Shown: positions 1 to 64,000 of the stretch, piece after piece
Layout of the letters: every line of letters begins with the position of its first letter
Numbering within the stretch: position 1 is the first letter of the stretch
Source: Prorocentrum cordatum
Taxonomy: Eukaryota > Sar > Dinophyceae > Prorocentrales > Prorocentraceae
Assembly (NCBI GenBank): GCA_963575745.1
Contig: CAUYUJ010017903.1
Coordinates: forward strand, 139,001-203,000
Length of the DNA stretch: 64,000 nt
Reading direction: 5' to 3'
The notes under the pieces: generated by a model
The model's input: the letters and a program-made list of their open reading frames with translations, nothing else
The model's database searches: none
What the model was told of the DNA's origin: nothing
Program-made: the position numbers and the translations under genes

Positions 1-44
1 GCGCCCTCCCCCTTCCTCCCTCCTCCTGCTTCCCCCTCCACAGC

Positions 45-200
45 AGGAGCTTGACCACAAGAAACCCAACCCTGAGACTCCAGGACGGCCATTGATTTTT
101 TGTGTGGGAACGTCACGCTTCCCATCGGCAACACCATTGAAACCCAAGAAACCCAAGGCACCCTGGAGCCAAGCAGGGTTTTCCTTGGCATGGGCTTCCA
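45..200 (-). repeat. Dispersed repeat family P, copy 1 (inverted)
   Basis: The reverse complement of this stretch matches 4865-5030 and 17128-17292. Shared blocks are the CATGCCAAGAAA start, a GGGTTTCTTGGGTTTC core, the TTTTGCGATGGAAAGC block and a GGGTTGGGTTTCTTGTGG end. It has no open frame shared by all copies, so it is read as a non-coding dispersed repeat of about 155 bp. Confidence 0.7.
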
Positions 201-837
201 TTCGATCCACCAGAGGACTCCCCCCCGCAGGGCCCAGACATACTCTCGAGCCTCGTAAGTAGGCCTCGAACGCCGGATCCGCCCGTCTTCCTCAATTGGG
301 GCCTCAAGCTGCACCCGTGTCTGCCAGTGGTACGTCATCGGATCACCGGCGCTGCGCAGCTACGCTCCCCCCTCGCCCCCTTCCTCCCGCTCCCCGTGCC
401 TCCCCTCGCGCCCCTCGTGGGCCGCTGTCCCTCCCCCTCTCGGGGGCAACGATAGGGGGGTATGCACAGGGGGGGATGCATCGACACCCAGCCGCCCATG
501 GATCGCCGAGATAGGGGCCTCGTATCCCCACCCGGTTCAGGAACGTGCAGACTTGCTATCAGGGGCCTATCGATCTATCGGCGCCGTATCGCCGATTCAG
601 GTCGATGTTTCCCCCCCCCCCCCCCCTTGTGCCATTCCCCCTCTATCTCGGCGGCGTGCCCAGAAGGGAGTTGAGAGGGAGCGGGCCTTCTCTGGAGGCT
701 CGGGAGTCCCCGGGCCTCTTGAGAAGTTTCCTGGGCCTTCTCAGAAGACACGGAAGGTTTCTGAGAAGGCGCGAGGCCTTCTGAGTAATCTTGCCGTTTT
801 CTGAGAAGGCCTTGTCGTTCTCACTTCCCCCCCTCTC
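201..837. other. No recognisable gene; GC-rich unique sequence
   Basis: Short overlapping open frames occur on both strands but show no domain, no repeat-family match and no consistent frame. A C homopolymer lies near 610-628. The stretch 666-800 has loose repeats of a TTCTGAGAAGGC-like motif. Confidence 0.6.
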
Positions 838-1075
838 TCGCCGCCGAGGGAGGAGGAGGAGGAGGAGGAGGAGGAGTAGGAGGAGGATGGGGAGAAGGAG
901 GAGGCGGAGGAGAAGGAGGAGTAGGAGGAGGATGAGGAGGAGTAGGAGGAGGAGGCCGAGGAGTAGGAGGAGGATGAGGAGGCGGCGGAGGAGGAGGAGG
1001 AGGAAGAGGAGGAGAGGAGGCGGAGGAGGAGGAGGAGGAGGAGGAGGAGGAGGACGTGGAGAAGGAGAGGCCGGG
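838..1075. repeat. Purine-rich GGA microsatellite
   Basis: Nearly pure GGA/GAGGAG repeats on the plus strand. Arg/Gly-rich (plus) or Ser-rich (minus) open frames here are produced by the repeat and are not genes. Confidence 0.9.
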
Positions 1076-1344
1076 GGATTGTGGAGTACCTCGTCGTTTT
1101 CATATGGTTTTTATCGAGTGGAACGCTCCTTCATCTTCAAATGTTTGATGGTTTGTCTTGCAATGTTCTGTTCGCCGTGACCTCAACATGATATGCGTCT
1201 CTCGCTGTATCGTTATCTCGCGTTCTGTCTCTATCTCTTTATCTCTCTCCTTGCACTCGTTGCTGAAGCTGTACAGTTGTTCTGCCAATCCATTGCCAAC
1301 CACTGCCAATGCCAACGCTATGTGAATGGGGGAATCCTTTCGCT

Positions 1345-2440
1345 CGGCAGATTTCAGTCAGAATCCTTTTGTGGACGGTGTCATTACGACTCCTTCTTCG
1401 GAGAATTTCAATAGGAATGCCTCTGTGGAGGGTTTCGATAGGGACCTTCCTGTGGAGGGTTTCAATCGGAATCCTTCTTGTGGGGGGTTCAGTAGGAGTC
1501 CTTCTGCGGAGGGAGCAATGAGGACTCGCCAGCGCAATGCCAACGCAATGCCGAAGCAGTGCCATCGCAATGCCAAACCAATGCCAACGCGTTCCCAATC
1601 CAGTGCCAATGCAATGCCAACGGGGGGAATCCTTTGTTGTAGATTCCAGAAGGGATCTTGCTAATGGAGGGTTTCAACAAGAACCGTTCTGCGAAGGGGG
1701 GGCATGCGGACTCGCCAGCGCAATGCCAACGCAGTGCCAGCGGAATTCCAAACCAACGCCAAGGCGATTCAAACTTAATGCCAACGCGACGCCAATGGGG
1801 TGGATTGCTTGTGGTAGTGTTCAATAGCAATCCTTCTAAGAACCCCTCTGTGGATGATGTCATCCACAACGACATCATTCTAAGGACCATTCTTCGGAGG
1901 AGTTCAATCGGCATCCTTCTGTGGAGGGTTCGCATGGAACCTTTTTGTGGAGGATTGCAGTGTGAACCCGTATTTTAGGGAGGTCCGTAGGCATCGGTTT
2001 TGCGGACGCACTCAATCGGAATTTTCATGTGGAGCGTTTGGTTTGGCCTCGGCAGCGCAATGCCAACGCACTGCCATCGCAATGCCAACGCAATACCAAT
2101 GCGATGCCAAACCGTTACCAAACCAATGCCAATGCAATGCCGATGGCGTGGTTCCAGTCTTTCAACATATTCCAACCGAAATCCTTATGTGGACGATTTG
2201 GTTACGGATCCTTCTTCGGAGGATGTCGATGGGACTCTTCTTGCGGAGGGTTTCGGCAGGAATCCTTCTGTGGAGGGTTTGACCATGAACCCTTCATGAG
2301 GGAGCTTTCAAAAGGAACCCATCGTGTGGAAGGTTTCAATAGGAATCCTTCCATGGTGGGAGCCATCAGAAATCGCCAGTGCAACGCCAAAGCAGTGCCA
2401 ACGCAATGCCAAATCAATGCCATGGCAACCCCGATCCAAT
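1345..2440. repeat. Composite minisatellite: 27-bp units alternating with CAATGCCAA blocks
   Basis: From 1366 a 27-nt unit with the core CCTTCTGTGGAGGGTTTC repeats in tandem, for example through 1367-1520. It then gives way to 9-nt CAATGCCAA-type repeats (1527-1625). The same two-part order recurs about four times to 2440. Because 27 is a multiple of three, the array stays open in several frames and encodes a 9-residue periodic peptide (NRNPSVEGF-like). I see no flanking domain or start that would make it a gene. Confidence 0.8.
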
Positions 2441-2574
2441 CCCACTGAAATGCCTGGGGGAAACGCTTCTGGCCGGTTCCAATAGGACTCCTTATATGGA
2501 GGGCTTCAAATGGGTTCAATATGAACACTTCTTGTGGAATGCTTCCATCGGAGTCCTTCTTGTGTGGGGTTCAA

Positions 2575-2813
2575 AAGGAATCGAGGACGAGTATGAGGTC
2601 GAGGAGCGCGTGGACGAGAGTGAGGTCGAGGAGCGCGTGGAAGGGAATGGGGGCGGAGGAGGCGGAGGAGGTGAAGGAGGAGGAGGAGGAGGAGGGAGAA
2701 TCATTTTCTTTTGCCCCCCCAAAAATTCGCGGAGCGACCCCGTTTTTTCTTTGGGGGGTGGGGCAGGAGGATGAAAAACCCGATTTTGGAGGACAGGAGG
2801 AGGATGAAGGCGG

Positions 2814-2846
<33 letters not shown>

Positions 2847-3480
2847 GGAGGCGTTCGCCCCCCCCCAAAAAAAACCGGGATCGATCCGCGTTTTTTTGTG
2901 AGGGGGGGTCAGGAGAATCAAAAAACACGATTCTGACGAAATGATGAGGAGGAAGAGGAGGAAGAGGATAATGATAAGGATAAGGAGGAGGAGGTTGATG
3001 AGAAGGAGGAAGAGGAGGAGAAGGAAGAGGAGGAGTAGGAGGAACAGGGGATGGAGAAGCGGGAAAGCACCCTCCGAGAGACGAGGTACTCTACAACCCC
3101 CCGTTCTCGAGAAGGAGGAGGCAGAGGAGGAGGAGAACGCGGAGGAGGAGGAAGAGGAGGCGCAGGAGGAGGAAGAGGAGGAGGAGGAGGAAGCGGAGGA
3201 GGAGGAGGATGAGGAGGAGGAGGAGGAGGACGCGGAGAAGGAGGAAGAGGCGGAGGAGGATGAGAACGTGGAGGAGGAGGAGGAGGAGGAGGAGGCGCAG
3301 GCGGAGGAGGAGACAGATTCGGAGGAGGCGTTGGAGGCAGAGGAGGAGGAGAACGCGGAGTAGGAGGAGGCGGAGGAGGAGAAGGACGCGGAAAAAGAGG
3401 AGGAGGAGAAGGACGCGGAGGAAGAGGAGGAGGGGGAGAGGAGGAGGAGGAGGAGGAGGAGGAGGAGGAGGAGGAGGAGC
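2575..3480. repeat. Purine-rich tracts (GAGGAG, (GA)n)
   Basis: GAG/GGA-rich low complexity with a perfect (GA)n run near 2815-2842 and two CCCCCAAAAA-to-GTTTTTT patches at 2706-2755 and 2860-2900. The long Glu-rich or Pro/Leu-rich frames are products of the repeat. The end at 3480 passes into a GC-rich stretch to 3630. Confidence 0.9.
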
Positions 3481-3633
3481 TTGCCGCTGACGTGCTCCTC
3501 CTGCCCTGCTCCCGCCCGGCCTGGCCGCTCGTCGGCCGCTGCCGCCCCCCCCGCAGCCCCCGCAGGGCTCCACCCTGCACGGCACCGGCACGTGCCGGCC
3601 GTGCGCCTGGCGCGCCGCCCCCCCCGCCCTTCG

Positions 3634-3872
3634 TTTCAAGCAGTGGCGAAGCGTCCTGGCTCGCCTATAGCCCTGCCAAACAATGTTCTAAGAGCCTTTT
3701 GTGGTATCCACGAAATGTTTTTAGAACATTTCTGGCGGAGTCTGTCTTGTTTTGTCACATCGGGTTTATGTTCTAAGAACATTGCTTTTGTTCTTAGAAA
3801 ATTACTGGGTTCTAAGTCATTTCGAGGTAGGACTATAGAAATGCCGGGACGGTCGGTCCCTGCTCAATCGCC
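3634..3872 (+). repeat. 230-bp direct repeat, copy 1
   Basis: Shares with 4155-4388 a TTCAAGCAGTGGCGAAGCGT start, a CTTTTGTGGT block, a CACATCGGGTTT block and a CGGGACGGTCGGTCCCTGCT end. The two copies differ by many substitutions and small indels, so the duplication is old. They bracket the foldback at 3943-4141, which could make them ends of one composite element. No coding potential was recognised. Confidence 0.75.
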
Positions 3873-3942
3873 AGGGGAACGAAGAATGACATAAACATTG
3901 GAAACTCGGAGGTCAAACAATGGCATGAAGGGGCGCGACTCG

Positions 3943-4141
3943 GGGAGCAAACAATGACATAAACATGAAATCTCGGGGGTCCGCGCGGATTTCTCGGATC
4001 GGCGCTGGACCCCCCTCCCTGGCGCGCGGAGCGGGCCAGGGGCCAGGGGCGGCGCCGGAGGCGCCGCCAGAGGAGTCCAGCGCGGATCCGAGAAATCCGC
4101 GTGGACCTCCGAGTTTTTATGTTTATGTCGTTGTTTGTTCC
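3943..4141. repeat. Foldback inverted repeat
   Basis: Left arm 3943-4009 (AACAATGACATAAACAT, then GCGCGGATTTCTCGGATC) pairs imperfectly with right arm 4076-4141 (GATCCGAGAAATCCGCG, then ATGTTTATGTCGTTGTTTG). Arms are about 65 bp around a ~66-nt GC-rich centre that itself contains GGCGCCGGAGGCGCC. It would form a long hairpin. No transposase is present. Confidence 0.75.
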
Positions 4142-4154
4142 CCTTGTCGAGCCC

Positions 4155-4388
4155 TGGCCTTCAAGCAGTGGCGAAGCGTCCTTGCTCGCCACCACAGGAT
4201 GGTCGAAGAAACCTTTTGTGGTCTTCACGAGATGTTCTTCAGAACATGTCTGGCTGAGACTGTCTTATTTCACCACATCGGGTTTGTGTTACAAGAGGAT
4301 GCTCTTGTTATTCGAATATTTTGGGGTTCGAAGAACATTCTGCGGTAGGCCTATAGGAATGGCGGGACGGTCGGTCCCTGCTCAAGGT
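4155..4388 (+). repeat. 230-bp direct repeat, copy 2
   Basis: Second copy of the unit at 3634-3872, on the same strand, starting about 520 bp downstream. See copy 1 for shared blocks. Confidence 0.75.
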
Positions 4389-4627
4389 CTGTCGCCGCGC
4401 GGCGAGGTCGCGGCGGCCGCCGTCGCCGCCAGGGCCGTGGCCGCCGTCGCCATCGCAGTCGCCCTGCGGCTGGGCAAAAGGATCCTGCAGGATCTTGCAA
4501 AGCCCGACTAACCAAGGTCGGGATGGACCCGGGCCAGTAGAGACCCGACACTTCGGCGTTGAGTGATGGGGGGGCAGCCAGGGCTGCAGAATAGGGGCCC
4601 TTTCGGGCCCCTGAAGGGCCCCGTTAA

Positions 4628-4801
4628 GGTTGAGTCGGGCATGTCCCTCAACATCAGGAATATCTGGAATATTCAAAATGAGTCAAAGCATTTCTCGGGG
4701 ACGACTTGTCGATCATTTTTGGACTATGTTCGAGTTTTTGTTGTGGCAATGTTTGATTTGTCTTCCGAGCTCCGCCTGTAGGAGGACATGCCCGACCTAA
4801 T
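4628..4801. mobile_element. Short TIR element (MITE-like), copy 1
   Basis: The left end GTCGGGCATGTCC is repeated inverted at the right end as GGACATGCCCGAC, giving a terminal inverted repeat of about 20 bp with mismatches. The element is ~170 bp, AT-richer than its surroundings and non-coding. 18238-18403 has the same ends and size, and a lone left end occurs at 5096-5125. No target-site duplication could be fixed by eye. Confidence 0.65.
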
Positions 4802-4864
4802 TTGAGGGCCCCTAGGATGGCCCGAGATGTGCACCCCTCTTCCTCCTCCGTTTACAGTGGGGAC

Positions 4865-5030
4865 CCATGCCAAGAAACACCCTAGTTGCCTCCATGGTGC
4901 CTTGGGTTTCTTGGGTTTCGGTGGTTTTGCGATGGAAAGCGTGACGCTCTCACGCAAAAAAAGAAAAAACAGTGGACGTCCTGGGGTCTCAGGGTCGGGT
5001 TTCTTGTGGAAGGTGTCTTGTGGACTGGCC
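4865..5030 (+). repeat. Dispersed repeat family P, copy 2
   Basis: Same order of blocks as 17128-17292 and inverted at 45-200. A further partial copy of its 3' end (GGTTGGGTTTCTTGTG) lies at 5225-5280. Confidence 0.7.
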
Positions 5031-5299
5031 TCGACTGTATCGCCCCCACCCTGAGACGAGGCCCAACGCAGCAGTCGCAGTCGTCGCCGCCAGCGTTCAG
5101 TCGGGCATGTCCCTCTACAGGAGGGATCTCCAAAAATAGTACAACATAGTTAGGGGACGCTTGGTTGTGTTCTTCTGTTTCTTTGATGATTTTTGCTTGT
5201 GCTCTTTATGCACACAAATCAGTGCACGTCCGTCCTGAGGTCTCAGGGTTGGGTTTCTTGTGAAAGGGTTCTTGTGGTCGGGCCCCTACGGCACGGCTA

Positions 5300-5440
5300 C
5301 CCGTCACCCGTTTTCCCTTGTTTCTGCTTCTTGGGAGGCCCTCGTCACTACTGCTGGATTCGCTTCGATATTCTGGTCAGAATGCACTCCAGGAGAGGTT
5401 CAGGGAGTTGCGGTATCGGCACCTTTTTTGGGGTCTCCCC
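5300..5440 (+). repeat. Dispersed repeat family S, copy 1
   Basis: Contains GGGAGGCCCTCGTCAC, CTGGATTCGCTTCGA and TTCTGGTCAGAA followed by an AGAGGT block. The same order occurs at 5742-5862 and 16225-16352. Non-coding, about 120 bp, SINE-sized; no RNA polymerase III promoter could be confirmed by eye. Confidence 0.65.
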
Positions 5441-5741
5441 AGAGAGGGTAGTGGGGGGGGGAGACCTCATATGAGCATCCTGCTTTGGGCCTCGTTTGTA
5501 GCCAGCGTCTTCTAAGAAGCAGCCTCCTTCTGAGGAGCCTTCCCCCCTCCCCCTGCGCGCCGCCAAAATCAGGGTACATTCCGATCCGATCGATCTGGCT
5601 CGATGCCGATTCCGGCCAGCCCGCTATCTTCTCAAGAGCGTGCTCTGTGGACGTTGGGAAGGGGGGAGGGCTGAGCGTTCGAGCCAAGGGTGGGGCCTGA
5701 TCGGGGGAGAAAAAGATACGGATACGTGTTGTCCCCCTTCG

Positions 5742-5862
5742 TTTTCGGCCTTTCCTGGCCCTCCTGGGGAATCCTCGTTGTCACCGCTGGATTCGCCTCG
5801 AAATTCTGGTCAGAACGCACCCCAAGAGAGGTCCGGGGACAACGCGTATCCGTATCTTTCCG
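5742..5862 (+). repeat. Dispersed repeat family S, copy 2
   Basis: Closest to copy 3 at 16225-16352: both carry CTGGATTCGCCTCGAAATTC and CAGAACGCACCC. Flanked on both sides by GTATCCGTATC-like or ATACGGATACG-like pieces (5714-5725, 5848-5858), a possible short inverted repeat. Confidence 0.65.
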
Positions 5863-6342
5863 CCCCCCAACCTGAAATGCACGGGGTGGGGGTGCTCGAG
5901 CCGAGTGGGGGAGCCCCTCCTCCCTGAATCGACGACCGGCGAGCGCCGGCGCCGGCGCCGTCGCCGTCGGGCGACAACGACGACGACCGAGCCCTGGTAG
6001 GATGCTATGAAGGCTGGGTCGAGCCCTAGTAAGATTCGAACAGAGGTGGATCTCTCCCCAGAAGGATCCAATTCGAGCTGGATCTAGGTATAGTAGGATG
6101 ATCTCCGGGATGCATCGAGCCTTCGTAGGATTCAATTCACGCCATACCATCCGCCCTCTATCCGCGACACTTTTGCAAACTTTTAAGACGAATGTGCGCG
6201 GCGCTGAGGCGAGAGCCACATTATGAGAACCATCCGCCTCAATCCGAGCAATTGTTGTTGGCAATTTCGAGCTTCGGATTCAGGATCTCGATACGAAAGG
6301 AAGTCTTAGGCGAAACGCCCGGCCCCCCCCACTCACCCGCTT
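5863..6342. other. No recognisable gene
   Basis: Mixed-composition sequence with a GCGCCGGCGCCG patch at 5945-5965. Open frames are short and overlap on both strands without domain signals. Confidence 0.5.
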
Positions 6343-6480
6343 CGGGGTGCGACAGGGAGGAGTTATTTGCAAGGACGAAAGATGGAAGAGGAGGAGGAGG
6401 AGAAGGAGGAGGAGGAGGAGGAGGTGGGGCAGGGGAAGGATGAGAGGAGGAGGAGGAGGACGACGACGAGTACAAGGAAG
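6343..6480. repeat. Purine-rich GGA tract
   Basis: GAGGAGGAG-type repeats, most regular at 6385-6460. Coding frames across it are repeat artefacts. Confidence 0.85.
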
Positions 6481-6660
6481 GATCGGATCGGATCGGAAGG
6501 GCCCGCGAAAGAGCTCCACAGGGGAGCTGCTTCCGTGGGCGCGCAGGAAAAACTATCTCCTGCAGACCAAGAGCGCCCGGGGACGGGCCGTGAGGCACGC
6601 GCCACTTCCATACATGAAACCTCGCCACAAAAAGCCAACACACGCTAAGGACACTGTTAT

Positions 6661-6735
6661 GTCGTCCAGTTTGGTTTCCTAGGACGGGGCCTCTCGATCG
6701 TTATGCGAATTCGATCCGTGGTGACGTGGTGGTTC
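6661..6735 (+). repeat. LTR-like direct repeat A, left copy
   Basis: Matches 8022-8096 over about 75 bp (GTCGTCC, CTCTCGATCGT, GAATTCGATCCGTGGTGA). It lies immediately 5' of the retroelement reading frames, with its partner 3' of them. That is the position expected of a remnant of a long terminal repeat or its untranslated leader. Confidence 0.6.
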
Positions 6736-7254
6736 AAAAGCTGTACGGAGGGGGACGCTCCCGCCCAGCCTCCGCGTTGGATGCTGGGCGCCTTCTGCGC
6801 CGCGGGGCTTTGGCTCGGGCAGCTGGGGGTGGCCTGGGTGGCGCGGCCGCCGCACTGCCCGGCCTGCCCGGCCTGCCCGGCCTGCCCGGCGGCGAAGCTC
6901 CATGACGAACCCCACTGCGGTTCGTGCCCTGCGTGCCCGGAGTGCCCGGTGGTCAGCAGGGCCGCGGCCCGAGAGGCCTCCTGCCTGGCCTGCCCAGCGG
7001 CGGCCTGCGAGGAGTCGCTCGCGGCAGCCTGCCCGACGCCCACCCCGGCTGACTGCTGGGGCTTCACGGCTGGACCATTGCTCGGCTTGGCCGCCGGCAA
7101 GCTGGTGGCGGCGACGGCGAGCCTGGTGGGCCTGGGACGGCTCGTGAGGCGTGCGGCCTCCGCCTTGTCCCAGGGAGACGGCGCCGGCGGCGCCACTGGC
7201 GTGGGCGCGCGCGACGCCGCCGGGCAGCCGCGGCTTCGGGCGATTAGGGCTTGA
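6703..7254 (+). CDS. Retroelement-associated Cys-rich membrane-type ORF
   Basis: A 183-codon open frame. After residue 25 it has a hydrophobic stretch (LGAFCAAGLWLGQLGVAW) and then repeats of Cys-Pro-Ala (residues 51-60), further CPxCP motifs to about residue 105, and a Gly/Ala-rich C-terminus. Cys/Pro-rich leaders of this kind precede the pol-like reading frames of multicopy dinoflagellate retroelements; that is an inference from resemblance. Its stop overlaps the next start as TGATG (7252-7256), consistent with coupled translation of a following frame. It starts inside repeat A, which argues against a host gene. Confidence 0.4.
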   Translation: MRIRSVVTWWFKSCTEGDAPAQPPRWMLGAFCAAGLWLGQLGVAWVARPPHCPACPACPACPAAKLHDEPHCGSCPACPECPVVSRAAAREASCLACPAAACEESLAAACPTPTPADCWGFTAGPLLGLAAGKLVAATASLVGLGRLVRRAASALSQGDGAGGATGVGARDAAGQPRLRAIRA

Positions 7255-7890
7255 TGTCCGCAGCGCCTCGCACGCTCGACGTCGCCGAGAGCAAGGTCTG
7301 CATCACATTCGACGACGACGACCACTTCCGGTGGCACCACCGGCTGTTCCTCGTCTCAGGCCATGCGCCGGGCGAGTGGATTGCGGCGACGCCCGACGGC
7401 GAAGATCCTGGTGTTGCAGCTGTCCGCCCATCTCGTGGTCGCGCTGACGCGGAATGCTCCGTTCCCACAGCGTGTCCGCGGGAACGTCCATGCGTTCGGC
7501 GAGCTGGACCAGGACGCCCTCGACTACCTGCGCCTCGAGGGGCGGAACCTCGGCCGCGTCTTGGGCGTCGCCGCCCCCGCCGGGCCGCCTGGTGCTCGCG
7601 TGGCTCGCCGGGTGATCGCCGACCCCGTCGTCGAGGGCTTCGGCGACGAGATCGACGCTGGCGCGCGACGCCGTGGGGATCGCACTCATCCACGACGCAC
7701 TGGGCTGGGTGACGGTCGAGAACGTACAGCCCAAGGAGCAGCCACAGTGGCTGGCCGAGAATCGGCGGGGACCAGGGCGCGACCCTCGGGCTCTGCCGAC
7801 CCCACCGCCGACGCGTGGGAAGCGAGTGCAGCTGTGCGCTGCCATCTCGGCCCTGAGGCCGCAGAACGACCCGTCTTGGCCGTTCCGCGG
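7254..7890 (+). pseudogene. Decayed 5' part of a copia-like retroelement polyprotein
   Basis: Conceptual pieces lie in three frames. Frame 3 from 7254 has VCITFDDDDHFRWHHRLFL and WIAATPDGE. Frame 1 around 7400-7640 has LSAHLVVALTRNAPFPQRV and FGELDQDALDYLRLEG. Frame 2 from about 7667 has DAVGIALIHDALGWVTVENV and GRDPRALPTPPP. Together they resemble the conserved upstream domain of dinoflagellate copia-type retroelements (HWHHR, TPD, PFPQRV, GRDxRxLP). At least two frameshifts break it and it stops abruptly at about 7890, before any integrase or RT domain. The family assignment is from memory of motif style and is tentative. Confidence 0.5.
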
Positions 7891-7912
7891 CCCATTTGAT
7901 GTTGTTTTGCCC

Positions 7913-8007
7913 TGTATCGCCTTGGCTACGCTACTGCACGTCCTGAGTTGCTTGGGCTGTCTCCCCACGCATCACCCTGCCCCCTGTGGGAGAGGCGCGG
8001 CGAGTGG
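7913..8007 (+). repeat. LTR-like direct repeat B, left copy
   Basis: About 95 bp nearly identical to 8273-8367 (TGTATCGC, CTGCACGTCCTGAGTTGC, CCCCACGCATCACCCTGCCC, GAGAGGCGCGG). Order in the locus is A, coding remnant, B, A', spacer, B'. This suggests B-A is a junction of an LTR and that the locus is two overlapping truncated copies. Confidence 0.65.
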
Positions 8008-8021
8008 TCCGGAATGTTTGC

Positions 8022-8096
8022 GTCGTCCGATTTATTTTCCTAGAACGGAGCCTCTCGATCGTCATGTGAATTCGATCCGTGGTGATGTGGTGGCTC
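8022..8096 (+). repeat. LTR-like direct repeat A, right copy
   Basis: Partner of 6661-6735. Roughly nine in ten positions agree by eye. Confidence 0.6.
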
Positions 8097-8272
8097 AGCA
8101 ACCGCCCACCGCCAACCCCCACGCGCCGTGTGGCAAAGCTGTGGTTTAATGGTCTGCTGTGTTCTGTGCCCGGTTTTGTGCACTTCGCTCGTTTCTGAAA
8201 ATATTCTGTGGAGGCACACGGCACTTGCTCGAAGGATGTGGAGGAAAGGTGGCATTTCAACTTGTTCCGCAT

Positions 8273-8367
8273 TGTATCGCGGTGGCCACGCCACTGCACG
8301 TCCTGAGTTGCTTGGGCTGTCTCCCCACGCATCACCCTGCCCCTCGGGGGAGAGGCGCGGAGAGTGG
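8273..8367 (+). repeat. LTR-like direct repeat B, right copy
   Basis: Partner of 7913-8007. The intervening 8097-8272 is unique in the window and has no convincing gene. Confidence 0.65.
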
Positions 8368-8641
8368 CCAGGAAGGAAAGTCCCCCATACGAAATCCAAT
8401 CCCAAACATCAGAGAGTCCCATCTCCATCCCACAGACAGAGGCGCGGTCGCGCGCGGGGCGCTCTTACGCGCCGAATGTGACGAGCACGGCTCAATTGCG
8501 GGCGCGGGCGGAGGGACTCACTCTACCCCCCCACACTACCATATCCTTATCCCACCTGCCTTCTTTCGGTACAGGATACGAAAAGTGCATCCACGACCTG
8601 CTGGGGCTGGCCGGAAAAATCTGTGCATGGGCCATGCTAGA

Positions 8642-9060
8642 TTTCTGAGGAGGAGGAGGAGGAGGAGGAGGAGGAGGAGGGATATGAGGAGTGAGAGGAG
8701 AGAACCTTCCCCCCTGCGCGCGCAGCAGGTTCCACAAGCCGGGCGGTTGCCAGAACGCGCAGAAATGCGCGCATTGTACCTGGGCCGGCACAACACCTTG
8801 CAGGGAGGAGGGAGGGCCACCCCCTGCTGCGAGCAGCAGGGAGGAGGGAGGGAGAGAGCGGAGGAGGAGGGAGGGAAGGAGGGAGGGAGGGAGGGAGGGG
8901 AGGAGGGAGGGAGGGAGGGAGGGAGGAGAGAGGAGGAGGAGGAGGAGGAGGAGGAGGAAGAGGAGGAGGAGGAGGAGAAGAAGAAGGATGAGGATGAGGA
9001 TGACGAGGACGAGGAGGAGGAAGAGGAGAAAGAGGAGGAGGAGGGATGAGGGGCTGGCGG
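8642..9060. repeat. Purine-rich GGA/GGGA/GAT tracts
   Basis: (AGG)n at 8648-8685, (GGGA)n at 8875-8930 and GAGGAG/GATGAGGAT at 8930-9050. The region between 8690 and 8830 is GC-rich and holds a CTGCTGCGAGCAGCAG palindrome near 8823. Long Glu/Arg or Ser/Leu frames are artefacts. Confidence 0.85.
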
Positions 9061-9641
9061 AAAGGAGGGGGGGTGGGAAAGAAGGAGGAGGAGGGAGTTC
9101 AGGTGCCGCCGCGCTTGTCCTTTGCCCAGGGTCTCGGCCACAGGTACCCCACATGGCGTGCGCCAGAGTGAGTGAGTGATTGAAGAGGGATGGAGGGAGG
9201 AAGGAGGGGGGGGGACGGCGGTAGGGTGGGGAGGAAGAGGGGTGGCGAGGAGCTGGGAGAATGGAGGAGGACAAGGATGCTTGTTCTACTATCGCTAGCT
9301 GGCACCATCCCGTCTTCGCCCAAGCGGTATGTGGGGGCCACGGCCAGCTGCAGCGACCGCGGCGCCCCGCGCTTTCGAAATACCAGTTTTCCAGAGCGCG
9401 GCCTTGACTTTCCACAGCAAACGCTTGCATCCACTGGCGGGCAAGGAGCGCCCCCCTCCCGGGTGACACCCCGGTCGTCCCGCGGCCCAGGACGGCGGCG
9501 ACACTGGCGACCAGTGTCGCGGGCGCCGCCCTGTGCAGGGTCCATCCTGGGAGCTCCTGCGCTGGGATGGCAACGGTTCTGTTGAGGTTTTGCCAACTGT
9601 GTTGGCAAGGCGCCCGAGTGGCCTTCACGGAATACGCGCAG
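9061..9641. other. No recognisable gene
   Basis: Unique GC-rich sequence. Open frames on the minus strand run through it from the neighbouring tract, but no domain or repeat match was found. Confidence 0.5.
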
Positions 9642-9874
9642 TCGCATGGACACCTCGCAGGCATGGGCTGGATAGGGCTGCGAGCACAGACGGTAGTGCT
9701 TCTCCGCGGGTGTCGAGGGCAGCCCTTTGATCGACGTGCACCGGCCGCTTCCCCGTCGTCGCATGGACACCTGGCAGGCATGGGCTGGATGGGGCTACGA
9801 GCACAGACGGCGGTGCTTCTCCGCGGGTGTCGATGGCAGCCCTTTGACCGACGTGCACCTGCCACCTCCCCGTC
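9642..9874 (+). repeat. 117-bp tandem duplication
   Basis: Two head-to-tail copies starting at 9642 and 9758 share GTCGCATGGACACCT, GGCATGGGCTGGAT and GCTTCTCCGCGGGTGTCGA. Because 117 is a multiple of three, frames stay open through both copies, but no protein family was recognised. Confidence 0.8.
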
Positions 9875-9959
9875 CGAAAAAGCCGCGTTCTCTCTCGGCC
9901 GCTGGGGCGCCGAGGCGGGCCAGCCTGAAGGGCGGAGGCCCTGCGCGTCAGGTTTCAAG

Positions 9960-10350
9960 TGCCCCCCTTCTTGCAGATCCCCTCGTTCTTATATATCTAT
10001 ATATAATTTTCAAATAAAAAGAAACCCTCTCGTTCTTTATAGTCTCTGCTTCTTTCCCGCTTCCTTCGCCTCTGCTGTTCCTCCCCTCCTTCCACCCCCG
10101 TTCTGTGTTTCCACTCCTCCCCCCCGCTCTCCTTCTCACCTCGCCCTTCACCTCCCCTATAACCGTTGCCTCCCTCCCTCCCTCCCTCCTTTCACCCCCG
10201 CCCTTACCATCCCCCCCCTCCCTCCTCTCCTGCCTCCCTCCTGCGTGCTTGTCCCCTCCTTTCCCCCGGGGGCCACCGCGCAAGTGCGACGTTGTGCGCA
10301 TCCTTCGCTTCGCGGTCCCTCCTCCTCCTCCTCCTCCTCCTCCTCCACAG
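9960..10350. repeat. Pyrimidine-rich low-complexity stretch
   Basis: TTCC/TCCC-rich, with (CTCC)n around 10170-10190 and (TCC)n at 10318-10346. The reverse-strand Arg/Gly-rich frame is an artefact. Confidence 0.8.
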
Positions 10351-10546
10351 CCGTTGTGGCTCAGGCGCTGACCTGAGCTTGACGAGGCCAACTTCAGAAC
10401 GGCCTGCCTCGTCGAGCCAAAGCTTTCAAGCGATCCTTCAGTTTGTCCACCATCCCTCAGAGTGTAGTCGCATGGCTTGGTGAAACATTGGCCCGCAGTT
10501 CTTTGAAAGTTTCAATGACAAGTGTCGTTCTACACTACTTGAACGC

Positions 10547-11722
10547 TTGCGATTCTCATCTTCTCTGATCGCTTGTGCTCAAGAGAGCGGGACTGGACCT
10601 GAGGCGGTGCCAGATTTTCACTGTGTCGCTCGTAATCTGGGGTATCGAACGTTATGCAGTCCGTCTCGGTGCTGTGCTCGCGGCTCACTCTCAGCAGGCG
10701 TGGCCATTTTTGTACGACGACATATTGGACTAAGATGGGACCCCACATGCGGTGAACTGATCAAGGGACGTCTCTCTTCGGCCATGGTGGACACCCCAGG
10801 ATGGCCTGAACTTGTGACCGGCTTGGTATACTTACGTGATAGTGTGGGCTTGGATGAGTCCAATATGCATATCCTCTCTGTCCTTGGGGGATCCGTTACG
10901 CGTTCGAGTGGGCATGGCTTGGCTGGTGCGGGTTGGAATGTTAAGCCCACCTCGATTGAGCAGCGCGGGGTCGCCCGCAAGGCTGGCCTTCTCACGCTCG
11001 CGCTTGTGAGAAATAATTGCGCCATGCCATCCCCGGCAAGTGCGATAGACTTCTTTCTGGCATATCATGATATTGTGCGAGTGGCTGACAAGGTCTTAGT
11101 TGTTTCCCAATGGCACTGGGGTCCGCACAATGTACACCTACGACTTGATGCAGTTCTGTTCGGCAGCTGGTGCACTGTGCACATGCGCGGTTGCCCGTCT
11201 CATCTCCGTTTGGCTTTCGACCAGAACCTCGAAGGTACGTGGCAGCCAGGCAGATGGTGGAGGAGGCGGCACATTCTACAGTCTACACAGTATGATTCGG
11301 TGGATAAGGCATGGGCACGGCTCGATCAGGCATGGGCGGTGTTCTTCGAAGGTGCTGAGGAGATGGGTGCAGTATTCGATTTTCCGTTGAAGAAACTCAC
11401 GCGACATGTTTATCTTGCTCGTCGATGGGTACCTGTCTTGAGACGCAAGGATCATGCTCAAGATGGTATGCGCTGTGTTCGCGGCGGCTGGCAGTGGCTA
11501 TATCGAATGCGGCATGACTTTGACGTGAGGGCTGAGCGGAAGCCCGAACTCCACGACGATCCGTCTGCCTTTTCTCTGAAGCAAACTGCCCTGGTCGAGA
11601 ATTATTCTGGCGAGGGGCTCGATGGTCGACTGGATTATCAGGTTCGGGCCCTGCGCGAGCCTATTCGAGATTATCCTGAGACGGGGGCTTGCTACTCGAC
11701 GCGGCGAGCACCTGGTCCTTGA
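10547..11722 (+). pseudogene. LINE 2 endonuclease region (EEP-type)
   Basis: A 391-codon open frame. It reads like the exonuclease-endonuclease-phosphatase domain of dinoflagellate LINEs and the following linker. LVYLRDSVGLDESN (residues ~96-109) resembles the segment before the GDxN core. The core appears as AGAGWNVKPTSIEQRGVA (~126-143), where the usual Asp before Trp-Asn is Gly. DFFLA (~168) and PHNVHLRLDA (~193) match the late EEP blocks. Loss of the core Asp means it is probably catalytically dead even before the downstream frameshifts. The alternative of a host EEP nuclease is unlikely because RT remnants follow directly. Confidence 0.6.
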
Positions 11723-11726
11723 GTTC

Positions 11727-12300
11727 GAGGCTGCGGCGAAATAGTCCTCGAAGTTGCGACAGCAGTCTGAGGACGAATGGCGCGGCCAAGCGCTCGGAGG
11801 GCCGGCGCAGTTCATGCACGAGATGACCCGCTTACAAAGGTATGGTGCCCTGGCGTTGTTGAGAAGCCCCCTTGAGCATGTTCCATCAGCGGCGGCGCTC
11901 AATTCGGAGGCGGGGGCTTTGCGGGAGCAGCGGGGCGCGCCATATACGCCGCCGCGAGCATGCGTGCCCGATCGAGACTGTCTGCCACGCGTTGCTCCTG
12001 ATGAGATTCGGTCGGGTTCGCGAGAGTTCTGTCAGTTCGCGTCGTCCACGCTCGATGGATTCCACCCTGAGCATATATGTTTTCTGGGAGATGCTGGGTC
12101 GCGCGCTCCCAGCGCACTATTCGAAGGAGTTGAGCGACTTGGACTCTTTCCCAGGCATTTGTTGCGAGGTATTTCCACTGATCGAGAAGCCTGCAGAGGG
12201 GGCATCGTGCCATCCCCTTGCTAGCCAGCTTCGTGAGAGCATGGTGGCGGCTGTGCCGACCGCCCCCAGATCCTGTCTTTGCCGCCGCGGGGAGGGATAA
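11727..12300 (+). pseudogene. LINE 2 linker and start of reverse transcriptase
   Basis: Frame 3 carries DEWRGQALGGPAQFMHEMT (the W-GGA-H linker motif) and then REFCQFASSTLDGFHPEHI and VERLGLFPRHLL, the block preceding RT in dinoflagellate LINEs. The next RT block appears one frame over: CEVFPLIEKPAEGASCHPL (about 12158-12216, frame 2), equivalent to the LIPKP-GG-RPI motif with the Arg-Pro replaced. A frameshift therefore lies near 12150-12165. From about 12225 the finger and palm A/B motifs are not recoverable by eye. Confidence 0.6.
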
Positions 12301-12639
12301 TTGAGCCTCCGTTTCTGGTAAGAGCGCTGAATCGCGCGCGCGGCCTGGGCGGCCCCGGGGGAGACAGCGGTCGCCGATGGCAAAGTGTTTCTCGGGGTCC
12401 AGTGGGGCGGAAAGAAGTATTATGAGTCCACGCAGTTGGACCTCCTTTGACCGCGCGCTCTTCGGTGGGGCATTGGGGCCATAGTTAAATCGATGTTCGA
12501 CGCGCGGCGCTCTCCGAGTCTGGCAACGCCAGGCCCTGCAGTCCACCCCGTCGCGCGGTTTGCCGAGAGTGGGCTCCCTGCAGGAGATATTTCCAATAAT
12601 GGTTCGTTAAGGTCTACGCCATCGGCGCATTCGATGACC

Positions 12640-13090
12640 TGCGGCTCGGCCCCCCCCCATTCGGCTCTCGAGCTACGTCGACGACGGCGCGATCATGGCT
12701 ACTGGCGACAAGGCCACCGTGCTTAAGTTGGCCCCGGGGGCCGCCGAAGCTTACTACCGCGCGTCTCGAAACCAGCTCAAGGTATATATATATATATATA
12801 TATGTTTCCGAGACTATCGGCCACCGCGATCGCAAGCCCCCCTGGATTAGTTGAGGTTTCTGGCTCGCCAATTGCATCTTCGAGGTTTTCCAGCGGGCGC
12901 CATCGAGCACCCGCCAGCCAACCTCGGGGTCGATTTCACGCCAGCACAAATTAGAGCAGCTAGAGGGGCACTTCGAAAACGTCGATCGGTTTCGGCAGTA
13001 TCGACTTCGACACGCACGGGCGTTTCGATTTCGCAAATGGCCTTCGCGTGGCAGGCGTCGCATGGCGACTTTTCACCAGGCTGGGCTTAA
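12640..13090 (+). pseudogene. LINE 2 reverse transcriptase palm (YVDD) and thumb
   Basis: At 12668-12780 one frame reads SSYVDDGAIMATGD and continues AAEAYYRASRNQL. The catalytic YVDD box is at 12674-12685. A (TA)n tract interrupts at 12782-12803. In a shifted frame NLGVDFTPAQIRAARGALRK (from about 12920) matches the conserved post-RT NLGVDF block. The element therefore has at least three frame breaks and an inserted microsatellite. It is distinct from LINE 1, whose equivalent box is WIDD. Confidence 0.7.
12782..12803. repeat. (TA)n microsatellite inside LINE 2
   Basis: About ten TA units interrupting the RT frame just after the YVDD region. Confidence 0.9.
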
Positions 13091-15040
13091 GCCAGCTCTC
13101 GCGCGTGGCAGCCCTATCCTCGGCATGTTTGGTTGCGAGTTGCAGCGGGCTCGATCCGCGCCATCCAGTTTTCGATCGCCCCCACATCGAAGGTGGTTTC
13201 CCATGGCGACCATGTGGCCGATGCGCGCGTTGCCCCTGTCGTGTCGCGGGCAGTCGCAGTCTGGCGAGCTTTGATTGCATCGGAACGCCCTTCGAGCTCG
13301 CGGGCAGGTTTCAGATCGTCCAAGAGAGAATGGAGCCTCATCATCGGTGGAGGCAAACCAGAGGACCGATTTCCCGAATGCCACTCCCCCTCAAGCGAGC
13401 GCGTCGGCTGGGCAGCGACGAACCTCGCGCTCTGGGGGGGGGGCAGAGGCATGGAGATATCGCCCATGTACACGGCCCCGAACATGGTCAGAGGTATGCT
13501 TCGCGAAGCGGCGGAGCGCGCACATGAGCGCGGCGTGCCGCGCACCTGGGGCCATTTTGAGCACGCGCGAGCGCTCGTTGATATATCGCGCAATGCTGCA
13601 TGTGAGCTCAAGCACTACACACCTTGACAGGAGTAGAATGTAGCTTTTTGTTTGTGTAGGGCTGCGCTCACGTGCAACCGCCTCACGGTCGATGTTGGTC
13701 GGCGCCCTCGGCGCGGAGGACATGGCATCGTTTTCCATCTGAACCTGCTCTAGCCCAGGGGTTGAGGAAGCCAGGGCTCAGGCGGTCGAGCCAGAGACAG
13801 CGCGGGGGGCGATTCGGGCAGGCCCCCCCCCCGCCCCTGCTGGACCCGCCCGCGCCCCTCGCTCGTCTCCAACACCCAGCGGGCATGCTGCGCGCAGGGG
13901 TTTTAGATGCCCAAGGGAACGCGCTGCAATATTTAGACATCATGGAAGGAGCTTCCGATGTCGTCGTCGTGGGTCGCGCGCCGTGCCTCAGATTCGCGAG
14001 CTTGCCCAAGCGTCATTTGCATGTGTTTCTGGATGCTGGCTCGGATGAGGTCGTGGCTCGATTTAGAGGGCCAGTCTGGCCGAGCCTGCCGCGGACCCCC
14101 CCCCCCCCGGCCGTTGAGCGCGCGGGAATTGCAGCGATCATTTTTTCCACGGGGCAGCTGGGACATGTCCTTAAAACTTGTTCGGATTGTTTGGGCCCCG
14201 TTCGGTGCGGCAACCTCTTGGCTGCCCAGTGGATTCCCTCCAGGAAGTAGCATCGGGGACCCAGGGATCGGGAGACGTCGGCCCGTGCACCCACGCCCCT
14301 GCCCACCGTAGCATGGAGGTTGCCGGCGGTCTCCCGCAGGATGAGCAGAGAATAGCGAGAGACATTTTTTTAGCGGATCGCTCTGCAAAAGAGGCTCTCG
14401 TCACGCATGCTCAGGAGCCTCGCCCACGTAAGCAAAGCTCGCGCTGCCGCGAGGGTGATGGCAGCCACTCGCCCCCTCTTCCCGTTCTCGCAGTTGCCCC
14501 GGGCGCGCGTAGATGGCATGCGTGGACGGTCGTTCCTGGTGCGCCTGGCTTTCTTATTCGTCATGATTGTCATGCGCGCCGCACAGACACGAATGCATAT
14601 TCGCTTCATATGTCGGGCTGCCCTGGAAAGAGACAGAATCTCTTGTTCCTCGCAGGCCTCACTTTCGGACACGACCTGGTCTAACGGCTCTCGTCGGGTC
14701 CCAATGTTGTATTTTGCAGGCGGCGCGGCGCATATAATACGGAGCGTCTCACCGTCAGCTCGTAAAGCAGCGCAGTGGATTCGCAACTTTATCAGCCAGC
14801 TGTTGCCGATTCAATCGAATGTTCCGGTGCCGACACCGCCAGTCCAATCGCGTTGCCCCAGGTGTTGTGCTCCATATCTTAAACGAGATGGAGTGTCAGA
14901 GGTTGCTGAGGACCCAGCTGCCTGCCCAGCGTGCTGTATGGCTACAGCGCCCTGCAGGTGATGTTCCAGGCAGCTCTTCAATTCCAGAGCTGGAAAGGGA
15001 TGAGGCAGCGGATAGCAGCTAAAGAGGACTTTCTATCTTT
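13091..15040. other. Probable LINE 2 downstream part, not resolved
   Basis: Unique sequence of the same GC-rich texture with many short frames on both strands. 14820-14960 has a Cys-rich patch (RCPRCCAPYLKRDG, CPACC) that could be a zinc-binding C-terminus. I could not place RNase H motifs. Homopolymer runs (C near 13825 and 14098-14109, G near 13435) coincide with frame changes. Confidence 0.35.
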
Positions 15041-15099
15041 TATAGGTCTAAATATATATACGCGTTCTACCCCATGCGGGTAAACAAATCTCCTCCTTC

Positions 15100-15430
15100 A
15101 CGACTTCACTGGTCCTCCTCCTCTTCCACGACGTCACTGGTCCTCCTCCTCCTCTTTCTCGTCGTCCTCCTCCCCCTCCTCCTCCTCCTGGCTGCCTTCC
15201 AGGCTCACCCCTCCTTCCCTCGCCTTCCACGCCCCGCCTCTCCTACCCTTGGCTCCTGCTGCTGTCTCTGCTGCTGCTGCTGCTGCTGCTGTTCCTCCTC
15301 CAGCTCCCCCTCGTTTTCCCTTCGATCTTGACTTCCAGGGGCATGGGCCAGGAGTTTGAGGAAGACGAGTAGGGATGAGGGAGGAGGAGGAAGAGAGGGA
15401 GGAGGAGGAGGAGAACGAACTCATTGGATG
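15100..15430. repeat. TCC/CTG tract followed by GGA tract
   Basis: CCTCCT repeats at 15100-15190, (CTG)n at 15262-15292, then GGAGGA repeats at 15375-15415. No gene. Confidence 0.8.
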
Positions 15431-15601
15431 CGAGGATCACGGAGCGAAGAGGCAGCGGGAGAAGGGGAAGGGACTAGCAGGTGGACGACAGGGTGCAGCG
15501 GAAGAGGGGAAGGGGGGTCATTGTGCCCCCGCTCGCAGACGGATGATGGCCGCCGGCCTCAACATCAGGACGGTGGGGGCGGAGGAGGTCGACCTGGGTA
15601 G

Positions 15602-15700
15602 GGCCTTGGGTCCTCTCCTCCCCCCCCTTCGCCCCCCGGGCGTTCTCGGTGGAGTCAGGCCGCTTGTGCCCTGAGGGCGAGGTGAAGAACCAGGAGGACA
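15602..15700 (+). repeat. Dispersed 90-bp repeat, copy 1
   Basis: Matches 16054-16145: C-rich start, GGTGGAGTCAGGCC / GGCGGAGTCAGGCC, then TGTGCCC-GAGGGCGAG-TGAAGAACC. Function unknown. Confidence 0.65.
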
Positions 15701-16053
15701 AGAAGCACACAGACACAATGAACAGTCCATATCGAGAAAAACATGCTACCTATGGGAAGTGGATGGGAAGACCATCGTCCAGCTGATCTGAACAACATGT
15801 TGATTCCTGGGAGGCGCTGCAGAGGCGAAGCAGGCGCGGCGGTGGATGATGGGCGTGGTGAGGAGGGGGAGGAGGAGGGGGGGGGTCGGGGAGTGGGAGG
15901 GCTTACAGAACAAACAACAGAGTGGAGTAACATACGTAGCAGGGCGAAGGGGAGGGGAAGAGCGAAGCGGCGGACGGGGAGGTGGACGAGGAGCACGATA
16001 CACATGGACGGGGGCGGTGAGGCGGGCGGGGAGAGTGAGGACTTCTTGCTGTG
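15701..16053. other. No recognisable gene
   Basis: Unique sequence between the two 90-bp repeats, with a GA-rich centre. Open frames are short and conflicting. Confidence 0.5.
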
Positions 16054-16145
16054 ATCCTGGGCCCCCGCCCCCCCTCGTCCCCCCGGGGCGCCGTCGGCGG
16101 AGTCAGGCCACCTGTGCCCGGAGGGCGAGCTGAAGAACCGCAAGC
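16054..16145 (+). repeat. Dispersed 90-bp repeat, copy 2
   Basis: Partner of 15602-15700. A family S copy follows 80 bp downstream. Confidence 0.65.
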
Positions 16146-16224
16146 GTGCAAAGGCCGTCACAGCCGCCGCGCGGGCTGGGTGCGCGTCGGGGGCATCAGG
16201 AGGAAGATGTACCCATACCGCTGC

Positions 16225-16352
16225 CTTTCCCCTGTTCTTCCATTTTTGGACCTCCCGGGAGGCCCTCTTCGCCACCGCTGGATTCGCCTCGAAATTCTAG
16301 TCAGAACGCACCCTGGGAGAGGTCTGGGGAATAGCAGTATCGGTACCTTTTG
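16225..16352 (+). repeat. Dispersed repeat family S, copy 3
   Basis: Shares CTGGATTCGCCTCGAAATTC and CAGAACGCACCC with 5742-5862, and the following GTATCGG-ACCTTTT end with 5300-5440. A weaker relative is at 30905-31010. Confidence 0.65.
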
Positions 16353-17127
16353 AGTTCCCCAGGGTGCGCGTCGGGGGCATCCTGGCGAGAAGGCGGAGTG
16401 GACAGGGAGGGGGGTGTCGGGCAAGCTAATTTGGTGCGCTCGCGTCTCATTTGACATCGTATCCGTCCTATCCCATCCCATTCCATCGCGGACGCGTGTC
16501 GTAGCCGACCTACGGCTTCCCAGGAAGATTACCCCTTGGTCTGCGCAATCGGAAGGGAGGAGCTGCGTGCACAGGAGGGAGAGGCGGCGGGTGAGCAGGA
16601 GCATGAGCGGGACCAACAGGATGAGGATGAACAGCATCAGCAGGAATTGAAGAGGAAGGATCGGGAGGATCAGGAGGACCAGGGGAAGGCGGAGGAGGGG
16701 AAATGCGGGAGGCGACAACGCTGAAGGAAGATGCGGATTCAGAAAAGTGGCCCGCGGTTACGGCGGGACGAACAGCAGCAGCAGAAGCTAGAGTGGAAGT
16801 AGCGGAAGGAACAGGAGGACGAGGGGAAGGCCGACGAGGGGAAATGAGGGGGGGGGGGGTCGCCACAATGAAGCAGGACTCGGATCCAGAAAAGTGTCCC
16901 GTGCTGCGGCGAGAGAGAGTGGATTACCAGGGTGAAGCACCGACCCGAAAATGAGGCCCACGCTGCAGCGGGGGTACCAAATTTGAGACACTGACGAAAA
17001 GCCGATTGTAAATAAATCCTAAGATACATGACGTTCAAACATTTTTGCACGTTATAAAAACACACGCGGATGGGGCGGGAGATCTTCCAGACAAGTTCAG
17101 TGGAGGAGGGATCGTAGTGCAGTGGGG
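16353..17127. other. No recognisable gene; internal repeat
   Basis: GA-rich from 16560. The segments 16675-16765 and 16810-16900 repeat a GAGGACxAGGGGAAGGC-GGAAATG pattern followed by ATTCAGAAAAGTG or ATCCAGAAAAGTG, a ~135-bp degenerate tandem. No gene is supported. Confidence 0.5.
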
Positions 17128-17292
17128 GCCCATGCCAAGAAAGACCCTGCTTGCCTCCAGGGTGCCCTGAGTTTCTTGGGTTTCGATGGTTTTGCGATGG
17201 AAAGCACGACGTTCCACACCAAAAATTAAGGAACCTCCTGGGGTTTCAGGGTTGGGTTTCTTGCGGAAGGTGTCTTGTGGTCGGGCTCCTAG
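17128..17292 (+). repeat. Dispersed repeat family P, copy 3
   Basis: Same block order as 4865-5030. Confidence 0.7.
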
Positions 17293-17299
17293 TTGTGGA

Positions 17300-17530
17300 G
17301 AGGGGAAGGCTTCTTAGAAGGAGGTTGCTCCTTAGAAGGCGCGAGCCCTTTGGCCGGCGCCGTCCAAGAAACAGCCTCCTTTTATGCAGCCCTCCCCTTT
17401 TCCCCCTGCCCCTTCTGAGAAGCCTCCTTCTAAGAAGCCTGCTTCCAAGAAGCCTCATTCCAAGAGACCTCCTTCTAAGAAGCCTGTCCTCCTCCTCCTC
17501 CTCCTCAGAGGCATCCTTCCAAGAAGCCTC
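17300..17530. repeat. TTCTAAGAAGCCT minisatellite
   Basis: Degenerate short units with core CCTTCTAAGAAGCC recur at 17308-17345 (inverted) and 17405-17530. TTCTxAGAA is itself palindromic. No gene. Confidence 0.6.
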
Positions 17531-18237
17531 CCCTTCTCCCCCCTTCCCCTGCGCGCGCCGCCAAAGACATCGCTCGCAAGGGGGAGGGCTGCGGTAGACA
17601 CAAGGGGGGCGGCGAGGGAAGGAGAGCGTGGAGGATGGAAGGGGTACTGAGGGCGAGGAGGACGAGCACGACGAGGAGATTGCGCGGAGGAGCATGGCAG
17701 GACGAGGAGAAGGAGGAGAAGGAGGACGTGGAGAAGAAGGACATGATGACGATGCGATGTCTCTCCTCCCTCCCTCCCTCCTGTCTGCGGGACCCTGGTC
17801 ACTCATCCTCTCGATGTTGTCCTGCTCCCCCCGGTTGGGGGGGCCCGACCGGGCCTCCATGGGGGTAGCGGCAGCGTCTGAAGGCACCAGTGCCGTCAGG
17901 AGCCAGGAACCAGGAGGAGGTTCGAAACGAGGAGGGGGAGGAGGACGACGAGTCTGCGCGGGGGGGCTCTCCCCACGAGGACGCGGAGGGGAACACGCGA
18001 GGAGGAAAGGATGCTCCCCAAGCCCTGCCTGGAGGCTTGGGGGGAATGAGTGCCAGAGTACAGCCAGGACGCATCAACGAGTCTGCGAAGCACACACCCA
18101 CCCTCGCCAGAGGCCCTTGCCTCGCCAGCCCTGCGCCTTTCGCTTGCGGGAAGCGCTTTTTGTTTGAAAGTTTGGCCGTTGGGCCTGCCACGTTCGGTGA
18201 GAGGTCCGCCCTGAAAAGGAGCAGCTGTCTAGCTCGC
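17531..18237. other. No recognisable gene
   Basis: GA-rich to 17760, then unique. A frame at 17890-18279 (plus) and its shadows on the minus strand carry no domain signature. Confidence 0.45.
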
Positions 18238-18403
18238 ATTAAGTCGAGCGTGTCCCTCTACAGGAGGAGCATCAAATAATAATAAGCAGTAGCCTGAGGA
18301 CCATCTGTTTGCTTATGTTTGATCGGTTTGGGGTATTACTTGGCTATTTTTCGACGTTCGCCCAACATCCGTCTGTAGGAGGACATGCCGGACACAAAGC
18401 TAG
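18238..18403. mobile_element. Short TIR element (MITE-like), copy 2
   Basis: Left end GTCGAGCGTGTCCCTCTAC, right end GTAGGAGGACATGCCGGAC. Same size class and ends as 4628-4801, with an AT-rich non-coding centre. Confidence 0.6.
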
Positions 18404-18885
18404 CAGGCAGGCCAAGATGTCGGAGCACGAAGCTCCAGGCATCGTCCAGCGAGTGCCCCGTCTTGTAAAGGGCACGTCCTCGTCTCGTGCGACCGTTGCA
18501 ACACTGCCGCTTGAGTGGCCGTAAAGTACTCCCTAGGCGATGCTTAAGAAAACTTAAGTTTTCGGCCAGAGTCTCGTTTATTCTTAATGTTTCAATGTAA
18601 ATCCTAAGATTTGAATAGAATTTTTGGGTTTTTATTCAACTTCTGAGACTATGAATTTCTTAACCCATGATTTCTTAAGCATTTCGCAGGGTGTACTCAG
18701 GGGAGGGCAAGCCGCCCGGACCCGACGATCGACGTTTCCTAGACGGCCCTGGGGCGCTTACTCCACGGCCCCGCCCTGTTCGGTTCCGTCCCTGGGCGCG
18801 TCTGCTCAATGGCTCCGCTGGCCGGGGTGATCGTTCCGGGGGTGGATGTTCTGCCCTCTATGTGCAGCTGCAAGCTTTGATCTCA
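18404..18885. other. No recognisable gene; AT-rich patch
   Basis: 18530-18700 is AT-richer than its neighbours and repeats CTTAAG/TTCTTAA words (18542-18600, 18655-18685). No open frame stands out. Confidence 0.4.
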
Positions 18886-19032
18886 TGGTGATGATGATCA
18901 TGATGATAATGCTGTTGATGATGCTGATGATGATGGTGGGGATGCCGATGATGCTGCTGATGATGATGATGATGGTGATGGTGATGATGATGCTGATGAT
19001 GATGATGATGCTGATGATGATGATGGTGATTC

Positions 19033-19100
<68 letters not shown>

Positions 19101-19190
19101 CTGATGCTGATGCTGATGCTGATGCTGATGATGATGATGCTGCTGATGATGCTGGTGCTGATGCTGATGGCGATGATTATTATTGTCAGA
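18886..19190. repeat. (GAT)n trinucleotide tract
   Basis: Mostly perfect GAT/TGA repeats with interspersed TGC. Met-rich (plus) and His- or Ile-rich (minus) open frames are artefacts. Confidence 0.95.
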
Positions 19191-20009
19191 AGGCCTCGGA
19201 GTGCCTCCAGGGAAAGCCTCGGTTTGATGCAGGCCCGCACTGCATCCGTGCAGCTGCCCGAGCGCGCGGCGCCGAGGCGAGCGCCGCGCTTGCATCGCCA
19301 GCTGCCCGGATTCCGTACGGCTGCTGGAGTGAGCTGCGGTCGGGCAGGAGCCTCACGCTCACAATTCTCTGCTCTCCATCCGTGTGCCGGAAGCCGGGCA
19401 AGGGCTGCTAAATCCGTGGCTGCTGACATCGACCTCCGGGAAGTGGTCTTCGTCTTTCCGGGAAGAAGCCCGTTGGCTGTTTCGCGTGCTGCGCCTCATT
19501 CCGGGAGGTTGTTTTTTCCTTCCGGGAGTGCCGTTTTAGCAGCCACGGTTTTAGCAGCAGCCTTCGCCCAGCTTTCGAGTGTGACAATCGAGGTGCCCGC
19601 GTGACATCCGCCACCGTGCTTGCGAAGCGCTTAGCGTGGTGACCTTCCGAGCATCGCCCAGAAGGCCGTCAGGTGTGCAACCTCTCGTCTCCTTTCCTTG
19701 GCGAACTCACATGCTGGTGTCTCGTGCCGTCTGTTGGCTATCCTGGGCATCCGCGGGGCAATCTTAGCAGTCCCTTGGTGCCTTTCTCGGTCGTCCTGGG
19801 GCCCGCGTGGGTCGCCAGTTTGGCCGTCTAGGGGTTTCTTGGGGCCGTATTGGAGCCCCCTTCGGTTTTCCTGGACTTTTCTCATGCCGTGGTGGCTTCC
19901 TGCCGCGACCCAGTCGTTCTGAGCCACCGTGTGGCCTTCTTGGAACTCTCAGTCGGCCCTGTTTGGCGTTCGAAGGCCGCAAGTGGAGCGATATTCAACC
20001 GAAGAGAGT
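19191..20009. other. No recognisable gene
   Basis: Unique sequence between two trinucleotide tracts. 19700-19900 contains GGGG-CC(G)-CTTGGGG words resembling the reverse complement of the AAGAGGCCCC arrays seen elsewhere. Confidence 0.45.
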
Positions 20010-20011
20010 GG

Positions 20012-20054
<43 letters not shown>

Positions 20055-20445
20055 GCATCATCATCATCAGCATCATCATCGTCATTGGCACCGTCATCAT
20101 CATCGTCATCATTATCATCATCATCATCATCATCATCACCATAATCGTCGTCATCATCACCACCATCATCGTCATCACCACCATCATCAGCATCATCATC
20201 ATCAGTATCATCATCATCATCATCGTCATCATCCTCATCAGCAGCAACAGCAGCAGCATCCTTAGCCTCCTCAGCCTCATCATCATCACCATCCTAATCC
20301 TCATCATCATCATCGTCGGCGTCGTTGTCATCGTCACCGTCATCGTCATCGTCGTCATGCTCATCATCAACAGCATCATCGCCATCATCACCATCACCAT
20401 CAGCATCATCACCCCCATCATTATCATCGTCATCATCATCCTCAC

Positions 20446-20476
<31 letters not shown>

Positions 20477-20790
20477 GTCATCGTCATCGTCATCATCATC
20501 ATGATCATCAACAGCAGCATCATCACCATCACCAGTACCATCATCGTCATCATCACCATCACCATCACCAGCGGCAGCACCATCACGACCATCACCATCA
20601 TCGTCATCATCATCACCAGCATCATCATCATCATCATAATCCTCATCATGCTCATCATCATCATCATCATCATCACCATCACCACCATCATCATCATCAT
20701 CATCCTCATCATTAGCATCCTCATCGTCATCCTCATTTTCATCATCCTCATGTTCATCATCCTCATCATCATCATCATCATCATCACATC
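20010..20790. repeat. (CAT)n trinucleotide tract
   Basis: About 780 bp of CAT/ATC repeats with CAG, CGT and CAC variants. All long frames here (Ile-, His-, Met-rich) are repeat products. Confidence 0.95.
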
Positions 20791-20962
20791 TTGCGGCAAC
20801 GCTGAGGCATCTTGGCGGCCCCGATGGCCTTCCAGGGCCAGCTTCGGAGCCGTTGCAGTAACTCAGGGAAGCCCCGATGGAGGCGTCGTCTGGCCGCCGT
20901 GGGAACCTCGGGACTGTGAGGGAGGGCGGCGGCGAGGCACCAACACCGCCACATACCTCCTG

Positions 20963-21556
20963 CCCCCGTATCCCTCCTCCTCCTCCTCCTCCTCCTCCTC
21001 CTCCTCCTCCTCCTCCTCATCCCTCCTTCTTCTCCTCCTCCTCCTCCTCATCCTCCTCCTCCCCTCCTTCTCCTCCTCTTCCTCCTCCTCCTCCTCCTCC
21101 TCCTCCCCGGATTGTAGCGTTCTTGCAGTATGAAAAACATGAAAGGCAGTGACGAGCCGCCTTAGAATTGGTGGCAACGGCTTGGCGAGGCCAGCGGAGA
21201 TGAATGACAGACCAGGCAGGTGTGACAGGCCAAGCAAGAGACCCGGAGGCTTCACGTATTCCCTGGCGGCACGAAGTTGGAGGTCGACAGACGGACCTTG
21301 CTCCTCCTCCTCCTCCTCCACCTCCTCCTCCTCCTCCTCCGCCTCCTCCTCCCCCTCCTCCTGCTCCCCTCCTCCTCCTCCTCCACCTCCCCCTCCTCCC
21401 TCCTCCTCCCTCCTCCTCCGCTCCTCCTCCCTCCTCCCCTCCTCCTCCTCCTCCTCCTCCTCCTCCTCCTCCTCCTCCTCCTCCTCCCTCTCATCCTCCC
21501 CCTCCTCTCCCTCCTCCTCCTCCTCCTGCTCCTCCTCCTCCTCCTGCTCCTCCTCC
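20963..21556. repeat. (TCC)n tracts around a short unique segment
   Basis: TCC repeats at 20968-21104 and 21300-21555 enclose 21105-21299, which is unique and may be the 5' leader of LINE 1. Confidence 0.85.
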
Positions 21557-21672
21557 CTCAAGCCAATTGGGCCCGAGCATTTTGCCAGAGCCCGATCCCT
21601 GTACCTCCTCGGGGTGCTTGAGGGATAGCTTGGCGAGTCTCGCCCACACTCGCCAGGCTAACGAAAGCAGGG

Positions 21673-22936
21673 ATGACAGCAGATGTGGCGCGTCCAGCTC
21701 GTCACGCCAGACGGGGGAGGCCGTCTCGACCATGGAGTCGGTGCGCGCACTGCAAAACGTGTGAGTACAATGACAAGTTGGCCGCGTCTGGGGGTAAGTG
21801 CCCCACATGCAGCAAGAAGATCCGCCTCTATGTGCCGAGGGCCCCCAGCGTCTCCTTCGACGAGCACGTGGAGCAGATCGAGCTGCAGGACGACGGCGGC
21901 ACCGTCGCGGGTTCAGGCAAAGTTCACGCTGGCCGACATCCTCGCAGCCCCAGCCCCAGACGCGGAGGCAAGGGCGAGGCTGGTGCCAAGGCCAAGCAGT
22001 ATGCGACGGTGCAGGCGCTCTTGAAGGAGGCGGCCGAGGCGTCCGACGACGTCATGCTGAAGTCGGCGCTGGCAGCCCAGCAGGAGCGGCTTCAGCAGAA
22101 GGTGCAGAGGAGCGGCGTCAGCCCAGGAGGAGCCCGTCTCGGAGGCAGAGGCCGTGCGCAAGGCCGATGGGGCCTGGCGCGCGGCATCTCACCGCCACGA
22201 GCAGACGGTGACGCAGGTCCTGCGCTTGAGGAAGCAGTTGCAGGTGGCGGAGAGCAAGGAACAGAAGGCAGCTGAGGATCTGGCGCTCGCCGAGATCCAC
22301 AAGAAGCGAGCAGCCGAGGCCTTGGCGAAAGCCGAGGGAGTGCAGGCCACGCAGACCACGGCCGCCTCTGTTGATCAGGTGCCCGCGTTCGAGCTGCGCA
22401 TCAACTCGGCAATTTTCGACCAGTTCAAGAGCTGGGATTGTGAGGAGAGCGACAAAGAGCAGCTGCGAGAGTTAAAACGTGAACTCGATCAGTATCGTAC
22501 TGCCTTCGAGTCCAAGGATGTCCAGGCACGTGCCTTCCTCGAGAAGGTTGACGAGTTCGAGAAGGAGGTTGTAGAGCGCATGAACAAGAAGAGGCGCACA
22601 GCAGGAAATGATGAAGGAGCTGCCGCGGGTGATGGAGGTGGTCAGGGCGTACCTCCTACTGCGGCTGCTGGAGGCGCCGAGGGAGCAGCTGCAGCGCCAC
22701 CGCCTGGCGCAGCAGCGCCAGCTGCGGCTGCGGGTGCCTCGCACGTGGCTGGTGCTCCCACGGGCGCCTCTGGCGCGGCTTCGACGCCGACGGAGGCGCA
22801 GGTCAAGGAGGCCGCTGCCGCCATCTCCAAGGCCAGGTTCGACGCGGCGAAGGCCGTGGAGAAGGGCAAGGGCGGCGGCGGCGGCGGAAAGGGTGACGAC
22901 GTCAAGGTCCCCGACGCTGACAACGAGGAGCTGTGA
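21673..22936 (+). pseudogene. LINE 1 ORF1 (zinc-ribbon plus coiled-coil protein)
   Basis: Starts at ATG 21673. In frame 1, residues ~24-45 read CAHCKTCEYNDKLAASGGKC with a following PTC, a C-x2-C...C-x2-C zinc ribbon. An alpha-helical Ala/Glu-rich stretch follows (LLKEAAEASDDVMLKSALAA). Near 22105-22115 the sensible frame moves to frame 2, which continues as a strong coiled coil (RKQLQVAESKEQKAAEDLAL) through to a Gly/Ala-rich tail and TGA at 22934-22936. A zinc motif followed by a coiled coil is typical of LINE ORF1 RNA-binding proteins in dinoflagellates. The frameshift makes the copy non-functional unless it is an assembly error. Confidence 0.6.
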
Positions 22937-22972
22937 CTAGGGGCTGCGACAGCTCCGCTGGGGGAGTCGTCC

Positions 22973-24303
22973 ATGGAGACGACCACTACGGGCAGCAGCA
23001 GTCCTGCAGGCACTGGTGCTTCAACGTCGTCATCGGGGAGCTGCAGCACGACCAGTACTGGGACCAGCACTACTGCATCGACTTCGTCATCGGCGAAGTC
23101 CTCGACCAAACTTTCCTTCGGCAACGCAACCTGCATGGGGGACAAAGCTTGGGGATATCTTTGCCAGACGTCTCGGACGCACGACTATGTCACCGCGTGC
23201 GAGACGCATGTGCATCAGCGAGACCTTGGCAAGTGGACATCCAAGGCGCGCGGTGCAGGTTTGAAGTTGCTGACCAATGGCGCTAGAGCCAAGAGTAGAT
23301 GGAAACAGGTACACCCAGACCAGGAAGCTCGAGCGAATGAAGGAGGTGAGTGGATGTTGGTTCGTAACCATCGCCCTGCTCAGGTTCTTGACGCTGCTCG
23401 TAATTCCCCTGCCCTTCGTCATGATCGATGTGCAGCGTTTGATGGGTTCCTACCTGTATTATTGCATATGCGTGGTTTTTCGCTGGTGGTGTGATCATAT
23501 ACGGATACACGGGGATCGGTTTCAGCGGCGACAACATCCTTCGAATGCGTCGCGTCGGCAGTTTGCTTGCATCTCTTCAGTTGCCATGGATTGCCATCGG
23601 TGACTGGAACATGTCGCCCGCGCAGCTGTGCGCCACAGGTTTCGTGGAAAAGGTTGCAGGCATCGACGTCGCGTCTGAGGCTGAGTTCACTTGCGCACCA
23701 GGTGAAAATCGCCCCTCGCTTTTAGATTTTGTTCTGTGTTCCGAGGCTGCTAGGCCTTAAATCCTGGGGCCCAGGGCCGTCCTGGACGTTCCGTGGAAAC
23801 CCCGCATCGGCCTCAGTCTGGAATTAATCTCAGAGGGTAGCCAGCTGTATACTAGGTTTCTGGATCTTCCACCCCAGCTCCCATCGGTGCCTCGTCCAGC
23901 TAGGCGGCCTGTGGAAGGTTCGAAGTCGAGCCGAGCTAAGGTGGAGCGTAGGTTAGCGCAGCAGCTGGCCAAGCAAAAGCGGCACGATAGAATTCGTGAA
24001 TGGTTTCCTTCTGAGAGTGTCAGCGTGGAGGAGGAGGGGGCGAGTGGTCCGCAGGTCCCCCTCAGCGAAGCCGAAACAGGTGTCGGCGAGCCGCTGGGAG
24101 GTGACGGGTACGATTCCAACGAGGAAGAGGACCCGTGGGCCTTCGAGCCCAGCTTCGGACCCGACCCCGCCCCACCCGCTGCCTCTCTGCCCCCCGCACA
24201 GTCAATGAGTAATTCAGCCCAGCGTGAGAGCCCCCCAGATAGTAGCCCCGAGCAACAGTCTTACGATCAGGAGCCATCGCCCACAGGGTCTGAGGGGAAT
24301 TAA
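22973..24303 (+). pseudogene. LINE 1 ORF2, endonuclease (EEP) part
   Basis: ATG 22973 follows the ORF1 stop by 36 nt. A Ser/Thr-rich leader is followed by an EEP-like domain. HMRGFSLVV (frame 2) ends at a TGA at 23492-23494. The sequence resumes in frame 1 as IIYGYTGIGFSGDNILRMRR and WIAIGDWNMSPAQL, containing the catalytic GDWN. The single-base frameshift is at about 23490. In frame 1 a TAA at 23758-23760 interrupts just after DFVLCSEAARP. Open reading then continues (VPWKPRIGLSLEL, a basic stretch, an acidic region) to a second in-frame TAA at 24301-24303. All downstream sequence to 27480 is in the same frame, so these are two nonsense mutations in one ORF2. Confidence 0.7.
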
Positions 24304-27300
24304 AAATCCAACGCTGAATTTAAGCTAGCAGAGGCCACCTGGAGTGCTGAAAGGAAAAACGTCGGTTTCATTTCGTCGGGTACTTACCCGCCTGCTGATG
24401 CTATCGTCCGTTCCGTTGCACACTCTCTTGGCTCATATCATTGTGGCAGTCTTAGCAGTCTTTTCGGTGCGTGGATTCGCACAGTGGAGGTCAGCTTCGC
24501 CTCGCATCATGGCCAGGCCAGCCTTGGGAGATCTCGCGCCGAGGGGCCCAAGTTCCGCACCGACACTGTCTTGGAAGCGACGCCGTCCAGGATTGCACCT
24601 ATGAGGGATCGCATCAGTGGATGGTGGACCAGGGCCCATGTGGTGCTGGATACATATGCCAAGCATCTGGCTAGAAAGAATGGTGTCAAGCAGCAAGAAT
24701 TGTTAGTTTCAACGTGCAAGAGGTTAGCTTCGGAGGCCCCTGATAAGGGGCACCAGGTCATCAGACAGAATGACGGCATCTCGTGGGTTTCTTGGCTGCA
24801 GCTCATGTCTACGGTTGGTACCTTATGTGCACAGGAGCTGGCTGAGGCAGTCAAGTTTAGTGAGCGTATTTCGCAGAGAAGCCAGAGGAGGGCCATCAGT
24901 CAGTCTCTGGCCGAGTTTCGTGAATGGACAGAGTCTCAGAACGCGGTGTCCACCCTCCACAGGGCCATTCGGGAGGTACCACAGGCACCTCATTCACTCG
25001 TGGACGGTGATAAGACCATCCAGCACCCGCGGGACATCATGGCCAAGAAGAGCCAGAGGTTCCAAGAGCTGTGGGCGCCTGAGGGGCAGCAGCTGGAGGG
25101 GCTTCATTCTTTGTTCGCCGACATCCGTGCACGCGTTGCTGAGGAGCCTCTTCCACCGTTGGCAGGGGAGCAGCTGCGGGCAGCTGGCAGAGCCATGAAG
25201 CAGACGTCAGCCATGGGAGCCGATCGCCTCACGGCGCTCGACACCGATCGGCTCCCCGACATCGCGCTCGAGGGGCTCGCGGTGATCCTGGCTGCCTGCG
25301 AGGCCTGCCAGGCATGGCCGCATCAGCTGCTTCTGACGATCGGCACGCTGCTGCCGAAAAAGGTCACGGGCGACAGAGTCATAGGTTTGCTGCCGCACAT
25401 CGCGCGCCTCTGGTCCCAGGCGCGCGAGCCGTGGGTGCGCTCGTGGACTGAGGAGTGCGAGGCGCCGTGGGATGCCGCGATCCGCGGCAACGCGGCGCTG
25501 CAGGAGGCGTTCGTCCGCGTGGTGGACGAGGAGCTGGCGGCCCGCCTGGGCGTGGCCCACGGCCACGGGCTGCTGGACATCGCCAGCTTTTACGACAGCA
25601 TCGGGTGGCTGCGGCTGGGGCTGACGGCACTGAGGTTGGACTTCCCAGCCGAGGTGCTGGGCCTGGAGCTGCTGCAATGCATGGCGGCGCGGTGCCTTCG
25701 TCAAGCGGGGGCATACCCCGAGGCCTTCGCACCGACCAGGTCGGTGGTGCAGGGCTTGCGTTCAGGCACGCGCTTCGCCAAAGCAGTAACATATTTCATT
25801 ATGCAGAAAATTACGACCAGTCATGTGCAGCTTTCTCATAGGTTGTGGATTGACGATTTGAGCCAGGTGTCCAAAGGGTCCAGACGAGCTGTGCGTGATC
25901 GCCTTGTTGCCTGCCTGAAGGAGACCTGCATGTTGATGCAGAAGGGCGGACTCACCATCTCTCCCAAGAGCGTGGTGGCGTGCACCAAGCTCGCGGACGC
26001 CAAGGGGGTGGTGAGGCGCCTCAGGCTGTCAGGTTTCGCGGTGACGGCAGCGGCGCAGACTCCGTACCTCGGCGTCGACGTCGGTGGCGGCAGACGGCAT
26101 GTCAGAGCAACGCGGACGGCCAGGATTTCACGTCATCGGAAGATGCACGCGAAGGTTGCGAGGTATGCACGTACAGCCAGGCGGTATAGGCTGACGGCGA
26201 GGCTGGAACAACAAGGTGCTGCTGCTGCGGGCGCATATGCTCATCAAGTGCATGGTGTTTTTGGTCATCGAATGCGACAGATGCGAACTTTCATGTGTGG
26301 CGCATCCAGCCCTCGACTCACGGGGAGGTGCGTTACGACGCTGCTTGACTTGCGTGCTCCAGGGCGTGACCCTGCTTGTCGTTTACCGAAGGAATGTTTG
26401 CAGATGTGGATTCGTACATGGCTTTCGCAGCCAGCTCTCAGACATGGGATCGACAAGACGTGGAGGCAGCTGGCACAGGAGCTTCGGTCGATGCAACCCC
26501 AGCTTCGTAGTCGACATGTCAGGGGACCTCAAGCAGCTGTGATCACCTACCTACTCCAAGAAGGGTGGGAACCTGAGGGTCCTGCTGATTGGAGGGTCCA
26601 GCCCGACGGCGCAGGGACGCAGCACAACTGGCAATTCAATCCAGAGGCTCTGACAGGCTTTGAGAAGGTTGATGTCCCGAAGGCCTTCCTGCAGGAGTAC
26701 GAGGGCGCGGTGATGCAGAGGCTGTGGCGGCAGGCTGCTACTCATTTCGACGGCGGTGGCATGGAAGATGGGATCTGCAACCTTTCCCTGCGAGCCCTTC
26801 TTCGACAGCTCGAGGAGGGGCCCAATGGCAAGCAGCTGTCTGGCATCCTGCTGTCTGCAGCTGCGGGGGCAGCCTGGCCGCGGGAGCGCAGGTCCGAGAA
26901 GTCCAAGTTGCCAATCTCGCAAGTATGTGTCAAGTGCAGAGTTGAAGAGGAGACTTCTTTTCACAGGATTTGGAGTTGTTCTAAGTGCACAGATCACGAC
27001 ATCTACAAGTTGTCAGATGAATATGCACCGAGGGCCCACACGCAGCATGAGGTCGAGCCATGTTTTTGGCATAGAGGTCTTTTGCCACAGGCGCGGGTCT
27101 CCGTTCCGCCCCCACATGAGGAGGCCGCCTGGTGGAGTGAGGGCGTTGAAGCGTTTGAAGATAACTGCTTCGGCGTGGGCTCCGAGTCGGCCCCTGTTTG
27201 CCTTTTCGGCGATGCGAGTGGGGGCGAAGCTACTTCTGACCCTCGCCTGAGACGTGTAGGATGTGGTTTAGCACAGTATTCTGATATTTCGGTTAACATG

Positions 27301-28252
27301 CAACTTGTTGCTTCTGTGCGGGGGGGCCTCCCTGGACCCGTCCAAACAGTTGCCAGGGGTGAGCTTTTTAGTTTTCTCACTGCGTTGATCGGCGCTGATG
27401 GAGTGGTGATTTATACCACCGGCAACGCTAATGTTTGCTCTGGTTGGCATTGTGGCCGAGCATTCGCCCCAGAGGGGGGAGAACGCGGATTTGTGGCAGC
27501 AGGTAGGCCAGGTACTCAGTAGAAAACCCAACCTTGTCTGTACTGTCCTTTTCGTGCATTCTCACCAGGAGGCATGCGACGTCCTCCAGGGCAGAGCTCC
27601 TTTGTACTTGGCTGTGGGTAATGCAGCCGCTGATAAGTTGGCGTCAGCAGCAGCACGTGCAGTCAGAATCCCAGCCCCGATTCGTACCAGAGTTCTCACG
27701 AATGAGAAGATGGCTTTCGCCGTCCGCATGCGAATTCTGCTCGCCACCTTGGAAACTTTAAAAGCCGAGCAGGCCTTGGCGGCCGAGGAGCCCCGCGGGA
27801 CCCGCGTCAGGAACCCTGGGCCCAGGCCACCCGCGCCTGTTGTCTGCAAAGAGTTTTCCACGGCTCATGCGTTGTCTGAAAGCAGTCTCTCTTGTTTGAA
27901 GTGTAGGAGTTCAACTTCTAAGGCTAGGAAAAAAGTCTGGTTGGAGACCCCTTGCTTCGACCTGAGGGCTGTAGATGGCGTTGTGTTCAGGCCGCCCCCC
28001 CGTTGCAGGGTGCACATCTGTGGGGGGTGGGCTGATGAGACTCACAGTTTACAATATCACGCTGGGCTGGGGATTTGGTTCTGCAGCACCTGTGGTAGTT
28101 ATGCGGCCCAGCAGTTGGCCCAACTCGGGAAGAGGTGCGATGGCAGACCTGCAAGTAATCGTGTAGATTATTTGAAGAATATCGAACGGGGGATCTGGCC
28201 TAAAGCTTACAGCAAAGCTGATCAGGCCAGAAGAGCGGCTCGTTCTCTTTAA
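24304..28252 (+). pseudogene. LINE 1 ORF2, reverse transcriptase, RNase H and Cys/His C-terminus
   Basis: The frame is open from 24304. RT motifs in order: LLPKKVTGDRVIGLLPHIAR (~25350-25410), WDAAIRGNAALQ, LLDIASFYDSIGW (palm A Asp), VVQGLRSGTRFAK (palm B), LWIDDLSQV (palm C, WIDD at about 25843-25854) and GGLTISPKSVVACTKL. A zinc knuckle CVKCRVEEETSFHRIWSC is at about 26926-26980. RNase H begins FGDASGG (27208) and RGELFSFL (27357). The third acidic position reads TTGNANV, with no Asp. The frame breaks at the G6 run 27474-27479; dropping one G restores NADLW and leads to VHSHQEACD and GNAAADKLA. The C-terminal domain (C-x2-C, then HICGGW, HSLQYHAGLGIWFCSTCGSY) ends at TAA 28250-28252. It drove target-primed reverse transcription when intact. 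Confidence 0.8.
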
Positions 28253-28256
28253 GATA

Positions 28257-28378
28257 ACCCGTAACCGACACAGTCGCAATATCCGTAACTCCGTAACTCC
28301 TGCTCCTCCTCCTCCTCCTGCTCCCTCTCCTCTCCCTCATCCCTCTCCTCCTTCCCCTCCTCTCCATCCTCCCCCTCA

Positions 28379-28410
<32 letters not shown>

Positions 28411-28440
28411 CTCCTCCTCCTGGCACCTGTGCCGCTGGGT
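28257..28440. repeat. TCC/CTCC tract
   Basis: Pyrimidine repeats beginning about 45 bp after the LINE 1 stop codon, so LINE 1 has at most a very short 3' UTR here, or it ends in this tract. Confidence 0.8.
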
Positions 28441-28868
28441 GCCTTTGTGGCGTCCCAGGAAAACAGGCGGGTTGGCAGCCCGATCGTCTCCACAGCTCGA
28501 CGGGGCTGTGGGAGAGACTCTTGCCCTGTGGTTGGCCAGCCACAGTAGGTGCGGGCCCGCCGTACCACCCCTGAGAGGCCCGATGGGGTTACTCGAAGGG
28601 GTCCCCCGACGTGGGGGGCGCGGGAACTTAAGTCCTTGGGCAGCGGGGCCTCCGCTGCTTGAGGCCGGCGGCCAAGTGGGGGTGGTGCCGGTGGCCGTGT
28701 CTCGGGGTGGCATCTCGAGGCACCTCGCAACGGCGGCGCGGATAACGCCGGGGGCGGTCCGTGCCGCCGTTCGTGTTGCGAGGTCCGACTGCATGTGAAT
28801 TCATTCAGGCACCTTGGGCACCTCCTTTCGGGTTGTGTCGCCCAGGTTGTTCTGTCGGGCAACTAATC
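28441..28868 (-). other. Unique segment with a possible C2H2 finger on the minus strand
   Basis: On the minus strand an open frame beginning at 28862 reads CPRCLNEFTCSRTSQHERRH over 28820-28761, a C-x2-C-x11-H-x3-H pattern close to a C2H2 zinc finger. Such single fingers start some non-LTR element proteins. The rest of the frame is Pro/Arg-rich and runs into the TCC tract, so I do not call a gene. Confidence 0.3.
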
Positions 28869-28869
28869 T

Positions 28870-29270
28870 ATCCTCCTCCGCTTCCTCCTCTTCCTCCTCA
28901 ACCCTCCTCTCACCAACCCCTCCTCATCTCCTCCTCCGTCTGATCCTCGTCGTCCCTTGTCTATGCTCATCCTCTCCGCCTTCTACCATGCTCTCCTCCT
29001 CTCACTACCTCCTGCTCCTCCTCCTCTCGTTCACCTACCTCCTCCTCCTACTCATCCTCCTTCCCTCCTCCTCCTCCTCGATACCTCTTTTCATCCTCCT
29101 CCTCCTCCTCCTACCTCCCCCTCCTACCTCCTCCGTAAACTTCCTCCTCCTCCTCCTCCTCCTCCTCCTCCTCCTCCTCCTCCTCCCGCTCCTCCTGTTG
29201 CTCCTGTTCCTCCTCTCCTTCCTCCTCCTTCTCCTCCCCCTCCTCATCCCCCTCATTCTCCACAATTTCT
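28870..29270. repeat. TCC tract
   Basis: CTCCTCCTC repeats, densest at 29140-29185. Leu/Pro/Ser-rich frames are artefacts. Confidence 0.9.
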
Positions 29271-29589
29271 CAATATGAATACTACTCTCCCTCTTCCCCT
29301 GATGACGGAATGGGGGTAGCCGACCCCCCCCGCGTATTGTTTTTTACACGCAGGTTTCCCCGGAGTTGGGTTTTCGCCTGCATTTGTTTCCACAGTGCTG
29401 GTCTCGCTGAGGCGCCGGCCTCATTTTCGGGCCCCGCTCGTTCCGAATCGTGCTCCCGCTGCAGCGATGGTCTCATTTTCGGATCGGTGTTTTGCCTCCG
29501 TCGTTCAGGATGGCGTTCTCGCCCCAGCGCGGGCCTCTTTCTCGCGCGCCCATCCGCCCGCCACCACCGCACCGCGCCCCGCCCCGCCC

Positions 29590-29736
29590 ACCGCCACTTC
29601 CACCCACCAACGCACGCACGCACGCACGCACGCGCACCGCCACCACCACCCCCCTACCCCACCCACCACCACGCTACACCGCGCCACACCGCATCACACG
29701 CGCGCACACCGCATCACACGCGCGCACACACACACA

Positions 29737-29788
<52 letters not shown>

Positions 29789-30140
29789 CACACGCACACA
29801 CACACACACATACACACGCACACACACAAACACAGAAACGCACACACACACACACACCACCACCACCGCCGCCACCACCACCACCACCACCGCCATCACG
29901 CACGCACGCACCTGGCCCACCACCAAACCACCAAGACGCCACGCCACGTCATACCACAGCACACGCACACACACCACCACACACACACACACCACCACCA
30001 CCACCACCACCACCACCACCACCACCACCACCACCACCACCACCACCACCACAACCACCACAACCACAACCACAACCACAACCACAACCATAACCACAAC
30101 CACGCAAACACGCACGCACGCACGCGCACCACAACCCACT
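29590..30140. repeat. ACGC, ACAC and CAC tracts
   Basis: (ACGC)n at 29610-29785, (AC)n at 29785-29860, (CAC)n at 29990-30050 and (ACAACC)n at 30050-30105. Alternating purine-pyrimidine ACGC/AC runs could adopt Z-DNA. Thr/His-rich frames are artefacts. Confidence 0.95.
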
Positions 30141-30270
30141 ACGCACGCACGCGCGGAGCCACAGGTCCGCTACGACACGCGTCCGCGGATAGAGAAAATC
30201 AGCGCCATAGTAAGGGATGGGAGGGAGGGGCAGGACGTCAGATATGACGCGAGCGCACATAGCTTGCCCT

Positions 30271-30370
30271 NNNNNNNNNNNNNNNNNNNNNNNNNNNNNN
30301 NNNNNNNNNNNNNNNNNNNNNNNNNNNNNNNNNNNNNNNNNNNNNNNNNNNNNNNNNNNNNNNNNNNNNN
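30271..30370. other. Assembly gap (100 N)
   Basis: Exactly 100 N between a unique segment and a (TCC)n tract. A round 100 usually marks a gap of unknown size, so colinearity across this point rests on scaffolding alone. Confidence 0.98.
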
Positions 30371-30710
30371 TCCTCCTCCTCCTCCTCCTCCTCCTCCTCC
30401 CCCTCCCCCTCTCGCCGCCGCAGCCGCCTGCCCAGTGCCAGGCAGTCCCTCCCGCCGCGCCGCTCCGCGCCGCGCCCGCGATGTGAGGCGGCAGGCGAGC
30501 CAGGGTGCGGCGGGCGGTCGAACGACGGAGGTCCCCCCCCAACGAGCATGTTTGTCCTCATAGCTCTCCTCTCCTCCTCCTCCTCCTCTCCGCCTCCTCC
30601 TCCTCCTCCTCCTCCCATCCTCTCGCTCCTCCTCCTGCTCCTCCTCCTCCCCCTCCTACTCCTCCTCCTCCTCATCATCATCCTCCTCCTCCTCCTCGTT
30701 CCCCCCCTCG
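30371..30710. repeat. TCC tracts next to the gap
   Basis: (TCC)n at 30371-30400 and CTCCTCCTC at 30565-30700 flank a GC-rich stretch at 30410-30540. Confidence 0.85.
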
Positions 30711-31635
30711 CCCCTCGTCAATCCAATACGAGCCTGCAACTGCCTTTCGACCTGCGTCATTTCCGCCCGTCGAGTTGTTTTCGGCTTGCGTCAGGCTCCG
30801 CCCGCCCCCCCCCCGTCCATGCAAGTAAACTTGCCCTCCCGAGTCAACAAACAGGCTCAAAAGAAAGGCCCTGCGGGGGGGTGGGTGGGCGCCGCCGTCG
30901 CCTCGTTTCCTCGCTTGTGGGCCTCCCACGAGGCCCTCGTCGCCACGGCCGGGGGCTCCCCTCGCCAGCCCTGGCCTGAACGCGCTCCGGCCGAGGTGCG
31001 GGGAGCACGGTCTCCGTGCTCCAGGCCTCCTAGATGGGGCTGGAGTAGATGGGGTCTGAGGATCGCGCCACATCGCCGATGCATCGCCGATACATCCCCG
31101 ATGCTGCTCGATGTTGACCCCGATTTGCTTCATGTCGACGTCGCCGATGCATGCATCGCCGATGTATCGGCGATGCGGCGCGATTCCCCGACCCCATCTA
31201 CTCTGACTCCATCTAGGAGGCCTTTACGTATCCTGCTTGATCCCCCAGAGTTGGGTGGTTGGAAGCTCGCGGTGAATCGTTGGAACCCCGCCAAGAAAAA
31301 AGGGCCTCTTGCGGGGGAGGGGCTTTGAGATTATGGCGTTGCACTTCGCTCGCACGTGGCGTTTGCGGTGTGGGGCCTGAGGGCCATCACGGATTGCTCT
31401 GGCTCATGAGATATTGCACAAAGGTGAGGCCTACGGCTCCGATTAGGATGATGCGCGATGTTGCCTTTTTTCTGGCAGCGTCGGATCTCATGGGGGAGAG
31501 GCCGGGGGGCGGGGGTCCGAGGCGGGGATTGGTTTTCGGGGATGGATGTATTCGGCTCCCCTTAGTCCTTAGTCATCAGGGGCCCCTGTCTGCATGTTCC
31601 CTGTTTCGTATTCTTGCGGTATGGGGGGGGGGACC
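30711..31635. other. No recognisable gene; CATCGCCGATG repeats
   Basis: 31065-31175 repeats ATCGCCGATGCAT-type words around a GATGCATGCATCGCCGAT palindromic centre. 31015-31050 and 31180-31215 are inverted copies of each other (CCTCCTAGATGGGGC-AGTAGATGGGG / CCCCATCTACT-CCATCTAGGAGG), so the whole is a ~200-bp imperfect inverted repeat. The rest is unique. Confidence 0.5.
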
Positions 31636-31639
31636 CCCC

Positions 31640-32480
31640 CCTGCCGGACCCCCTGAAATCTCCACCTTCCGAGCTGCTGGACACCCCTGCAGAGGGCCCC
31701 ACCAGACGTCCGGGCTTCTGGGAGTCCCTGCCAAGCCGTGCAAACAGGGAAGCGGCAGTCCCAACAGGCCCCGGAGACGGTCCAACATGGCCTCAATAGG
31801 GCCCAAAGCACTCCGAGAGGACACTCGAGCAAGCCCCAAGAGGCAACAGCCATAATTTCTGCTACGGTTTTGGCAGCTTTTTGGCATTCTCGCATTTTCG
31901 GGCCACCGACGGCTCCAGGACAGCCTTTCCTAGGTCTCCAGGGCGTCCGAGACCGCCCAGGAGGCTCGAACATCGCCCCGCAACCGACCAAAAGGGCTAT
32001 CGGGCAGTCCAAGAAAGCCCCAAGACAGCCCCAGGGCTTATGATGCTCCAACCTACTTTAGCTTTGATCGCCAGAAAGAATTTCGAGCGCCCAAAAAAGT
32101 GCCGAAACTCAAGGGTTTTCACGTGCCGGGCCCTCGGAGACACTCGCCCGACACTGCTTCGACCTTGTTTCGACACCCTTTTGACACTTTTTCGGGTGCT
32201 CGACATTATTTCTGGGATGTGGTCCTTAAGTAGGATGGGAACAACATAACCCAGGGCCCCAACATGACCCGAGGAGAACTCGATTGCAGCACAAGACGGC
32301 CGCAAGATGCCCCCGAAGAATTCCAATTCGTGACCCGGTCGTTCAGGTGGACCGCGGTTGGAAGCAGGATGGCCCGAGGAAGGTCCCAGGTGCTCCAGAG
32401 GCCCCCAGAGGGCGCCCAGGAGGCTTCCAGGCGGCCCCAAGAAGCCCATGAAACAACTTTCGTGAGGCTTCCGTGAGGCC
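31640..32480. repeat. AAGAGGCCCC-type degenerate array
   Basis: Loose repeats of 12-20 nt with cores CCCCAAGA, GAGGCCCC and GGAGGC, densest at 31640-31830 and 32380-32475. Related arrays lie at 33740-33912, 40860-41100, 43160-43340, 55235-55680, 55830-56370, 57660-58000 and 58860-59760. No coding function is inferred. Confidence 0.6.
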
Positions 32481-32795
32481 TTCCAATGAGGAGCCTCCGC
32501 AATACGAGCCAAGAGCTGAGGAGGATGAAGACGAATTCGCAGGGTAGGGCGAGAATGAGGAAGACGAAGAGGAAGCATGATGGGATCCGACTGACTACCA
32601 TAGCTGATGGTAACGACGTTACCGGGAAAAGCAACAGGAGATACTGCTAACTGTTTTGTTTGTGGCTCGTCGGGCCATCTTGAGGCGATCTTGGGGGCCT
32701 CTTGGGCCGTCTTGAACGCCGTGGGGCCGACAGGTCGTTTGTTTGCTGATAAAATACCAGTATGACGGGGCCAGACGGTTATTCACTGTCCCTGG

Positions 32796-33440
32796 GTGCG
32801 AAGTGGGATTCGCGATGCGGATTGTTGAATATTATTACTTCTAAAGAATAATTATTGTTGGGCCCCCTGGTGCACGCCCCCCCTGCGCCGCCTAGGCCGC
32901 AGCTACATTTTCATCATTTTCGTGAGGAAGCCTCAGGTAAAACGATGTGATCCAGATCCGGTTGTTTTGTTGTAATCCGTTTTCCCTTGCAAAAAACACT
33001 ATAAAATGACATTTCTTGTTCTAATATAATCAAATTTCAAGAATCCCTTGCAAAAAATAAGGTAAAGTGGACATTCGCGCGCGCAAGACGAAATCCTTCC
33101 AAAAGCTTAGTGTTCGGAGCGATTTTAACATAAAAACATCAAAAAACCAATGGTTTTTCAACAAAAAAATGTCAAAATCTCATCCCGCGCGCTCTTGCGG
33201 ATTCGTAGGAAAACCAACACTTTTTAAACATTTCTGTCAAACGGGCTTTTGCGAGCAACTTTTTCGAACTTCTGCGACAACGGTTGCGCACCTGCCAGGG
33301 CCATCATCCCTGTCAAATAATACCATGCGGGACACATTCGTTTTTTCTTCGCGCGCGCACGCCGAAATCTCCAAAAACCATTGGGTTCTTAAGAATTTTA
33401 GCACCGCGCATCATAAAATCACACGAATCGCACCGTAGGT
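32796..33440 (+). repeat. Long dispersed repeat Q, copy 1
   Basis: Nearly identical in order and sequence to 60745-61328: ATTATTACTTCTAAAGAATA, TTTTCATCATTTTCGTGAGG, GCAAAAAATAAGGTAAAGTG, then ACATAAAAACATCAAAA. Internal 190-bp sub-repeats (CCAATGGTTTTT and GCGAGCAACTTTTT blocks) continue to 33600. Both copies have an open frame starting GTGGACATTCGCGCG (33067 and 61032), but without ATG or domain it is treated as non-coding. Confidence 0.8.
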
Positions 33441-33611
33441 CCTCGAAAAACACCTGCACGACTTTTCAAAATTTCCACCCGCGCGCGCTGTCCGAATCCT
33501 AAAAAAACCAATGGTTTTCCAACATTTATGTTACATGAGCTCGCGCGAGCTACTTTCGCACGCTCTTGCAACGGGGTTCGCGCGCCTGCCAGGGGCCATA
33601 ATCCCTTGCGG

Positions 33612-33740
33612 TTGCGCCATAGGTTGCGCCCTCGGCCGCCGAGAATAAAACGCCCCCCTATTGGTTGCGCCATAGGTTGCGCCCTCGGCCGCTGAGAATA
33701 AAACGTCCCCCTACTGGTTGCGCCATAGGTTGCCCCAGGA
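33612..33740 (+). repeat. 53-bp tandem repeat
   Basis: Two and a half copies of TTGCGCCATAGGTTGCGCCC-TCGGCCGC-GAGAATAAAACG, starting near 33612, 33665 and 33718. Confidence 0.85.
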
Positions 33741-33912
33741 GGCCTTCAAGAGGCCCCAAGAGCCCGCCGTGAGGACCCAATAAGCCCCCAAGAGGCCCCA
33801 AGATGCTTCCAAGAAGCCCCCCAAAGCCCCTCAAGAGGACCCCAAGCGGCGCCAGGAGGCTTCCCCCCTTCCCCAAGAGGACCCCAAGCGGCCCCAGGAA
33901 GCCTCCGACTGA
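33741..33912. repeat. AAGAGGCCCC array 5' of the Helitron-like cluster
   Basis: CCCCAAGAGG/CCCCAAGCGG words end 13 bp before the spliced-leader relic at 33925. Equivalent GC-rich arrays precede the second and fourth cluster genes. Confidence 0.65.
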
Positions 33913-33924
33913 TCACTGTCACAT

Positions 33925-33945
33925 CCGTAGCCATCTCGGATCAAG
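33925..33945 (+). other. Spliced-leader relic 1
   Basis: Matches the conserved dinoflagellate spliced leader at 18 of 21 positions. The first ten bases CCGTAGCCAT are exact, and the end reads GGATCAAG against GGCTCAAG. It ends directly before GTAT and lies 27 nt 5' of ATG 33972. Genomic leader relics are known to mark genes derived from trans-spliced, reverse-transcribed mRNA. Confidence 0.75.
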
Positions 33946-33971
33946 GTATCGCCTGTGTTCTTGGATGGGTC

Positions 33972-36879
33972 ATGGCTTTGTCGGCGAAAGCCCTTGACGA
34001 CAGTATGGCCCAGAGCTGTCGCGGCCTCCCTTGGCCGACTGCGAGAGCCCGTATTATTTGCATCAGGCGCTCGTTGCAAAGGGTATCCAGGTCAGTCACC
34101 AGGCGTGCAAGACTTGGTGGGGCAAATATCGGGTTGTGCCTGGCAAGGTTAGTATTTCTAGCGCCCAGGAGCTGGAGGAGCAGCACGGTTCTGCCATCCG
34201 CCACCTGGGCATCGAGTATAATACACCTTTCAAATTATGCGGGGCGCTCCGACAGTTGGATCCACCACTGTATGTGACAGATCAGGTCGCAAAGATGTGG
34301 CTACTGCAGTATTCTTCCAAAGAGACGCTTGTCAAAGTGCAGAACGCTGGCCATCTGGAGACCTGGTATGGAGAACGTATTCGCAAAGACATGCCCGAGG
34401 GGACTACTGACGGGGCCGTGTTGAAGCAGTGGCTCCTGGGACATTTATCTGTATCTGCTGACGCCAGGGTATGCCAGAAGTGGCTCAGCACGGAGTGGGG
34501 CGCCAAGGGAGCATTGAATACTGCCCAAGCTGTGGAGGAATGTATAGGCCAGCGTCTTCGACTCAATCAGTATCGGGAGAGCTTCGCCGATGAGGCCGCC
34601 GCGGAGGTCCTCTCGCAGCTTCTCTCGGAGAGCGACCCTCCCGTCGCTGTCAGCGGTATGGTTTTGAGGCAATGGTACGTGAAGTATCACCCTGACTCTG
34701 GACCTTTGCAGTATGACACGGCTGAAAAGCTCGACGCGGCACTTGGTGACCACATGCGCGCGGTATATCCAGGGCTGAAGTACCACACCTTGCATGCCGT
34801 GTTGCGTATGCGACGGAAAGCTGTCTTGGTGTCCCGAGGAGTGTTGAGACAGTGGTGCGATGCGTATGCGTCGGTGAGCTCTTCAGTGCAGGCGACGGCT
34901 TCATCCGCCCAGGCCGTCACCAGGCGTGTATTGAAGCGCCCGGCGGCGCAGGTCGCAGGCGGGGTATTGAAACGGCCAGCCGCCGCCGGATCTGCCCGCG
35001 TGGCCAAACGGCCTGCCGCGGTCGACTGGGAGGAGCCCGTATCGAAGCAGCAGGCCACGGCAGCTTCTTCCTCCACAGAAGTGGTTTGTATAAAGCTGCT
35101 GACGGGGGATGCTGTAGAGGCGGCATGCGGCAAGCGGTATCGAGAGCAGGTCTCCGACTTGGGCCTTGGCCTCACTTACCAGAATATGCAGGTGCGTCTG
35201 AAGGCCTGGGGGTATGAGGCGGGTCCATATGCCTTGCGAGAGTGGCTTTGCAAGTATCGACTCGGAGACGGTGCCAAACATGGCAATTGCGCCGTCTACG
35301 CGTTGTCGCGCAGGGACCTCCAGTACTGGTATCACGTAGAAGGCTTGAGGGGGCGAGCGCTGGTGGACAAGTATCGCGCGGAGACCGGGGTATTTGCACA
35401 TTGGGTCGCCCTGGAGAGGTGGCTGAAGGCGCCCTCCCAGCAGCTGGCAATACTGGAGAATGCTGAGGAGATACACAGCCACGTATGCGGGGAGTATGTC
35501 CTGGAGCAGCTGCAGAAGGGCGTCTCGGCCGAGGAGGTGAAAAAGGAGTTATTGGCGCAGTATCTCGTGGATTGCAGGACCACGCAGCGGCTCGTAGCGC
35601 ATCGTCGCTATCGCGAGCAACGTGGCGAATACTGGACCAGCGAGCACCTAGAGCAACAGGAGTGGGAGTTCTTGTATTCCTTGGTTTCTCTGGATAGCAA
35701 GCTCGGCCACAACTGGGCGGTTGGCTGTCGCGCCCGGGCTAGACCTGGTTTGGAGGCTGTGCGTGTATCTTTATGTCAGCGCTTGGGCGTGGCGGAAGAG
35801 TTGGCGCCTTTGCACAATCTATCGGTATTTTTTGGTGGCCACGAACGGCATGCCAAGTTGGCACTCGCGTATCCAGATGCCTTCGTATACAAGGGCGCGC
35901 TGCCAGGTCCTGTGGTGGAGGCCTACGAGAGGACCTTTTTGGGCCAGGTGCTGCCGAGGACTGCGCGCGCGTGTATCTCCGACCAAGAGCAAGGCTGGTA
36001 TGCGAGAGCTTGCAGCGTGGCGACAGCTGACGGTTGCATAGTATTCCCGAAAATGGCGGCGGACGCTTGTCTTATTGCTGCGTATGCCATGTTAAAGTGC
36101 CAGGAGGTATTTCAGCGACAGTCTTGGTCCATGTCATTACTCACCAGTATCCGAGCCACCTACAAGAAGCAGTATAATCTGACAGATTTTGCGTTTTGGG
36201 TGTGCTACGGGAGTTGGTCCGCTTGCGAGGCCTGCGGTTCGTTCTTCTTCAATGACGAGTATTTCTCGAACCGTGTATATCAGGATCGTAGCACGTCGGA
36301 ACAACCAGACATGTTGGCGGCGTATCGTCGGCAAGTACCGCAGGACCCGGTGGTGCACGCCTGTGGCCAAGTTGGTATATCTTCGAGATGGTGGTATAAG
36401 CCAGGCATGTACACGCCCGTGGTTGCCAGCTGCCCTTGCTGTTCTGGTAAAGAGACTCCTCTCGAGAAGTTCAACCGCCGCATGCAGAACCATGGGCAGG
36501 CCCTCAAGGTTGCAAAGACGTCGGAGCTGTATAGGATCCCCTTGGCGACGAAGTCGGGCTACGAGGCAAAGGAGCGCATCACCTGGCCTCGATATTCGTT
36601 TCGGCAGTTTTCGCTGGACCGCAGCACTGGGCCCTGCATGCACGAGATGACCCTCGACGAATGTCGTGCTCTGAGCATCGTCGTCTTGAGGACCTCCGTG
36701 CAGCAAGAGAGGTATGGCGCTGCGCACCAGTTCAACTGGAAGAAGGTGGGTCTCTCGCGCGCGTACTTCAAGAAGGACCTGGTCTGCGAAGCGAGTATGC
36801 CTGCCGATCGGCGCAAGGCTGCATTTCATTTCTTGATGGAGCACAGCAAGTATTACCGCAGCTTTCTGACGGAGCAGAG
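33972..36879 (+). CDS. Helitron-like RepHel, exon A (W-x3-Y modules, KRPAA repeats, Cys-rich segment)
   Basis: ATG 33972 begins MALSAKALDDSMAQSC in frame 3. The long frame, open from 33998 and recognisable as ADCESPYYLHQAL from 34034, is frame 2, so a one-base shift near 34015-34030 is likely. The N-terminal ~470 residues hold about nine modules ending in a Trp-x3-Tyr-like signature (CKTWWGKY, AKMWLLQY, LRQWYVKY, LRQWCDAY, LREWLCKY), probably helix-turn-helix-like DNA contacts. Residues ~297-330 repeat KRPAA, a basic motif that may serve nuclear import. A Cys-rich part follows (CEACGSFFF ... CPCC, 36223-36440), as expected before Helitron Rep domains. The exon ends in KYYRSFLTEQR. It is not seen in ordinary host genes of this window. 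Confidence 0.7.
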
Positions 36880-37131
36880 GATCCGCGCGAGCAGGGGCGC
36901 CGCGGTCGCCCCCAACCCACCCCTCCCCAAAGAAAAAACCCACCCTCCCTCAACCCACCCCTCCCCCAACCCACCTCTCCCCAAACTCACCCCGGTCGCC
37001 CCGAACCCGCCCTCCCCCAACCCATCCCCCCCAAAAAAAACACGCCGGCAACAAAAACCACATCAACACAAACGCTATTCATTTTCTGGGGGCGCATGAC
37101 AGGTATTACAGTAGCTTTTTGACTCCCACAG
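36880..37131 (+). other. Candidate intron 1 of RepHel (GA donor, AG acceptor)
   Basis: 252 nt. Both boundaries read AG|GATCCGC (36878-36886 and 37130-37138). The upstream exon text KYYRSFL is also echoed just inside the 3' end (GTATTACAGTAGCTTTTTGAC, split here at 37103-37123). Removing it preserves frame 2 and deletes the stops at 37097 and 37112. The body is C-rich with AACCCACCCCTCC repeats. GA donors and AGG-flanked introns occur in dinoflagellates. The duplication suggests intron birth by segmental duplication or an introner insertion. Confidence 0.55.
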
Positions 37132-37740
37132 GATCCGCATCGAGAACCGCAGCTCCTTAAATCTTTCCTCCTACGACCTCTTTGTTGTCATGAAAGGTAT
37201 CGAGTGTGCCATGTATCCCGTCTTGTATCCGACTACGGACTTCACTGATACGGGTATTATGGAGCACTACTATGCCCAGACCCAGGATAGCACGAATCGG
37301 GTGGTATCCATCGGCCTGTCCTGGACTCGGAAGGTGCTGTCCAGTGCCCGTGTATATGGCGAGCAGCGGGATCTGCCGTTTTTCCTGTACGAGAAGCATC
37401 TGGCGAATAAGTATTTCAATGCGCAAGTTCGTGCCAAGAGCCTCGGCGTCACGGGGGACGTTATGACACGAGATTCGCAGGCCTCTACGGGGTATTGGGA
37501 GATTGTGCAAGACTCCCTCGCTGATCTGGTGCGTATCATGCTCGTGCGCTGCTACGACGAGAAGAATTATGAGGCCCTGTATCAGCACTGCCGCACTCTC
37601 CGGGGACAGGTATGGCTGTGCGCGTTTCCGAATTTGTTTATCACCATCGCGCCCGCGGAGTGGAAGTTCCCGAGGCCGTATTTCATGGAGCCGTATCTTC
37701 GCTGTATTTTTGCTGGTGCCTATATGATGTCACTCCATAT
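37132..37740 (+). CDS. RepHel, exon B (Helitron-like N domain and first Rep motif)
   Basis: Frame 2 continues: NLSSYDLFVVMKGIE, MYPVLYP, then RGQVWLCAFPNLFITIAPAE with WKFP (37606-37675). The last corresponds to the FFITFT-xxW-P motif at the start of Helitron Rep catalytic domains. The exon ends MMSLHM. Both neighbouring introns are multiples of three, so the gene reads through in one frame. Confidence 0.7.
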
Positions 37741-38019
37741 GTACTTCCTGGTTCGCTGTATCTGGTTGTTCTTGGCGAACCGCTGGGGCCACAGGTTCGT
37801 TTCTTGTATAACACAATTCCAGGAATTGTTTTGCGAGTTTCTCTCATGTCATATGTATCATGTACCCCATATATCACATATAACAACTGGATGTGTTCCA
37901 CAAGCTGCCCCAAAAATGTGACCAATCTCTTCTTCGAGTTTGTCTCATGAGTATCAGACGCATCGTGTATCATATGTATCATGTCACTACAGTGTGCTTA
38001 CATAAAGAACAGTGTCCAG
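37741..38019 (+). other. Candidate intron 2 of RepHel (GT-AG)
   Basis: 279 nt, starting GTACTTCCTG and ending GTGTCCAG, followed by exon GTACTTCATC, so a GTACTTC direct repeat sits at both splice sites. Removal joins LHM to YFIVYEW and keeps frame 2. The middle (37840-37985) is a degenerate copy of the 101-bp satellite at 44560-46020 (CCCCAAAAATGTGACCAA, TTTGTCTCATG, CATATGTATCATG). Confidence 0.65.
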
Positions 38020-39115
38020 GTACTTCATCGTTTACGAGTGGTGTATGAAGACCGAGTACCAGGGCCGTGGCACCCCGCACTGGCACATTTGCGCGTGGGT
38101 TGTATGCTTTGGGCTGTTGCAGAATCTCCAAGGGCGCACTGGTACGGCTGTCGTGTCGGCATTCGTCAAGTTCCTCTCGCTGGTATTCTGCGCCGAGATA
38201 GATGTTCAGATAGGCAACGGCCGTTTGAACTACATCTCCGGGTATGTGGCGAAGGACCATGATGCCGTCGACGTGGGGCTCGGCGAGTATGTGCAGAAGA
38301 ATGCAAACAGCTCCTGGCTGACCGCGTATCGCTTGCTCAGCAAGAGCAGCCCGTGCTTGCCGGAAGTGGCGATCCGTATGGCGCAACTGTCGGAATTTGA
38401 GCGGTCCTACTCCCATGTTTTGCTGTATCCACCGCAGCCTGCAGCCATGCTGAATTATGACGGGCGGCAAGGAAACTTTTCCTCGAGGATGTATGGTTTC
38501 TATCTTCAGGAGAAGAGGGAGCAGCTGGTCGCAGGGACTCCCGTATCGGAGAGTTTCTTGGTATGGCACCGTGGCAGGGAGTATGACACCTCGAACCACT
38601 GCGTACAGTTCCGTGGCGGCAGACATCAGCAAAGGTATGCGTCCACGCAAGTGGTCGCCTGCAGGTACTGGTACGAGCTGACCGACGGTTATTGGGGCCA
38701 GCATTCACTGACTGTGCTGCCACATGTATACGCTGCACAATTACTCCCTCGGACGTTCAAACACCTGGACAGTATGAAGAACTTCGTGGGCATGATCGAG
38801 TATCTCATGTCCTGGCAGTGGTCCGACACTGCTGGTATCGTGGAGACGTCGTGTGAATTGAAATTCCATAATCATGCGCTGCCGATGCGAGTGGGTGAGG
38901 ACGGCCAGATACTGTCATTCGGCTCGGAGTATACTGCTGGAGTGTCTGTATTTGCCAATGATAGGGCAGCATTCGAGTACCTGCTCTCGCTGGCCCGACG
39001 CGATCTGCAATTTCGAGGTATGCGCGATGAGCGTGTCGGCTGCTTCGAGCAGAAGCAACACGCGAATTTTCTGCTGTATATGCGTGTTGCTCAATGCGAT
39101 AACGAGCCAGAGTAA
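38020..39115 (+). CDS. RepHel, exon C part 1: HUH endonuclease with paired tyrosines
   Basis: Begins YFIVYEWCMKTEYQGRGTPHWHICAW. The HUH metal-binding triad is His-Trp-His at 38078-38086, preceded by the RGTPH signature of Helitron Rep. The nucleophile region reads GRLNYISGYVAKD, with tyrosines at 38231-38233 and 38243-38245 (Y-x3-Y) and a following Lys, as in Y2 rolling-circle enzymes. It should nick and religate one DNA strand during rolling-circle transposition. The frame ends DNEPE at TAA 39113-39115. The very next codon continues the conserved Rep-to-helicase linker, so this stop is probably a nonsense mutation or readthrough site and not a true gene end. Confidence 0.8.
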
Positions 39116-40741
39116 GAGTGCCTCCGGCAGGCGTGGGATGTCTTGAATAGGCCGAAGTATCAGCAGCGCACCTGGAGTCCCGAGCAGGCTGACGCCATCG
39201 AACGGGTCAAGAAGGGTGTATCGCTGGAGGACGAGGAGGAGAAGCAGAACAGTAAGCGTTTCTTGTATATCAGTGGACCACCAGGCAGTGGGAAGACGGC
39301 AGTATTGCTGGAGCTGGCCATTTGGGCATGTGAGTCTGTTCAGGTTTTGATCGTGTGTCCCACCGGGTATCTCGTGCACCAGTACAAGTCCAAGCTGCCA
39401 GACAGACCTGGTATTGAGAACATCCGAGTGGATACCATGCAAGGAGTCCTGAAGTATAAGAGGGCCGGGAAGGACGGGAAGGTCCGCTGGGCCCCACCCT
39501 CGGCTTTGAGAGGTATTGACTTGATTCTTTGCGATGAAGGTAGCCAGTATGAAGATCAGGAATGGATGCGTTTTTTCGCCGCGGTGCGGGAGCAGCCGCA
39601 TAAACCCTTCACTGGTATCGTGGCCGATTTTAAGCAGTTGCAGCCAGTATTGAGCGGGGGGCAATGCGAGCACTTCTGCAACCAAATGGACAAGGTTGAC
39701 TTGAAGACAGTGTATCGCACCGCAGACCAGCAGCACCTGGTTTTCCTGAACCGTATGCGCGAGGCTCAGCCAGATCGGGTGTGTTTGACAGAGTATTTTG
39801 GCGACCGGCACTGGCAGCATGAGTCCTTGGAGGCTTGTGTTGAGCGCGGTATGGCGTTGGCGGCGGAGAAAGGACATCCGTTTTCTTGGCTGACGTGTAC
39901 GAACGCAGGCTCGGCAGAGGTATGCAGAGCGGCTCTGGCATTACTCGGCATTAGTGAGGCCGATCTGCAAAAGGGTGGGTATTCCGATCCCACCACGAAG
40001 TCCAACTTACGCATTTTGGCCAGACCTGGTATCGTGATTCGCCTCAGTCGGAACTTTGACAAACAGCGAGGCTTTGTCAATGGGGCGTTGGCCACGGTAT
40101 GCGAGTCGCTTCGTGGAAACTCTGTGTTTACAGCCAGGCTGGTGGGCACGGGCAACATGGTATTGGTGCACCCCATCGAGGAGAATGGGGAGATCTTCCT
40201 GCCCTGCTGCTACGGGTATGCGACCACGGTGCGTCGAGCGCAGGGTGCGGATCTCTTTCACGGCTGTATTTACTTCGAGCAGAAGAAGAGAGTGGCCACG
40301 AGAGGGTATGGCTACGTTGCCTGCAGTCGCTTTAAGTCCCGCGAGGGCTGCTATGTATTCGGCAAGCTCCGCCGCAGTGACTTCCTCCCGGCTGGCCCTG
40401 AGAAGGCCGGCGAGATTCTGGAGCGTGGCTATGACTCGGTATCGTCATCTGACGACGAGGGGAAAGGCTTGGAGTATGCCTGTGCAGATCAAGGGGAGTA
40501 TGACGCGGACCCTGTTCTGTCCATGGATATGGGCAACAATCTCTTGGACTTCCTCGTGAGCACAGAGGATACGGCAGATGTATCCAAGACCGAGTGCCAA
40601 CGTATCCTGGCAGAGTTTGCTGCAGGTGCCAGTGCGGAGGCTGCCGATGCGCCAGTGTATGAAGAGCTTCCAGTGAGGGAGGAAGTGTGGGGCGAGAACG
40701 GTGAGCTGCTCGTATACGGCGGCACGGCAACGCCGGAATGA
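39116..40741 (+). CDS. RepHel, exon C part 2: Pif1-type helicase
   Basis: Same frame as Rep: after the TAA it reads ECLRQAWDVLNRPKYQQRTW, and RTWSPEQADAIERV is the Q-motif region. Walker A is SGPPGSGKT (39272-39298), Walker B LCDEGSQ (DE at 39533-39538), motif III GIVADFKQLQP, and RAQG and GYVACSRFKSREG are motifs V and VI. These are superfamily 1 Pif1/RecD-like helicase motifs, fused to Rep in Helitrons, which unwind the donor strand 5'-3'. There is no ATG shortly before Walker A in this frame, which supports readthrough or fusion. Stop TGA 40739-40741. It contains 30 or more GTAT tetramers. Confidence 0.8.
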   Translation, partial: ECLRQAWDVLNRPKYQQRTWSPEQADAIERVKKGVSLEDEEEKQNSKRFLYISGPPGSGKTAVLLELAIWACESVQVLIVCPTGYLVHQYKSKLPDRPGIENIRVDTMQGVLKYKRAGKDGKVRWAPPSALRGIDLILCDEGSQYEDQEWMRFFAAVREQPHKPFTGIVADFKQLQPVLSGGQCEHFCNQMDKVDLKTVYRTADQQHLVFLNRMREAQPDRVCLTEYFGDRHWQHESLEACVERGMALAAEKGHPFSWLTCTNAGSAEVCRAALALLGISEADLQKGGYSDPTTKSNLRILARPGIVIRLSRNFDKQRGFVNGALATVCESLRGNSVFTARLVGTGNMVLVHPIEENGEIFLPCCYGYATTVRRAQGADLFHGCIYFEQKKRVATRGYGYVACSRFKSREGCYVFGKLRRSDFLPAGPEKAGEILERGYDSVSSSDDEGKGLEYACADQGEYDADPVLSMDMGNNLLDFLVSTEDTADVSKTECQRILAEFAAGASAEAADAPVYEELPVREEVWGENGELLVYGGTATPE

Positions 40742-40859
40742 TCTGTGACGTATGGTGGCGGACGTTGAAAATAAACGTACACACGCGCATGTGTGTATCA
40801 TCGTCTCCGGTCCGCTTCTACGTTGGAGTCCAAGTGTCTGCCTTCATAGAAAAAAAAAT

Positions 40860-41330
40860 GTCCTCCAAGAGGGCCCCAAGAGCGCCCCCAAGGCTCCCAA
40901 GAGCGCCCCAAGAGGGTCTGAAGAGGCCCCCAGGAGGTCCCAAGAGGCGCCCAACAGGCGCCCAAGAGGCGGCCAAGAGATCCCCAAGAAGCTCCAAGGG
41001 GCTCCCCGGGGCACCCAGGATGCCCCACGAGGCCCCCGGGTCACGCGAGGAGGGCCCCAAGACGACCCAAGAGGCTTCTACTTGCCCAAGATTCATCCGA
41101 GTAGACTCCGAGAGGCATTCAAGAGGCCTCTGGCTCTTCTGATACCTACTCCTCATCCTTCTTCTCCCTCCTTCCCCTCTCATCTCATCATCACCATCAT
41201 CACCATCACCATCACCATCGCCACCATCAGGAAACCTCCACCATCACCAACGCCACCATCACCATCATCATCACCATCATCACCATCACCACCAATCATC
41301 ACCATCACGACACAACAACAACAACGATGT
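40860..41330. repeat. AAGAGGCCCC array and CACCAT tract
   Basis: CCCCAAGAGC/GAGGCCCC words (40870-41100), then (ATCACC)n at 41185-41310 and ACAACAACAACAA at 41312-41325. This fills the gap between RepHel and the second spliced-leader relic. Confidence 0.7.
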
Positions 41331-41343
41331 CTCTGTGTGTTGT

Positions 41344-41364
41344 TCATAGGCACTTTGGCTCAAG
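41344..41364 (+). other. Spliced-leader relic 2
   Basis: 17 of 21 positions match the dinoflagellate spliced leader, with the last eleven, TTTGGCTCAAG, exact. It lies 34 nt 5' of ATG 41398, the likely start of the next gene. Confidence 0.7.
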
Positions 41365-41397
41365 AGGGGGTTATTATTGGCCGCGTCTTGCCTTGGC

Positions 41398-42741
41398 ATG
41401 GACTCCGCAGGGCATATTTTCTTGCTCTCCTTTGTATTACTGCGTTTCACCAGAGGTCAGGCAGGAGTACCTGTCGCATGTGACTACCTTTTGGATCAGT
41501 GGAGTGTATTCGTTGAGAACTTCGATTCATTTTGTTGTGGACTCGTGCGGCACTGCGAGGCAGTATGCAAAGAGAGGGGATGCTCGTATTTGGCCCATCG
41601 GGAAGGTTTGCACATGGCGCATTCTGGTTTGAACTTCATTCGCACTCTTCGCAGGGCTCGCATACGACGGCGCCTTGTTGCATTTGCGGAGAAGTGGGCG
41701 CACGTAGTATCAGGGCTTCAGCGTCCCCGTGTGGTGGGCGTCTCGGTCGCGAGCGCTGACATCATGGCCATCGGGGACAGTATCCCGGACTATGTGGCCG
41801 TGGCTGTTCAGAAGAACCAGGTGAAGATGGCAGGTAAGTATAACAGCATGGACTGTATGCGGTGTTTTATGCACATGCTTGAGTTTTGCATGGGCTGCGC
41901 GCCCACGGAGTATACCGAGGAGCTGCGTCAGTGGTTTCTGAAGCGGCAGTGTCGGAAGTATGGACGCAATGCTGCGGCGGAGCTCGCGTATTTTGGCGTG
42001 GTGTCCTGCGACAGTATGACCACAGCATTGGGTCGTATGAGGAAGGCTCTAAACACCACGTCTCAAGTGAGTGCTGCGACCATGCATGTATTGTTCTGCG
42101 AGACGCGGCAGGCTATCAATAGGTATTCGCTGCATGGTCTTTGGTATCTCATTGAGCAGCATGACAAGAGGAAGTCTGTGCGGGCAAATGTTTCGCGTGT
42201 CCGACATGGGCTCGCATACAGTGTATCCACGCTTCCTTACACAATTCAGGTTTTGGAGGAGATCCGCAGCTGTGTGGGTGTATCACTCGCTGTGCTGCGG
42301 AAGTTACCCTCCAAACGCGCTGGCGGACCTTGGGAGGTGGCGTTTCAGATGGGTCGCCGCCGTTTGTGTCCCAAGGTTGAATTGGATGGCATTCCAGAGT
42401 TCCGTGTGCTCGCGAGTTGTCTGAGCGTTGTGACTCAGAAGGTCCAGCACAATCAGCAGTATCGCGGCTTGGTCAAGGCCGCGAAGGGTCTGGGTATCAA
42501 GTACGCGAAGTCGTATACTAAGAAGAAGCTCGCGGTGCTGGTGCAGCGCGGTATGCAGAAGCCTGCAGGCACGGGGGCGCGGAAGAGGAGTTACGAGGAG
42601 CTGGTATCCGCAGTGCACGCTCGCGGCGGCTCTGAGTATGAAAGAATGAAAATGCAGGGAAGGTGGATCACCAGACGATTATCCAAAGTCAAGTTGGAGG
42701 CGTTGCTGGCTGAACCCCGAGGGCGGTGTTCATTTGTATAG
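41398..42741 (+). CDS. Cluster gene 2, unknown, intronless, possible SAP-like tail
   Basis: Chosen start ATG 41398 (MDSAGHIFLLSFVLL) because it is the first ATG after the leader relic; the frame is open 5' of it. 447 codons without interruption. No family recognised. Visible features are a hydrophobic N-terminus, several Cys pairs (CMRCFMHMLEFCMGC, residues ~156-170) and a basic C-terminal third. The C-terminal third has two segments of the form YRGLVKAAKGLGIKY-TKKKLAVLV and YEELVSAV...RRLSKVKLEALL, each resembling a SAP or SAP-like DNA-binding helix-extension-helix. The 3' tail encodes GRCSFV then TAG. Same strand, same GTAT density as RepHel, and no introns: it looks like a processed-cDNA-derived accessory gene. 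A DNA-binding role is inference only. Confidence 0.6.
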   Translation: MDSAGHIFLLSFVLLRFTRGQAGVPVACDYLLDQWSVFVENFDSFCCGLVRHCEAVCKERGCSYLAHREGLHMAHSGLNFIRTLRRARIRRRLVAFAEKWAHVVSGLQRPRVVGVSVASADIMAIGDSIPDYVAVAVQKNQVKMAGKYNSMDCMRCFMHMLEFCMGCAPTEYTEELRQWFLKRQCRKYGRNAAAELAYFGVVSCDSMTTALGRMRKALNTTSQVSAATMHVLFCETRQAINRYSLHGLWYLIEQHDKRKSVRANVSRVRHGLAYSVSTLPYTIQVLEEIRSCVGVSLAVLRKLPSKRAGGPWEVAFQMGRRRLCPKVELDGIPEFRVLASCLSVVTQKVQHNQQYRGLVKAAKGLGIKYAKSYTKKKLAVLVQRGMQKPAGTGARKRSYEELVSAVHARGGSEYERMKMQGRWITRRLSKVKLEALLAEPRGRCSFV

Positions 42742-43084
42742 TTGCATGTTGTCTGACACAGTGGTCGACCAGAAAAGTATGAAAGAAGAGCATATAGCAG
42801 CAATGACATTCACATATACATACATACACACATGTAAACATACTAGTTCGACGCGCATAGCCATTCTTTACACATAGACCTTACCTACACAGTCACATGC
42901 ACATACACATGCGTACGTCGAGACATGCACTCAGAGTTACATACGTCGTATGAATGACATATAACATTTCTACATGGATACACAATGCAGAAATACATAC
43001 AGACATACATGCATGCATAGAAAGAGTATTTTCACGTACCTGTTCCAAAAAAATGTGACTTGTTGAGCACACGGTGGCTCCCTA
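42742..43084. other. Intergenic AT-rich ACATA repeats
   Basis: CATACATACACACATG-type words (42805-43015) with ATGCATGCAT near 43008. No gene. Confidence 0.6.
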
Positions 43085-43119
43085 CGCGTGTATCTCCGAC
43101 AAAGAGCAAGGCTGGTATG
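43085..43119 (+). pseudogene. RepHel exon fragment
   Basis: GCGTGTATCTCCGAC-AAGAGCAAGGCTGGTATG is a near-exact copy (one substitution over 34 nt) of RepHel exon A at 35969-36003 (ACISDQEQGWY). Here it runs straight into GTATGTATCATATATACC, intron-like satellite text. In the full gene the same point reads GTATGCGAGAGC and stays coding. Confidence 0.75.
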
Positions 43120-43420
43120 TATCATATATACCGACATGTTGCGTCTCCAAACTGGCCCAAAAATGGGGGCTGTTGGGGTCATCTTGGGGTGGAGGACTAG
43201 AAGGGTCTGTTCGAGTTCACTCTCTTGAGGCCATCTTCGGGGCCTCTCGGGGTCGTCTTGGGGGGCCTCCAGGGCTATACTGGGGTCCTCTTGGGCCGTC
43301 TTTGCTCCTCTTTTTTGGGCCTCTTGGAACGTCTTCGGCGCTTCTAAGACGGAAAAGGCGATAATGTTAAAATGCTATGTGTTGACTTTGTCTCATGTGT
43401 ATCATACGTCTCCCATTGCA
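43120..43420. other. Satellite-like and GC-array spacer before cluster gene 3
   Basis: Starts with GTATGTATCATATA satellite text, passes through a TTGGGG-CCTC array (43160-43340) and ends TTTGTCTCATGTGTATCATA...CCATTGCAG. Its ends look like those of an intron that captured an array. Confidence 0.5.
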
Positions 43421-43505
43421 GCCATATAATCTCACAGCTGGCGCGGCAGTACCAGTCTTCCCACTCGGAAGTATATTCCCTGCGGTTTCGATCCAATCGG
43501 TCGCA

Positions 43506-44341
43506 ATGAGCCTCGACAGTGGTATGGCCACTGACTTCGCGATGTTGGTTCCAGGGACGCAACCGGGCGCCCCGGCCTCAGCGGAGAAGGCGAAGGACCA
43601 GAAGAAGCGGGAGTGGCTGAAGGTATTCGAGACGTTGCCGTCGCAGTTGCTCAACGTATACGGGCCTTCCAAGTTCGCGAAGTTATCGGACAAGCAGGTA
43701 TGGAACGAGATGCAGGAGCCGCTGAAGAGTGGGGCCGCATGGATGTCGGAGATGTGCAGCAAGGAGCCGGAGCGGAGGGGTGTCGGTATTAACCGTTTCA
43801 TTCACGCGATGAAGACCTTCTGCGAGTATCAAAACGATCCCTCGGTACAGGCGGCGAACAAGGCGGTATTGAATCCGACGATGTATGAGGAGTTCTACGA
43901 AGAGATTGAGGAGATCCTGCCGTCCTTGCAGTATTGCCTGGCACCCAAGAAGCAGTATGAGAAAAGGGGTGCTGCCGCTCTGCGCGCGAGCGGTATGGAC
44001 GAAGCAGTGCTGCCGGACACGAAGACTGAGCCGGCATTGGACCAGCATGCGAAGAAAGTGTATGAGTGGCTCGACAAGGGTAAACTTTCGCGAGTGCGTA
44101 TGATGGCCCATTGGCAAAGCTGTGGGGGTTGGCATTCGTGGCTCAGTGTCACCACAGGGCCGCCACCTGTTTCAGGTATCACGGGAACAGTTTTCACGGA
44201 GCTGGTCCAGAGCAGCAGGAGGTATCACTTCAAGAGTTCCAGGCTGCTGTGAAGGTCCGTCATGCGTTGGGCCACAACGGTATTGACGTGGAGGCGGTGG
44301 GCTCACAGGGCTCCGCCGTCAACGATTTCGGCACTGCCTGA
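43506..44341 (+). CDS. Cluster gene 3, unknown, interrupted near 44100
   Basis: ATG 43506 gives MSLDSGMATDFAMLVPGTQP. The frame is open 5' of it to the CAG at 43419, so an upstream exon is possible. Frame 3 is convincing to about 44095 (WLKVFETLPSQLLNVYGPSK, FYEEIEEILPSLQYCL, AKKVYEWLDKGKLSR). Frame 2 then reads GPEQQEVSLQEFQAAVKVRH and ends VNDFGTA at TGA 44339-44341. Between them, 44094-44175 has GTGCGTATG at one end and CTGTTTCAG at the other, but the simple GT-AG removal does not join the two frames. A frameshift or a different splice is needed. Helical, Lys/Glu-rich, no recognised domain. Carries the GTAT signature, and no leader relic was found upstream. Confidence 0.5.
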
Positions 44342-44540
44342 TGGCACGGTATATGAGCAATTTTCCAGAGTCGTGCGTGCACACTGGGGAGGCAGGGGCT
44401 GCATGCATTTAGACCAGGGTATTGCTTCTCTGCATCTCGGGAGCGTATATATGAAGTGCGCGGGAGTGGCAAAACAAAATGTCCCAAATAATGAGACCAC
44501 CTGGTCTGTGGGTGTATGTGCCCCACAAACTTGTTAGTGA
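44342..44540 (+). other. 3' flank of cluster gene 3
   Basis: Still GTAT-rich (44350, 44420, 44447). Short frames only. Ends at CTTGTTAGTGAG-TTCAGTTGTCC, a motif repeated at 46030-46055 and 46510-46530 around the satellite block. Confidence 0.4.
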
Positions 44541-44559
44541 GTTTCAGTTGTCCTATAAT

Positions 44560-46020
44560 GTTTTTCTCTCATGCTTATCATATGTGTCATGGGAAATATG
44601 TATCATATATAACAAATGCATGTGTCCGAAATTTGCCCCCAACATGTGATCAATTGTTGTGTGTCTTTGTCTCATGTCTATCACATCATGTGCAATCTGT
44701 ATCATCTATATCAAATGCATGAGTCTGAAATTTGTCCCAAAAATGTGACCAACTGTTGTGTGTCTTTGTCTCATGTCTATCATATGTGCCATGTGCAATA
44801 TGCATCATATATAGCAAGTGCATGTGGACGAAATTTGCCCCAAAAATGTGACCAACTGTTGTGTGTCTTTGTCTGAGGTCTAGCATATGTATCATGTGCA
44901 ATCTGTATCATATATACCAAATGCATGTGTCTGAATTTTGCCCCAAAAATGTGACCAACTGTTGTGTGTCTTTGTCTCATGTCTATCATATGTATCATGT
45001 CAATATGACTCATATATGACAAATGCATGTGTCTGAAATTTGCCACAAAAATGTGACCAACAGTTGTGTGCTTTTGTCTCATGTCTATCATATCATGTGC
45101 AATATGTATCATATAACAAATGCATGTCCCCGAAATTTGCCCCAACAATGTGACCAACTGTTTTGTGTCTTTGTCTCATGTCTAATATATTCATGTGCAA
45201 AATGTATCATACATAACAAATGCATGAGGCCGAAATGTGCTCCAAAAATGTGACCAACTGTTGTGCGTCTTTGTCTCATGTCTATCATTTGTATCATGTC
45301 AATATGTATCATGTATGACAAATGCGTGATTTTGAAATTTGCACCAAAAATGTGATCAACTGTTGTGTGTATAACAAATGCATGGTGTTGCCTCAAAAAT
45401 GTGACCAACAGTTGTGTGTCTTTGTCTCATGTCTATCATATCATGTGCAATATGTATTATGTATAACAAATGCATGTCCCCGAAATTGGCCCCACAAATG
45501 TGACCAACTGTTGTGTGTCTTTGTCTCATGTCTAATCTATTCATGTGCCATATGTATCACAATAAGGAATGTATGAGGCCGAAATTTGCCCCAAAAATGT
45601 GACCAACTGTTGTGTGTCTTTATCCCATGTCTATCATATGTATCATGTGCAATATGTATCATGTATGACAAATGCGTGTTTCTGAAATTTGCACCAAAAA
45701 TGTGATCAACTGTTGTGTGTTTTTGTCTTAGGTCTATCAGATGTATCATGTGCAATATGTATCATATATAACAAAGGCATGTGTACGAAATTTGCCCCAA
45801 CAATGTGACCAACTGTTGTGTGTCTTAGTCTCATGTCCAGGAAATCAATGGCAATATGTATCATCTATATCAAATGCATGAGTCTGAAATTTTCCCCAAA
45901 AATGTGACCAACTGTTGTGTGTCTTTGTCTCATGTCTATCATATGTATCATGTGCAATATGTACCATATATAACAAATGCATGTGTCTGAAATTTGATCC
46001 AGAAATGTGACAATATGTTG
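44560..46020 (+). repeat. 101-bp satellite, about 14 copies
   Basis: Unit order: GTGACCAACTGTTGTGTGTC, TTTGTCTCATGTCTATCATA, TGTATCATGTGCAATATG, TATCATATATAACAAATGCA, TGTGTCTGAAATTTGCCCC, AAAAATG. GTGACCAAC recurs near 44747, 44848, 44951, 45051, 45149, 45249, 45499, 45599, 45806 and 45905, with shorter variants. Single units lie in RepHel intron 2 and at 43120-43140. It is flanked by CTTGTxAGTGAG-GAGTTGTCC repeats, suggesting that the block is one very large intron or an insertion. Confidence 0.85.
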
Positions 46021-46062
46021 ACTAACCTGCTTGTGAGTGCGAGTTGTCCTATCAGTGTGAGA

Positions 46063-46500
46063 ACCCCGTTTTGAAACACGAGCCGCCCTCAACCTCATCC
46101 TCCCTCTCTGGTCCCCCCCAGCCCCTAGAGGCCGCGGGCCCCGCCTCTCACGGCGCCCCCCTTCGGGTCCCTCCAGTGCGCCCCATCGGGAACTCAAGCG
46201 AGAGCACTGTTTTGAAACAGGAGCCCCCCTCAACCTAATCCTCCGCGCCCTCTCTGGTCCCCCCCAGGCCCTAGAGGCCTCGGGCCCCGCCTCTCACGGC
46301 GCCTCTCCTCGGGCCCCTCCAGAGCGCCCCATCGGGAACTCAAGCGAGAACCCCGTTTTGAAACAGGCCTCCCTCAACCTTATCCCCCTGGCCCACCCCG
46401 GCCCCCAGAGGCCTCGGGCCCCGCCTCTCACGGCGCCTCCCCTTGGGTCCCTCCAGAGTGCCTCATCGGGAACTCTTGTTTTGAAACAGGAGCCGCCATC
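46063..46500 (+). repeat. ~140-bp tandem repeat, 3.3 copies
   Basis: TTTTGAAACA(C/G)GAGCC-CCCTCAACCT starts near 46065, 46211, 46353 and 46477, each followed by GGCCCCGCCTCTCACGGCGC and CATCGGGAACTC. It is the GC-rich array preceding cluster gene 4. Confidence 0.85.
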
Positions 46501-46607
46501 AACCTCACCTGCTTGTGAGATTGAGTTGTCTGATCAGTTTGACACATGTATGTGCTTCGTTTCCGTTCGTATGGACTTTGGCACTTTCCCACAGCATTAT
46601 GTGTGTG

Positions 46608-46628
46608 CCTTAGCCATTGGGGCTCCAG
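46608..46628 (+). other. Spliced-leader relic 3
   Basis: 17 of 21 positions match the spliced leader (TAGCCATT exact, then GGGGCTCCAG against TTGGCTCAAG). 58 nt 5' of ATG 46687. Weakest of the three relics, supported by its position. Confidence 0.55.
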
Positions 46629-46686
46629 TCGTATATTGCTTTTCGTATCTCTTTCCATATTTGCACGCGCGTCCGTATTGTTGGCA

Positions 46687-47832
46687 ATGGCAGGGCAGTG
46701 GGACGAACAGACTGGGGAGTATATCCCATCCAACGAGGAGGTGGCCGAGGGTATGAGGCGCTTGTCTGTGTCACCCGGCGGGGACGGATTGGTATTCCAA
46801 TGGCTCAAGGCTCAGGAGAGACAACAGTACCACATAGCTAGGGGGGTGGCCGCTCACTCTTCGAGCTGGCGGTTCCTGCCGGGCATGCCTCCAGAGAGTG
46901 CCTGGAACGAGGTGCCACCAGCTCGAGGGGAAGGCGCGGCCACCCCCTTAGCTGGTGGTATTGGTACTTTTTTCTCTCCTGAAAGGTGCTGCGCGAGACC
47001 ACGTGGTTCGCGACCGCAGTGTATTTTCCGTGTATGTGGCAGGGACTCACGGGTGTATGCCTGCGTGTGTCGACCGCGGAGAGCACGCGCCGTTCAAAGG
47101 AGAACGGTATGGTCGAGAACCAGCGGCGTATGGGAGGCATCGAGACCCCAGAGTGGATGGCGTTCGCTGTATACTTCTACCCCGGCTTGGTATTCGGCAA
47201 CTTTGATGGTTTCAAAGATCCAGCCGCGCAGTATCTGGGCGCACTTGCGGAAGTATTCAATCGGCTGTGCACCCAAGCTGGTATAGCGAACTGGAGTTCG
47301 CACGTATTCGTCCGACCCGGCGGCTGGGTGTATGCTGGCTTGCGCAGGCTGTTGCAGCTCCTGCGTATTCACGTGCATTCCGAGGTGGTATCAGGTCTGT
47401 CATACAGGCGCATGGCGAGCCTGGATGTATTTGTGGCAACACACACGGCATCCATGGGCATGGAGCCGCCATGTATGGCTCTGTGGAATGCCTCCCACGA
47501 CGTCAAGGATGGTATCACCTTGTTCCCGAAGCAGGATCATTGGGTGGCACATGCCTGTATGGCGTTCTTTCGGGCAGTCCGAGTATGGGAATGTCATGGA
47601 TTACCGTGTGGATCTGGGTATGCCGGCGCATGTCCAGGGCGTCCTGGCGGTATTGGCGCCCCACGGACGCACGGGCGATGTGTCCGCGAGGAGGCGCATC
47701 GGCACCATGCTGGGACACTTGGCCCCTGATGTATGGGTGCCAGGAGCGCAGCTTGCAGTATTGCGCCCGATGCGTGCCATTAGGGACAGGCGCATGCCAG
47801 AAGACGATGAGCACACAGACTCGTCTCTTTAG
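46687..47832 (+). pseudogene. Cluster gene 4, unknown, two frame changes
   Basis: ATG 46687 begins MAGQWDEQTGEYIPSNEEVA (frame 1) and is sensible to about 46955 (WRFLPGMPPESAWNEVPP). Frame 3 takes over from about 46986 (LRETTWFATAVYFPCMWQG, GGIETPEWMAFAVYFYPG, YLGALAEVFNRLC, WSSHVFVRPGGWVYAGL, DVFVATHTASMGMEPPCMAL) to about 47575. Frame 1 then resumes (YGNVMDYRVDLGMPAHVQGV, MLGHLAPDVWVPGAQLAVLR) to TAG 47830-47832. No family recognised. It is not clear whether the changes are frameshift mutations, very small introns or assembly errors. 46958-46985 looks like a 28-nt GT-AG unit but has the wrong length to restore frame 3. GTAT-rich throughout. Confidence 0.5.
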
Positions 47833-47916
47833 TATGCTTCCAGAGCACGTATGCGTCCGCCTCGCCTTGTCCTGCTGCTCCTCCTCCTCCTCCTCCTCCT
47901 CCGGCGGGGCACCCAT

Positions 47917-48165
47917 GGGGGCAACCATCGGGGCCACCATCGGAACAACCATCGCGGCAACCATGGGGACAACCATCGGGACAACGATCGGGACAACCAC
48001 AACCATCAGGACAACCATCGGGACAACCATCGGGACATCCATCGGGACAACGATCGGGACCACCATCGGGGCAACCATCGGGAGAACCATCGGAACAACA
48101 ATCGGGACAATCATCGGGACACTCATCGCGACAATTATCGGGACAACCACAACCATCAGGACCTC
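47917..48165 (+). repeat. CATCGGGACAAC 12-bp repeat
   Basis: ACAACCATCGGG-type units in tandem, with GCAACC, CACAACCATCAG and CTCATCGCG variants. Asp/Asn/His or Thr/Ile-rich frames are artefacts. Confidence 0.9.
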
Positions 48166-48477
48166 CAACCAGAGAGAGGTAGTCACGTGTATTTCGTCGA
48201 CGAGTGAGCCAGTATTGCACATTGAGGCCGGAACGAGAACCACAGAACAAGAATGAGCATATATCGTCTCACAACAACGGAAACAAGTCCTGTGGTATGC
48301 TGGCGCCACGCACGTGATACCAGTCAAAATAAGGGTCTTGGCTTGTGTGGTACAGAAACGTTAAAACGTCGGAAAACGGTACGCGTGCCCATTGTTGGAA
48401 CAGGGGTATAAGTCGTATACTAAGCTAGTTTCCACAAGATGTTACCACAAGAAGTCATTGTAACCATGCGCCAGTGT

Positions 48478-48690
48478 AGTAGCCAAGGTCGTCCGCAGGC
48501 CACGAAGTGAAGTGTCCGAACGTCATAGGGCGGGAAGCTGGGTGTGGGTGGTGGCGAAGAGTCGTTTGGAAACTTGGTAGAGCTTGAACCGGCCCCCCCA
48601 CAAAGTGGGGGTATTGCCCGCCTCCTATGAAAACCCTGGCACTGGTGAGAACGGAGTGTCCCCAGTCTTAAATGATTGTTGTTGTTGTTG
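48478..48690 (+). repeat. 215-bp dispersed repeat T, copy 1
   Basis: Matches 61354-61556 almost base for base (CACGAAGTGAAGTGTCCGAA, GCGAAGAGTCGTTTGGAAA, CACAAAGTGGGGGTAT, GTGAGAACGGAGTGTCCCC). Both copies lead into a (TTG)n tract. CCCCCCCACAAAGTGGGGG forms a small hairpin. Confidence 0.85.
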
Positions 48691-49208
48691 TTGTTGTTGA
48701 ACTGTCACTACTAAAGAATAAGTGTTGCGGATCCCCCCCCCTCTGGTGCACATTGTATGTTTCCATTGAAGTGCCCCTCCCGGCGCTCGCACCCTGTTTT
48801 TTTATCAGGATAAGTCTTCCTCCTCAAACTGTGCCCCTGGTCCCCGGTTTACAACAACAGCAACAACAACGGCTCCCGTTGGATATTTCCTCTAAATTTA
48901 CTCCTGTCCCCCGCTCCCGCTGAGACTTCCTCGCGATTTACTCAAGATTCGCGCTCCTGCCTGAGATGTCGTCGCAACTTACTCAGGCGCCGCGCTCTTG
49001 CCCCTCAGGAATCGCGCGTTCGCTGGGGACTTCTCAAATTTACGTAGGAATCGATCTCTTGCTGGAAATGGTTTGGCGAATCACGCAGAACTCACGAAGA
49101 ACGATATATACCACCCAACAGTGGTATGATCGAAAACGAAGAGGGCGGGCAACGAGGGTTCGGGAAGTGCACGCTGAATGACAGTCCAGCAGATAATAGC
49201 GAACAGTC
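48691..49208 (+). repeat. Repeat unit R1 (short)
   Basis: Order: (TTG)n end, ACTAAAGAATAAGTGTTG, CCCTCTGGTGCACATTG, TTACAACAACAGCAACAACA, GACTTCCTCGCGATTTACTC, CAGTGGTATGATCGAAAACG. Same scaffold as the ~1.05-kb units at 61556-63655, but lacking the CTTCGTGGCC section. Confidence 0.7.
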
Positions 49209-50690
49209 TTAACATGTGTGTTGTTGTTGCTGTTGTTGTTTCTGCTGCTGTTGATGATATTGTTGCTGTTGCCGTTGCCGTTGCCGTAGTTGTTGTGTTG
49301 CCGTTGTTATGGTGCTGTTGTTTTGTTGTTGTGGTTGTTGTAGTTGTTGTTGCTGATTTCTCACTATTGAAGAATACTTTGTGTTGATACCCCCCTCCGG
49401 TAATCATTATGTTCTTTCATTTGAAGTGTTTTCCCCGGGGCAGGGAAAGTCACCAGGCTCAAACCGCGTTGTTGGCCCCCGGAGTACAAAAGCAACTGCT
49501 CCCGCTTGAGACTTCCTCACAATCTAGCCAGGACCCCCGCTCCAGCCTGAGACGTCTTCTCATCTTACTTAGGAATCGCGCTCTCGCTTGGGACTTCCTT
49601 CCAATATATTCACGAATCGCTCTCTCGGCGCTCTGTTGTCGCGTTCTCGCTGGAGACTTGCTTGCGATGTACTCAAGAATCGCGCCTTTGCGTTCGAACC
49701 CCCAGAAATTTACTCAAGCGCCGCGCTTCCGACACTCAGGCACCCAGGGGTCGCGCTGACGCTTAGGACTCCCTCGCAGCTTACTTAGGAATCGGGATCT
49801 CGCTGCACTTCGTGGCCCCGTTGCAGCCCTTCGTGGCCCCCTCGCTGCCCTTCGGGGGCCCGTTGCAGCCCTTCGTGGCCCCCTCGCTGCTGCTTTTCGT
49901 GGCCCCGTTGCAGCCTTGCGCGGCCCCCTCGCTGCCCTTCGTGGCCTCGTTGCAGCCCTTCGTGGTCCCCTCGCTGCCCTTCGTGGCCCCGTTGCGAATC
50001 TTCGTGGCCCCCTCGCTGCCCTTCGTGGCCCCGTTGCACCCCTTCGTGGCCCCCTCGCTGCACTTCACTTCATGGCCCCGTTGCACCCTTTCGTGGCCCC
50101 GTCGCTGCCTTTCGTGGCTCATTTATGCATGCCCTTGGTGGCCCCCGCTCGTTCGCGCCCGTCGTGGCCCCACCTGCGTGCGCGTCGTGGCCCCACTGCC
50201 GCCCTTTGTGGTCCCCTCGCTGCCCTTCGTGGCCTCGTTGCTGCCCTCAGTGGCCCCGTCTTTGCCCGCCCTTTGCGGCCCAAAATACGTATGCCCTTCG
50301 AAGCCCCCGCTCGTTCGCGCCCGTCGTGGCCCCATATGCATGCCCTTCGTGTCCCCGCTGTCGCCCTTCGTGGCCCCCTCGCTGTCCTACGTGGCCCCGT
50401 TGCCATCCTCAGTGGCCCCTTTGCTACCCTGTGTGATCCCGCATTACCTGCCCTTCGTGGCCCCCGCTCGTTCGCGCCCTTCGTGGCCCCATACGCATGC
50501 CCCTCGTGGCCCCACTGTTGCCCCTCGTGGCCCCCTTCCTGCCCTTCGTGGCCCCGCTGTCGCTCTCGCTTTCGCTCGTCGCCGTCGTCGTCGTCGTCGT
50601 CGTTGTCGTCGTCGTGGTCGGTCCGATGTCCGTCCCTCTTGGGGTCGGGTTGCCGATGTTCGTGGGTCGTTTCAATAAGGCTTTGATTCA
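49209..50690 (+). repeat. Repeat unit R2 with 21-bp CTTCGTGGCCCC minisatellite
   Basis: (TTG)n-like 49215-49350, CTATTGAAGAATACTTTGTG, CAGGACCCCCGCTCCAGCCT, GGAATCGCGCTCTCGCTTGG. Then 49797-50560 has 21-bp units CTTCGTGGCCCCGTTGCAGC and relatives, CGTCGTCGT at 50580-50612 and GGTCGGTCCGATGTCCGTCC. Open frames of up to 288 codons follow the 21-bp periodicity and are not taken as genes. Confidence 0.7.
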
Positions 50691-50924
50691 GTATGAGATC
50701 ATAAGAGCGCTTCTGGATTCAATGAGTTCCCTTAAGCCGCCCAATGGGAATGTGAAAAAGCGGTTGCGACCGGTTCAATCACAGACGGCTGATCATGATC
50801 TCAGCTAAACACATGTATTGGGGCTCGAACGTGGCCATGATCCGTATACGATTCCCATGTGATTCATATACGGTTGAAACCGAAATTGAGCGAAAACGCG
50901 TGGCGTGCAACAAATTGCATCTCA
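50691..50924. other. Unique segment
   Basis: Moderate GC, no repeat match found in the window, no gene. Confidence 0.4.
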
Positions 50925-51330
50925 GGAGGGGGAGGAGGAGGAGGAGCATGAGGAGCAGGAGGAGGAGGACGAGGAGGATGGGGAGGAGGAGGAGGAGGAG
51001 GAGGAGGAGGAAGAGGAGGAGGAGGAGGACGAGGGGAGAAGGAAGAGGAGGAGGAGGAGGAGGAGCAGGAGGAGGAAGAGGAGGAGGAGGAGGAGGAGGA
51101 GGAGGAGGACGACGAGGAAGAGGAGGCGGAGGAGGAGGGGGGAGGAGGAAGGGGGAATGAGGAGGTGAGGGAGGAAGGACAGGAGAGGGAGCAGGAGCAG
51201 CAGGAGGCGGAGGAGGAGGTGGAGAGGAGGAGGAGGAGGAGGAGGAGGAGGAGGAGCGGAGGAGGAGGAGAGGAGGAGGAGGAGGAGGAGGAGGAGGAGG
51301 AGGAGGAGGAGGAGGAGGAGGAGGAGGGGG
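50925..51330. repeat. GGA tract
   Basis: GGAGGAGGA repeats, near-perfect at 51230-51328. Confidence 0.95.
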
Positions 51331-51895
51331 GGGAAACGGAGGAGGACAGGATGGCAAGGCGGGTAGACGCGGCGGCCCAAACCCCCAACGTCATGACTTT
51401 TCCAGGACGTCGACCCCCAGATGTCTGGGCAAATTCCCCTAAGGTAGGTTCGTGCGGCGTCGGCACCCGCAAGGCTTTTGGCACCGCGTGGATCGTTCAA
51501 CCTTGAATCGATCGCGGCCCCGATCGTTCAATGTTGAATTTCGTCGGGTACAATGGGCCTAACGTGTCCCTCGGTGCTTCCGCGTCGCAAAATGCAGCCT
51601 TGAACGCCTTCGCCAACGTCGCCGGCGCGCCAACGCCGCCGGCGCGCCAACGCCGCATGAACCTACAGTAGACCAGCATTGCATATTGAGCTACTTTTGG
51701 ACGGCCCCTGGGCCCGGCGATGGCCCCCCGAACCCGAAGCAAAAACAGATGTTGTCACGACGCCAGGCGGTCTGGGCCTGTGGTGGTTGTGGGAGCCATG
51801 GCTGGGGGACGTGTGCGCCCTGCGCGGCCTGCGAGACCTTTGGCGCCCGTGCGACACGCAGGACCTGTGGGACCTGTGTGGCCTGCGGGGCAGGC
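51331..51895. other. No recognisable gene
   Basis: Unique, with a GCCGGCGCGCCAACGCC duplication at 51620-51650. 51770-51900 has a Cys/Gly-rich frame (ACGGCGSHGWGTCAPCAACET) with CGxC motifs that might be a zinc-ribbon remnant. Confidence 0.35.
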
Positions 51896-51897
51896 CT

Positions 51898-52128
51898 CTC
51901 TGAGAAGCCTCTCAGAAACCTCCCACAAGCCTCTCAGAGGCCTCGCAGAAGCCTCTCAGAAGCGTCTCCGAAGCCTCCCACAAGCCTCTCATAAGCCTCC
52001 CACAAACTTCCCACAAGCCTCTCAGAAGCCTCCCACAAGCCTCTCAGAAGCCTCTCGCAAGCCTCTCAGAAGCGTCCCACAAGCGTCTCAAAAGCCTGCC
52101 CACAAGCCTCGCAGAGGCCGCAAATAAG
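51898..52128. repeat. CTCTCAGAAGCCTCCCACAAG minisatellite
   Basis: Units CCTCTCAGAAG and CCTCCCACAAG alternate. A related CCTCAGAGAAGCC array lies at 54225-54360. Confidence 0.8.
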
Positions 52129-52244
52129 CATTGTTTTACGTAACAGCGAAGACTGATAGGCTTTTCATAAGGTCAAAAGAGGCCATCATGACTCCCCAGG
52201 GGGGTCTGGGCGGCATCCGGACAGGGATCCGCGGAAGTCGTTTC

Positions 52245-52605
52245 AAGCAAACAGTTACACACTTCGTAGTCTTCGAGGTCCCAGAACTCCATTCCCGGGC
52301 CACATTCTGAATGCCCGGAGCCAACTGTAGGCCACTTCGTGCTCTTCGAATTCCCAGAACTCCATTCCCGGGCCACATTTTGAATGCCCGGAGCCAACTG
52401 TAGGCCACTTCGTGCTCTTCGAGTTCCCAGAACTCCATTCCCGGGCCACATTTTGAATGCCCGGAGCGAACTCTAGGCCATTTCGTGGTCTTCGAGTTCC
52501 CACAATTCCATTCCTGGGCATGATTTTGAATGCCCAGAGCCAACTGTAGGCCACTTCGTGTTCTTCGAGTTCCCAGAACTCTATTCCCGGGCCACATTTT
52601 GAATG
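52245..52605 (+). repeat. 73-bp tandem repeat, five copies
   Basis: Repeating CCGGGCCACATTTTGAATGC, CCGGAGCCAACTGTAGGCC, ACTTCGTG-TCTTCGAGTTCC, CAGAACTCCATT, with unit starts near 52295, 52367, 52440, 52513 and 52587. Directly abuts the GAGGCT array. Confidence 0.9.
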
Positions 52606-54052
52606 AAGAGGCAGACTGATGTTGAGGCTGAGGCAGGCTGAGGCTGAGGCCGAGGCTGAAGGCAGACTGAGGCTGAGGCTGAAGCAGGCTGAGGCTGAGG
52701 CTGAGGCAGGCTGAGGCTGAGGCTCAGGCAGGCTGATGCTGAGGCAGGCTGAGGCTGAGGCTGAGGCTGATGCAGGCTGAGGCTGAGGCAGGCTGAGGCT
52801 GAGGCCGAGGCTGAAGGCAGACTGAGGCTGAGGCTGAAGCAGGCTGAGGCTGAGGCTGAGGCAGGCTGAGGCTGAGGCTGAGGCAGGCTGATGCTGAGGC
52901 AGGCTGAGGCCGAGGCTGAGGCTGATGCAGGCTGAGGCTGAGGCAGGCTGAGGCTGAGGCCGAGGCTGAAGGCAGACTGAGGCTGAGGCTGAAGCAGGCT
53001 GAGCTGAGGCTGAGGCAGGCTGAGGCTGAGGCTGAGGCAGGCTGATGCTGAGGCAGGCTGAGGCTGAGGCTGAGGCTGATGCAGGCTGAGGCTGAGGCAG
53101 GCTGAGGCTGAGGCCGAGGCTGAAGGCAGACTGAGGCTGAGGCTGAAGCAGGCTGAGGCTGAGGCTGAGGCAGGCTGAGGCTGAGGCTGAGGCAGGCTGA
53201 GGCTGAGGCAGGCTGAGGCTGAGGCTGAGGCTGATGCAGGCTGAGGCTGAGGCAGGCTGAGGCTGAGGCCGAGGCTGAAGGCAGACTGAGGCTGAGGCTG
53301 AAGCAGGCTGAGGCTGAGGCTGAGGCAGGCTGAGGCTGAGGCTGAGGCAGGCTGATGCTGAGGCAGGCTGAGGCTGAGGCTGAGGCTGATGCAGGCTGAG
53401 GCTGAGGCAGGCTGAGGCTGAGGCTGAGGCAGGCTGATGCTGAGGCAGGCTGAGGCTGAGGCTGAGGCTGAGGCTGCAGGCTGAGGCTGAGGCCGAGGCT
53501 GAAGGCAGACTGAGGCTGAGGCTGAAGCAGGCTGAGGCTGAGGCTGAGGCAGGCTGGGGCTGAGGCTGAGGCAGGCTGATGCTGAGGCAGGCTGAGGCTG
53601 AGGCTGAGGCTGATGCAGGCTGAGGCTGAGGCAGGCTGAGGCTGAGGCCGAGGCTGAAGGCAGACTGAGGCTGAGGCTGAAGCAGGCTGAGGCTGAGGCA
53701 GGCAGGCTGAGGCTGAGGCTGAGGCAGGCTGATGCTGAGGCAGGCTGAGGCTGAGGCTGAGGCTGATGCAGGCTGAGGCTGAGGCAGGCTGAGGCTGAGG
53801 CCGAGGCTGAAGGCAGACTGAGGCTGAGGCTGAAGCAGGCTGAGGCTGAGGCTGAGGCTGAGGCTGAGGCAGGCTGAGGCTGAGGCTGAGGCAGGCTGAG
53901 GCTGAGGCTGAGGCAGGGTGAGGCTGAGGCAGGCTGAGGCTGAGGCCGAGGCTGAAGGCAGACTGAGGCTGAGGCTGAAGCAGGCTGAGGCTGAGGCTGA
54001 GGCAGGCTGAGGCTGAGGCAGGCTGAGGCTGAGGCTGAGGCAGGCTGAGGCT
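52606..54052 (+). repeat. GAGGCT array with ~155-bp higher-order period
   Basis: Built of GAGGCT, GAGGCAG and GATGC words. The marker GAAGGCAGACTGAGG recurs near 52659, 52813, 52970, 53122, 53278, 53502, 53657, 53810 and 53954. Most steps are 152-157 bp, with one of about 224 and one of 144. The 644-codon minus-strand frame (Ser/Ala/Gln/Pro/Leu) exists only because the hexamer is a multiple of three. Confidence 0.95.
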
Positions 54053-54534
54053 GTGACTGTGACTGCGACTGCCGTTGCCACTGCGACTGGCATCGCGAAC
54101 GCGACTACGACTGCGAGAACAGCAGAAATGTACAACTGGATTCTCATCTGAAGCTTAAGGGGAATGCTTCCAGATATGCTCCTACACATCGCTGTTAGGT
54201 TGCTTTGCCGGGATAAGATAGGCCTCGAAAAGCTTTTCAGAGGCCTCAGAGAAGTCTTTCAGAGGCTTCAGAGAAGCCTTTCAGCGACCTCAGAGAAGCC
54301 TTTCAGAGGCCTTAGAGAATCTTTCCAGAGGCCTCAGAGAAGCCTTTCAGAGGCCTCAGCAGGAACTCTTGGATCGGTTGCAATCCGGTGTTCTCCTGAC
54401 AGGTTTGTACAGGAATCCTTTAGGTTGCGATCAGTCCGCTTCCAGTTGTTGCAATCCGACCGAAGTTCCTGAACAGTCCGAAGGGGTTGTGATCGATTCT
54501 CATTCCCAGATATACCCCCCCAAGGGGGGTACGA
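54053..54534. repeat. CCTCAGAGAAGCC minisatellite and flanks
   Basis: GACTGCGACTGCC-type words to 54115, then CAGAGGCCTCAGAGAAGCCTTT units at 54225-54360. No gene. Confidence 0.6.
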
Positions 54535-55164
54535 TCGAAGACGAAGAGGAAGTATTGTTGACCCCCCCTGCCCTGTGCACATTGGTTTTTCGATTGAAGC
54601 GCCCCTCCCGGGGCTCGCACTCTGTTTTTTCTTTATCAGGGCAAGTCTTGAAGCTCAAACTGTGTCGTTGGTTCCCGGTTTGCAACAACAACGGCTCCCG
54701 CCTGAGACTTCCTCACAATGTATTGAAGAATCGCGCTCTCGCTTCGGACTTCCTTGCAATTTTCCACCGGATCGCGGCTCCCGCTTGATATCGTTTGAAA
54801 GTTTATTGCAGGATCGCGTTCTCGCTTGGGACATCCTCGCAACTTACTACCGAACTGCTTCGCTTGACATTTCTTCACAATTTATTCAGATGCCGGTTCT
54901 CGACACTCATGAATCGCGCTCCCGCTACATATTGCTTGGCGGTTCAAGCAGGACTCACGCTTCAACGACCCGCCCGCTCGACCCGCCCGTCGGGGCCTGC
55001 CCGCCCGACCAGCCCGTCGGTGACTGCAGTCGCCGCTCGATGCCCTTCGCCCGCCTTCGATGCCCCTCGCTGCCCGTACTGGTTCCGCAGTCGTGTTCGC
55101 TCGGTGCCCTTCGTGGCCCCGTTGCTGCCCTCAGTGGCTTCGTCGCTGCCCTTTGTGGCCCCGC

Positions 55165-55210
<46 letters not shown>
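54535..55210 (+). repeat. Repeat unit R3 ending in a (TA)n tract
   Basis: Starts after CCCCCCAAGGGGGGTACGATCG (split at 54515-54536), includes GTTTGCAACAACAACGGCTC, GGACTTCCTTGCAATTT and GGAATCGCGCTCTCGCTT relatives, and ends with (TA)n 55167-55205. Same family as R1, R2, R5 and R6. Confidence 0.65.
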
Positions 55211-55211
<1 letters not shown>

Positions 55212-55234
55212 GTATATCTATCCATGGGGGGTGC

Positions 55235-55722
55235 AGGGCGCCCCCGGGAGCGTCCGAAGCCTCCCGGAGGGCCCCTGGGACCGCTAGGAACAGTTCGAGA
55301 CCGCCCAAGACGGCCCGCGAGCGCTCCAAGACGCGCACAGATGGCCCTCAGGAATGGCCAGGAAGGCCCGAAGACGTTCCAAGAGAGCTCCATGAGGCCC
55401 CGAAGGCCTCCCAAGAGGCCTCCCAAGAGAGCGCCGACAAGCCAAAATCGTTGATTTTTATTGTTTTTTGTTTTCTAGGTTTGGGGCCTTCTCGCTTTTT
55501 CTGGGTTCCGACGCTCCAAGGCCGTCAAAGAGTCTCCCAAAACCGCTCCAAGACGGCCGAAGAGGCCCCCAAGACCGCCCCAAGACGGCCCAAGAGACCC
55601 CCAAAATCGTCCCAAGACGGCCTAGGAGAGCCCCAAGATGGCCCAGGAGCCGCCCAAGACGGTTCCAGGAGAGCCCCGACAGGGCTTATATATGTATCTA
55701 TATGCTTAATTATATATGTATG

Positions 55723-55777
<55 letters not shown>

Positions 55778-56370
55778 GAAGGGGGTCCTGGACCAGGGGG
55801 GGGCCTCACTTTGCACAGTGGCTGTGGTCACCCCCCCGCCGGAGACGCCAGGACGCTCTAAAATGGCTCCAGGACGCCCTCAGGACAGCCCAAGAGAGGT
55901 CCGAAGCGGCCCGGGAGCACTCCAAGACGGTGAAAAAGCTGCCAAAGCGTCCCAGCAGGTCTCCGACAGCACTCTCGGGAGGGGCCCAATAGGAAATTGT
56001 CACTGTTTTTTTAGTGGGTTTTGAAGGTTTTGGCGTTCTCCCCAGTTCGGCTCCCAGACGCTCCAAGGCGGCCCAAGAGGCCCGAAAGATCGCCTCAAGA
56101 CGAGCCCGGAGGCCCCCAAGAGGCCACCGAGACAGCCCAAGAGGGCCCCAAGACGGCCCAGGAAGCTTCCAAGACGGCCCAAAAGAGCTCCAGAGCACTC
56201 CAAGAGGAGCCCCAGATGGGGAACACGAACTGACATTTCGAGCCCTCGCCCACCAGAAGCTCCCAAGAGGCCCCCAGGAGTCCGCAAGAGGCCTCGAGAG
56301 GCCCCCAGGAAGCTCCAAGAGGCCTCCAACAGGCGCCGAAAGGGCCCCGCAAGGCTTCCAGACGCTGGTG
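55235..56370. repeat. AAGAGGCCCC arrays around a (TA)n tract
   Basis: CCCAAGA/GAGGCCTCC words at 55240-55450, 55510-55680 and 55850-56365. (TA)n lies at 55686-55775. Two copies of a ~55-bp piece (TTTTT-GTTTT-GGTTT-GGCCTTCTC-TTCCGACGCTCC at 55455-55515 and TTTTTTAGTGGGTTTT-GGCGTTCTC-CAGACGCTCC at 56003-56060) recur again at 58910-58970 and 59260-59295, 59590-59660. Confidence 0.6.
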
Positions 56371-56494
56371 ATAATGACAATGATGATTATGCAGGGCGGC
56401 CTCAGGCCCACAACCCAAATCCCCAATACTGCTCACGCGGCATGCAAGACGCTGCGGAGATATCCTCGAGTTCGGCGGGGGAGCTTCGGAGACG

Positions 56495-56544
56495 ACGGTG
56501 ACGAAAATGATGACGATGATGACGACTATTATGAAGTTGGCGAC

Positions 56545-56634
<90 letters not shown>

Positions 56635-57236
56635 AATGATGATGATGATGATGATGATGATGAGGAATAATATTATGATGATGATGATGATGTTGACAGT
56701 GGGAATGGTGATGCTGATGATGTTGATGATGGTGATCGTGATGTGAGCGATGGTGATGATGATGATGATGGTGGTGATGCTGACGATCATGATGACGATG
56801 ACGGTGATGCCGTTGAGGATGGTGATGCTGACGATCATTATGATGATGATGCTGATGGTCAGGATGATAACGCCGATGCTGATAATAATGGTGGCGATGC
56901 TGTTTATGGTGCTTGTGATGCAGGAGTGGGCGGATGATGAAGATGATGACGATGATGATGACGATAACGATGACGACGATCACGACGACGACGACGACGA
57001 TAATGATGACGATGGCGATGATGACGATGATTATGTTGATAATTCAGGTGACGATATTGACGATGATGACGACGATGGCGATGATGACGATGGTGATGAC
57101 GATGTTGCTGCTGATGGTGGTGATGGTGACGATTGTGATGATGGTGATGGTCATGGTGGTGATGACGATGCCGCTGACGATGACGCTGGATATCATGGTG
57201 ATGAGGATGGCGATGATGACGATGACGATTATTCTA
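56495..57236. repeat. GAT/GAC trinucleotide tract
   Basis: About 740 bp, perfect (GAT)n at 56546-56635, interrupted later. Asp-rich and Met-rich frames are artefacts. Confidence 0.95.
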
Positions 57237-57237
57237 G

Positions 57238-57278
57238 CTAGAACTTGAGCGCGCGCGAAGCGCGCGCGATGGTTCTAG
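57238..57278. repeat. 41-bp hairpin palindrome, copy 1
   Basis: CTAGAAC and GTTCTAG at the ends, with GCGCGCGC-GAA-GCGCGCGC in the middle. The centre contains GCGAAGC, a sequence known to form an exceptionally stable DNA mini-hairpin. Lies between a GAT tract and a TA tract. Confidence 0.85.
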
Positions 57279-57282
57279 TATA

Positions 57283-57310
57283 CACATATATATATATATA
57301 TATATATAGA
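57283..57310. repeat. (TA)n tract
   Basis: TATA run next to the palindrome, then unique sequence to about 57660 without a gene (TGTGTG-rich at 57515-57665). Confidence 0.85.
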
Positions 57311-57659
57311 GCACACAAGTGGCACGTGTGTGCCCAGGCTCATACAAAAACTGAAAGGGCTTTTGAAGCAGGAAGACACCATGACGGCGGGATCGGAAAT
57401 GGAGAAGGGGAAGCTGGGGCAGCGCCGCCAGGGCCTTGCGATGTGTGTACCAGGGTCCCTCAGGAAGCCTCAGGAGGCCCGACTTGGATACCGGAAGAGG
57501 CTCCAGGAGGCCTCAGGGTTGTGAGTGTTGTGTGTGTGATGTGTGATGTGTGCTCTGTGTTGTGCGCGTTTTCTGTGCGTTGTAGGTGTTGAGTGTGTGT
57601 GTGTGTGTGTTATGTTTGTCTAGCGTGTGATGTGTTGGGTGTGACTTGTGTCTCTGTGT

Positions 57660-58010
57660 GTGCATGCAGTTCTGAGGCCCAGTAGGCCCCAGGCGGCTTC
57701 ATGAGGCCCCAGGAGACCCCTGGAGGCTCCAGGAGGCCCCAAGAGGCTCCAGGAGGCCGCAGGAAACCCCCAAAGGCCCCAGGAGGTTCCAGGAGACCCC
57801 CAGGAGGCTCCGAGGCGGGGTCTGGGCTACCAGGAGGCCCCAAGAGGCTCCAGGAGGCCGCAGGAGGCACCAGGAGGCCCCAGGAGGTCCGAGGAGGCCC
57901 CAGCAGGCTCCGAGGCGGGGTCTGGGGTACCAGAAGGTACAGAAAGCCTCAGGAGGCTCTAGGAGGTTCCAGGAGGCCCCCAATCTCCGAGGCGGGGTCT
58001 CGGGTACCAG
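57660..58010. repeat. AGGAGGCCCCAGGAGGCTCC array
   Basis: Units of 10-12 nt with a higher period of about 110-120 bp marked by CTCCGAGGCGGGGTCTGG (57808, 57909, 57985). Non-coding. Confidence 0.7.
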
Positions 58011-58291
58011 AAGGCACGTCGGGGCTCGATTTTGGGACGATGTCTTTGGCGAAACCGCCATTCTCTGAGAATCGGGGTCAAAATCATTGAAATTACAATG
58101 TGCTTTTGGAGGTTTTATATTTGAATTCCCATGTGTTTTTGGACCCTGACGTCACGATCTGTGTAAGGGGTGCCCCCGATTTTCAGAATGTCGAGGATGT
58201 CCCTGGCGAAACGGGCAGAAAAAACGCGAACGCGGCGCGTACGCATCAATCGCCTCTGAGCTCTACTCCCTCGGAGAGGTGCGTATGATAA

Positions 58292-58295
58292 TATA

Positions 58296-58331
<36 letters not shown>

Positions 58332-58413
58332 TGAATGTATGTATGTTCATATATATATATACATATATATGTATGTATGTATGTATGCATGTATGTATGC
58401 ATGTCTGTATGTA

Positions 58414-58464
<51 letters not shown>

Positions 58465-58617
58465 GTGTATGTATGTATGTATGTATGTATGTATGTATGT
58501 ATGTATGTATGTATGTATGTATGTATGTATGTATGTATGTATGTATGTATGTATGTATGTATGTATGTATGTATGTATGTATGTATGTATGTATGTATGT
58601 ATATATATAAAAATATA

Positions 58618-58648
<31 letters not shown>

Positions 58649-58650
58649 GT
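58292..58650. repeat. (ATGT)n, (CTGT)n and (TA)n tract
   Basis: (GTAT)n at 58304-58340 and 58465-58600, (CTGT)n at 58415-58465, (TA)n near 58340-58370 and 58600-58650. This GTAT is a simple microsatellite and is unrelated to the spaced GTAT signature of 34-48 kb. Confidence 0.95.
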
Positions 58651-59770
58651 CGGGGTACGGGGCCGGGGGCCTCTGGCCAGGTGCCTCGACTCGCCATGGT
58701 GGGACCCCCCCCCAGGCCTCTCCAGAGCCGCTCCGGGGCGTCTCCCGAGCGGCTCTGGACGGACCCTGGTGCTGTTTCAGCACCAGGAATAGTTCCCATC
58801 TTCGACCCATGTCGCCGAAGCACGTGGTAGAGATTTCGGGAGGCCTCCAACATGGCTCCGGACGCTTCCAGGAAAACTCCCAAGAGCCCTCCGGGTGACC
58901 AACATTTCATGGTTTTCCGAGGGTTTCGGAAGGATTTCGGCCTTTTGTTTTTTTCGGTTGTACGACGCTCCACGACGGCCCAGGAGGTCTCCAGGTCCGC
59001 CCCCAAGCCAAGCAGCCCCAGAGGCCCCCCAGACAAGCCCGAGGCGGCCCCGGAGAGCCCAAGGTCTGGCCCAAGAAGCGCCCACGACAGCCCACGAAGG
59101 CTCCAAAACAAGCCCAAGAAGGGCCCAAGAGAGGGACCGCGTACCGAACACCCAGGGCTCCCGCCTCAACGGTGACCCCAGAGGCCCCAGGCAGTCCCCA
59201 AGAGTCCTCCAACATTGCTCTAGGCGCTTCCAGGAGCACTCCCACGAGGGCCCCAGCAGGCCAAAATTGATGGTTTTCCATGGTTTTCGAAGGGTTTGGC
59301 CTTCTAGGCGGCCCAGGAGGCCTCCGAGACCGCCCCCAAACAGCTCCAGAAGCGCCCAAGGCTGCCCCGAGGCATTCCCGGAGAGCCCAAGGCTGGCCCA
59401 AGAAGCTTCCAGGGCAGCCCACGAGTGCCCCAAAACATGCCCGAGAGGTGTCCAAGAGACGGACCGCGTCCGGAAAACCCAGGGCTTCCGCCTCAAGACA
59501 GCCCCAGGAGGCCCCAGGTAGCTCCCAAGAGGCTTCAAACATGGCTCAAGACGCCTCCAAAAGCACCCCTAAGAGGATCCCAACAGGCCAAAATCGCTTA
59601 TTTCACGTAGGAATTGGAGGATATTGGCCTTCTTGTCTTTTCGGCTTCCCGACGCTCCAACAGGGCCCAGCGCGCGTCCAGGTCCGCTCCCAAACAGCCC
59701 TAGGCGGGCCCAGAGAGCCCCAGGGAGCCCGCAAGACCGGCCCTACGCAACCCAAGAGTTCCTCGGCAGG
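58651..59770. repeat. GC-rich degenerate array, ~370-bp superunits
   Basis: AAGAGGCCCC-type words with three loosely repeated blocks (58840-59190, 59210-59480, 59530-59700). Each contains CAACATGGCTC-GGACGCTTCCAGGA-like text and a GATGGTTTTCC/TTTCGG-CTTTTT-like text. A 46-bp tandem GGCCCTACGCAACCCAAGAG-TTCCTCGGCAGGATAGTC repeats at 59738-59830. Confidence 0.55.
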
Positions 59771-59977
59771 ATAGTCCAAGCGGGGGAGCCTCGGCCCTAC
59801 GCAACCCAAGAGTTCCTCGGCAGGATAGTCTGGGAGGGGGGAAGAGCGGGGGAGCCTCTGGCACCACATGCTCCGGGAACGAACCTCCGGAACATGGCGT
59901 GCGATCGTGAGCGGAGTGCACGCCGCCGTCTTCGTGGTAAGAATCGTCGCGGGCATCGCACCTGAACGGTGTCTCAA

Positions 59978-60018
59978 CTAGAACCTGAGCGCGCGCGAAG
60001 CGCGCGCGATGGTTCTAG
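59978..60018. repeat. 41-bp hairpin palindrome, copy 2
   Basis: Same as 57238-57278 with one change in the left arm spacer (CCTGAG for CTTGAG). Followed by 33 bp of AT-only-rich text and then copy 3 in opposite orientation. Confidence 0.85.
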
Positions 60019-60051
60019 TATCATATAATCATATTATATGTATATATATCT

Positions 60052-60077
60052 CTAGAACCATCGCGCGCGCTTCGCGC
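60052..60077 (-). repeat. 41-bp hairpin palindrome, copy 3 (truncated, inverted)
   Basis: CTAGAACCATCGCGCGCGCT then TCGCGC, the inverted right two-thirds of the palindrome. It stops at the centre and passes into an R-type repeat. Confidence 0.8.
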
Positions 60078-60079
60078 CT

Positions 60080-60744
60080 TCGTTGGCCCCTTTTGCTGCC
60101 CTCCACTGCCCCGCTGTCCCGTCGCCGTTTGTGGTCCCGTCACTGATACTAATGCCCTTCGTAGCCCCCGATCGCTCGCGCGCCCGTCGTGCCCCTATAT
60201 GCATGCCCTTCGTGGCCCCGCTGTCGCCTTCGTGGCCTCCCCTCGCTGCCCTTCGGGCCCCATGCTGCCCTTCAGCGGCCCCATCCCCGGCCTTTTTTTT
60301 TGCCCTTTGTGCATGGTTTTTTATGCCCTTCGTGGCCCACGCTGGCTCTTCCAACGATTTACTTAGGAATCGCGCTATCGCTCGAGACTTCTTCGCGATT
60401 CATGCAGGACCCACGCTTCAGCAACCCGCCTGCTCGACCTCGTTGCCTGGGCCCGCCTTCCCGACCTGCCCGTTATTGGTCTGCCCACCCGATTTGCCCG
60501 TCTGGTTATACCACTTGTTTTCTGCTCCTCGCCCCCCTGAGGCTAATTTCTTTCGTGTTCCATTATTCTCCCGCCCCCTTTCCACCCGTCCTCTCTTCCC
60601 TTATTTTAGGGGTTGCACTAAATACACGATATATCCCCAAGGGGGCACAATCGAAGACGACGAATGCGGGTACCGAGGGTTTGGGATACACAGATTGATT
60701 AGCACGTGAGCAGATAGGAACGAAGTTGTTAACATGGTTGTTGT
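60080..60744 (+). repeat. Repeat unit R4 (3' half)
   Basis: CTTCGTGGCC section, TTTACTTAGGAATCGCGCTA, CCCCAAGGGGGCACAATCGA, GAGGGTTTGGGATACACAG, then (TTG)n at 60730-60750. Leads into long repeat Q copy 2. Confidence 0.65.
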
Positions 60745-61328
60745 TGTTGTTGTTGAACATTATTACTTCCAAAGAATAATTATTGTTGGGGCCCCTGGTG
60801 CACGACCCCCCCGCCGCGCCTAGGCCGCAGCCTCATTTTCATCATTTTCGTGAGGAAGTCTCAGGCAAAACGGGTTGGGTCCGGATCCTGTTGTGTTGTT
60901 ACGATTCGTTTTCCCTTGCAAAAAATAAGCTAAAGTGGACTTTTCTCTGTTTCTTAACATAAAGTATCGAAATTGTGAATTGATAACATAATAACCAACT
61001 TCAAGAATCCCTTTGCAAAAAATAAGGTAAAGTGGACATTCGCGCGCGCAAGACGAAATCCTTCCAAAACCTTAGTTTTCGTAGCGATTTTAACATAAAA
61101 ACATCAAAACACCAATGGTTTTTCAAAACAAAATTGTCAAAATTTCATCCCGCGCGCTCTTGCGGATTCGTAGGAAACCCAACACTTTTTAAACATTTCT
61201 GTCAAACGGGCTTTTGCGAGCAACTTTTTTCGAACTTCTGCAACAACGGTTGCGCACCTGCCAGGGCCATCATCCCTGTCAAATAATACCATGCGGGACA
61301 CATTCGTTTTTTCTTCGCTCGCGCACGC
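60745..61328 (+). repeat. Long dispersed repeat Q, copy 2
   Basis: Partner of 32796-33440. It ends where repeat T begins, so Q, T and R are juxtaposed here. Confidence 0.8.
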
Positions 61329-61353
61329 CGTCGTCGTCGGCCGCGGGGCCCTG

Positions 61354-61553
61354 AATAGTAGCCACGGTCGTCCGCATGCCACGAAGTGAAGTGTCCGAAC
61401 GTCATAGGGCGGGGAGCTGGGTGTGGGTGGTGGCGAAGAGTCGTTTGGAAATTTGGTAGAGCTTGAACCGGCCCCCCCACAAAGTGGGGGTATTTCCCGC
61501 CTCCTATGAAAACCCTGGCACTGGTGAGAACGGAGTGTCCCCACGTGCTAGTA

Positions 61554-61556
<3 letters not shown>
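61354..61556 (+). repeat. 215-bp dispersed repeat T, copy 2
   Basis: Partner of 48478-48690. In both places it directly precedes a (TTG)n tract and an R unit. Confidence 0.85.
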
Positions 61557-61600
<44 letters not shown>

Positions 61601-62632
61601 GGTGGTGGTGGTGGTGGTGGTGGTGGTGGTTGTTGTTGTTGTTGTTGAATTCTCACTTCTGAAGAATACTTATTGTTGATTCCCCCACCGGTGCATACTG
61701 TTTTTCTGAATGGAAGTGTGCCCTCGACGCTCGCACCTTGTTTTTTGTCAGGGAAAGTATTCCTGCTCAAACTGAGCCCTTTGGTCCCCGGGTTACAACA
61801 ACAACGGCTCCCGCTTGAGACTTCTCACGATTTAGCCAGGACCCCTGGTCCCGCCCGAAACTTCCTTGCATTTTATTCAGGAATCGCGCTCTCGCTTGGG
61901 ACTTCTCTGCAATTTCTTTAGGAATCGCTCTCCCGGCGCTCTCGAGTCGCGCTCTCGCTGGAGACTTGCTTGCAACCTACTGAAGAATGGCCTTGCGTCC
62001 GGATTTCTTGCAATTTGCCCAACCGCCACGCTCCCGACACCCAGGCACCCAGGAATCGCGCTCGTTGTGGCCCCATGTGCATGCCCTTCGTGGCCCCGCT
62101 GTCGCCATTTGTGTCCCCCTCGCTGTCCTACGTGGCCCAATTGCTACCCTCCGTGGCCCCATAGTTGCCTTCTGTGGCCCCGCATTATCTGCACTTCGTG
62201 GCCCCCGCTCGTTCGCGCTCCTCGTGGCCCCATACGCATGCCCTTCGTGTCTCCGCTGTCGCCCTTCGTGGCCTACTTCGTGTCCTTCGTGGCCCTGCTG
62301 TCGTTCTCTCTCGCTTTCGCTCGTCGTCGCCGTCGTCGTTGTCGTCGCCGTCGTCTTCGACGTCGTCGTCGTCGTCGTCGTCGTGGTCGGTCCCCTGTCC
62401 GTCCCTCTTGGGGTCGGGTCGACGGTCCGCGGCCGCCCCGCCGATCAGCGCTGCCGCTGGCCAGGCCGACTGTCCGCGGCCGCCCCGCCGCTTGCCGGGG
62501 CCCGGCCTGCAGGGAAGAAAGGTATACCCCCCAAAAGGGTTTCGATCGAAGACGAAAAGGGCGAGTATCGAGGGCTTGGGAAATACACGTTATTGGACAC
62601 TCGAGCATATAAGGGCGAACAGTCTTAAAATG
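61556..62632 (+). repeat. Repeat unit R5 (~1.08 kb)
   Basis: (TTG)n/(TGG)n 61556-61645, GAATTCTCACTTCTGAAGAA, CCCCACCGGTGCATACTG, TTACAACAACAACGGCTCCC, GGAATCGCGCTCTCGCTTGG, CACCCAGGCACCCAGGAATC, CTTCGTGGCCCC, GTCGTCGTCGTCGTCGTGG, CAAAAGGGTTTCGATCGAAG, GCGAACAGTCTTA. Directly followed by R6. Confidence 0.85.
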
Positions 62633-63655
62633 ATTGTTGTTGTTGCTGTTGTTGCAGTTGTTGCTGAATACTCATTTCTGAAAAAATAATGGTTGTTGAT
62701 CCCCCCACCGGTGCATACTGTTTTTTCTCAATCAAAGTGTGCCCCTCGACGCTCACACCCTGTTTTTTGTCAGGGAAAGTCCTCCTGCTCAAACTGGCCC
62801 TTTGGCCCCCGGGTTACAACAACAACGGCTCCCGCCAGAGACTTCCTTACAATTTAGCCAGGACCCCCGCTCCCACCCGAGACGCCCTCGCATTTTATTC
62901 AGGAAACGCGCTCTCGCTTGGGACTTCCTTACACAATTTATTCAGGAATCGCTCTCCCGGCGCTCTGGATTCGCTTTTTCTCTGGAGACGTGCTTGCAAC
63001 TTACTGAAGAATGGCCTTGCGTTGGGATTTCTTACGATTTGCCCAAGCGCCGCGCTCCCGTCACCCAGGCACCCAGGAGTCGCGCCCGTTGTGACCCCAT
63101 GTGCATGCCCTTCGTGGCCCTCGTGTCGCCATTCGTGTCCCCCTCATTGTCCTACGTGGCCCAGTTGTTACCCTTAGTGGCCCAATAGTTGCCTTCTGTG
63201 GCCCCGCGTTATCTGCACTTCGTGGCCCCCGCTCGTTCGTGCTCTTCGTGGCCCCATACGCATTCCCTTCGTGTCCCCGCTGTCGCCCTTCGTGGCCTAC
63301 TTCGTGCCCTTCGTGGCCCTGCTGTCGTTCTCTCTCGCTTTCGCTCGCCGTCGTCGCCGTCGTCGTCGTCGCCGTCGTCTTCGACGTCGTCGTCGTCGTC
63401 GTCGTCGTCGTGGTCGGTCCCCTGTCCGTCCTTTTTGGGGTCGGGTCGGCGGTCCGCGGCCGCCCCGCCGATCAGCGCTGCCGCTGGCCAGGCCGACGGT
63501 CCGCGGCCGCCCCGCCGCTTGCCATGGCGCGGCCTGCAGGGAAGAAAGGTATACCCCCCAAAAGGGGTTCGATCGAAGACGACAAGGGCGGGTATCGAGG
63601 GTTTGGGAAATACGCGTTATTGGTCGCTCGAGCACATGAGGGCGAACAGTCTTAC
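62633..63655 (+). repeat. Repeat unit R6 (~1.02 kb)
   Basis: Head-to-tail with R5 and about 90 percent alike by eye, with the same block order. Its 200-codon frames (Pro/Ser/Arg and Val-rich) differ from those in R5 by indels, so the unit is not coding. Confidence 0.85.
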
Positions 63656-63656
63656 A

Positions 63657-63745
<89 letters not shown>

Positions 63746-64000
63746 CGTCGTCGTTGTTGTTGTTGTTGTTGAATTCTCATTCTTGAAGAATTCGTATTGT
63801 AAATCCACCCGCGCCGGTGCACATTGATGTTTTCACTTGAAGTGCACCCCCGGGGCTCGCATCTTGGTTTTTGTTAAAGAAAATCTTCCTGCTCAAACTG
63901 GCCCCCTGCCCCCCGGGTTACAACAACAACGGCTCCCGCCTGAGACTTCCTCACAATTTAGGCAGGACCCCCGCTCCCGCCCGAGACTTCCCGGCATTTT
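63656..64000 (+). repeat. Repeat unit R7 (cut by window end)
   Basis: (TTG)n 63658-63770 (longest in the window), GAATTCTCATTCTTGAAGAA, CGCCGGTGCACATTGA, TTACAACAACAACGGCTCCC. Continues past the window. Confidence 0.85.

Follow-up and report, generated by a model that had tools for sequence, protein, structure and literature searches.

A strand-specific ladder of GTAT tetramers over the genes of a Helitron-like transposon in Prorocentrum cordatum, possibly a mark on the sense RNA

The closest described relatives of the element discussed here, which lies in a 64,000-nt stretch of Prorocentrum cordatum DNA (the window), are the Helitrons and Helentrons. It shares with them an HUH Rep (motif GRGTPHWH) in frame with a PIF1-type helicase, a near-identical multicopy family and a short non-autonomous derivative, and differs in its ladder of GTAT tetramers, its extra genes and its location at (TTG)n. 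The dispersed packaging signals of ssRNA viruses (PMC6281560, PMC4751978) resemble the function proposed below in that many sites throughout an RNA are read by one kind of protein. Packaging signals of this sort are degenerate stem-loops, whereas the DNA transposon here carries in its genes a bare 4-mer, independent of context and without folding preference. DNA uptake sequences, Chi and KOPS are bacterial, 8-12 nt long, and occur genome-wide at roughly one per kb or less. Like GTAT, they are short, oriented and over-represented self-marks within genes; nevertheless, GTAT has 4 nt, occurs about 17 times per kb and belongs to one element. Finally, germline genes of C. elegans carry periodic An/Tn clusters with the 10-bp helical period, which are largely non-coding and linked to escape from silencing. 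This too is a sequence-wide pattern laid over genes, but it is not a strand-specific 4-mer.

In the openly licensed literature searched, no described counterpart of the GTAT ladder was found. Nothing on point for Helitron plus dinoflagellate appeared among the matches listed, by title and start of abstract, and Helitrons are unmentioned among those listed for Rep, helicase, dinoflagellates and Symbiodinium. Dinoflagellate plus GTAT and RNA-binding plus 'GUAU motif' gave no match there, and spaced motifs in transposons gave only off-topic ones.

An earlier note, made from the letters of the window, called the carrier Helitron-like, which holds for Rep and helicase in view of the HUH motif, the helicase matches and the relatives. 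The GRGTPHWH motif is present in the sequence, the Pfam matches of Rep are weak and fall short of the cut-off (PF23343, E 0.0033-0.0037; PF14214 Helitron_like_N, E 0.16), and 14 further loci in the genome encode Rep relatives. The SF1B PIF1/RecD helicase, which matches AAA_30 (4.2e-12) and PIF1 in the PDB (2.3e-05), is joined to Rep in one frame, which in the window copy is interrupted between the two by a TAA at 39113; this frame is uninterrupted in the relatives L097 and L103. The Rep part of gene 1 is 51% identical to L097 over 219 aa and 53% identical to L103 over 228 aa, and in both the frame is also open across the region of intron 1. Of 155 candidate places for helicase copies, 40 were scored, and all 40 are 98-100% identical. 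The carrier is thus a recently amplified Helitron-like transposon. AlphaFold models made without an alignment had a mean pLDDT of 44 for gene 3 and 46 for the N-terminus of ORF1, and the element's proteins gave no match to RNA-binding families at the cut-offs used.

Canonical Helitrons have a 5' TC and a 3' hairpin plus CTRR, and insert between A and T. The present element ends at (TTG)n and has a C/G hairpin some 60 nt ahead of its 3' end, and a CTRR end common to the seven 3' junctions read was not found. Its 5' end was observed in two other copies, L069 and L078; in L069, a second element begins 17 nt past a 3' end. The 3' alignments stop at 48699 in five of ten copies, continue into a similar neighbour in two and have no 3' match in three. 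An end at the CTAG near 48428 was dropped after junctions were compared with other copies. Of the span given in the earlier note, the start of the signal at the leader relic stands, but the transposon itself is longer than the ladder (Table 1).

Table 1. Features on and around the element; positions count from the first letter of the window.
Feature	Position	Strand	Basis or remark
Whole Helitron-like element	32822..48680	+	Ends approximate, at (TTG)n; 20 junction stretches of 10 other copies
5' terminal region	32822..33924	+	GTAT-free
First relic of dinoflagellate spliced leader	33925..33945	+	Sequence; first GTAT immediately after
GTAT ladder, 243 sites	33946..48419	+	Counts, shuffles, silent-site test
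Gene 1 exon, ORF1	34031..36879	+	Weak N-terminal internal repeats; C-terminal part runs into Rep; relatives align
Putative intron 1, 252 nt, 1 GTAT	36880..37131	+	Direct repeat AGGATCCGC at both borders; predicted splice sites
Gene 1 exon, Rep part	37132..37836	+	Aligned to L097 and L103
Putative intron 2, 183 nt, GT-AG, AT-rich repeat, 4 GTAT	37837..38019	+	Sequence and frame; predicted splice sites
Gene 1 exon with the HUH Rep motif (GRGTPHWH)	38020..39115	+	In-frame TAA at 39113-39115
PIF1/RecD-type helicase, in Rep's frame	39143..40741	+	Domain matches
A-run following the last GTAT of gene 1	40850..40858	+	Possible poly(A) relic
Gene 1-gene 2 spacer, extends into second spliced-leader relic	40850..41360	+	0 GTAT in 511 nt
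Second spliced-leader relic	41344..41364	+	Sequence; identical in 10/10 copies examined
Gene 2, basic protein, 71 K+R vs 34 D+E	41377..42741	+	Candidate reader
Gene 3	43506..44252	+	Family B counterpart without ladder: 34%, 1.6e-29
103-nt tandem array, 22 GTAT in 1453 nt	44559..46011	+	Sequence
Gene 4, frame broken, GTAT-dense	46546..47832	+	Sequence
3' part of gene 4 unit, final GTATs (5)	48150..48428	+	Count
Short non-autonomous relative, just the element's two ends	60737..61646	+	1 GTAT per end piece

By direct count, the + strand of the ladder span carries 243 GTAT and 37 ATAC, where about 23 GTAT would be expected from the remainder of the window. The tallies in the earlier note are reproduced: there are 32 GTATs in 39157-40795, or 33 with the site starting at 40795 (gaps 22-84 nt), 39 in 34003-36041, or 40 counting the last site (gaps 11-114 nt), three ATACs in the helicase stretch, and five GTATs in the ORF at 24484-27519, labelled LINE RT by that note only. 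As it also stated, sites occur in each of the three codon phases. The codon-preserving shuffles that it proposed as a check (2000 for each of six ORFs) did not reproduce the GTAT frequency in any ORF: the observed number lies above every shuffle in all six (160 summed, about 82 expected), while ATAC is neutral (18, about 16 expected). Among tetramers, GTAT stands out most (z 14.0; runner-up 5.3). Together with the silent-site test below, the shuffles bear out the view that a protein-level cause is unlikely; GTAT has been laid over the element's genes mostly through silent change. No other ladder was found within the window: above z 10, even spacing outside tandem arrays is peculiar to GTAT. 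A longer motif is ruled out, as the flanking bases are near background (largest departure, a depletion of T at -4, 12% vs 23%). A 6-mer without GTAT, TCACCA, is also over-represented (7 vs 0.9 expected).

The spacing of the sites is controlled as well. In the silent-site test, places where GTAT could arise silently were binned by distance to the nearest other GTAT. The tetramer was used at 8/53 of these places when that distance was below 12 nt, 33/67 at 12-21 nt, 32/53 at 22-30 nt, 53/68 at 31-45 nt and 51/59 beyond 45 nt; the LINE-RT-labelled ORF uses 5/39. Thus, coverage is controlled and not merely the count. The coefficient of variation (CV) of the gaps is 0.29-0.69, the helicase being the most even part (0.29), against 0.68-0.83 for equal numbers of sites drawn from the silently possible ones; only gene 2, among seven pieces, is not significantly even against such draws (P 0.24). 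Against a plain uniform null, the CV is non-significant in two of seven segments, gene 2 (0.07) and gene 4 (0.09). Pooled gaps below 22 nt number 22, where 45.2 +- 4.1 are expected (minimum 30 over 4000 draws). The earlier note had the tetramer recurring about every 50 nt. The controlled spacing stands, but a strict 50-nt period is out, since pair distances below about 35 nt are avoided and are flat beyond, which indicates controlled coverage instead.

The ladder is absent from the sister families examined, which are represented by 14 loci of this genome. One B locus uses 8/61 and one D locus 6/62 silently possible sites, while the compared part of gene 1 uses 89/156. No ladder of another tetramer was found in the four of these loci tested (L097, L103, L104 and L105), where the best 4-mer z in codon shuffles is 4.1, compared with 8.2 for GTAT in a window stretch of similar length. 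These comparisons also bear on whether the ladder could stem from the usual biases in codons or amino acids, from AT content or from an assembly error. In the part of gene 1 compared, Tyr makes up 5.1% of the residues, while L097 has 3.6% and L103 4.8%, and silently possible sites are 1.4-1.7 times as frequent there as in these relatives. Nevertheless, with the codon-preserving shuffles, the neutral ATAC, the many separate copies, and the background levels of the sister families and the LINE-RT-labelled ORF against it, this explanation is already refuted and its probability is close to nil. Searches for relatives in viral contigs (by protein and by spliced-leader pattern) and in genome contigs gave no lead; the Rep pattern occurs at 29 loci in viral contigs, none of which is rich in GTAT and whose matches are all short or weak.

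Variation among copies shows how the ladder is changing at present. The three longest gaps of ORF1 in the window copy (114, 135 and 183) are filled in sister copies by GTAT at 35599 (2 of 7 aligned rows), 36480 (4), 36576 (3) and 36636 (5), at all of which the window copy reads GCAT. When sites in at least two rows are counted, gaps reach at most 93 in 34800-36880 and 94 in 38018-40800. Gaps of 166-179 nt remain in genes 2 and 4; that of gene 2 is filled at two places, each in one of four sister copies, and that of gene 4 is unfilled in the one sister copy that aligned. Among 30 copies, T's of GTAT are replaced by C in one or more copies more often than other T's are (19/108 vs 38/524). As present changes at GTAT mostly destroy the motif (T>C), mutation bias is not the source of the ladder, which stands against mutational pressure. 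Among present copies, an individual GTAT is no more conserved than any other site, so that either the effect per site is weak or many copies are dead.

A process of mutation or copying, such as editing with retroposition or gene conversion, might nonetheless write GTAT without selection. The spliced-leader relics and the A-run (matched by a run of 7-11 in 23 of 30 copies) suggest that RNA copies entered the element's DNA, RNA editing in P. cordatum is on record in a part of PMC10666404, and at nine places in 37643-40800 a GTAT absent from the window copy occurs in up to 8 of 30 copies. Yet nearly all differences in 38018-40800 are losses, with one gain in one copy, the use of GTAT depends on the distance to the next site, and the sites occupy every codon phase while the reading frame is kept, which makes such a process very improbable. 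Copies have changed chiefly by T>C/A>G, on either strand and within GT-R contexts (GTG 13/67, first T of GTAT 12/54, TAC 12/29, CAC 10/37), as a modified T might show. This fits a polar mark on double-stranded DNA, whose orientation can be read on the duplex and which would guide 5-hydroxymethyluracil (5-hmU), 6mA or a chromosomal protein by GTAT on the coding strand and so keep transcribed genes active. In the part of PMC11071213 consulted, 5-hmU in Breviolum is suggested to associate with repeats, and reports from the 1980s of a TA/TC preference are cited, but the modification itself is found to lack sequence preference. Moreover, the mutational hot context is GT-R rather than GTAT by itself, ATAC on the same strand is neutral, and there is no evident reason for such a mark to start at the leader relic; DNA modification, one of four causes that the earlier note had proposed, is kept as an unlikely rival.

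The 5' limit of the ladder is sharp. The letters at its border, a relic of the dinoflagellate spliced leader, are, with the following GTATCGCCTGTG, identical in 10/10 copies, in all of which the ladder starts at the base following the relic. The 1124 nt before it (32822-33945) contain 0 GTAT; summed over ten copies, there are 2 in about 9.0 kb upstream of the relic and 129 in about 6.1 kb downstream. The GTAT-free 5' end may be under other constraints. Some stretches inside the ladder span also lack GTAT, and the GTAT-free parts of the element are mostly simple repeats, the 5' end excepted. Of the proposed causes, an mRNA motif is favoured because the ladder begins immediately after the leader relic, because neither the 5' end nor the gene 1-gene 2 spacer contains it, and because the short non-autonomous relative has GTAT at background level only. 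A mark on single-stranded DNA, read by a coat or helicase on the rolling-circle intermediate, would agree with the strand specificity and with the HUH Rep and helicase that the element encodes. However, it is improbable, as the 1.1-kb 5' end and the spacer are GTAT-free although they are moving DNA, mobility seems not to need GTAT given the ends-only relative, and related Rep families have no ladder. An intron-related cause has no support, since ORFs run through the sites. Full pairing with U1 is also out (GTAA is not enriched ahead of sites and is, like GTAG and GTAC, under-used), as is m1A, a known mark of dinoflagellate mRNA that, according to a part of PMC11549093, prefers NNCA.

From this layout we infer RNA as the acting molecule, a protein as its reader and a benefit to the element, and we tentatively give slightly less than an even chance to the ladder being a sense-RNA mark of roughly one GUAU per 50-90 nt. 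In one Helitron-like lineage, selection would have placed GUAU throughout all four genes, leaving hardly any stretch longer than about 90 nt without it in the mature message of gene 1. A sequence-specific RNA-binding protein of a KH- or RRM-like kind, encoded by the host or the element and covering 4 nt, would bind the array by avidity; four nucleotides is the typical binding length of a single KH domain, and dinoflagellate gene control is said to be mainly post-transcriptional (both in a part of PMC12787238). The message might thus be recognised as the element's own, with a cis-preference of its Rep/helicase, or might instead be shielded from host RNA surveillance. As a guess, the reader could be the basic product of gene 2, relatives of which were not found at E below 0.1 in stretches from one B and one D copy; a gene 4 counterpart was not found in the sister-family stretches fetched. 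That the motif is a family-specific four-letter barcode through all transcripts, with a self-encoded reader (candidates, genes 2 and 4), is a doubtful extension, under which motif density alone would distinguish the element's RNA from that of the host and of rival transposons. If true, the sense-RNA mark would be a new kind of self-marking by a mobile element, in which no single site but a bare tetranucleotide at limited distance runs through several genes, and a clean handle on self vs non-self RNA discrimination in dinoflagellates. It is directly testable, as a single genome offers near-identical copies, GCAT ghosts and sister families that lack the ladder.

In predicted folding, GTAT is not more exposed than comparable tetramers (0.19 vs 0.22), which rules out a preference for unpaired RNA. 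Two GTAT-bearing parts, the 103-nt array and intron 2, may lie outside mature RNA, which would count against the sense-RNA mark. Untranslated stretches within the units also bear the tetramer, with five sites each in 44253-44558, 46476-46685 and 48150-48428.

Between 33946 and 48419, the sense strand of the window carries 243 GTAT sites and 37 ATAC sites, where about 23 GTAT would be expected for this length from the rate in the rest of the window (58-59.2 kb excluded). A TATG microsatellite accounts for the other peak, at 58.3-58.6 kb. The counts and spacings in the earlier note proved correct on recount, and the GTAT excess also survives, in all six ORFs, the codon-preserving shuffle that the note had proposed. 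Thus, with 2000 synonymous-codon shuffles within each ORF, which retain its already bent codon use, the observed numbers (52, 16, 21, 31, 25, and 15) exceed the largest shuffle in every case, the means being 29.1, 8.8, 10.5, 14.0, 11.8, and 7.9. ATAC matches expectation (18 observed, approximately 16 expected). Tyr is encoded by TAT in 73 of 87 cases after G versus 17 of 42 elsewhere, and Val GTA precedes T in 46 of 54 cases. In eight coding pieces, GTAT reaches a z of 14.0 versus 5.3 for the next tetramer, and the bases flanking it are near background. This GTAT ladder is not a by-product of the encoded proteins.

The spacing of the sites is controlled. When all positions allowing GTAT by silent change are listed in seven coding pieces, 177 of 300 are used; in the LINE-RT ORF, as the earlier note named it, 5 of 39 are. 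The farther a possible site lies from its nearest GTAT neighbor, the more often it is used, from 8/53 (<12 nt) through 33/67 (12-21), 32/53 (22-30), and 53/68 (31-45) to 51/59 (>45). Pooled, there are 22 gaps below 22 nt versus 45.2 ± 4.1 (minimum 30) when equally many sites are drawn at random from the possible ones 4000 times. Even spacing has P < 0.006 in five of the seven pieces and 0.0075 in a sixth, and gene 2 is not significantly even against these draws (P = 0.24). Two segments miss significance under a plain uniform null: gene 2 (P = 0.07) and, of the gene 4 segments, the longer one (P = 0.09). Pair distances are never below 10 nt, few up to about 35 nt, and flat beyond, which rules out a fixed period; the rule is thus 'one within reach'.

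The ladder starts at a spliced-leader (SL) relic, which is followed directly 3′ by GTATCGCCTGTG in 10 of 10 copies. Summed over copies that are not independent, there are 2 GTAT in ~9.0 kb upstream of the relic (three stretches partly non-homologous, one that is mostly N left out) and 129 in ~6.1 kb downstream. In the window, none occurs in the 1124 nt ending at the relic's last base or in the spacer (511 nt) that begins with the A-run behind gene 1 and reaches into the second SL relic; the element's final 252 nt hold one. Untranslated, transcribed-looking stretches do carry sites (5 in 306 nt, 5 in 210, and 5 in 279). Two stretches count against a clean transcript limit, a 103-nt array with 22 sites over 1453 nt and intron 2 with 4 over 183 nt (intron 1 has 1 over 252). 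The remaining GTAT-free stretches, being simple repeats (a 146-nt array, a 12-nt array, most of the spacer), carry little weight. The main rival explanation is a DNA mark restricted to transcribed sequence. Older reports of a TA/TC preference, cited in the Breviolum 5-hmU paper (PMC11071213), would suit such a mark, whereas the map itself has no reported sequence preference. Several features point to action in the sense RNA: the strand, the use of every codon phase, a start at the SL relic, sites in untranslated stretches, and a 5′ end lacking GTAT. A single KH domain typically binds four nucleotides (PMC12787238), and a bare 4-nt word would suit one such domain of a putative protein binding GUAU. 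Distance-dependent use would fit a need for each 50-90 nt of message to lie near a bound protein.

Among 30 helicase loci, the window's own included, T>C and A>G changes dominate over 38018-40800, in GT-R contexts and on both strands. Changed sites amount to 13/67 for GTG, 12/54 for the first T of GTAT, 12/29 for TAC, and 10/37 for CAC, with only 1/12 for GTA outside GTAT; a modified T may be the cause. The T's of GTAT change more than other T's (19/108 versus 38/524, P = 0.0015). Consequently, current mutation mostly erases the ladder. Single sites have no visible protection among these loci, an argument against a strong effect of individual sites at present. Relative to the window copy, GTAT is lost at many sites in 38018-40800, with one gain in one copy; in 37643-37900 the pattern is one of exchange, and GTAT is gained at eight places, each in 1 to 8 copies. 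Where the window copy has ORF1 gaps of 114, 135, and 183 nt, GCAT stands at places that read GTAT in 2 to 5 of 7 rows. If only sites shared by two or more rows are counted, the widest gap measures 93 nt in 34800-36880 and 94 nt in 38018-40800. The 179-nt gap in gene 2 has two places that are each GTAT in one of four aligned copies, and the 166-nt gap in gene 4 is unfilled in the sole copy aligned across the gene (five fetched for each).

A Rep-motif pattern excluding the window family's first codon finds 17 places in the genome (reversed control, 0). Fourteen encode Rep relatives (family B, 10; C, 3; D, 1) with Rep pieces 40-61% identical, and three look like chance. GTAT density at the fourteen 3-kb loci is 1.3-3.3 per kb. 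Silent sites are used at 8/61 in a family B locus (L097), 6/62 in a family D locus (L103), and 89/156 in the compared part of window gene 1. Tyr is about equally conserved at GTAT (27/46) and elsewhere (27/50), and Val somewhat less at GTAT (8/22 versus 52/96); thus, the ladder arose mainly by silent change, with the protein little bent, although possible silent sites are 1.4-1.7 times commoner in the window element. Comparable ladders were not found described in the open-licence literature searched. In families B and D, the flanks of a single copy each were compared: the B copy has a gene 3 relative (34%, 1.6e-29), and for gene 2 and gene 4 neither copy yields a relative at E < 0.1. The gene 2 product is strongly basic (71 K+R versus 34 D+E). 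The family D helicase (L116:1000-3500) is broken by an ATAC-rich 9-nt tandem repeat.

Features of the element and other sequences in the window
Feature	Coordinates	Remark
Helitron-like element	~32822-48680 (+)	
SL relics	33925-33945; 41344-41364	
Gene 1 (ORF1, Rep, helicase)	34031-40741	TAA at 39113 separates Rep and helicase domains
Putative intron 1	36880-37131	
Putative intron 2	37837-38019	
A-run	40850-40858	
Gene 2	41377-42741	
Gene 3	43506-44252	
Gene 4	46546-47832	
LINE-RT ORF	24484-27519	
Non-autonomous short relative	60737-61646	Two element ends only

For the helicase ORF, the P. cordatum genome (4,128,499,153 bases, 21,875 contigs) offers 155 candidate places, and all 40 scored are 98-100% identical. 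Ten other copies supplied 20 junction stretches, two of which (L069, L078) reveal the 5′ end at about 32822. At the 3′ end, five of ten stop at 48699 within (TTG)n, two continue into a similar neighbor, and three have no match at the element end. The 3′ border past GTGTCCCC varies, with three versions in seven junctions read. Copies are located at (TTG)n, and in L069 a second element adjoins the first, head to tail.

The gene 1 product combines an HUH Rep (GRGTPHWH) and a PIF1-type helicase in one frame, its two introns being inferred from frame and repeats. Intron 1 contains a diverged copy of the preceding exon end, with AGGATCCGC at both borders; it may have been gained in the window-element family, since the frame runs uninterrupted across this region in L097 and L103. 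The pattern used picks up a counterpart of the A-run in 23 of 30 copies; taken with the SL relic, the run suggests a past RNA stage for gene 1. The ORF1 N-terminus (34031-35000) has a KRPAA-rich stretch and weak internal repeats, VS..V...W...Y (best score 62; null maximum 61). ORF1 positions 35968-36002 recur as a near-identical 35-nt copy at 43085-43119, upstream of gene 3 and adjoining a putative intron.
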